This document shows, piece after piece, positions 1 to 31,146 of a stretch of DNA of 31,146 nt (position 1 is its first letter; the number at the start of each line of letters is the position of its first letter). The translations under genes were made by a program, and so were the position numbers. The notes beneath the pieces were generated by a model. That model was not told the origin of the DNA, did not search any database, and saw nothing but the letters and a program-made list of their open reading frames with translations. This DNA is from an uncultured Duganella sp. (GTDB lineage Bacteria; Pseudomonadota; Gammaproteobacteria; Burkholderiales; Burkholderiaceae), in NCBI GenBank assembly GCA_946482635.1, contig CAMLSG010000039.1:1-31146 (forward strand), given 5' to 3'.

Positions 1-1259
1 CCGGCGAAAGCATAGCGCTGCTGTTGCGAGAGCGGCAGTTTTTCATTGTGCAGCAACTGGCCGAATCCAAGGATGGCGTTGAGCGGCGTGCGCAATTCGT
101 GCGACATGCTGGCCAGGAAGCGGTCCTTGGCCTTGCTGGCTTGTTCCAGTTCAAGCTTTTGCTCAAGCAGCTTGCGCTCGATCTGGCGGCGCCCGCTGAT
201 GTCGCGGATGGCGCTGGAGACCAGCAGCTCGTCTTCCGTCTTCAAAGGACTGAGGCTGATCTCCACCGGGAATTCGGAACCGTCGCGGCGCATCGCATAC
301 AGCTCGGTACCGGCGCCCATGGCGCGCGGCTGGGCCTTATCGAAAAAACTGCTGCGTGCCGCCGGGTGGCGCCCGGCAAAACGGGCCGGTATCAGGATTT
401 CAATCGGCTTGCCGAGCAGTTCCTGGCGCTGGTAGCCGAACAGTTGTTCGGTCTGCGTATTGACCAGCACGATCTCGCCGCGGGCATTGACGATCACCAT
501 CGGATCCGGGGCGGACTCCAGGAGACCGCGGAACTTCTGCTCGGCCTTCTTGCGGTCGCCAATATCGCGGATCGCGCTCATCACGATGGCCCCCTCTTCC
601 ATCTGGATCATGCTGAGGCTGATCTCGACGGGAAATTCCAGCCCGTCCTTGCGCAAGCCGTACAGTTCCAGTCCTGCGCCCATGGTACGGGTGCGCGGAT
701 GGACGAAATACTGGGCCCGGTGCGCCACATGGCCGCCGCGGAAACGGTTGGGCAGCAGCACTTCGACCGGTTTTCCCAGCATTTCGCGCGGCTCGAAGCC
801 GAACAGGCGCTCGGCCTGGCTATTGACCAGTACAATCCGGCCGGTCGAATTGGCCATCACGATGGCATCGGGCATCGACTCCAGCAGGCCGCGGTAGCGC
901 GATTCGACCTGGCGTGCGTCACGCAGCGCCTTGGCGTCGGTAATGTCGTTCTGGCTGTGAATGATGAACTGGATTTCACCCTGCGCCGAGTACACCGGCT
1001 TGCACGCCGCGCCGACATAGACCGCCTGGCCATCCTTGCGCCGCCGCAGGTACTCGAAATCGGCGCCGAATTCCTGGCGTACCGGATGCCCGGGCATGCC
1101 GATCAGTTCCGCCAGCCGCTGGCCGCGCGCATCTTCCGCGCTATAGCCGTAGATTTCTGTCGCGCCCCGAGTCCAGAAGATCACGATATCCTGCGCGTCT
1201 GTGGCAATGATTCCGCCGGGAGCTTCTTCAAGGATGAACTTGCCCAGGTCAGTTTGCAT
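1..1259 (-). CDS. Multi-PAS sensor histidine kinase, C-terminus cut by window edge
   Basis: This is a two-component sensor kinase running off the left edge. The ATG at 1259-1257 follows a modest AAGAGA ribosome site, and 419 codons are visible without a stop. Three PAS domains can be read at about residues 5-120, 125-245 and 250-365. The second and third are close copies of each other, both carrying an MGAG.ELY...DG.EFPVEISLS core and ending in an IRDI segment. They are followed by a HisKA dimerisation domain with the H-box SHELRTPLNAILGF, phospho-acceptor His387. The HATPase domain and any receiver domain would lie beyond base 1. No transmembrane segment is visible, so it is probably a soluble PAS-signal kinase. 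The ligand and partner regulator are unknown. The upstream peptidase gene is separated from it by a terminator, so it is probably transcribed separately. Confidence 0.93.
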   Translation of the reverse strand, partial: MQTDLGKFILEEAPGGIIATDAQDIVIFWTRGATEIYGYSAEDARGQRLAELIGMPGHPVRQEFGADFEYLRRRKDGQAVYVGAACKPVYSAQGEIQFIIHSQNDITDAKALRDARQVESRYRGLLESMPDAIVMANSTGRIVLVNSQAERLFGFEPREMLGKPVEVLLPNRFRGGHVAHRAQYFVHPRTRTMGAGLELYGLRKDGLEFPVEISLSMIQMEEGAIVMSAIRDIGDRKKAEQKFRGLLESAPDPMVIVNARGEIVLVNTQTEQLFGYQRQELLGKPIEILIPARFAGRHPAARSSFFDKAQPRAMGAGTELYAMRRDGSEFPVEISLSPLKTEDELLVSSAIRDISGRRQIERKLLEQKLELEQASKAKDRFLASMSHELRTPLNAILGFGQLLHNEKLPLSQQQRYAFA

Positions 1260-1310
1260 TTTTGGTCTCTTAACGGACTCAGCGGAACCAATTGTAAGCG
1301 AATTCGGGCG

Positions 1311-1343
1311 AAAAAAAACCGCCGGCCCTTGCGGGCCAGGCGG
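1311..1343 (-). terminator. Rho-independent terminator after the metallopeptidase gene
   Basis: Read on the minus strand, a GC-rich stem (CCGCC-T-GGCCC, loop GCAA, GGGCC-GGCGG, one bulged T) lies at 1343-1319. It is followed at once by a run of eight T at 1318-1311. It sits 29 bases past the stop codon of the metallopeptidase gene and before the start of the histidine kinase gene, so it should separate the two transcripts. Confidence 0.88.
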
Positions 1344-1371
1344 TTGATAGCGCGGGGGTGCGCTCTTTAAA

Positions 1372-3507
1372 TTACCAGGAGGCTTTCAAGGTGTAGGTGC
1401 CGCTGGTCGAGCCAGTGCCACCGGAGTAGTAGTACACCTTGGCATACCACGTTACAGCAGTCGAGCCCGTGTTGGCGCGCGTTACAACATCGGCCTGTCC
1501 AGTGCCTTTCACGCTGGATGCCAGTTCGGTGCCTGCGCTGTTGTACAGCTTCAGGTCGTAGTCCGACGAGGCATTTGGCGTCATGGTGGCAGTCAGGGTC
1601 TTGCCTGCAGGAACGGTGATGGCGAAGTAGTCGGCATCGGTGCTGGAGCCCATGTTGGCGCTGGCCGTGGTGCAGGACTGGGTAATCGCGTTGGCCGTGG
1701 CAATGGTGTTATTGCTTTCCGTTTCAGACATGTTCACCGGGGTGCAGCTGCTGCCCGACAGGATGTTCTGCGCCTCGAACTTGGCCTGGAAGGTGTTGGC
1801 GTAGGTCAGGTCGGAAGGGAACAGGGTCTTGGCGGCGTTCACGATCGCAGTCGCCATGGCCGGCATCTTGATGTTGGACCCGAGGCCGAAGTGCGCTTCC
1901 AGGATGATCTTGTCGATGTTGGCGCGCGGCTTGCCGGCGGCGATCAGCGAGACCATCGAAGCGTACAGCGGAGCCGACCACAGTTCGTCGGACTGGAAGG
2001 TCACGCCATTCTCGGTGACCGAGCTGTGCGCGCTGTAGGTCTTGCTGCTGTTGTACTTGGCGTCGGTGCGGTTCAGCATACGGCCGGCCCAGCACGAACC
2101 ATGGCCGTCCCAGCTGAAGGCCCACTCTGGATGGTAGACCTGGCCGTTCGGGGTGCTGTAGGAGTACGAAGCCGCCCAGTAGTCGCCAAAGCCTTCGCCC
2201 ATGGCGCCGGTGTCGCCGCCGGACCAGCTCGAGTTGATGCTGGCCTGGATGCCGTGGCCGTATTCGTGCAGGATGACGTCGGCATCTTCGCTGTCGTTCA
2301 CGCAGCCGTGGCCGAAGGCCAGGTAGCCGGTGGCGCCGGTGCCGCTGAAGTGCGAGTTGTCGTCGCCATTGACACCGTCGGTGTCGATATCCATCGAACG
2401 CTCGAGGATGCCCTTGGTGCCAGAGAAGCCCAGCGACTGCATGTAGCGCTGGCTCTGGTCGATGTGGAAGTAGACGTTGGTGTCGTCGAAGGCGTTGTTG
2501 CCGCGCTTGGCAGTCCACACGCCGTTGGTGGTGGTGCTCGGCGCGGTGGCAGGCGATTCGATGTTCTTGATGTTGACGTAAGGACCGGTCAGCTTGTACA
2601 CGCCGGAAGTGACAGTCAGGTCGCGCAAAGTCTTGGTCGAGTACGCCGCATCGAAGGCCGAGGCGGCCGAGGTGTCGGTCAGCGCGTCGGTGTTGAGCAC
2701 GGTGCGTGGATCTGGATCGAAGGCATAGCCGCTGCCGTTGATGCCGGAAGCCGCTACCACCGTCGCGGTGGTGCCGGCTTTCAGGGCGGTGGTGCCGGCG
2801 TTCGCCTTGGCAGCTTCGGTGGCGGCTTTGCGGTCCAGGGTCTGGCCCGGCGCTGCGGCGCGTGCCGCCAGGCTGCGTTCACCGCCCTTGTTGGTGCGTG
2901 GCAGCGAAGTGCTGTACGAATCGATCACGCTGCCGTCATGCGCATTCAGGTATTGCACGAAACCGCCGGTTGGCATTTCGGCTTCGATATTGACCTTGCG
3001 TGCCAGCTGCACGCCGTCCTTGGTCGGCACCCACACCAGGGTGGAGGAAGGCACGTTCACCAGGTTATGCTGGACTTTCATGTTCTTCCAGCCCTTGTCC
3101 AGTGCTTCGTCGTCGCTGATCTGGGCTTTGTTGTACAGTTGGTTGACGGCGTCCGCATCGACTTTGGCCGAGATGTGGCGCGTTTCGTTGAAGATCTTTT
3201 GCAGGTCGCCGTTCTTGCTGATCGAGACCACGATCTGGGCGCGATCGACCGGCAGGCCGCGCAGCATTTGCTGATAGTAGTAGTGCTTGCCCGTCAGCGA
3301 TTCCTTGACCTCGACCAGGACCAGGTTGTTCAGGTTCGCGGGCAGGCCGTAGCGTGCAGCGCGCACCTTCAGCACGCCTTCTGCGGAAGCGGCCTTGGTA
3401 TTGGTGAAGACGGTCAGGTTGTCGACGGTTTTTTCGCCGGCTTGTGCCAGGCCGGCGCAGGCCAGCATGACCATGGAAGCAATGGTGGTACGGGTGGTGT
3501 AGCGCAT
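1372..3507 (-). CDS. Secreted zinc metallopeptidase (FTP propeptide, HEYGH site, PPC tail)
   Basis: An exported gluzincin-type endopeptidase of 711 residues. The ATG at 3507 is chosen because an AGGAGAG site lies just upstream and the protein then starts with a typical signal peptide (MRYTTRTTIASM... ending near AQA, about residue 24); an earlier in-frame ATG would spoil this. An FTP/PepSY-like propeptide region (about 40-190, with YYYQQMLRGLPVD) precedes the catalytic domain. The zinc site is HEYGH with His414, Glu415 and His418, and the likely third ligand Glu438 in GEGFGDYW. The 20-residue spacing from the second His matches thermolysin, while the flanking sequence looks more like M36 fungalysin. 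The last ~110 residues form a pre-peptidase C-terminal (PPC) domain, common on secreted proteases. M4 versus M36 assignment is uncertain. Confidence 0.92.
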   Translation of the reverse strand: MRYTTRTTIASMVMLACAGLAQAGEKTVDNLTVFTNTKAASAEGVLKVRAARYGLPANLNNLVLVEVKESLTGKHYYYQQMLRGLPVDRAQIVVSISKNGDLQKIFNETRHISAKVDADAVNQLYNKAQISDDEALDKGWKNMKVQHNLVNVPSSTLVWVPTKDGVQLARKVNIEAEMPTGGFVQYLNAHDGSVIDSYSTSLPRTNKGGERSLAARAAAPGQTLDRKAATEAAKANAGTTALKAGTTATVVAASGINGSGYAFDPDPRTVLNTDALTDTSAASAFDAAYSTKTLRDLTVTSGVYKLTGPYVNIKNIESPATAPSTTTNGVWTAKRGNNAFDDTNVYFHIDQSQRYMQSLGFSGTKGILERSMDIDTDGVNGDDNSHFSGTGATGYLAFGHGCVNDSEDADVILHEYGHGIQASINSSWSGGDTGAMGEGFGDYWAASYSYSTPNGQVYHPEWAFSWDGHGSCWAGRMLNRTDAKYNSSKTYSAHSSVTENGVTFQSDELWSAPLYASMVSLIAAGKPRANIDKIILEAHFGLGSNIKMPAMATAIVNAAKTLFPSDLTYANTFQAKFEAQNILSGSSCTPVNMSETESNNTIATANAITQSCTTASANMGSSTDADYFAITVPAGKTLTATMTPNASSDYDLKLYNSAGTELASSVKGTGQADVVTRANTGSTAVTWYAKVYYYSGGTGSTSGTYTLKASW

Positions 3508-3687
3508 GTTGTAAATCTCTCCTGAAGCAGTTATAGATGTATTTTTTGGATGGAACAACAAGCCCCGCCGGGCTTAGCACTCAACAGCGTGAGCGGCGAG
3601 TATAACTACGAAAACTTAGCTGCCTGGATGCGATTCTTGATTAAAAATGAGTCAAGACCGCGCGCGCAACGTTAGAAGGAGTCCTCA
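3508..3687. other. Divergent intergenic region between peptidase and small exported protein
   Basis: This 180-base spacer must hold the start signals of both divergent genes, but no promoter with two good hexamers is visible. A TATACT hexamer reads toward the peptidase at 3604-3599 without a matching -35. A 6-bp hairpin (AAGCCC-CGCC-GGGCTT) at 3560-3575 would fall in the peptidase leader if that -10 is used. A second imperfect dyad (CTTGA ... TCAAG) lies near 3634-3655. Confidence 0.35.
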
Positions 3688-4053
3688 GTGAAATTGAACA
3701 TTCTGTTATTTTTTGCGGGCCTGTGCGCGATCGGCTGCGCAGCCGCGATCCCGGACGAAGAACCGGACGTCACGGCGCAAGTTGCCGATGTGCTGGAATC
3801 GGTTGCCGACGGCAAGGCCGCGCTCGAGCGTTTCACCGAACGCGGCGCCAGCTACCTTGCCGTTCCGGGCTTGCCCGCGTTGATGAAAGGCTGTCGCCGG
3901 CCGCTGGTGCTGGAACTGCTTTCGCGAAACGTAAATGGGGAAGACCGGCTTTACGTGTACCGTGCGAAATGCCAGCCGCAAGCGCTGCGGATTGCCATTG
4001 ATTTCAACAAGGCAGCCCGCATTAACCGGCTTGAACTGGCTCCTGAACGCTAG
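3688..4053 (+). CDS. Small exported protein of unknown function
   Basis: A 121-residue protein that I do not recognise. It starts with GTG at 3688, chosen because a strong AGAAGGAG ribosome site lies 6 bases upstream. The N-terminus is a signal peptide (MKLNILLFFAGLCAIGCAAA). Cleavage could be by signal peptidase I after the AAA, or less likely at Cys17 as a weak lipobox (AIGC). The mature part is small and mixed in charge, with two further cysteines (GCRR near residue 72 and KCQP near 95) that could form a disulfide in the periplasm. It lies 68 bases before the DUF900 hydrolase on the same strand and may share its transcript. Gene reality is supported by the start site and signal peptide; function is not. 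Confidence 0.7.
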   Translation: MKLNILLFFAGLCAIGCAAAIPDEEPDVTAQVADVLESVADGKAALERFTERGASYLAVPGLPALMKGCRRPLVLELLSRNVNGEDRLYVYRAKCQPQALRIAIDFNKAARINRLELAPER

Positions 4054-4121
4054 ATTCACGCAGCGCTGGACTTGGCGATGTGTGTGTGGTCAGATATGCA
4101 TTAATCAGCCAGGAGAAGAGC

Positions 4122-5402
4122 ATGGACGTCATTACGACAGCGGTGACGGCAGGTGCCGGCGAGGGCGGCATCAGTGCCGCCTATCAAATGCTGAAGTCCC
4201 GCCTGGCGGCCCAGTCCCCTTCGGTCGCCGATGCCATTGCCGACGTAGAGGAAGATCCGGGTTCACGCTCGCGCCAGTTCGCGCTTAGCGATGCGCTTGC
4301 CTCGGCCGGACTGGCTGGCGACCGTTACTTGCGCGCGGCAGCGCGCAACCTGATCGATGAAGTCGAGCGCCGGCGCAGTGCACGGACGCCGGCAAAAGCC
4401 AGCCTGGACGGCGCGCCTGACCATGCAGTGATGAAAGTCTTCTTTGCCACGGATCGCGAACTGAGCGGCGATCGCCACCCTGCCCGCCTGTTTGGCAGCG
4501 CACGCGGACAGTTACGTTACGGTAGCTGCGAAGTCAGCATTCCGCGTGACCACCGGATGGGCGAGATGGAATCGCCGTCGCTGCTGCGGCTGGAGTTCCG
4601 CCAGGATCCGGAACAGCACGTGGTGTTGCTCTCAGCCGACGTTGGCGAACGCGACAGTTATTTCAGCGACTTGCGGCAGGCCATCGCCGCCAGCGGCACA
4701 CGCAGTGCCCTGCTTTTCATTCACGGCTACCGGACTACGTTCGAAGACGCCGCACGGCGTACCGGCCAGCTTGCTTACGACCTGGGCTTCCATGGCGCAC
4801 CAATTTTTTACAGCTGGCCCTCGCAAGGCAAGCTCTCAGGATATATAGTGGATGAAGCCAATGTGGAGTGGACCCAAGCCGACCTGGCCACGTTCCTGGC
4901 CGATGTGCTGCAGCAGCCCGATGCCGAACATGTCTACCTGATTGCGCATAGCATGGGCAACCGGGCCCTGGCCCAGGCCACGGCAAGTGTGATGGCCGCG
5001 CGCCCGGAGCTGGCGCAGCGGGTGCGGGAAGTGATCCTGGCTGCCCCTGATATAGATGCAGATGTTTTCCGCCAACAGTTGTTGCCGGCCTTATCTGCCG
5101 TGCCCAACCCGTTGACCCTGTATGCTTCATCTGATGACAGCGCCTTGCGTGCGTCCAAAGCCGTGCATGGATACGCCCGCGCCGGCGAGAGCGGCGCAGG
5201 CCTGGTAGTTGCCAAGGGCGTCGAGACGATTGACGCGAGCAATATGGATACCGGCTTCATTGGCCACACGTATTTTGCCGAGCAGCGCTCGGCTTTGAGC
5301 GATATGTACTACCTGATTCAAAAACATACCAGGGCCGCCGAGCGCTTCGGCTTGCAGGCGGTCGACAGTGCGATGGGACGCCATTGGACGTTCCGCGTAT
5401 AA
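4122..5402 (+). CDS. DUF900-family alpha/beta hydrolase
   Basis: A 426-residue serine hydrolase of the alpha/beta fold, resembling the DUF900 (PF05990) group of predicted esterases/lipases. The ATG at 4122 follows a good AGGAGAAG site; a longer in-frame start at 4080 lacks one. The hydrolase domain begins near MKVFFATDRE (about residue 104) and shows the oxyanion-loop motif LLFIHGYRTTFED, the ..FYSWPSQG.. segment typical of this family, and the nucleophile elbow AHSMGN with Ser277. AAPDID is a likely Asp site and the late GHTYF a likely His site. About 100 N-terminal residues form a separate charged, helical region with no recognisable domain. There is no signal peptide, so it is probably cytoplasmic. 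The substrate is unknown. It is 14 bases upstream of an HPt gene, likely one operon. Confidence 0.88.
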   Translation: MDVITTAVTAGAGEGGISAAYQMLKSRLAAQSPSVADAIADVEEDPGSRSRQFALSDALASAGLAGDRYLRAAARNLIDEVERRRSARTPAKASLDGAPDHAVMKVFFATDRELSGDRHPARLFGSARGQLRYGSCEVSIPRDHRMGEMESPSLLRLEFRQDPEQHVVLLSADVGERDSYFSDLRQAIAASGTRSALLFIHGYRTTFEDAARRTGQLAYDLGFHGAPIFYSWPSQGKLSGYIVDEANVEWTQADLATFLADVLQQPDAEHVYLIAHSMGNRALAQATASVMAARPELAQRVREVILAAPDIDADVFRQQLLPALSAVPNPLTLYASSDDSALRASKAVHGYARAGESGAGLVVAKGVETIDASNMDTGFIGHTYFAEQRSALSDMYYLIQKHTRAAERFGLQAVDSAMGRHWTFRV

Positions 5403-5416
5403 CGGAGACTTTGTTT

Positions 5417-5812
5417 ATGACTTATGCAAGTGCGCCGGATGAAGCGGTTTTCTGCGTCGACAAATTGCTGCAATACATGGGGCAGGACGAAAAAGGCTTG
5501 GGCACGGTGATCAAGATTGTCCGTGACGGTATCGGTCCGGGAGTCGAACCGCTCAACTTGGCCGGTGAAGCGATCCGTGATGGCAAGTTCATGGAAGCAC
5601 GCCGTATTTTGCACAACTTGCGCGGTTCGGTCGGCAATCTCGGCGCAAAACGGTTCGTCGCAGCCTCGCTTGCACTTGAACTGGCTCTGCAAGAGGGCCG
5701 AATTGTGGAAATCCCCTTGCTGTTTACAGCGCTTGAGGGGGAATTAAGACTGGTTCATGACCACGCCGGTGCATGGCTCGACCAGCACGCCGGACGCGCC
5801 GCCGCCCGCTAG
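5417..5812 (+). CDS. Stand-alone HPt phosphotransfer protein
   Basis: A 131-residue histidine phosphotransfer protein. The ATG at 5417 follows a CGGAGA site 14 bases after the stop of the hydrolase gene. The HPt signature is clear: HNLRGSVGNLGA with the phospho-acceptor His66, set in an otherwise helical protein, as in HPt domains of multistep phosphorelays. It would accept and pass on a phosphoryl group between a hybrid kinase and a receiver domain. No receiver or kinase is adjacent. The nearest kinase, at the left edge of the window, is 4 kb away on the other strand, and its C-terminal half is not visible, so any link is speculative. Co-location with a DUF900 hydrolase suggests joint expression but no known mechanism. 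Confidence 0.85.
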   Translation: MTYASAPDEAVFCVDKLLQYMGQDEKGLGTVIKIVRDGIGPGVEPLNLAGEAIRDGKFMEARRILHNLRGSVGNLGAKRFVAASLALELALQEGRIVEIPLLFTALEGELRLVHDHAGAWLDQHAGRAAAR

Positions 5813-5960
5813 CATTTGGTTACATCTGTTACCCCAGCCTGTTTTGTGCGGCGCAATACCCGCATGTTATGATCGGAAACATTTTATTGGTTTGGCTGTC
5901 TTGCGAGCCGTGCGCCTGCATCGCCTCGCATTTCATAAAATCCTGAAAGTTGCCCAAACC

Positions 5961-5988
5961 TTGACGCTGGGCAATTAATTGATATAAT
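5961..5988 (+). promoter_or_regulatory. Sigma-70 promoter for the Sel1-like lipoprotein gene
   Basis: TTGACG (-35) at 5961-5966, a 16-base spacer, and a perfect TATAAT (-10) at 5983-5988. Transcription would begin near 5995, giving a leader of about 21 bases that contains the AAAGAGG ribosome site of the gene at 6016. It is the best sigma-70 promoter I can see in the window. Confidence 0.8.
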
Positions 5989-6015
5989 GCCATCCGTTCG
6001 GGGATAAAGAGGTCT

Positions 6016-6426
6016 ATGGAAATATTCAACAAGGCGGGAATTATCGTAACTTCTACACTAGTGATGGTCGGCATGTTGATTGCTTGCCAAGTGAAAGAGG
6101 AAGTCGAACCGCCAGCCCCGGTTGTCGAAGCAGTCGCGAAGAAGCTGGCCGAGCACGGTGGTGCCGCGGCAGAGCGGCGCTTGCGCGAATGGGCGGAACA
6201 GGGTTCCCCGGTTGCGGCGCGTGAACTTGGCCTTTTGTACAGTTTGGATGCTGCAAAGCACAAAGAAGCCATGCGCTTGCTGGAAAAAGCTGCGCTCGCC
6301 GGCGACGCCGTTTCCGTCGACTACTTGTCTACCCGTTATCGTTCCAGTGCCACTGTTGCCAATGCGGACGGCACACGAAGCTGGCCGCTCTACGTGCAGT
6401 TGGCTAACCAGCACCAGGCTAAATAA
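6016..6426 (+). CDS. Small lipoprotein with a Sel1-like repeat
   Basis: A 136-residue predicted lipoprotein. The ATG at 6016 is preceded by AAAGAGG and a strong promoter at 5961-5988. The N-terminus has a hydrophobic stretch (about 8-22) ending in the lipobox LIAC, so Cys24 would be lipidated and the protein held in a membrane facing the periplasm. Residues about 60-105 (GSPVAARELGLLYSLD...EAMRLLEKAALAGD) read as one to two Sel1/TPR-like helical repeats, a protein-interaction fold. The partner is unknown. It is followed 94 bases later by the PrsT lipoprotein gene, but with its own promoter it may simply be a neighbour of the exopolysaccharide locus. Confidence 0.78.
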   Translation: MEIFNKAGIIVTSTLVMVGMLIACQVKEEVEPPAPVVEAVAKKLAEHGGAAAERRLREWAEQGSPVAARELGLLYSLDAAKHKEAMRLLEKAALAGDAVSVDYLSTRYRSSATVANADGTRSWPLYVQLANQHQAK

Positions 6427-6520
6427 ATCTCCTCCGGATCGCCTGCTTTTTTGAGCGCGATCAATAAGCAGTTTCAAGGGCTCCCTACGCTGGAAACTTC
6501 ACCAGCCCAGGAGTCTCGCC

Positions 6521-9265
6521 ATGTCCCGTCTGATTACCATTGCCGCCGGCGCTGCCCTGCTTACGCTGCTGGCCTGCCAGCGAATGAAACCGGTAGCCGA
6601 TGTGCTTGCCGATGCACGCAAGGCGCATCTCGGCGGTGAAGATCGGGCGGCAGTGATCCATCTCAAGAACCTGCTGCAACAGGAACCCGGCCATGCGGCG
6701 GCACGGCGTATGCTGGGTGAATTGCACCTGGTGCTGGGCGATGCCGTCTCAGCCGAAAAAGAGCTGCGCCGAGCGCTGGCACTCGGCCAGCCCCGCCAGG
6801 AACTGTTGCCATTGCTGGTCCGGGCAATGCTGGCGCAAGCCTCCTACCAGGGTGTATTGGAGGAATTACAGGCGGAGCCGGCGCGCCCGGTCGTCCTGGC
6901 CTGGCGCGCCGACGCCTTGCTGGGGCTGGGCAAAGCGGACGACGCCGGCCTGCTTTACAGCCAGGCCCTGGGCAAGGACGCCAAACTGATCGGAGCCCAC
7001 CTGGGCCAGGCAAGGCTCGCCCTGCTCCGCAATGATGCAGGTGCAGCCAGCGAATCCGTCGAGCGCGCCCTGGCTTCCGGCCCCTACGATACGGACGCAT
7101 TGCGCTTTCGCGGCGACCTGCTGCGCCTGCGCGGCGACCTCGCTGGCGCCGTCGCGGCTTATCGCCTGGTCCTCGCACACGACCGGAACAATGCGCAAGC
7201 CTATGCCGACATTGCTGCGCTCCACCTTTTGGAAGGCAAACCGGGCTTGGCCCGGCAACAGCTTGAAGCTGCACGCAAAGTGCAGCCGGCCAGCCTGGTG
7301 ATCCTCTACACGCAGGGCTTGCTTGACCTGGCGGAAGGAAAGCACAAGGCCGCCCTCGAACGGGCGCAAATGGTGTTGCGCTCAGCACCGGACCACCTGC
7401 CCAGCATGCTGCTGGCCGCATCGGTAGAGCTGGAAACCGGCGCCACAACCCAGGCCCGCGCCCATATCCTGCGTTATCGCCAAGCCCAGCCCAGGGAGCC
7501 CTTCGCCCTACGCTTGCAAGCCCTGTGCGATTTACGCGATAGCAAAGAGGCAGATGCCCTGGCATTGCTGGAAGCCGCCATTGCCGACCACCCGCAGCAG
7601 GTCGACTTGCTGGCGCTGGGCGGAGAGGCGGCCATGCGCGCCGGCAAGCATGAGCTGGCCGCCCGCTGGTTCGGGCAAGCCAGCAGCCTTGCGCCGGAAT
7701 CCGGCAGTTTGCAGGCCGCGAACGGGCTCAGCCTTCTTAGCCAGGGACAGGATGCCCGCGCGATAGGCGTCCTCGAACAAGCCATGCAGAAGGAAGGTGC
7801 GGCCGCGGCGCGGGCCGGCTCTTTGCTGGTGATGACCTATCTGCGCAACCGCGATTTTGCGAAAGCGATGGAACGGGTACGCCAGATGGAAGCGCAGGAC
7901 GACAATCCTTCGCTGCAAAACCTGAAAGGCGGGGTACTGCTGGCAAGCGGCGACCTGGCCGGCGCGCGCACGGCATTTGCGCGCTCATTGCAACTGGACC
8001 CGTCGCACCTGCCGGCGCTCGACAACCTGGCCGAACTGGACATGCTGGAGAAGAAGGCGCCCCAGGCACGCCAGCGCTACGCAGCCGCGCTGGAACGCAA
8101 GCGCAACAGCGTGCCCTTGATGATGGCGCTGGCCAGGCTGGAGACACGGGAAGGCAATGTACCTGCAGCGATCGGCTGGCTGGAGCGGGCTATTGCCGCG
8201 GTGCCCGATGCGATGGCGCCCGCGCAAACCCTGGCGGCCCTCTATTTGCGCGACGGGCAGGCGGCGAAAGCGCTGCGCCAGGCCCAGCGTCTGCAAGCGC
8301 AGCACCCGAACGAACCGGCCAGCCTGGATTTGCTGGCCCAGGCCGAGTCTGCAGCCGGCCAGCACGCGCAAGCACTGGATAGCCTGCAGAAGCTTGCCCT
8401 CCGGCGCCCCCTCGAAGCCGATATACCGATGCGCATGGCCCGCAGCTCGCTCGCCATGGGCCAGAAGGAACCGGCCTTGAATGCCGTGCGCAAGGCGCTT
8501 GCACTCGCTCCAGGGCGCGAAGATGCCCTGCTGCTTGCGAGTGCCTTGCTGCTGGACCGCCGGGCATTCGACGAGGCGCGCAAGCTGGCGCAGGCGGTGC
8601 AGCAACGGCAACCGGGCGCCGGCCTCGGTTTCAAGCTCGAAGGCGATGCCCTGCTGGAAGAGGGCAAGGCGGCGGACGCTGTGGCGCAGTACGAACGGGC
8701 GTACGCCTTGCAGCGCATCGGTCCGGTAATGATTGCGCTGCATCGCGCCCTGCATGCCGCCGGCAAGCCGGACGCCGCCGACCAGCGCATGCGCGACTGG
8801 CTTGGCCAGCACGCCACCGACCAGCCCACACGCCTCTACTACGCAAGCCATCTGCTGCAACAGTCGCGGTTCAGCGCTGCGCGGCATGAGTACGAAACTA
8901 TCCTGCAACGCGACCCGGACAATGTGCTGGCCCTGAACGACCTGGCTTGGGCGCTGCTGCAGGCCAAGGAGGGCGATGCCCTTCCGCCGGCCGAGCGCGC
9001 TTACCGGCTAGCCCCTCGCAATCCTGCGGTGGCGGACACCCTGGCCTGGGTGCTGGCGGAGCGCGGAAGCGCGGCCCGTGCCCTGCCCCTGCTGAAAAAG
9101 GCGTTGGAAACCGCACCGGCGGCCAGCGATATCAGGCTGCATTACGCCCACGTGCTGTTCCGCAGCGGCGACAAGCGGGCTGCGCGCGGACAGTGTGAGC
9201 AACTGCTGGCGCTCCAGGGCTTTGCGCACCGTGCCGAAGTCGAAAGCTTGCTGGCCAAGCTGTAG
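6521..9265 (+). CDS. prsT: PEP-CTERM system TPR-repeat lipoprotein PrsT
   Basis: A 914-residue lipoprotein almost wholly made of tetratricopeptide repeats. The ATG at 6521 follows CAGGAG. The signal peptide ends in the lipobox LLAC, giving Cys19 as the lipidated residue. From about residue 28 to the end, 34-residue TPR units follow one another (for example LKNLLQQEPGHAAARRMLGE and the late YYASHLLQQSRFSAARHEYE). Length, architecture and context match the PrsT family (TIGR02917) found beside exosortase/PEP-CTERM exopolysaccharide genes. It is thought to act as a periplasmic scaffold for polysaccharide or protein export; its exact role is not established. It is the first gene of the locus and is followed, after a sigma-54 promoter, by a putative exosortase substrate. 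Confidence 0.93.
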   Translation: MSRLITIAAGAALLTLLACQRMKPVADVLADARKAHLGGEDRAAVIHLKNLLQQEPGHAAARRMLGELHLVLGDAVSAEKELRRALALGQPRQELLPLLVRAMLAQASYQGVLEELQAEPARPVVLAWRADALLGLGKADDAGLLYSQALGKDAKLIGAHLGQARLALLRNDAGAASESVERALASGPYDTDALRFRGDLLRLRGDLAGAVAAYRLVLAHDRNNAQAYADIAALHLLEGKPGLARQQLEAARKVQPASLVILYTQGLLDLAEGKHKAALERAQMVLRSAPDHLPSMLLAASVELETGATTQARAHILRYRQAQPREPFALRLQALCDLRDSKEADALALLEAAIADHPQQVDLLALGGEAAMRAGKHELAARWFGQASSLAPESGSLQAANGLSLLSQGQDARAIGVLEQAMQKEGAAAARAGSLLVMTYLRNRDFAKAMERVRQMEAQDDNPSLQNLKGGVLLASGDLAGARTAFARSLQLDPSHLPALDNLAELDMLEKKAPQARQRYAAALERKRNSVPLMMALARLETREGNVPAAIGWLERAIAAVPDAMAPAQTLAALYLRDGQAAKALRQAQRLQAQHPNEPASLDLLAQAESAAGQHAQALDSLQKLALRRPLEADIPMRMARSSLAMGQKEPALNAVRKALALAPGREDALLLASALLLDRRAFDEARKLAQAVQQRQPGAGLGFKLEGDALLEEGKAADAVAQYERAYALQRIGPVMIALHRALHAAGKPDAADQRMRDWLGQHATDQPTRLYYASHLLQQSRFSAARHEYETILQRDPDNVLALNDLAWALLQAKEGDALPPAERAYRLAPRNPAVADTLAWVLAERGSAARALPLLKKALETAPAASDIRLHYAHVLFRSGDKRAARGQCEQLLALQGFAHRAEVESLLAKL

Positions 9266-9277
9266 CTGTCGGCGCGC

Positions 9278-9289
9278 TTTACGCGCCCG
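9278..9289 (+). promoter_or_regulatory. Candidate activator element upstream of the first sigma-54 promoter
   Basis: The 12-mer TTTACGCGCCCG starts 35 bases before the -24 TGG of the promoter at 9313. The same pattern, TTTCAGCGCCCG, starts exactly 35 bases before the -24 TGG of the promoter at 12664 (10 of 12 bases identical). It overlaps a perfect 6-bp dyad (GGCGCG ... CGCGCC, 9271-9287). It may be a PrsR binding site, but the sequence is GC-rich and only two copies are known here. Confidence 0.35.
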
Positions 9290-9312
9290 CTGCGCGTCCT
9301 GTGGAAAATTGC

Positions 9313-9328
9313 TGGCGCACTCCTTGCA
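9313..9328 (+). promoter_or_regulatory. Sigma-54 (-24/-12) promoter
   Basis: TGGCGCACTCCTTGCA matches the sigma-54 consensus TGGCAC-N5-TTGCA at 10 of the 11 defined bases, with the required 10 bases between the -24 GG and the -12 GC. Transcription would begin near 9338, 23 bases before the start codon at 9361. The sigma-54 activator PrsR is encoded in the same locus (22765-24111). Confidence 0.82.
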
Positions 9329-9360
9329 ATATGGGTCATATCCATCATTGGGAGCACACC

Positions 9361-10248
9361 ATGTTCAAGAGCGTACTTTGCGTGGGCGCCGCCTGGCTTG
9401 CGGCCATGGCCATCACCGGATCCGCAGCAGCTGCACCACTTGCCCCGTTCGTGCTGCACTCGGCGGGCGCCGTCGAGATCAAGTTCAGCGGCTACCTGGC
9501 GCGCAGCGGCGATGCCGGGGGCGGCGCAGGCATCCGCGAAGCCAGCTTTGGCGCGGGCTACATGACCAGTATCAGCGAACTGGGCAACCCGGCCAACCAG
9601 CTGTGGCGCAGCGGACAGGACAATCAAAGCATATCGTTCATGCTGTATGGCGCCGGCGATGCCGCGGTACTGCCGCTGGCAGGTTCCGCCAGCCACCAGG
9701 TATTGGGGACCGGCTGCACGCATCTCTCCTTCGGTTGCGACGGCAAGATCCACCTCGATTTTTATCTCGACAAGCTAAGCGGGGGCAGCAATCCCGGCTT
9801 TGGCATAGGCGGCGTCAAGGCGTCGCAGCGCAGCGCCTTCAACCGGCTAGGCGGCATCACCGACGGCGCGCTGTTGATGCGCTGGGAATTCGTGCCTGGC
9901 TTGTCCGATGCTACGGCAAGCGGCGCGCCGGTCACGCTGTACCAGCAACTGGGCGGCGCCGCGTCGCCCTCCCCCGGCTTCGCAAGCTACCTGGCGCGCT
10001 GCGCCGGCGGCCCGGCTTGCAGCTACTTCGGCACCGGCATGCAGCAGGCGGGAGCCGACTTTTATGGGAGCAACACCATGACCAGCATCCTGGCCATGAC
10101 CGCCATCGGCCAGAACGGATGGGCCGCTCGCCTGTCCGACCCGGTGCTCGCCCAGGTGACGCTAGGGCAGCCGTCCGTCGCTAGCTTGCTGCCGCTCGGC
10201 GCAGCCGTGTTGATCTTCATTCGGCGGCGGCGTCAGCGCGGCTGGTAG
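9361..10248 (+). CDS. Exported protein with a degenerate PEP-CTERM-like sorting tail
   Basis: A 295-residue exported protein of unknown function. The ATG at 9361 follows TTGGGAG; a signal peptide ends near GSAAAAP (about residue 23). The body is glycine- and serine-rich with no domain I recognise, as is usual for PEP-CTERM proteins. Two cysteine pairs (TGCTHLSFGC and RCAGGPAC) could form disulfides. The C-terminus has the tripartite layout of an exosortase signal: a short motif, a hydrophobic helix (SLLPLGAAVLIFI) and an arginine cluster (RRRRQR). However, the expected Pro-Glu-Pro is replaced by Gly-Gln-Pro (269-271). A sigma-54 promoter precedes it, as for the canonical PEP-CTERM gene at 12731. 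The last 16 bases overlap the 3' end of the convergent oxidase gene. Confidence 0.82.
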   Translation: MFKSVLCVGAAWLAAMAITGSAAAAPLAPFVLHSAGAVEIKFSGYLARSGDAGGGAGIREASFGAGYMTSISELGNPANQLWRSGQDNQSISFMLYGAGDAAVLPLAGSASHQVLGTGCTHLSFGCDGKIHLDFYLDKLSGGSNPGFGIGGVKASQRSAFNRLGGITDGALLMRWEFVPGLSDATASGAPVTLYQQLGGAASPSPGFASYLARCAGGPACSYFGTGMQQAGADFYGSNTMTSILAMTAIGQNGWAARLSDPVLAQVTLGQPSVASLLPLGAAVLIFIRRRRQRGW

Positions 10249-11843
10249 CGGCCTGGAGCGATAATGTGCCGGGGATCGAGCGCGTCCTTGATACGGGCCA
10301 CGGTTCGCCAGTACGTATCGTGCCCGCTGTCGAGCGCTGCCATCGCTTGCGGTCCGACCCGGTAAGGAAGGTAGCCTGCGCCCATCAAGCGCGCCAAGGA
10401 TGCTTCATGGCACAGCCTGGCACGCGCGACTTCCGCCGCGTCCTGCTGGTCGAAGCAGATGGTGAGGACGGCCCCCAGCACGCGTTCGTTGATCATGCTG
10501 AAGGTTTCGAACAGGTCGAAGCCATGCGCGGCAAACACGGGTTCTACCAGGCTGTGCACATGCAGCAGGTCGGTGCCGCGCATCGGCAGCACGGGCGCCA
10601 GCCACATCATTCCACAGCCGTCGCGCGCGGGGTTGGCACCGAGCGGGAATCCCGGCGGCAGGCCGCCGCGGCGGCGCCAGTACGCCCCCGCCAGGAAGCG
10701 GCCATCGGGGATGCCGCGATTCATGTTCAGCAGCGAACGGCCAAGGTCCACCTGCGCGGCCAGGCGACTGCCCAGCCTGCCCTGTCCCAGCATGCGGGCG
10801 GCGGCGGCGCCCAGCGACAGCGCTTTCTCGTCAATGAAGCGCAAGCGGGCAAACTTCGCGATCGCCTTGCGCAAGGCACTGCGTGCGTCCGCAACCTGGG
10901 CGCTGCGGCCGTAAAGGGCGGCCGACACGGTCCACGCCCCGATCCCGGCACGCTGGCACAAGCTGGTCCGCAACTGCGCAGGCAACGGCGGCCCTTGCGG
11001 CGCGAGCGCGTGCGGGAACACCATCCCGCCCGACAGCACGCGCAAGTCATTCCCGATATGCACGACACTGGACAAGGTGCCGTCCATGCGCAGCGGCCGG
11101 AGCGCGTCGACCACGGCCGCGATGTCCTCGAACCGAGATACGCTCGCGACCAGGTGGCTTACCACTTGCGTTTGCGGCATCAGCCAGAAGCCGAGGCTGG
11201 TAACGATGCCGAAGTTGGACTGGGTGAACAGCCCGTCCAGCCACGGGCCGACCCCATAAGGGTAAAGGTGGGCGGCGGCGGCACGGGCGAAATGGCTGTA
11301 GCCGGTTTCCAGGGTATCGCCGTTGGCAAGCACGATGCGCATGCCGGCCACATGCAGGATGCGGTTGCCGTAAGGCGTGTGGCCAAAGCCGCGTTCGAGG
11401 ATGTTGCCGACCAGGCTGGTATCCGGGCCGGCGCCGGTGCAGTCCATCCACAAGGGAAGTCCAAGCTCGGCCAGCCGGCCGGCAAGCTGGGCCTGCGTGA
11501 CGCCCGGCTCGATGACCGCATAGGCCAGCTCGCGATTGATGTCGAGGATGCGGTTCATGCCACCGAGATCGACGATGACCTGGCCTTCACCGCAGGGATT
11601 GGCGTCGCCGTAGCCCCAGTTGCGCCCGGTGCTGATCGGATACAGCGGCAGCCCGAATTCGCTGGCGCTCCTCACCACGGCGACCACTTCCCCATGCGAC
11701 AAGGGCCGCAGTACCGCCAGCGGCGCCACCGGCGCGGCCGAAGTGCTGGCCATGTACGGTCGGAGCTCGCTGGAAGCTGTCAGCACGCGGGCGGGGCCAA
11801 GCAGCAAGCGCCAGGCCTGTATTGCTGGATCGATGTGCTTCAT
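10233..11843 (-). CDS. FAD-dependent oxidase of the VAO/PCMH family
   Basis: A 536-residue flavoprotein. The N-terminal half is a PCMH-type FAD-binding domain: PLAVLRPLSHGEVVAVVR, STGRNWGYGDANP (71-83), the LGGMNRILDIN strand, IEPGVTQAQL, and GNILERGFGHTPYGNR (146-161). The C-terminus has the family's closing signature (KDALDPRHIIAPGRY). In vanillyl-alcohol oxidase and p-cresol methylhydroxylase a late Tyr-Arg pair holds the substrate phenolate; here a Tyr-Arg pair occurs at 494-495 (GYLPYRVG) at the corresponding distance from the end. This points to an aromatic, perhaps para-substituted phenol, substrate. The ATG at 11843 is 1 base after the stop of the N-acyl amino acid synthase gene, so the two are almost certainly co-translated. 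No signal peptide is present, so it is cytoplasmic. The substrate is inferred. Confidence 0.88.
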   Translation of the reverse strand: MKHIDPAIQAWRLLLGPARVLTASSELRPYMASTSAAPVAPLAVLRPLSHGEVVAVVRSASEFGLPLYPISTGRNWGYGDANPCGEGQVIVDLGGMNRILDINRELAYAVIEPGVTQAQLAGRLAELGLPLWMDCTGAGPDTSLVGNILERGFGHTPYGNRILHVAGMRIVLANGDTLETGYSHFARAAAAHLYPYGVGPWLDGLFTQSNFGIVTSLGFWLMPQTQVVSHLVASVSRFEDIAAVVDALRPLRMDGTLSSVVHIGNDLRVLSGGMVFPHALAPQGPPLPAQLRTSLCQRAGIGAWTVSAALYGRSAQVADARSALRKAIAKFARLRFIDEKALSLGAAAARMLGQGRLGSRLAAQVDLGRSLLNMNRGIPDGRFLAGAYWRRRGGLPPGFPLGANPARDGCGMMWLAPVLPMRGTDLLHVHSLVEPVFAAHGFDLFETFSMINERVLGAVLTICFDQQDAAEVARARLCHEASLARLMGAGYLPYRVGPQAMAALDSGHDTYWRTVARIKDALDPRHIIAPGRYQPR

Positions 11844-11844
11844 G

Positions 11845-12558
11845 TCAGTCCCTTCCCTCGCGCAGGCGCACCGTGATACCGGCCTCGTCCAGCGGAGAAA
11901 AAAAGTAGGGATAAAAGGAGCGCTCGTTCGGCACCGATTCCATGCGCCCGCCGTACAGCCGGATCTGCTCCGTCATGTGCGACAGGTCCAGCCGCAGCAG
12001 CACGGCCGGTGCGCCCACCCGGCTGCAATGGCGCTCCGCCGCGGCATCGCGAAAGCCCAGCATGCGCTTGTAGAAGCGTACATGGCGTGGATTGACTTCG
12101 ATCACATAATCCGTGCAGCCATGCAGCTTATGGGCATAGACATAGGAAATGTGGATCAGTGCGGCGAACACCCGCATATTCACATTGCGGTCGATGGCCA
12201 GGCGCGCCGGCTCGCACAGGCGCCGCCCTTGCGACCGCAAGCCGGACAAGATGTCGCCAAAGTTTTCATCGGCCGGCAGTCCGATGGCGGGGTCATCCAG
12301 GCAGAGCGACATCGTGCCGACAGTTTCGCCCTGGCTATCGGCGGCCAGCGTAATGCGGTTGGGTTCGTGGGGCGCGTTGGGATCCACTTCGTAACCGCGC
12401 CAGCCGTACATTTTCTGCAAAAGCACGCTGGCCGCTTCGCGCTGGCCGGCCGAATTGGCCAGCCGGATATGGAACAGTTGCTGGTCGATTGCATGCAGCG
12501 GCTGCTGGCCGCTGGCGTTCTCGTCAATCAACAAGGAAACAATGGTGTCGTCGTCCAC
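11845..12558 (-). CDS. N-acyl amino acid synthase (FeeM-like, GNAT fold)
   Basis: A 237-residue acyltransferase predicted to join a long-chain acyl group, normally from an acyl carrier protein, to the amino group of an amino acid. The GTG at 12558 is chosen because GGAGGG lies 6 bases upstream; the frame is open further but without such a site. Family hallmarks are FHIRLANSAGQREAASVLLQKMYGWRGYEV (29-58 region), the TVGTMSLCLDD strand, the CEPARLAIDRN segment (115-125), and EVNPRHVRFYKRMLGF (154-169). These match the FeeM-type NAS group, known to co-occur with PEP-CTERM/exosortase loci. No acyl carrier protein gene is seen here. The gene is divergent from the canonical PEP-CTERM gene and is translationally coupled to the flavin oxidase. 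The amino acid used cannot be read from sequence. Confidence 0.88.
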   Translation of the reverse strand: MDDDTIVSLLIDENASGQQPLHAIDQQLFHIRLANSAGQREAASVLLQKMYGWRGYEVDPNAPHEPNRITLAADSQGETVGTMSLCLDDPAIGLPADENFGDILSGLRSQGRRLCEPARLAIDRNVNMRVFAALIHISYVYAHKLHGCTDYVIEVNPRHVRFYKRMLGFRDAAAERHCSRVGAPAVLLRLDLSHMTEQIRLYGGRMESVPNERSFYPYFFSPLDEAGITVRLREGRD

Positions 12559-12564
12559 GGTATG

Positions 12565-12570
12565 CCCTCC
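12565..12570 (-). promoter_or_regulatory. Strong ribosome binding site fixing the GTG start of the N-acyl amino acid synthase
   Basis: GGAGGG on the minus strand at 12570-12565, six bases before GTG 12558-12556. It decides for this start over the upstream in-frame GTG at 12594, which has no comparable site and would place the Shine-Dalgarno inside the coding region. Confidence 0.75.
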
Positions 12571-12628
12571 TATCGGAATGGGGCTTGGACGCACGGGCGG
12601 GCATAAGGTTCCGCCGCGTCGGATTTCT

Positions 12629-12640
12629 TTTCAGCGCCCG
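12629..12640 (+). promoter_or_regulatory. Candidate activator element upstream of the second sigma-54 promoter
   Basis: TTTCAGCGCCCG, starting 35 bases before the -24 TGG at 12664. It pairs with TTTACGCGCCCG at the same offset upstream of the promoter at 9313. It lies in the spacer shared with the divergent N-acyl amino acid synthase gene, so a regulator bound here could in principle affect both directions. Confidence 0.35.
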
Positions 12641-12663
12641 GACGCGCCCGGGGCGGCCACGCT

Positions 12664-12679
12664 TGGCACGGATGCTGCT
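12664..12679 (+). promoter_or_regulatory. Sigma-54 (-24/-12) promoter of the PEP-CTERM gene
   Basis: TGGCACGGATGCTGCT: a perfect TGGCACG -24 element and CTGC at -12, with exactly 10 bases between GG and GC. Expected transcription start is near 12690, about 41 bases before the ATG at 12731. PrsR is the obvious candidate activator. Confidence 0.85.
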
Positions 12680-12730
12680 GGTACGAGCATGCCGGCAAAC
12701 CCGCCGCAATCCAATCGGGAGATTCCTGCT

Positions 12731-13669
12731 ATGACTACCTTCCGCAAGTCTGTTCTGGCAACTGCCGCCTTCCTGGCGGCCGGCATTGCCAGCATCCCGG
12801 CCCAGGCGTCCACGTTCGCCTCGGCCATCCTCGACATCAACAACTTCCGCCTGCTGCACTCGAACGGCACCGCCTACAGCACCACCGACTTCACGATCCT
12901 GCAAGGCACCAACGATGCGCACGCCACGGCATCGCTGAACGGCATCTTTAAGAACGGCACCTCATCGATCCCCATCCTGACCGGCACCCCCAACGTGCTG
13001 CAGCAGTGCGTGGGGGCAACGTGCCCGGTGCTGGGCAATAACGACTTCACGCCTTTCCCCTACCCTGGCCCGGTGCCGGGCACCTTCGGCTATGCCGACC
13101 AGGACCTGACCGGCGCCTCGATCACCATCGGCGCCCAGCCTGCCGGCGCGCGCGCCCGTACCCGCGCCGATGCATCGACGGCCCTGAATGCCATTGCCTC
13201 GGGCAACTCCGACGTCGGCACGTCCACCACTTTCCAGTTCACCCTTGGCGCGGCAGATACCATGACCGTGTCCTTCGACGCTTCCGCCTTTACCCAGGCC
13301 TACGTGTCCCCCGGATCCGGGCCGGATGCCAATGCCAACGCGCGCCTCTCGTGGTCCATCAATATCGTCGAGCTGACCGGCCAGACCAGGATCTTCGACT
13401 TTGCGCCGGAAGCGCTGAACGCTTTCAGCGTACGCAGCCGTACGGACGGCAGCCCCGGCATCCTGACCTACACCTTTGCCACCGTCCCGGGCACCCCGCT
13501 CACCAAGGTGTCGCCTTTGCTGACGGCAGGTACCAGCTACCAGATCACGATCCAGCACAACACGCTGGCCAATGCACTGCAGCAGGAATTGCCTGAACCG
13601 GACTCGCTGGCCGTGCTTGCGGCAGGCATGCTGGCCATGTCGGTCGCCCTGCGCCGCCGCAAATCCTGA
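12731..13669 (+). CDS. PEP-CTERM sorting domain protein
   Basis: A 312-residue exported protein ending in a canonical exosortase sorting signal: LPEPDS (Pro288-Glu289-Pro290), the hydrophobic segment LAVLAAGMLAMSVAL, and RRRKS at the C-terminus. The ATG at 12731 follows GGGAGA; the signal peptide ends around IPAQAS (residue 23). The middle is a Ser/Thr/Ala/Gly-rich, probably beta-sheet domain without recognised enzyme motifs. There is one cysteine pair (QQCVGATCPV). Such proteins are thought to be cleaved by an exosortase (XrtA) and exported to the surface or matrix together with exopolysaccharide. The gene has a sigma-54 promoter and is followed by a hairpin and the chain-length determinant gene. 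Its specific function is unknown. Confidence 0.92.
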   Translation: MTTFRKSVLATAAFLAAGIASIPAQASTFASAILDINNFRLLHSNGTAYSTTDFTILQGTNDAHATASLNGIFKNGTSSIPILTGTPNVLQQCVGATCPVLGNNDFTPFPYPGPVPGTFGYADQDLTGASITIGAQPAGARARTRADASTALNAIASGNSDVGTSTTFQFTLGAADTMTVSFDASAFTQAYVSPGSGPDANANARLSWSINIVELTGQTRIFDFAPEALNAFSVRSRTDGSPGILTYTFATVPGTPLTKVSPLLTAGTSYQITIQHNTLANALQQELPEPDSLAVLAAGMLAMSVALRRRKS

Positions 13670-13695
13670 CCACTTCTTGACAGGGCTCAAGGATC

Positions 13696-13729
13696 GGGCG
13701 GGTTCGCCAGCCGGGCTGGAAACCCGCCC
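13696..13729 (+). repeat. Two-tier inverted repeat after the PEP-CTERM gene
   Basis: A perfect 9-bp outer stem (GGGCGGGTT at 13696-13704, AACCCGCCC at 13721-13729) encloses a 5-bp inner stem (CCAGC at 13707-13711, GCTGG at 13715-13719). It lies 27 bases after the PEP-CTERM stop and before the chain-length gene. It is not followed by a T-run but by TATAAT at 13731-13736. It may limit read-through, protect the upstream mRNA, or act on the eps operon; none of these can be decided from sequence. Confidence 0.6.
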
Positions 13730-13771
13730 ATATAATCCAGAAGACCGAGGCGTATCACCAGGGAGCGCAGC

Positions 13772-15295
13772 ATGGAGCATCTTCTCAGCCAATTGCTGTC
13801 CAGCCTGAAAGGCATGTGGAAGCACCGCTGGGCCGGGTTCAGCGTGGCTTGGCTGGTCGTGCTGGCGGGCTGGGCCAAGGTCTATTCCCTGCCCAATGAA
13901 TACCAGAGCACGGCACGGGTATTCGTCGACACGCAAAGCGTCCTGAAGCCGCTGATGGTGGGCATGACCAGCATGCCCAACGTCGAACAGCAAGTGGCCA
14001 TCATGAGCAGGACCCTCCTCAGCCGTCCCAATATCGACCGCGTGCTGCGCATGGTCGACCTGGACGTGCGGACCGTGACGGCACGCGAGCATGACGCGAT
14101 GGTCGACGACATGCTGAAGCGCATCCACATCAACGGTACCGGTACTTACGATATTTACACCATCAGCTACATGCAATCGGACCCGCGCCAGGTGCGCGAC
14201 GTGGTGCAGGCCCTGCTGTCGATCTTCGTTGAAGGCAGCTTCAAAGGGAAAAAAGGCGATTCGGAGAAAGCGGTTCAGTTCATCGACGAGCAGATCAGGA
14301 ATTATGAGGACCGCCTGCTTGCGGCAGAGAACCAGGTCAAGGAATTTCGCTTAAAACATAACTACATCCTGCCGCGCGAGGGACAGGATTACGGCGGCAA
14401 GCTGCTGTCGGCCAGCGAAGCGCTGGCCAGCGCCCAACTCGAGCTGGCCGAGGCGGAACAGGCGCGCAAGGCCATTGAAGCGCAATTTGGCGGCGATGAA
14501 CCCCTGCTGGCTGCTGTCGGCGCGCCAGGCGATGCGTCCGAACTCGACTCGAGGATCAGTGCCCTGAACAAAAACCTCGACGCCTTGCGCATGCAATATA
14601 CCGACCAGCATCCCGATGTTGCCGCGGCCCTGCGCCTGGTCGCCCAGCTCGAAGAGAAGCGGCAGCAAGAGCGCCTGAAGCAGCCCGAACCAGGCGATAC
14701 AGCCCGCCAGTATAGCCCCTTGTTCCAGCAAATGAAGGTGGCACAGGCCGAGGCGGAAGCGCGGGTAGCGGCCCTGCACGCCCGTGTCGAGGCCATGCAG
14801 CGCCGCCAGTCGCAGTTGCAGGAACAGCGCAATGCGGTACCGGAGCTCGAGTCCCAGTTGGGCCAACTGACGCGCGACTACCAGGTCAACAAAGAGAACT
14901 ATGAAAAGCTGATTGCCCGCCGCGAGGCGGCCAAGCTGTCGGGGGAGTTGACAACGACCACAGAGATGATGAGCTTCAAGATCATCGATCCCCCCACCAT
15001 GCCGCTGCGCCCGATTGGTCCTAACCGCGCCCTCTACTACAGCGCAGTCCTCGCCGCCGGCCTGCTGGGCGGGGCCGCGGCCGCACTGGGCCTGGCGGAA
15101 TTGCGCCCTACGTTCCTGAGTCCTGCCGAGCTGCGGGCAAAGACCGGCCTGCGCGTCCTCGGCACCATTGGCATGAACTGGACCGACGATGAAAAACTGC
15201 GCCATGCACGCGACCGCCTGGGCTTCAGTGCCGGCAGCGCCTGCCTCTTGCTCGGCTATGGCGGCGTGATGGCCTTTACCCTGTTCTACCAGTAA
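13772..15295 (+). CDS. XrtA-system polysaccharide chain-length determinant
   Basis: A 507-residue inner-membrane co-polymerase of the Wzz/PCP family, of the type found with exosortase A (TIGR03007-like). The ATG at 13772 follows AGGGAGCG. The first membrane helix is at about 20-38, directly after MWKHRWAG. The periplasmic region starts with PNEYQSTARVFVDTQSVLKPLM and includes a long coiled coil (about 170-370, rich in Glu, Gln, Leu and Ala). The proline-rich PPTMPLRPIGPNR segment precedes the second membrane helix (about 421-445), and a further hydrophobic segment forms the extreme C-terminus. It sets exopolysaccharide chain length and works with the tyrosine autokinase encoded 11 bases downstream. 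A TATAAT lies upstream at 13731 but has no recognisable -35. Confidence 0.92.
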   Translation: MEHLLSQLLSSLKGMWKHRWAGFSVAWLVVLAGWAKVYSLPNEYQSTARVFVDTQSVLKPLMVGMTSMPNVEQQVAIMSRTLLSRPNIDRVLRMVDLDVRTVTAREHDAMVDDMLKRIHINGTGTYDIYTISYMQSDPRQVRDVVQALLSIFVEGSFKGKKGDSEKAVQFIDEQIRNYEDRLLAAENQVKEFRLKHNYILPREGQDYGGKLLSASEALASAQLELAEAEQARKAIEAQFGGDEPLLAAVGAPGDASELDSRISALNKNLDALRMQYTDQHPDVAAALRLVAQLEEKRQQERLKQPEPGDTARQYSPLFQQMKVAQAEAEARVAALHARVEAMQRRQSQLQEQRNAVPELESQLGQLTRDYQVNKENYEKLIARREAAKLSGELTTTTEMMSFKIIDPPTMPLRPIGPNRALYYSAVLAAGLLGGAAAALGLAELRPTFLSPAELRAKTGLRVLGTIGMNWTDDEKLRHARDRLGFSAGSACLLLGYGGVMAFTLFYQ

Positions 15296-15306
15296 ACGGA
15301 GCTCCC

Positions 15307-16071
15307 ATGCAATTGCCGCCCACTTTATTGGAAGTTGCCCCGCCTGCCGAAACGGGCTATGCCGACATCAACCTGGTCAGGATGCGGCAACGGGGCATGG
15401 TCACCCACGAGAGCGGCCGCACCTCGGTCGCCGAGGACTTCCGGATCGTCAAGCGCCACCTGCTGAACGATGCGCGCTGTACCGGGGCCAACGCTATCCC
15501 GCATGGCAACCTGGTGGTCGTCACCAGCGCCCTGCCTGGCGAGGGAAAGACGTACTGCGCCGTCAACCTGGCCATGAGTATCTCGATGGAAAAGGATGCC
15601 AGGGCGCTCTTGGTGGATGCGGACGTGGCACGCCCCTCGGTGCTGAAAGTGCTTGGCCTCCAGGCGGAACGTGGATTGATGGATGTGCTGCTGGACGGCA
15701 GCATCGAACTGTCGGACGTCATCCTGCGCACCAACGTCCCTTCCCTGAGCCTGCTTCCCTCCGGCCCGGCCAGCCGGCATGCGACCGAGCTCCTTGCCAG
15801 CCGCAACATGAGCCGCCTTCTCGAAGAACTGGCCAGCCGCTATCCTGACCGGATCATCGTGTTCGATTCGCCGCCCTTGCTCCTGACCACGGAGGCGAGC
15901 GTGTTGGTTTCGCAAATGGGACAGGTGGTCATGGTGGTTGAGGCCGAGACCACCACGCAGTCCGCGGTGCAAGCTGCGCTGCAGCGCATCGAGCATTGCC
16001 GGCACGTGAACCTGGTCTACAACAAGTCGCACGCGTTTCCCGGCGCCCAATATTACGGGTACTACGAATGA
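15307..16071 (+). CDS. XrtA-associated tyrosine autokinase
   Basis: A 254-residue cytoplasmic BY-kinase that partners the chain-length determinant. It has the Walker A motif SALPGEGKT (74-82, Lys81), Walker A' ALLVDAD (100-106, with Asp104 and Asp106), Walker B IIVFDSPP (183-190) and a C-terminal tyrosine cluster (Tyr249, 250, 252, 253) that would be autophosphorylated. The short N-terminal part with VAEDFRIVKRHLL is typical of this family. The ATG at 15307 follows CGGAGC, 11 bases after the chain-length gene. The stop overlaps the start of the methyltransferase gene (ATGA), indicating translational coupling. Phosphorylation cycling of the tyrosine tail is expected to control polymer export, by analogy with Wzc/CapB systems. 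Confidence 0.92.
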   Translation: MQLPPTLLEVAPPAETGYADINLVRMRQRGMVTHESGRTSVAEDFRIVKRHLLNDARCTGANAIPHGNLVVVTSALPGEGKTYCAVNLAMSISMEKDARALLVDADVARPSVLKVLGLQAERGLMDVLLDGSIELSDVILRTNVPSLSLLPSGPASRHATELLASRNMSRLLEELASRYPDRIIVFDSPPLLLTTEASVLVSQMGQVVMVVEAETTTQSAVQAALQRIEHCRHVNLVYNKSHAFPGAQYYGYYE

Positions 16072-16814
16072 TCGATGCCGCGGCCATTGGCGTGCTGCTC
16101 TTGTGCGCCTACATCTTGCATAAGGTGCGCAACATGCATCTGCTGGTGCATGCGATGAAGGACGACTCGCGGCAAGAGCATGCCTCGCTCTTCCGCCAGC
16201 TGGAAGCTTTGCAGGGTCTGTATATCAGCCTGGGACTGCAGCGCGCCTTGCCCTTGACGCGCGGCTGGGCAGCCTCGCCGGACTTCCTGCAGGAGCTGGC
16301 CGCGCATGCCCTTGACGAGAAGCCTTTGTGCGTCGTCGAATGCAGCAGTGGAACGTCGACCCTGGTGCTGGCGCGCTGCATGCAGATCAACGGCGCCGGC
16401 AAGGTGTACAGCCTGGAGCACGATCCCGCGTATGCCCGCCGCACCCGCCGGCAACTGGAGCTGCATGGGCTGGCTGAATGGGCGACCGTGCTCGACGCGC
16501 CCCTGTTGACGCAAACCTTCGGCGACAGCCAGCAGCCCTGGTACGATTGCAGCGGCCTGGCGACCGGCCAGGCCATTGAGATGGTCGTGATCGATGGACC
16601 GCCTCAGGCCACCAGCGAAGCTGCCCGCTATCCGGCAGGTCCCATTCTCTTCCCGCGCATGGCGCCCGGGGCGGCGATCTTCCTGGACGATGCCATGCGG
16701 CCCGGCGAACGCGCAGCCTTGCAGCGCTGGGCGGCCGAATTCCCGGAATTGGAGATCAGTTCACTTCCCTGCGAAAAAGGGGCCGCCATGCTGCGCTACC
16801 GGCCACGGATGTGA
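16068..16814 (+). CDS. Membrane-anchored SAM-dependent methyltransferase
   Basis: A 248-residue class I methyltransferase. The ATG at 16068 overlaps the stop of the kinase gene by 4 bases. The N-terminus is a single membrane helix (AAAIGVLLLCAYILH, about 4-18), followed by a short helical stalk and then the Rossmann domain. The SAM-binding motif is VVECSSGTSTLVLA, followed by the acidic YSLEHDP at strand 2, and VVIDGPP is the motif near the active site. This resembles the Methyltransf_24 group. The tail AAIFLDDAMRP fits a class I fold. The substrate is unknown. Coupling to the chain-length kinase suggests methylation of the polysaccharide or its lipid-linked precursor at the inner membrane. 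It converges with the glycosyltransferase gene, with 3 bases between stops. Confidence 0.87.
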   Translation: MIDAAAIGVLLLCAYILHKVRNMHLLVHAMKDDSRQEHASLFRQLEALQGLYISLGLQRALPLTRGWAASPDFLQELAAHALDEKPLCVVECSSGTSTLVLARCMQINGAGKVYSLEHDPAYARRTRRQLELHGLAEWATVLDAPLLTQTFGDSQQPWYDCSGLATGQAIEMVVIDGPPQATSEAARYPAGPILFPRMAPGAAIFLDDAMRPGERAALQRWAAEFPELEISSLPCEKGAAMLRYRPRM

Positions 16815-16817
16815 AGT

Positions 16818-17864
16818 TCATGCGGCGTTGGCAGGCAACAGCTCCCGATAGCAGCCGGCCACCTGGCTCGCTACACGCTGCCAGGTAAACTGTTCGACCA
16901 TAGACTGCACACTGGTGCGTTCCGGCGGCCGCGAGGCCAGGCTGACGATGGCCTCGCGCTGGCCCGCCCGGTCGTTCCAGGCGACTTTACGCAGTATCGC
17001 TTCCGCACCATTGAGTTGCAGGGCGCTGTCCTGCGTCATCACGACCGGCGTGCCGGCAGCCAGTGATTCGAGCACGGACAGGGGAAAGATTTCTCCCTGG
17101 CTTGGCAAGGCCACCACCGAGGCGGCAGCATAGGCACTGGCCAGGAGCGGGTCTTCGTGGTCCAGGGCACCGAGCCAGCGCGTCCACGGAGACTTCAAGA
17201 TGTTTTGCAGGTAGTCGTGGTCTTCACGCGCAACCGGGCCAATCATGACCAGGGGCAGCTCGCTGCCTTCCAGCGCCTGGGCCAGGCTAAGCTGGTTCTT
17301 GTAGGACGAAACTGCCCCCACTGCCAAGACAAATGGCCCGACAATGCCGGTGCGGTGGCGGAACAAGTCGCCCTTGGCGGTGAAGAACTGGCGGCTGATC
17401 CCATTGGGGAAGACGCGGATCTTCGCGCGATCGGTCAGGAACCCGTTGACGATCGCCTCCTTTTCCGCGTCACCAAGCGCAATCACGAGATCGGCGAGCT
17501 GCAGTGCGCGCTTGGTCTGCGCATAGCTGGTCTGCAGGTTGTACGAACAGATGCGTCCCGCAAGGCGGTCAGCCACCCTTGCGCGGAAGCCGGCGTTGCG
17601 GTTCCAGGTGGGAGACACCAAAGGCGACAGCACCACCGGCAGGCCCAGTTCCACTGCAGATTCCACCACACGGAAGTTCCCATTAAAAGCAGAGAAAACG
17701 TGTATCAGGTCGAAGTCGGTTAATCGCTGGCGCGCCGGGTCGACCAGTTCGGCCGAGAGCGAAGCATCCAGGTGGTTTAACGCCGATACCGTCTCGCGCA
17801 CCTGCACCTGCAGGCCGCCCTCACGCTGGAACAGCATGGGATACGACAGGATTCCGATGCGCAT
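16818..17864 (-). CDS. GT4-type glycosyltransferase
   Basis: A 348-residue GT-B glycosyltransferase (Glycos_transf_1/GT4 type), likely adding one sugar to the lipid-linked repeat unit. The ATG at 17864 follows GGGAGG; an earlier ATG at 17888 would overlap the flippase gene and is not favoured. The N-terminal half holds MRIGILSYP and the LIHVFSAFNGNF strand. The C-terminal donor domain shows AVGAVSSYKNQ and the E-x7-E motif EIFPLSVLE (Glu258, Glu266) followed by AAGTPVVMTQ. It is the last gene of a three-gene minus-strand operon (fusion glycosyltransferase, flippase, this gene) with gaps of 1 and 11 bases. Donor and acceptor sugars are unknown. Confidence 0.88.
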   Translation of the reverse strand: MRIGILSYPMLFQREGGLQVQVRETVSALNHLDASLSAELVDPARQRLTDFDLIHVFSAFNGNFRVVESAVELGLPVVLSPLVSPTWNRNAGFRARVADRLAGRICSYNLQTSYAQTKRALQLADLVIALGDAEKEAIVNGFLTDRAKIRVFPNGISRQFFTAKGDLFRHRTGIVGPFVLAVGAVSSYKNQLSLAQALEGSELPLVMIGPVAREDHDYLQNILKSPWTRWLGALDHEDPLLASAYAAASVVALPSQGEIFPLSVLESLAAGTPVVMTQDSALQLNGAEAILRKVAWNDRAGQREAIVSLASRPPERTSVQSMVEQFTWQRVASQVAGCYRELLPANAA

Positions 17865-17875
17865 AGCTTCCTCCC

Positions 17876-19300
17876 TTATTGCTGCCACGCCTCCCGGCGC
17901 AGGAAACTGGCCAGGGGATGCTGCTGCAGCCAGATTGCCAGTCCCCAGCCCAGCGCTCCCGCACCGGCGCCAGCCAATAGATGCACGGTGCCGGCCTCAT
18001 TGCGCACAGTCGCAAGGACCAGCATGCCTGGCAAGGTAGCCGCAGCGGTAGCCAGGGCGCTCTTGCGTACGGCCAGGAGCAGGCCTGCAAGCTCCAGTCC
18101 GTACAAGCTGCGAAGCGAGCGCAACACGAGCAGGCTGCGCAGGACCAGGCTAAGGGCAACAGCCGTTGCCAGCCAGGGCAATCCCGCCAATCCGGCCGGT
18201 ACCAGCAGCGCCACGCGGCCAAGGACCGCCAGCGCGTCGATCCTTGCCTGTTCTCCGATATGGCCGGTAGCGACCAGGAGGTAGCGCCCCATACTGAACA
18301 TGCTATACAGGGCGGCAGCACCGCACATGATCCGGATCAAAGGTACGCTGGCTAGCCACTGATCTCCGTACAGCAGCTGCACCAGCGGTCCTGCAAACAG
18401 TCCGGCGAACATGAAGAAGGGCCATGACAAGGCAGTGATGCAGCTGGCTGCCGAAACGTATGCCTGCAGGGGATCGCCGCCTTCGCGGGCCTGCCTTGCA
18501 AACAGCGGAAAAATTATCGGAGAAACGGCGCTGGTGACTGCCTGGTTAAAGAGCGAGAGCACAGATTGCGCCTTGCCAAGCAAGGCCACTTGCTCCGGCC
18601 CGAGCAATTTTCCCGCCACCAGTTCGGGCGCCACCACGCCAACTTCATCGATCGCATTTCCGCTGACCGCCAGCGCACCCGGCCGCACCAGGGCGCCAAC
18701 GCCGCGCCAGGCGGGACGCCAGGCCATCCCGGCGGGTTGCTGGGCGAACGCAGCAAGAAAGCCGGCCAGGGTAGCGGCAAGGCTGCCCCAGGCCAGGGCG
18801 CATGGTCCCAGGCCCGCTGCGGCCAGGGCAATCGTTGCCGCGCATTGCGTTCCGCTGTAAAAGACAGAGATACTCAACAGGGCACCGGCACGCATCTCGC
18901 GGCGCAACAGCGCGGTAACCTGCGAGGAAAACGGAACCAGCACGAAATTCAGCGACAGGATGCGCAAGACCGGGACCAACCCTGGCTGCCGATAGAAAGC
19001 GGCCAGCGGCCCCGCCAAAGCTGCCAGTAGCAACGCGAGTCCCCATCCCATTGCAATGGAAATGGCCAGCAAGGCGCGCTGTTCCTCGATCGACAAGACG
19101 CGCCGGGCCACCAGCAACTGGCCCGTACCCAGGTCGCGGAATACCTGTGCCAGGCCGGCCAGCACTGCGGCGATTGAATAGACGCCTATTTCTGCCGGCG
19201 ACAGGAGCCGCGCCAGAACGATTGAGGAAGCCAGGGCGAGCAAGGCTTGCAGGTATTTCTCCGCAAAGCCAAAGGCGAAATTGCGCACAATTCCGCGCAT
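17876..19300 (-). CDS. Polysaccharide flippase (Wzx / oligosaccharide translocase type)
   Basis: A 474-residue integral membrane protein of the MOP superfamily, predicted to flip lipid-linked repeat units across the inner membrane. The N-terminus MRGIVRNFAFGFAEKYLQALLALASSIVLARLLSPAEIGVYS is the typical opening, and 12 or more hydrophobic segments follow through to the C-terminus. The ATG at 19300 lies 1 base after the stop of the fusion glycosyltransferase (TGA-A-ATG), so translation is coupled. The stop is 11 bases before the GT4 gene. It indicates a Wzx/Wzy-like assembly route, consistent with the chain-length determinant on the other strand, although no Wzy polymerase is seen in the window. 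Confidence 0.9.
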   Translation of the reverse strand: MRGIVRNFAFGFAEKYLQALLALASSIVLARLLSPAEIGVYSIAAVLAGLAQVFRDLGTGQLLVARRVLSIEEQRALLAISIAMGWGLALLLAALAGPLAAFYRQPGLVPVLRILSLNFVLVPFSSQVTALLRREMRAGALLSISVFYSGTQCAATIALAAAGLGPCALAWGSLAATLAGFLAAFAQQPAGMAWRPAWRGVGALVRPGALAVSGNAIDEVGVVAPELVAGKLLGPEQVALLGKAQSVLSLFNQAVTSAVSPIIFPLFARQAREGGDPLQAYVSAASCITALSWPFFMFAGLFAGPLVQLLYGDQWLASVPLIRIMCGAAALYSMFSMGRYLLVATGHIGEQARIDALAVLGRVALLVPAGLAGLPWLATAVALSLVLRSLLVLRSLRSLYGLELAGLLLAVRKSALATAAATLPGMLVLATVRNEAGTVHLLAGAGAGALGWGLAIWLQQHPLASFLRREAWQQ

Positions 19301-19301
19301 T

Positions 19302-21383
19302 TCATGCCAACCCTGCGTAGAAAGCCTCGACTTGCGCACTAATCACTGGGACTGCATAGCGCGCCTCCACTTCGGCCCTGCCCTGCCGGCCCATTTCGGC
19401 ACGGCGTGCTGGATCGTCAAGCAATGCCGCGATTGCATCGACAGCATGGTCGATATCACCGGGCGTAAGCAGCAGCCCGCCTGCGCATCCCTGCAAGATG
19501 TCCTCGCTGCCCGGTACCCGTGTCGCCAGGGCTGGAACACCGCACGCCATTGCCTCGATCGTTGCAATGCCAAAGCCTTCCCGGCGGCTGACCAGCAGGT
19601 GCAGGTCCATGGCCGGCACGATCGATTCGACCTGGGCCTGGAACCCAGCGAAAATGACGCGCCGCGTCAAGCGCTGGCGCCGCACCAGGTCGCGCAGGCT
19701 CGACTCCATGGGTCCGGTCCCCACAAGGAGCAGTTTGAGGCGAGGCCTCGACCTGGCCAGGTGGGCGAAGATCGCCAGCAGTTCCTCGGGACGCTTCTGC
19801 GCCGACAAACGCCCGACGCTGCCAATCACTTCGTCGCTGTCGGCAATACCCCATTGGCGCCGCGCGGCCGCCCGCCGGCGCAAAGATGGCTGGAAGCGCC
19901 GCACGTCAACACAGTTCGGGATGACCGCGAGGCGCACATCGGCGGGCAGCCACTGGCGGTACAGCGCCAGGAAATGCTTCATCGCCGAATCGGAAACCGC
20001 ATACACGCCCCTCACCCCCGACATTGCACGTTGCAGCAGGCCGCGCTGCCATTCATTGAACTCCGTCAGGGGGAATGCATTGTGGACGCTGATGACGGCC
20101 GGCACGCCGCAGTGCTGTGCCAGCCACAGGGCGCTGGCGCCATAGGTGGTCCAACAGAATGCCACGTGCACGAGGTCCGGCCGCAGCTTGCGCAGTGCCG
20201 GGGCCGAAAACACCATCGCCCGCAAGCGGTTCAGGCGGCGCCATGGCCACTCTTCCAGCAGGGGCGGAACATTCAGGTCGGCCAGTTCGACGCATTCATC
20301 CTGCGCCGATTGGCGCCAGCGCTCATCGCCGGCGTAGCGAGGCGGCGCCAGCACGCAGTCGTAGCCAACCCCTTTCAGGAAGCGGGCCTCGTCCAGCATG
20401 CGAAGTTCCATACCGCCGAGCTCGCCAGAAAAACTGGTCAACAGGACACGCCGGCTGCCCGCACGCCTGCCTGCTGCCGCAGCCTCAGCAATATAGCCGC
20501 CAAGGTAAGCCAATTCCCACCTGCGCTGGAAAATGCGCTCCGGCTGCCGCAGCAGCATGGCCGCACCGAGGCCACACAGCTCCTCCACATATTTGCGCAA
20601 CATCCAGCGCGGCGCCCCAAACAACTCCGGAAACTGGCCCGGCCTGGTCAAACGGCACGCGCCCCGGCCATAGCGCCGGGCGCGCGCGATGACCCAAAGG
20701 GGCGTCAATTGCACCGGCCGGATGTGGTGGGCAACCCGCGCCGCAGGGCAAAACCAGGACTGGAATCCAGCCCCCTCGAGCAGGCGGGTAAAACTGACCT
20801 CTCCTCCCATCGCATACTCGCCTGCCGCGGGCCCGATCGATTCGTCGAAGCGGTAGCCGTGGCGGAAGACTTCACCGCGCACCGCCATATTGGCGCCCCA
20901 GACAAGTCCCGGATAGACCGGTCCCTCAGGCAGTTTGGGATCGGTCAGGCCATAGGTCAGGCCACAAGGGACCAGCCGCAGCAGCCACTCCGGCGGCGTC
21001 TCGCTCCAGTCGGGAACAATGCTGCCGCCGAATACCGCAAAGCCCTGGCGTTCGGTTGCGGCATCGGCGTAGCGCAGGAGCCAGTCACGCTCCGGCGTGG
21101 CGTCATCGTCGGTAAAGACGAACAGCCGTGTTTCGGGTCCCTTCAGGGCCAGTGCCAGGCCGTGGTTCAGGGCCGCGTTCTTGCCGCGCCTGGGTTCGTA
21201 AGCGTAGTGCAGCGGCAGGCGGCTCGCATAGGACAACAGCAATTCGCGCGTGCCGTCGTCGCTGCCGTTGTCCACCACCAGCAGCCGCCAGCCTTCCTCC
21301 GGGCTATGCAGCTGGGTGTACGCGTCAAGCACCTGGGGCAAGGTGCGCGCACCATTGAACGTCGCCATCAGCACAGTCAGCAT
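19302..21383 (-). CDS. GT2-GT4 fusion glycosyltransferase
   Basis: A 693-residue protein joining two glycosyltransferases. Residues 1 to about 300 are GT2/GT-A: MLTVLMATFNGARTL at the start, VVDNGSDDGT, GKNAALNHG, and the metal-binding FTDDDA (Asp92-94). From about 311 a GT-B/GT4 module begins afresh (RRVLLTSFSGELGGME), with NCVDVRRFQP, SVGRLSAQKRPEELL and the E-x7-E motif EGFGIATIE (Glu602, Glu610). The ATG at 21383 follows AGGGAGG; an upstream in-frame ATG has no such site. It is the first gene of the minus-strand eps operon. The fusion would let one polypeptide add two successive sugars. I see no stop or frame change at the junction, so it is a true fusion rather than a misread pair. Confidence 0.9.
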   Translation of the reverse strand: MLTVLMATFNGARTLPQVLDAYTQLHSPEEGWRLLVVDNGSDDGTRELLLSYASRLPLHYAYEPRRGKNAALNHGLALALKGPETRLFVFTDDDATPERDWLLRYADAATERQGFAVFGGSIVPDWSETPPEWLLRLVPCGLTYGLTDPKLPEGPVYPGLVWGANMAVRGEVFRHGYRFDESIGPAAGEYAMGGEVSFTRLLEGAGFQSWFCPAARVAHHIRPVQLTPLWVIARARRYGRGACRLTRPGQFPELFGAPRWMLRKYVEELCGLGAAMLLRQPERIFQRRWELAYLGGYIAEAAAAGRRAGSRRVLLTSFSGELGGMELRMLDEARFLKGVGYDCVLAPPRYAGDERWRQSAQDECVELADLNVPPLLEEWPWRRLNRLRAMVFSAPALRKLRPDLVHVAFCWTTYGASALWLAQHCGVPAVISVHNAFPLTEFNEWQRGLLQRAMSGVRGVYAVSDSAMKHFLALYRQWLPADVRLAVIPNCVDVRRFQPSLRRRAAARRQWGIADSDEVIGSVGRLSAQKRPEELLAIFAHLARSRPRLKLLLVGTGPMESSLRDLVRRQRLTRRVIFAGFQAQVESIVPAMDLHLLVSRREGFGIATIEAMACGVPALATRVPGSEDILQGCAGGLLLTPGDIDHAVDAIAALLDDPARRAEMGRQGRAEVEARYAVPVISAQVEAFYAGLA

Positions 21384-21481
21384 GATGTTTCCTCCCTGGA
21401 GGTCCCAGTCTATGCAAGGCGCCGGCACAGGCGCTTGCGCTAGCTCAAAGACCCGGCGCGAAGCTTTGCTGTAATGGCATC
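21384..21481. other. Divergent spacer between eps operon and GNAT-like gene
   Basis: A 98-base region that should hold promoters for the minus-strand glycosyltransferase operon and perhaps for the plus-strand GNAT/TPR pair. I find no convincing sigma-70 or sigma-54 promoter. A -24/-12 look-alike on the plus strand at 21423-21438 has 11 rather than 10 bases between GG and GC. Confidence 0.3.
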
Positions 21482-22186
21482 ATGCCCACGCACATTCTCC
21501 ATACCGTCTCGGAACTCGGCTTCGTCAATGCCGCCTGGTACGCCCTGGCGCGGGCATTGGGCTGCCTCGGGCTGCATATGTGGCGCTACCAGTTCGTGGC
21601 GCAGCGCGTCGCCGCCACTGCCGTGCGCAGCGTGCCTGGCAAGCTGGTAATGCGGCCGGTTTCAAGCATGGCCGACCTGCCGCCCCAGTATCCCCGGCCA
21701 CCCGGGATAGCGGCTGCGCGTTTCCGCCAGGGCGGCTGCAGCATCGCGGCCTGGAAAGGCGGCGACCTCGCCGCAATCCTGTGGTACCAGTTCGGGGCTT
21801 ACGAAGAAGATGAAGTGCGCGCGCGCTACTGCCTGCCCTCGCCCCGCTCCTGCTGGGATTACGACGTTTTTGTGCAGCCGCAGATGCGCCTGGGAACAGC
21901 CTTCTGCCGCCTTTGGGACGAGGCGCACCGGCAGATGCACGCGCGCGGGATCCAATGGACCTGCAGCCGGATATCCGCATTCAATCCGGGTTCGCTGCGG
22001 GCACACCGGCGCCTCGGCGCCGTCCCTCTCGGCAGCGCGACCTTCCTGGTAGCGGGCCAATGGCAACTGATGATTGCCAGCCGTCGCCCCTACATTCACC
22101 TCTCTGGCGGCCCCCATTCGCGGCCGCAGCTTGTATTCGATACCAGGCCGCTCGAACACGGAGAACAGCGATGCCAGCCTACCTGA
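21482..22186 (+). CDS. GNAT-like acyltransferase of the exopolysaccharide locus
   Basis: A 234-residue protein with a probable GNAT acyltransferase fold. In the second half, the strand CWDYDVFVQPQMRLGTAFCRLWDEAHRQMHARGI has the layout of the acyl-CoA pyrophosphate loop and following helix. NPGSLRAHRRLGAVPLGSATF is the typical late GNAT motif. The first ~60 residues are unassigned and contain a moderately hydrophobic stretch. The ATG at 21482 has no clear ribosome site, so the start is less certain. It overlaps the next gene (TPR protein) by 16 bases, so the pair is one transcript. It could modify a sugar or a protein of the exopolysaccharide system; the substrate is unknown. Confidence 0.75.
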   Translation: MPTHILHTVSELGFVNAAWYALARALGCLGLHMWRYQFVAQRVAATAVRSVPGKLVMRPVSSMADLPPQYPRPPGIAAARFRQGGCSIAAWKGGDLAAILWYQFGAYEEDEVRARYCLPSPRSCWDYDVFVQPQMRLGTAFCRLWDEAHRQMHARGIQWTCSRISAFNPGSLRAHRRLGAVPLGSATFLVAGQWQLMIASRRPYIHLSGGPHSRPQLVFDTRPLEHGEQRCQPT

Positions 22187-22791
22187 TCCTGCTTGCAGCG
22201 CTCGCTGCCGACTGTCCGCCCTTCACCAAGGGCAGCACCGGCGGCGATTACAACAACACGGAAGACGCCAAAGGCCTGTCCGTGGTCGAAACCTTCCATT
22301 TCGGCCCGCAAGTGGAGTCCCTGCAGCGCGGGATGACGGGTACCCTTGGCGGCGATATCGGCTATACGCTGGAGCATTTCCCCAACCATCCGCGCGCCCT
22401 GGCGGCGATGGCGCGCCTGGGCCTGCGGCTGAAGAAACCCCAGGCGCCCGGCGCGGCCCACGCGGTCGATTGCTACTTCCAGCGCGCCATCGCATTCGTC
22501 CCCGCAGACGGCGCCGCACGCGCACTGTACGGCGCCTACCTTTTATCGCTACGGCGCAATGGCGATGCGATCGAACAGCTGCAGGCCGCGCTCAAGTCAC
22601 AGCCCGGCAATGCGGCCGGCTGGTACAACCTCGGCCTGGCGCGGGTACGCCAAAAGGACTGGCCGGCGGCGCGCGATGCAGCACACAAGGCCTATGGCCT
22701 TGGCTTCCCGCTCCCAGGCCTGCGGCAGCAGCTGAAAACAGCGCGCGAATGGCGCGAGCCAGAGTCACTTGATCCCGTGGTGGCTCATTAA
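22171..22791 (+). CDS. Small TPR protein of the exopolysaccharide locus
   Basis: A 206-residue protein with TPR-like repeats. The ATG at 22171 follows CGGAGA and lies 16 bases inside the end of the GNAT-like gene. The N-terminus (MPAYLILLAALAADC) looks like a short export signal, perhaps a lipoprotein with Cys15. An N-terminal conserved region (DAKGLSVVETFHFGPQVESLQRG, then GGDIGYTLEHFPNHPRALAAM) is followed by about three TPR units (ALYGAYLLSLRRNGDAIEQL, GWYNLGLARVRQKDWPAA) and the ending KAYGLGFPLPGLRQQL. I recall similar proteins in other PEP-CTERM-type loci, but no function is established. Its last 27 bases overlap the 3' end of prsR on the other strand. Confidence 0.8.
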   Translation: MPAYLILLAALAADCPPFTKGSTGGDYNNTEDAKGLSVVETFHFGPQVESLQRGMTGTLGGDIGYTLEHFPNHPRALAAMARLGLRLKKPQAPGAAHAVDCYFQRAIAFVPADGAARALYGAYLLSLRRNGDAIEQLQAALKSQPGNAAGWYNLGLARVRQKDWPAARDAAHKAYGLGFPLPGLRQQLKTAREWREPESLDPVVAH

Positions 22792-24111
22792 GTCGTACAG
22801 CGTGGGACGACTCACACCCAGCAATTCGGAAGCACGCGCAATATTGCCTCCGGTGCGCGCCAGCGCTTTCACCATTACCCGGTATTCAGCGGCGTTGCGC
22901 GCGTCGCGCAGATCGATGTTTTCCGCCTGGGGCGCGCCGGGAGGCAAGCCGAGGTCCTCCAGCGTGATATGGGGTCCCTCGCTCATGATCGCCGCCCGCT
23001 TGACGCAGTTTTCGATCTCCCGCACATTGCCCGGCCAGCCATATGCCTCAATCGCGGCCAGGGCATCCGGGTGGAATGGCAAGGCGGGACGCCCCTCGGC
23101 CTGCAGGAACCGGTGGCGGAAGTGCTGCGCCAGCAGGACCGCATCGCCGATTCGCTCGCGCAGCGGCGGCACGACCAGCACGATTTCACTCAGGCGGTAG
23201 AACAGGTCTTCCCGAAACCGTCCCTCATCTACCATGGCCTTCAGGTTGCGGTGCGTGGCGCAGACAATCCTGACATCGACTGCGATTTCACTGCGGCCGC
23301 CCAGGCGCTCGATCACGCGCTCCTGCAGGAAACGCAGCATCTTTGCCTGTAGCGGCAAGGCCATGTCGCCGATTTCATCGAGGAAGAAAGTGCCACCGGC
23401 TGCCAGCTCGATCTTCCCCAGCGTTTGCCGTTCGGCGCCGGTAAACGCGCCTTTTTCGTAGCCGAACAACTCACTTTCCAGCAAGTGTTCGGGAATCGCA
23501 GCGCAGTTGATGGCCACCATGCGCCGATCGTGGCGCGAGCTGAGCTGGTGCAGCCCGCGCGCGAGAACCTCCTTGCCGCTGCCGGAAGCGCCCATCAGCA
23601 TCACCGTCGCGGAACTCGGAGCGACCTTTTCGATGCTTCGGCACACGCGCAGCATGCCCGGGTCGCGCGTGACCAGCCCAGCCAGCGGCGAATCGGCTTC
23701 GGTCTGCAGCATGCGCCGGTTGTCTTGCTGGACGCCGTGCAGGAAGAACGCCCGGTCAGCCATCAGGCGCAGCATCTCGCCGTCCAGCGGCTTCTGGTGG
23801 AAATCGTAGGCTCCAAGCGCCATCGCTTTCAGCACGTTCTCCCGATCCTGGTTGCCGGACAGGACGATCACCTTGGTATCGGCAGCGATTGCCAGCATCT
23901 GCTGCAGCAACAGCAAGCCTTCGCTTGCACTGTCAGGTTCCGGCGGCAGGCCCAGGTCCATCGTCACCACTGCCGGCTGGTGCCGGCGCAACTGCCCGAG
24001 GGCGGCATCGCGGTTGGCCGCAAACACCACCTCATACGTGTCCAGGGCCCAGCGCAACTGCTTCTGCAGGCCCAGGTCGTCCTCCACCACGAGCAGCTTT
24101 TTCTTGGTCAT
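22765..24111 (-). CDS. prsR: PEP-CTERM-box response regulator PrsR (sigma-54 activator)
   Basis: A 448-residue NtrC-type regulator. The receiver domain at 1-125 has the phospho-acceptor Asp52 (TMDLGLP) and conserved Lys107. The AAA+ sigma-54 interaction domain at about 145-375 has the Walker A motif GASGSGKE (174-181), GAFTGA (221-226, contacting sigma-54) and Walker B FFLDEIGD. The Fis-type helix-turn-helix (GNIARASELLGVSRPTLYDLM) is at the C-terminus. The start at 24111 (MTKKKLLVVEDD) is set by the receiver domain; its ribosome site is weak. This matches the PrsR family (TIGR02915), thought to activate PEP-CTERM genes. Two sigma-54 promoters in this window (9313, 12664) are fitting targets. 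The usual partner kinase PrsK is not present in the window. Confidence 0.95.
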   Translation of the reverse strand: MTKKKLLVVEDDLGLQKQLRWALDTYEVVFAANRDAALGQLRRHQPAVVTMDLGLPPEPDSASEGLLLLQQMLAIAADTKVIVLSGNQDRENVLKAMALGAYDFHQKPLDGEMLRLMADRAFFLHGVQQDNRRMLQTEADSPLAGLVTRDPGMLRVCRSIEKVAPSSATVMLMGASGSGKEVLARGLHQLSSRHDRRMVAINCAAIPEHLLESELFGYEKGAFTGAERQTLGKIELAAGGTFFLDEIGDMALPLQAKMLRFLQERVIERLGGRSEIAVDVRIVCATHRNLKAMVDEGRFREDLFYRLSEIVLVVPPLRERIGDAVLLAQHFRHRFLQAEGRPALPFHPDALAAIEAYGWPGNVREIENCVKRAAIMSEGPHITLEDLGLPPGAPQAENIDLRDARNAAEYRVMVKALARTGGNIARASELLGVSRPTLYDLMSHHGIK

Positions 24112-24212
24112 GAGCCCATGATGCAGCATGCCGCCAGTGGGGCTTTTGAGGCAGCGCAACGGCAAATAGTTTATATTGTTGCCTATTACGCGAAAAAACA
24201 GACCGAAACACC

Positions 24213-25820
24213 ATGAAATTCGACGTTGTGATTGTCGGCAGCGGCCTGGCCGGCCTCTCTGTTGCACTTCACCTGGCGGAAAGCCGCAAAGTAGCCATCA
24301 TCTCCAAACGTGCCCTGCTCGATGGCGCCAGTAACTGGGCCCAGGGCGGCATCGCCGCCGTGCTCGATTCCGGCGACAGCCACGAGCAGCATATTGCCGA
24401 TACCCTGGTGGCCGGCGGCGGCTTATGCGACGAAGGCGCGACCCGCTTTATCGTCGAGCACGGCCGCGAGGCCATCGAATGGCTGATCGGCCTTGGCGTG
24501 CCCTTTACCCGCGACGAGAACGCGGAACTGGGTTTCCATCTGACCCGTGAAGGCGGCCATAGCCAGCGGCGCATCATCCATGCGGCCGACGCCACCGGCC
24601 ATGCCGTGCAGGTCACGCTGGAAGAAAAAGTGCGGGCGCATCCGAATATCAGCCTGTTCGAGCAGCACTGCGCGATTGACCTGATCACCACCGACAAGCT
24701 GGGCCCGCGCCCTGCCAATTCGCAGCCGCGCTGCCACGGCTTGTATGTACAGGACGTGACCACCGGCCAGGTGCATACCGTCACCGCGGAACACACAGTG
24801 ATGGCAACCGGCGGCGCCGGCAAAGTCTACCTGTACACCACCAATCCCGATACCGCCAGCGGCGACGGCATTGCGATGGCCTGGCGTGCCGGTTGCCGCG
24901 TGTCGAATATGGAGTTCATCCAGTTCCATCCGACCTGCCTGTACCACCCTTACGCCAAATCCTTCCTGATCACGGAGGCGATCCGCGGCGAAGGCGGCTT
25001 GCTCAAGCTGCCGCCGGAAGCGGGTGCCGCCGCCGGCCAGCGTTTCATGCTGGCCCACGACGAACGCGCCGAACTGGCGCCGCGCGACGTGGTGGCGCGC
25101 GCCATCGACTTCGAGATCAAGAAACGCGGCCTCGATTACGTGCACCTGGATATCAGCCACAAGCCGGCCGAATTCCTGATCGAGCACTTCCCGACCATCT
25201 ATGCGCGCTGCCTGGAGCTGGGCATCGACATTACCAAACAGCCGATTCCTATCGTGCCTGCAGCGCACTATACCTGCGGCGGCGTGGTGACCGACCTGTT
25301 CGGCCGTACCGACCTGCCCGGCCTGTACGCGGTAGGCGAAACAGCCTGCACCGGCCTGCACGGCGCCAACCGCCTGGCCAGCAACTCCCTGCTCGAATGC
25401 GTGGTGATTGGCCGCGCCTGCGCCCAGGACATTCTTGCCAAAGACAAGGAAAGCACGCCCTACCTGCCGGACTGGGACGAAAGCCGCGTCACCGACGCCG
25501 ACGAGGAAGTGGTCATCGCCCACAACTGGGATGAACTGCGCCGCTTCATGTGGAACTATGTGGGCATCGTCCGCACCACCAAGCGCCTGGAGCGCGCCCA
25601 GCACCGGATCGCGCTGCTGAAAGAGGAAATCGACGAGTACTACCGCCATTTCCGCATCACCAGCGACCTGCTGGAATTGCGCAACCTGGTGGAAGTGGCA
25701 TCGCTGATCGTCAACAGCGCGCTGCAGCGCCGCGAAAGCCGGGGCCTGCATTTCAGCCGCGACTACCCGGCTACCCTGCCGAAGGCGCTGCCGACCGTGC
25801 TGACGCCGGAGCGCCGCTAA
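24213..25820 (+). CDS. nadB: L-aspartate oxidase
   Basis: A 535-residue cytoplasmic flavoprotein that oxidises L-aspartate to iminoaspartate, the first step of de novo NAD synthesis. The N-terminal FAD-binding motif is [19 protein letters not shown]. There follow [12 protein letters not shown] and the active-site region with HPTCLYHP and [57 protein letters not shown] is the fumarate reductase/NadB signature, and a helical C-terminal domain holds [13 protein letters not shown]. The ATG at 24213 begins right at the flavin motif but has no clear Shine-Dalgarno. Length is normal for the family. No nadA or nadC is adjacent. The last 4 bases overlap the convergent solute-binding protein gene. Confidence 0.96.
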
Positions 25821-26560
25821 GGCACATTCACTTCGTGCCTTAAGCCGAGGCGCCGCAACTCCCCGCTCTCGACCATGCGCTGGAATTCCGCATCGAATTC
25901 CTTGCGCAGCGCGTCGCCAGCGGGACGCTTCGGAAAGGCGAAATAGCCTTCCTGCACTTCGATCACGCGCGGCAGCATGGCGACCTGGCCGGACAGCCCC
26001 AGCCTGCCCAGCACCGGCTCGGTATTACGGCGGTTGCTGGCAAACATCTGGGCATGCTGCGCCGCCAGCATCTTCAGGCCGCTATCGACGCTGTTCACGA
26101 CATCGAGGCGAAGTTGCGGGCGCGCCTTGTCGAACGACGCGCCGTAGGACCAGCCATTGACAATAGCGATGCGTTGCTCGGAAAGCGCAGCATAGTCCCC
26201 GCTCCAGTCCTGCATCGTTCCTTTGCGGACGTAGAACACCATCTGGTCCTGGTAAAACGGCAGGCGTGAAAACGACATGAGCTGCTGCCGTTCCAAAGTC
26301 TTGTAGGGGCCGACCAGGATATCTGCCTTGCCCTGGGCCACAAGGGCCTGGGCCCGAGCCCAGGGATAGAGCTCGAAAACGGCGCGATGTCCAAGGCGCT
26401 CGGCGATCAGGCGCACGACTTCCGGCCCCAGGCCGACGATTTCGCCTTCCTGGCCGCGCTCATAAACGCGCTCGAAATGGGTGCCGATCACCAGCAGGTC
26501 GCGGGCGGCCGCCGGCAGGCAGCAAAGCAAGGCGAAGATTGCAGCAGCAAATTTGCGCAT
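25817..26560 (-). CDS. Family-3 extracellular solute-binding protein
   Basis: A 247-residue periplasmic protein of the SBP_bac_3 type (amino-acid/polar ligand binding fold). The ATG at 26560 follows AAGGAG. The signal peptide [19 protein letters not shown] is cleaved near residue 19. The mature protein opens with [11 protein letters not shown] and shows the family pattern [41 protein letters not shown] and the late [18 protein letters not shown]. The W-R/A pattern and KADI..G segment are those seen in orphan family-3 binding proteins without a nearby permease, and none is encoded here. The ligand is unknown. It is divergent from the GNAT gene at 26600, with 39 bases between. Confidence 0.88.
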
Positions 26561-26599
26561 GGATTCTCCTTGGGTGCATCCCTATGATAGCATTTCCCA

Positions 26600-27142
26600 A
26601 TGACATATCCAGCCACACTGCGGGCCGCCACGACAGCCGATATCCCGGCCATGGAGGCCCTGATCCGGCGTTCAGGAATCGAGCTCAGTAAGGGATTCTA
26701 TACGGACGAACAGGCCGCTGCGGTTACCCGCCATGTATTCGGGGTGGATTCGCAATTGGTGGACGATGGCACCTACTTCGTCATCGAGCGCGATGGCCGG
26801 CTTCTGGCCTGCGGCGGCTGGAGCAAACGCGCGACGCTCTTCGGCGGCGACCAGCACAAGTCGGGGCCTGACCCATTGCTCGACCCGGCTACGCAGCCGG
26901 CCCGCATCAGGGCCTTCTTCGTCGATCCATCGGTACCGCGCCAGGGGCTGGGCCGCATGCTCATGGAGCACTGCGAACGCGAGGCAGCTGCCGCTCGTTT
27001 CCTGGCCATGGAACTTGCTGCAACCATGCCGGGAGTGCCGCTTTACACTGCCTGCGGTTTTGAATCCATCGAAGATTTCGCGCTTGCCCTGCCCGGCAAC
27101 GTCGCAGTACCGTTGTCGCGCATGCGCAAGCGCATTGCCTGA
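26600..27142 (+). CDS. GNAT family N-acetyltransferase
   Basis: A 180-residue GNAT acetyltransferase. It opens with YPATLRAATTADIPAMEALIRRSG, a common GNAT start. The acetyl-CoA binding motif is ARIRAFFVDPSVPRQGLGRMLMEHCEREA (V-D-P then RQGLGR, about 110-130). The ending PLYTACGFESIEDF is the typical last strand and helix. The ATG at 26600 has no strong ribosome site but gives the normal family length. There is no signal peptide. The substrate is unknown. It ends 8 bases before the convergent beta-oxidation gene. Confidence 0.88.
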   Translation: MTYPATLRAATTADIPAMEALIRRSGIELSKGFYTDEQAAAVTRHVFGVDSQLVDDGTYFVIERDGRLLACGGWSKRATLFGGDQHKSGPDPLLDPATQPARIRAFFVDPSVPRQGLGRMLMEHCEREAAAARFLAMELAATMPGVPLYTACGFESIEDFALALPGNVAVPLSRMRKRIA

Positions 27143-27150
27143 CCAGTGCC

Positions 27151-29238
27151 TCAGTTATTGAAGCCCTTGCCTTCCGCCGCCAGCCTGGCCAGCAGCGGGG
27201 CCGGCTTCCAGGCTTCGCCGTGGCGGCCCCTGGCGAATTTCTCAATGGCGCCCAGCACGTTGACCAGGCCCACGGTGTCCGCGTAGAACATCGGTCCACC
27301 ACGGTACAGCGGGAAGCCGTAGCCGGTCAGGTAGACCATATCGATGTCGGAGGCACGCAAGGCGATGCCGTCCTCCAGGATCAAGGCCCCCTCGTTCACC
27401 AGCGCGTAAATCAGGCGTTCGACAATTTCCTGCTCGCTGACCTTGCGGCGCTCAACGCCGATGTCGGCCGAATGCCTGGCGATCATCTCGTTCACGACCG
27501 TACTTGGGTACGCCTTGCGGTCGCCTTCCTTATAGTCATACCAGCCGCCACTAGTCTTCTGGCCGAAACGGCCCATTTCGCACAGCAGGTCGGCAGTCTT
27601 CGAATACACCACTTCCGGTTTTTCGACATAGCGGCGTTTGCGGATGTACCAGCCGATATCGTTGCCTGCCAGGTCGCTCATGCGGAACGGCCCCATCGGG
27701 AAACCGAATTTTTCGATTGCCTTGTCCACCTGCTCCGGCGTAGCGCCTTCTTCCAGCAGGAAGCCGGCCTGGCGGAAGTATTGCTCGATCATGCGGTTGC
27801 CGATAAAGCCGTCGCAAACACCGGAAACCACGCCGGTCTTCTTCAGCTTTTTCGACAACGCCATGGTGGTGGCCAGCACGTCCTTGCCCGTTGCCTTGCC
27901 ACGCACTACTTCCAGCAGTTTCATGACGTTGGCGGGACTGAAGAAATGCGTCCCGACGACGTCTTGCGGACGGCTGGTGAAGGCAGCGATCTTGTCCAGG
28001 TCCAGCGTCGACGTATTCGAGGCCAGGATCGCACCTGGCTTCATGACCTCGTCCAGCTTGCGGAATACGGATTCCTTCACACCGATATCCTCAAACACCG
28101 CTTCGATGACGATGTCGGCGTCCGCAATACTTGCATAGTCAAGGGTGCCATTGATCAGCGCCAGGCGTTGGTCGAATCTTTCCTGCGTCAGCTTGCCCTT
28201 TTTCAAGGTGTTCTCATAGTTCTTGCGAATCGTAGCCAGGCCCTTGTCGAGCGCTTCCTGCTTCGTTTCCAGCAGCAGTACCGGAATGCCGGCATTGGCA
28301 AAATTCATTGCAATGCCGCCGCCCATGGTGCCGGCGCCGATTACGGCAGCCTTGCGGATTTCCCGAACCGGGGTATCCGGCGGCACATCGGGAATCTTGC
28401 TGGCGGCACGCTCGGAAATGAACGCATGGCGCAGCGATTTGCATTCGGTGGTCTGCATCAGGTGCAGGAAACGCTCGCGTTCGAATTTCAGGCCTGCCTC
28501 AAACTCCATCGTCACGGAAGCCGCCACGGTCTCCAGGCATTCCAGCGGCGCCGGGAACGGCCCCGCAACAGCTTTCACCGTATTGCGGCTGAATTGCAGG
28601 AATGCCTCATGATTCGGGTAATCGACCTTGCGGTCCCGTACTTTCGGCAAAGGGCGAACGTCCGCGATACTTTCTGCAAACGCCTTCGCCTCGGCAATCA
28701 AGTCGGCCCCTGCAGGCAGCAATTTGTCAAACAGCGCTGTGCCTGCAAGCTTTTCCGACAACACTGGCGTACCAGATACGATCATGTTCAGCGCCATTTC
28801 CAGGCCAAGCACGCGCGGCAAACGCTGGGTACCGCCGGCCCCCGGCAACAGGCCCAGTTTCACTTCAGGCAAGGCGATCTGGGCGCCCGGAAGGGCTACG
28901 CGGTAATGGCAGCCAAGGGCCAGCTCGAGGCCCCCGCCCATTGCGACCGAATGGATCGCCGCCACGACCGGTTTGCTGCAACCTTCGACTGCGCGTATCA
29001 GGCTGTGCAAGGTCGGCTCGGTCAGCGCCTTGGGTGAATTGAATTCCTTGATATCGGCGCCACCAGAGAAAGCTTTCCCCGCGCCAGTCAGCACAACCGC
29101 CTTGACACTGCCGTCTTCCTGCGCCCGGCGGATGCCTTCGATGGCGGCGGTGCGTGTCGCCAGGCCAAGCCCGTTGACCGGAGGATTATTCAGCGAAATG
29201 ACGGCGATAGAATCTTGGACTACGTAATCTGCGCTCAT
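27151..29238 (-). CDS. Bifunctional enoyl-CoA hydratase / 3-hydroxyacyl-CoA dehydrogenase
   Basis: A 695-residue multifunctional beta-oxidation enzyme. The crotonase domain (1 to about 190) contains GGADIKEF, AMGGGLELALGCHYR and ALPEVKLGLLPGAGGTQRLPR, with the two catalytic glutamates in the LEL and LPEVKLG segments. The 3-hydroxyacyl-CoA dehydrogenase starts near residue 297 with the NAD motif VIGAGTMGGGIAMNFANAGIPVLLLE. It then has NTSTLDLDKIA, GTHFFSPANVMKLLEVVRG and the C-terminal domain pair with PEQVDKAIEKFGFPMGPF. It hydrates enoyl-CoA and oxidises the product. Domain order and length resemble the FadJ/peroxisomal-type enzymes; no thiolase is adjacent. The ATG at 29238 follows GAAGAGAC. 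A TATAAT reading in this direction lies at 29343-29338 but has a poor -35. Confidence 0.94.
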   Translation of the reverse strand: MSADYVVQDSIAVISLNNPPVNGLGLATRTAAIEGIRRAQEDGSVKAVVLTGAGKAFSGGADIKEFNSPKALTEPTLHSLIRAVEGCSKPVVAAIHSVAMGGGLELALGCHYRVALPGAQIALPEVKLGLLPGAGGTQRLPRVLGLEMALNMIVSGTPVLSEKLAGTALFDKLLPAGADLIAEAKAFAESIADVRPLPKVRDRKVDYPNHEAFLQFSRNTVKAVAGPFPAPLECLETVAASVTMEFEAGLKFERERFLHLMQTTECKSLRHAFISERAASKIPDVPPDTPVREIRKAAVIGAGTMGGGIAMNFANAGIPVLLLETKQEALDKGLATIRKNYENTLKKGKLTQERFDQRLALINGTLDYASIADADIVIEAVFEDIGVKESVFRKLDEVMKPGAILASNTSTLDLDKIAAFTSRPQDVVGTHFFSPANVMKLLEVVRGKATGKDVLATTMALSKKLKKTGVVSGVCDGFIGNRMIEQYFRQAGFLLEEGATPEQVDKAIEKFGFPMGPFRMSDLAGNDIGWYIRKRRYVEKPEVVYSKTADLLCEMGRFGQKTSGGWYDYKEGDRKAYPSTVVNEMIARHSADIGVERRKVSEQEIVERLIYALVNEGALILEDGIALRASDIDMVYLTGYGFPLYRGGPMFYADTVGLVNVLGAIEKFARGRHGEAWKPAPLLARLAAEGKGFNN

Positions 29239-29493
29239 GGGTTGTCTCTTCTTTCTTGGTGTGGTGGCGATGGCGAGAAGTTACTATAACCCACAAATCG
29301 AACGATCGTGCGCTTTCTTCTCATCAGATTGTGGCGAATTATATAACCGCAGCTCTTTTTCATAATCAGCCCATGAAATCGGGCTTGGCATGGGTTAATT
29401 GACCGAATAATATCTCCCACTGCAATAACTCGTAAGTGATGGATACCGGGTAGTTCTCGTTTCTTTGATCAATTCAAGAGAGGGACTCGCACC
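29239..29493. other. Divergent intergenic region between beta-oxidation and subtilisin genes
   Basis: A 255-base spacer, more AT-rich than its neighbours. Toward the beta-oxidation gene there is a TATAAT at 29343-29338 without a good -35. Toward the protease there is a plausible promoter at 29385-29413. The stretch 29370-29397 carries short dyads around CCCATG ... CATGGG that could bind a regulator. No gene is seen here. Confidence 0.4.
29385..29413 (+). promoter_or_regulatory. Possible sigma-70 promoter of the subtilisin-like protease
   Basis: TTGGCA at 29385-29390, a 17-base spacer and TAATAT at 29408-29413. This would start transcription near 29420, 74 bases before the ATG at 29494. The -10 is only a partial match (4 of 6), so the call is tentative. 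Confidence 0.35.
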
Positions 29494-30960
29494 ATGAAAA
29501 CTATCATCACGCTTTCCGTTGTAATTGCCGCCACCTTCGCAGGACAGGATGCCAGCGCCGCACAGCCGGAATCATTCGCTACAGGGCGAATTCTAGTCGA
29601 GCCCCGCGCCGGCCTGGCCATGGACGAGATGTCGAATGTCTTCAAACAGAACGGTGGTCAGAAAGCCCGCAAGCTTGGCCTGAGCAATATCCACATCCTT
29701 GAAGTGCCCGCCGGGTCCGAGCGGGCCATGGTTGACAAGCTGAAGCGCAATCCCCAGTTCAAATTCGCCGAACTCGACCAGATGGTCCCAATCGCCGCCA
29801 CCGCCAATGACCCCTATCTCGGCAGCGAGTGGCACATCAACAAGATTGCAGCCAACCTTGCCTGGGATACCACCCAGGGCAGTGGTGTCACCATCGCGAT
29901 TCTTGATTCGGGCATAGATTCCGCCCACGCCGACCTTGCCGCTAACATCGTCGGCGGCTACAACAGTTACGACAACAATACCAACACCGCCGATGTGTGC
30001 GGCCACGGCACCAAGGTTGCCGGCTCCGCCGCGGCTGTGACCAACAATGCGCTCGGCGTGGCAGGCGTCGCCGGACGTGCCAGGATCATGCCGATCCGTA
30101 TAGCATTCGTCAGCTCAGGCTCTTGCTATGCCTATTTCTCGACCATGGCCAGCGGACTGACCTGGGCAGCTGATCATGGCGCCAGGATTGCCAACATCAG
30201 CTATGCCAGTGTGCCCGCCAGTTCGGCAGTAGCGAGCGCAGCGACTTACCTGCGCAGTAAAGGCGGCCTCCTGTTCGTGTCAGCCGGAAATTACAACCGC
30301 GACGAAGGATTTACACCGACCACCACCATGATCCCAGTGTCGGCTACCGCTTCGAACGACACTCGCGCCAGCTTTTCAAGCTATGGCGCTTTCGTCGCGT
30401 TGGCGGCCCCGGGTGCGGGGATTTACACCACAGTCAAAGGAGGCGGTTATGGCGGCGTCAACGGTACCTCGTTCGCGAGCCCTATCGCGGCGGCCGTCGG
30501 CGCACTCGTGATGTCCGCCAACCCTGCGTTGACCGCCGACCAGGTACAGGACATCCTGTTCAATACGGCAGTCGACCTTGGGACGGCCGGCCGTGATATT
30601 TATTTCGGCTTCGGCCGGGTCAATGCCGCTGGCGCGGTCGCCGCGGCCTTGGCAGTCCCGGCGCCGGACACCCTCCCTCCCAGCATCGCCATCACAAACC
30701 CAGTGGCCAACAACACAGTATCCGGCCTGGTTGTGCTTGACGTGACCGCTTCCGACAACAAGGCTGTAGTCCGAGTCGACCTGAAAGTGAATGGGAATCT
30801 AGTTGGATCCGACACCTCTTCGCCTTTCGGCTTTAGCTGGAATTCCACTGGCGTTGCCAACGGTATCAACAACCTCGTAGCGGTCGCCTATGATGCAGCC
30901 GGAAACGCCGGTTCATCCAATACCGTTCAAGTGAATGTCGCCAATAGCCCGGTCAAGTAA
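29494..30960 (+). CDS. Secreted subtilisin-like (S8) serine protease
   Basis: A 488-residue exported protease. The ATG at 29494 follows AGAGAGGGA; the signal peptide ends around DASAA (residue 23). A propeptide of the I9-like type (about 30-100, with RILVEPRAGLAMDEM and FAELDQMVPIAA) precedes the catalytic domain. The catalytic triad is visible: Asp138 in AILDSGID, His171 in CGHGTKVAG and Ser326 in NGTSFASP; AGN (SAGNYNRD) supplies the oxyanion-hole Asn. After a short linker (PAPDTLPPSIAITNP) the last ~90 residues form an Ig-like/Big domain of the kind attached to secreted bacterial proteases (VTASDNKAVVRVDLKVNG...). The C-terminus carries no sorting signal. It stands alone with its own terminator downstream. 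Confidence 0.95.
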   Translation: MKTIITLSVVIAATFAGQDASAAQPESFATGRILVEPRAGLAMDEMSNVFKQNGGQKARKLGLSNIHILEVPAGSERAMVDKLKRNPQFKFAELDQMVPIAATANDPYLGSEWHINKIAANLAWDTTQGSGVTIAILDSGIDSAHADLAANIVGGYNSYDNNTNTADVCGHGTKVAGSAAAVTNNALGVAGVAGRARIMPIRIAFVSSGSCYAYFSTMASGLTWAADHGARIANISYASVPASSAVASAATYLRSKGGLLFVSAGNYNRDEGFTPTTTMIPVSATASNDTRASFSSYGAFVALAAPGAGIYTTVKGGGYGGVNGTSFASPIAAAVGALVMSANPALTADQVQDILFNTAVDLGTAGRDIYFGFGRVNAAGAVAAALAVPAPDTLPPSIAITNPVANNTVSGLVVLDVTASDNKAVVRVDLKVNGNLVGSDTSSPFGFSWNSTGVANGINNLVAVAYDAAGNAGSSNTVQVNVANSPVK

Positions 30961-30983
30961 TTCGGCCCCTCTTTTCGCTATAT

Positions 30984-31009
30984 AAGCCCGGTCGCCGCCG
31001 GGCTTTTTT
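30984..31009 (+). terminator. Rho-independent terminator of the subtilisin-like protease gene
   Basis: An 8-bp stem (AAGCCCGG at 30984-30991, CCGGGCTT at 30998-31005) with a 6-base loop, running into six T at 31004-31009. It lies 23 bases after the stop codon at 30960. Confidence 0.92.
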
Positions 31010-31146
31010 ATTTAAAAACATTATTGTGACTACGCACTTAGTAGTAACTTAAAGAAATACCTAAAGTCATTGAATTAACTAATGTTTCCAAAATTCCAGA
31101 CTTAATTGCGACATTCAAAAAAAGTTTTAAAATTCCGCTTGCCATG
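31010..31146. other. AT-rich tail at the right edge, no gene seen
   Basis: These 137 bases are strikingly AT-rich compared with the GC-rich coding sequence before them, with runs such as CAAAAAAAG and TTTTAAAAT. I see no open frame with a start site, no RNA gene and no repeat of the surrounding sequence. It may be the promoter region of a gene beyond the edge, or the flank of an acquired segment. The final ATG (31144-31146) has no ribosome site before it. Confidence 0.4.

What the first reader, a model, noticed from the sequence alone, without database searches (positions are those of the whole stretch)
10233..12558. N-acyl amino acid synthase coupled to a VAO/PCMH-type flavin oxidase inside a PEP-CTERM locus
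Seen: a FeeM-like synthase (EVNPRHVRFYKRMLGF at 154-169) is followed after a single base (TGA-C-ATG) by a flavin oxidase with the PCMH FAD domain and a late Tyr-Arg pair (494-495). Known: N-acyl amino acid synthases have been linked to PEP-CTERM/exosortase loci, and VAO/PCMH enzymes oxidise para-substituted phenols, using a Tyr-Arg pair to hold the phenolate. Inference: the pair makes an N-acyl aromatic amino acid (tyrosine is the natural guess) and then oxidises or dehydrogenates it, giving an N-acyl dehydro-amino acid or enamide that could act as a signal, a surface lipid or a cofactor of the sorting system. The coupling implies fixed stoichiometry and a two-step product rather than a simple N-acyl amino acid.
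Basis: partly seen in the sequence, partly recalled or inferred. Interest (0 to 1): 0.78.

Follow-up and report, generated by a model that had tools for sequence, protein, structure and literature searches.

The report
Lipid-making gene paired with phenol oxidase
Some soil bacteria keep, beside genes for a surface-protein sorting system, a two-gene unit that probably joins a fatty acid to tyrosine and then oxidises it; relatives of the oxidase recur beside such synthase genes and surface-protein genes in several different arrangements, pointing to an unrecognised oxidised surface lipid.

Summary

Pairing is real. OX1 lies directly downstream of NAS in 36 of 80 named NAS loci and at 23 of 23 testable sites in 195 genomes; none of the 137 NAS-less genomes has it. 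More diverged relatives are NAS-linked too. An EDSAP-1 PEP-CTERM gene borders 32 of 35 testable OX1 loci; elsewhere EDSAP-1 pairs border ThiF plus nitroreductase, the proposed N-acyl-tyrosine desaturation pair, while about a third of EDSAP-1 genes border neither.

Best reading: OX oxidises the NAS product, probably N-acyl tyrosine, to a quinone methide that likely loses CO2 to give an enamide, as reported for FeeG/CndG. No chemistry was tested. Pseudoduganella umbonata carries the pair, yet only saturated N-acyl Tyr/Phe is reported from it. Verdict: new variant of known chemistry, tied to exosortase loci.

The parts
11845..12558 (-). [quoted passage not shown] an upstream GTG at 12594 would give 249 aa)
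   Evidence: PF21926 183.6 bits; PDB 2g0b FeeM E 3.3e-12; Glu116 aligns with 2g0b chain position 96, which I take to be catalytic Glu95
10233..11843 (-). VAO/PCMH-fold flavoprotein OX (536 aa), phenolate clamp Tyr78/Tyr494/Arg495; no VAO-type covalent His; tyrosyl-FAD link undecided
12731..13669 (+). EDSAP-1 family PEP-CTERM protein, divergent from NAS; model shows N-terminal helix, beta-sandwich, C-terminal helix after the PEP motif
   Evidence: NF041538 272.6 bits, cut-off 100; AF2 model pLDDT 81.5
12664..12679 (+). sigma-54 -24/-12 like element TGGCACGGATGCTGCT facing EDSAP-1
   Evidence: in the window and in each of 28 further NAS/EDSAP intergenic regions the best-scoring site faces EDSAP-1, 8-10 of 11 consensus bases (28 of 29 score 9 or 10); sites towards NAS reach 8 in three regions and are not conserved; three OX-negative control regions reach 8 (position)
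9358..10248 (+). Probable second PEP-CTERM-like surface protein, convergent with and overlapping the end of OX; its sorting motif is degenerate
   Evidence: 58% identical over 281 aa to a gene in L171 that ends in a plain PEP-CTERM motif; no family hit itself
6521..9265 (+). PrsT, XrtA/PEP-CTERM system TPR lipoprotein
   Evidence: TIGR02917 677.3 bits, cut-off 312.2
13772..15295 (+). XrtA system polysaccharide chain length determinant
   Evidence: TIGR03007 554.9 bits, cut-off 278.85
15307..16071 (+). XrtA-associated tyrosine autokinase
   Evidence: TIGR03018 264.4 bits, cut-off 230.65
22765..24267 (-). PEP-CTERM-box sigma-54 response regulator
   Evidence: TIGR02915 696.6 bits, cut-off 502.6

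Best explanation
A two-step biosynthetic unit. Step 1 (shown by family membership, activity inferred): the FeeM-type NAS joins a fatty acyl group from acyl-ACP to an aromatic amino acid, most likely tyrosine. Step 2 (fold and clamp residues shown by model and alignment, reaction inferred): OX binds the phenol of that lipid with Tyr78/Tyr494/Arg495 and moves a hydride from the benzylic carbon to FAD, giving a p-quinone methide. That intermediate most likely sheds its free carboxylate as CO2 to leave an N-acyl 4-hydroxystyrylamine (enamide), as reported for FeeG and CndG; re-aromatisation to N-acyl dehydrotyrosine is the second choice. The product serves the XrtA/PEP-CTERM surface system, most directly the EDSAP-1 (or another PEP-CTERM) protein encoded beside it (inference from gene neighbourhood only). 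The stated confidence is for oxidation of the NAS product by OX; the enamide in particular I put near 0.4.
Against: P. umbonata (L001) has NAS-OX1, two more NAS genes and an OX2a gene, but the literature reports only saturated N-acyl Tyr/Phe from the species (PMC12479983). Three members of the wider VAO group (L120, L121, L122) are in genomes without a PF21926 match. OX was not seen in 44 of 80 NAS loci, and 12 of 58 NAS genomes have neither oxidation system. Twenty-four of 72 EDSAP-1 matches lie away from both systems. The NAS amino acid is not determined; N-acyl phenylalanine could not be bound through a phenol. The PCMH catalytic glutamate Glu427 is replaced, so the PCMH mechanism cannot simply be transferred. 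Neighbourhood counts are not independent events, as the genomes are related.
Confidence: 0.6

Rival explanations
1. OX is a plain desaturase: the quinone methide tautomerises with the carboxylate kept, giving N-acyl 2,3-dehydrotyrosine, a kyonggic/thalassotalic-acid type lipid.
For: Such lipids are known from Massilia, Thalassotalea and Stieleria (PMC12479983, first two of five parts read); EDSAP-1 genes sit beside OX in some genomes and beside ThiF plus nitroreductase in others.
Against: P. umbonata with the pair is reported to make only saturated forms (PMC12479983). Nine genomes carry both OX1 and a NAS-x-nitroreductase operon, which suggests different products. A free carboxylate next to a quinone methide is said to decarboxylate readily (PMC3039461).
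Confidence: 0.22
2. OX hydroxylates: water adds to the quinone methide as in PCMH, giving N-acyl beta-hydroxytyrosine.
For: The closest solved structure is 4-cresol dehydrogenase (hydroxylating).
Against: PCMH Glu427 is Thr447 (HMMER) or Phe448 (MAFFT) in OX, and Glu380 is Pro400 or Phe383; no cytochrome c gene was seen among the window ORFs scanned.
Confidence: 0.1
3. OX does not act on the NAS product but on a tyrosine of the neighbouring PEP-CTERM protein or a phenolic group of the exopolysaccharide; it shares the locus only because both serve the surface.
For: A PEP-CTERM gene is next to OX2b in 10 of 10 testable loci and EDSAP-1 is near OX1 in 32 of 35, nearly as tight a link as NAS itself.
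Against: No OX1/OX2 in 137 NAS-less genomes; OX1 directly follows NAS wherever testable; the two VAOs of the 44-45% group sit in NAS clusters without a PEP-CTERM gene that my pattern could see.
Confidence: 0.12
4. OX is a catabolic phenol oxidase that drifted next to NAS by chance and has no shared pathway.
For: The family includes catabolic 4-cresol and vanillyl alcohol enzymes.
Against: Conservation and recurrence of the linkage in several arrangements; OX1, OX2a and OX2b fall on one side of a branch supported 100/100, apart from 12 PCMH/eugenol-oxidase-type rows.
Confidence: 0.02

Closest known systems
FeeG of the fee eDNA cluster and CndG of chondrochloren biosynthesis (FAD-dependent oxidative decarboxylases of N-acyl tyrosine)
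   Same: Described as turning N-acyl-L-tyrosine into N-acyl 4-(2-aminovinyl)phenol, for the chondrochloren enzyme through a quinone methide (passages in PMC8762209 and PMC3039461; the name CndG is recalled). FeeG shares its cluster name with FeeM, the type member of this NAS family. A VAO of the 44-45% group sits with a NAS and a halogenase (L184), recalling chondrochloren (its chlorination recalled).
   Different: Those belong to natural-product clusters; OX1 and the OX2 genes here mostly sit in XrtA/PEP-CTERM loci beside PEP-CTERM protein genes. Sequence relationship not tested: neither sequence was held.
4-cresol dehydrogenase (PCMH) flavoprotein subunit, PDB 1dii/1wve
   Different: No residue match at covalent Tyr384 (Asn404 or Ala387, depending on the alignment; Tyr388 lies one position off), none at Glu380 (Pro400 or Phe383) or Glu427 (Thr447 or Phe448); extra stretches near 339-375 and 390-409; no cytochrome partner seen in the window.
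Vanillyl-alcohol oxidase and eugenol oxidase
   Different: Covalent His position is Met412; the Asp170/Asp151 position is Ala138 by alignment.
TyzC-type nitroreductase plus TyzB-type ThiF desaturation of N-acyl tyrosine (proposed for kyonggic, thalassotalic acids and stieleriacines; tyrazolone pathway)
   Same: Homologues follow a NAS gene (L079; 13 NAS-x-nitroreductase pairs under 1.3 kb) and adjoin EDSAP-1 gene pairs.
   Different: Non-homologous enzymes; no VAO involved.
NAS linkage to PEP-CTERM/exosortase loci (Craig, Cherry and Brady 2011, cited in PMC4897644 and PMC7293339; not read)
   Same: NAS genes next to PEP-CTERM genes.
   Different: Whether that paper mentions an oxidase partner could not be checked.

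Membership tests
FeeM-type N-acyl amino acid synthase (PF21926) | Family profile match over the curated cut-off | tested here: met
   183.6 bits against 27
FeeM-type N-acyl amino acid synthase (PF21926) | Catalytic glutamate (FeeM Glu95) | tested here: met
   Glu116 aligns with 2g0b chain position 96; the offset of one to Glu95 is assumed; the column is invariant in the 21 sequences of A1, window included
FeeM-type N-acyl amino acid synthase (PF21926) | Acyl-ACP dependent acylation of an amino acid | not testable with these tools
   Needs an assay
4-cresol dehydrogenase (PCMH) | VAO/PCMH fold | tested here: met
4-cresol dehydrogenase (PCMH) | Phenolate clamp Tyr95, Tyr473, Arg474 | tested here: met
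   Tyr78, Tyr494, Arg495; invariant in 15 NAS-linked VAOs; residue roles recalled
4-cresol dehydrogenase (PCMH) | Tyr384 covalently bound to FAD | tested here: inconclusive
   Asn404 by phmmer, Ala387 by MAFFT, so no Tyr at the exact position either way; but Tyr388, one off in the MAFFT alignment, is present in OX1 and OX2b rows (Leu in OX2a), so a shifted link is not excluded
4-cresol dehydrogenase (PCMH) | Active-site Glu427 | tested here: not met
   Thr447 or Phe448
4-cresol dehydrogenase (PCMH) | Cytochrome c subunit encoded nearby | tested here: not met
   No cytochrome among the window ORFs scanned
Vanillyl-alcohol / eugenol oxidase | Covalent His (VAO His422, EUGO His390) | tested here: not met
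   Met412 by alignment to eugenol-oxidase-type L127
Vanillyl-alcohol / eugenol oxidase | Active-site Asp170/Asp151 | tested here: not met
   Ala138 by profile alignment and in A3
FeeG/CndG N-acyl tyrosine oxidative decarboxylase | Sequence homology to FeeG or CndG | not testable with these tools
   Neither sequence held; original paper not held
FeeG/CndG N-acyl tyrosine oxidative decarboxylase | Conversion of N-acyl tyrosine to the enamide | not testable with these tools
   Needs an assay
XrtA/PEP-CTERM locus | XrtA-associated genes and a PEP-CTERM protein next to the pair | tested here: met
   PrsT, EDSAP-1, chain-length determinant, tyrosine kinase, PEP-CTERM response regulator
XrtA/PEP-CTERM locus | Exosortase gene itself | tested here: inconclusive
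   None found among the window ORFs scanned; the whole genome is not held

The most novel reading that the evidence does not exclude
Exosortase-type bacteria make a dedicated oxidised N-acyl tyrosine lipid that works together with a specific PEP-CTERM protein: as its ligand, its anchor or acceptor on the cell surface, or a reactive phenol that cross-links the matrix. Two unrelated oxidation systems (a VAO-fold flavoprotein of a distinct clade, and ThiF plus nitroreductase) have each come to lie beside members of the same PEP-CTERM family EDSAP-1, which would make these lipids a missing small-molecule arm of the PEP-CTERM system.
Probability: 0.3. Interest if true: 0.85.

Novelty: new variant of a known kind. 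Interest (0 to 1): 0.62.

Why it matters
N-acyl amino acid synthases have been known beside PEP-CTERM genes since 2011 (Craig et al., cited in PMC4897644), and I saw no explanation of why. A conserved oxidase partner, and the same surface protein family beside two unrelated oxidation systems, narrow the question to a testable one: which oxidised N-acyl tyrosine is made, and what does the PEP-CTERM protein do with it? It also points to a distinct VAO-fold clade, with the phenolate clamp but other catalytic residues, as a source of oxidases for acylated tyrosines.

Tried and rejected

Papers: PMC12479983 first two of five parts and passages; PMC7293339 one section and passages; PMC4897644, PMC8762209, PMC3039461, PMC9850573, PMC11631085 passages; PMC12856293 abstract and outline; Craig 2011 and Rachid 2010 not held, known only from citations and recall. 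That I know of no paper pairing NAS with a VAO in PEP-CTERM loci rests on the listings (top rows only) of searches.
Full report
WHAT IS THERE. On the minus strand, NAS (11845-12558) ends TGA, one base follows, and OX (10233-11843) begins ATG. NAS matches the FeeM family at 183.6 bits and the FeeM crystal sequence 2g0b at E 3.3e-12. OX matches PF01565; its best solved relatives are 4-cresol dehydrogenase 1wve/1dii at E 1.9e-77. Neighbours are XrtA/PEP-CTERM genes: PrsT, an EDSAP-1 PEP-CTERM protein, chain-length determinant, tyrosine kinase and the PEP-CTERM response regulator. Among the 120 listed of 2636 hits to OX, those with a name are mostly Pseudoduganella, Duganella and Massilia; the source genome itself is not held.

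IS THE PAIR CONSERVED? One scan of named genomes with a NAS alignment gave 80 loci (102 confirmed, best 80 kept). OX1 is in 36 of 80, in each directly downstream of NAS on the same strand. Every locus named Pseudoduganella or Massilia has it; no Janthinobacterium locus and only some Duganella and Rugamonas loci do. Of the 44 without, L073 and L074 end at NAS and are not testable. In three OX-less loci that I opened, the next large gene reads as a membrane protein (my reading, no family search). In 195 genomes drawn from the taxonomic family of P. umbonata (probably GTDB Burkholderiaceae; the tool does not say), 25 OX1 genes were found at 57-85% identity: 23 lie directly downstream of NAS, 2 lie within 10 bases of a contig end. 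Fifty-eight of 195 genomes have NAS; 26 of those 58 have OX1 or OX2, and 0 of 137 genomes without NAS do. From that count I left out two weaker hits (G054, G077) that have no NAS and fall with PCMH-type sequences in the tree. In a 392-genome search 17 OX1 loci were opened and all 17 have NAS directly upstream; 7 of these repeat genomes. In a class-wide sample of 369 genomes, apart from G001 24 had NAS, 13 had a VAO-type hit and one (G540) had both, on different contigs; so no further pair was seen in that sample.

RECURRENCE IN OTHER ARRANGEMENTS. One search also gave 13 hits of 34-36% identity. Eleven have a NAS nearby: 8 face one within 180 nt, one directly follows it (G152), one lies 1.3 kb (G107) and one 7.95 kb away (G001); the two others are G054 and G077. 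Nine of the 13 have an EDSAP-1 gene on the same strand within 400 nt. Two of these nine were placed on the tree and form OX2a; I take the other seven as OX2a from their neighbourhood. OX2b (G152, G107 and relatives) was searched in 392 genomes: 11 loci at 62-100% identity to G152. A PEP-CTERM gene is next downstream in 10 of 10 testable (one at a contig end); a NAS gene (PF21926 by Pfam, or 61% or more identical to one) is nearby in 8 of 8 testable, the other three being cut by contig ends. Two VAOs at 44-45% to OX2b (G587, G566) lie beside NAS and methyltransferase genes shown by Pfam in both; in G587 a HEAT protein, a tryptophan-halogenase-type gene and an amidase follow, with a further small gene between; G566 has similar-looking genes that I did not scan. 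Against: L120, L121 and L122 belong to the wider group but their genomes have no PF21926 match, and wider stretches around L120 and L121 show no obvious NAS or PEP-CTERM gene (by eye).

THE PEP-CTERM PARTNER. EDSAP-1 is divergently upstream of NAS in 32 of 35 testable OX-positive loci (in L055 only as a fragment; L006 not testable) and in 0 of 44 OX-negative ones (Fisher p 5e-19, but related genomes are not independent, and a distant EDSAP-1 would be missed). In the 195 genomes it is within 1.2 kb of OX1 in 19 of 23. The three named OX-positive loci without EDSAP-1 (L075, L077, L080) have exosortase-A-associated hydrolase 2 genes nearby, above the cut-off in all three, and L080 an acyl-CoA ligase match below its cut-off. 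A sigma-54-like element faces EDSAP-1 at 12664-12679. It is the best-scoring site in the window and in each of 28 further regions scored (of the 32), with 8 to 10 of 11 consensus bases, 9 or 10 in 28 of 29; sites towards NAS reach 8 in three regions and are not conserved; three OX-negative control regions reach 8. The RpoN-dependent pepA promoter mapped in Aquincola has the motifs TGGCAC and CTGCTT (passages of PMC9850573). The gene convergent with OX (9358-10248) is 58% identical to a protein with a plain PEP-CTERM tail in L171, so OX probably lies between two surface-protein genes.

A SECOND, UNRELATED OXIDATION SYSTEM. Ten genomes (unnamed; one contig length equals that of Janthinobacterium sp. 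LM6, so I call them Janthinobacterium-type) carry a tandem pair of EDSAP-1 genes. In 9 of 9 testable loci nitroreductase and ThiF genes follow, the nitroreductase within 120 bases in 8 and 758 in one (families shown for L140; the others by similarity; L191 is cut). Homologues of that ThiF (75%) and nitroreductase (64%) lie directly downstream of a NAS in L079. PMC12479983 (first two of five parts read) proposes this gene pair for N-acyl dehydrotyrosine formation. Against a strict rule: nine other EDSAP-1 loci that I opened (L141, L195-L202, 12 genes) have none of OX, NAS, ThiF or nitroreductase by tblastn, and by my tally of coordinates 24 of the 72 EDSAP-1 matches lie away from both systems. 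The nitroreductase is in 32 of 58 NAS genomes and 1 of 137 others; 46 of 58 NAS genomes have a VAO or the nitroreductase, 12 have both, 12 have neither; 9 have both OX1 and a NAS-x-nitroreductase pair under 1.3 kb. Thirty-three of 35 EDSAP-1 genomes have one of the two systems somewhere. Carrying both suggests that they make different products.

MECHANISM. Shown: gene order, families, fold, clamp residues, changed catalytic residues. Inferred: NAS makes N-acyl tyrosine; OX takes a hydride from its benzylic carbon; the quinone methide loses CO2. A review passage says FeeG turns N-acyl-L-tyrosines into N-acyl 4-(2-aminovinyl)phenols (PMC8762209), and another explains that a free carboxylate lets the quinone methide decarboxylate while a blocked one gives dehydrotyrosine (PMC3039461). 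The chief adverse fact is P. umbonata: strain CECT 7753 has NAS-OX1, two more NAS genes, an OX2a gene and no nitroreductase match, yet only saturated N-acyl Tyr and Phe are reported from strain LP01 (PMC12479983; whether the two are the same strain I did not check). This speaks against a released dehydrotyrosine; it leaves open an enamide, a cell-bound product, or genes not expressed in culture.

VERDICT. The chemistry is a variant of a known kind; its conserved link to exosortase loci and PEP-CTERM proteins, the distinct VAO-fold group and the EDSAP-1 neighbourhood of two oxidation systems appear new as far as the listings of searches show.

Noticed in passing
window 9358-10248 (+): Convergent neighbour of OX with a degenerate PEP-CTERM-like tail; relatives show LPEP, LPLP, DQP and GQP versions of the motif, possibly a drifting sorting signal.
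   Followed up: partly
L140 3943-8147 and L186-L194: Tandem EDSAP-1 genes beside ThiF and nitroreductase genes in Janthinobacterium-type genomes.
   Followed up: yes
L184 7194-15616, L185 4430-12901: Apparent natural-product clusters with NAS, methyltransferase and VAO genes; halogenase and amidase shown by Pfam for L184 only.
   Followed up: partly
L138 14324-16368, L179 6178-7095: HprK-related kinase A genes near OX2a and OX2b, with a neighbouring nucleotidyltransferase (PF14907) shown in L138.
   Followed up: no
window 10233-11843 (-), residue Cys410: A Cys-Gly pair invariant in the 15 NAS-linked VAOs aligned, its Cys two residues before the covalent His position of eugenol-oxidase-type relatives.
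   Followed up: partly
L138 7028-11515: Two NAS genes with a PrsT gene between them in G149, and similarly spaced NAS pairs in several other genomes.
   Followed up: no
L195-L202, L141: EDSAP-1 genes away from any NAS, VAO, ThiF or nitroreductase gene that I could find, including four in one stretch of G145.
   Followed up: partly
window 1372-3561 (-): 729-aa ORF with a thermolysin-type propeptide motif but no peptidase domain found.
   Followed up: no
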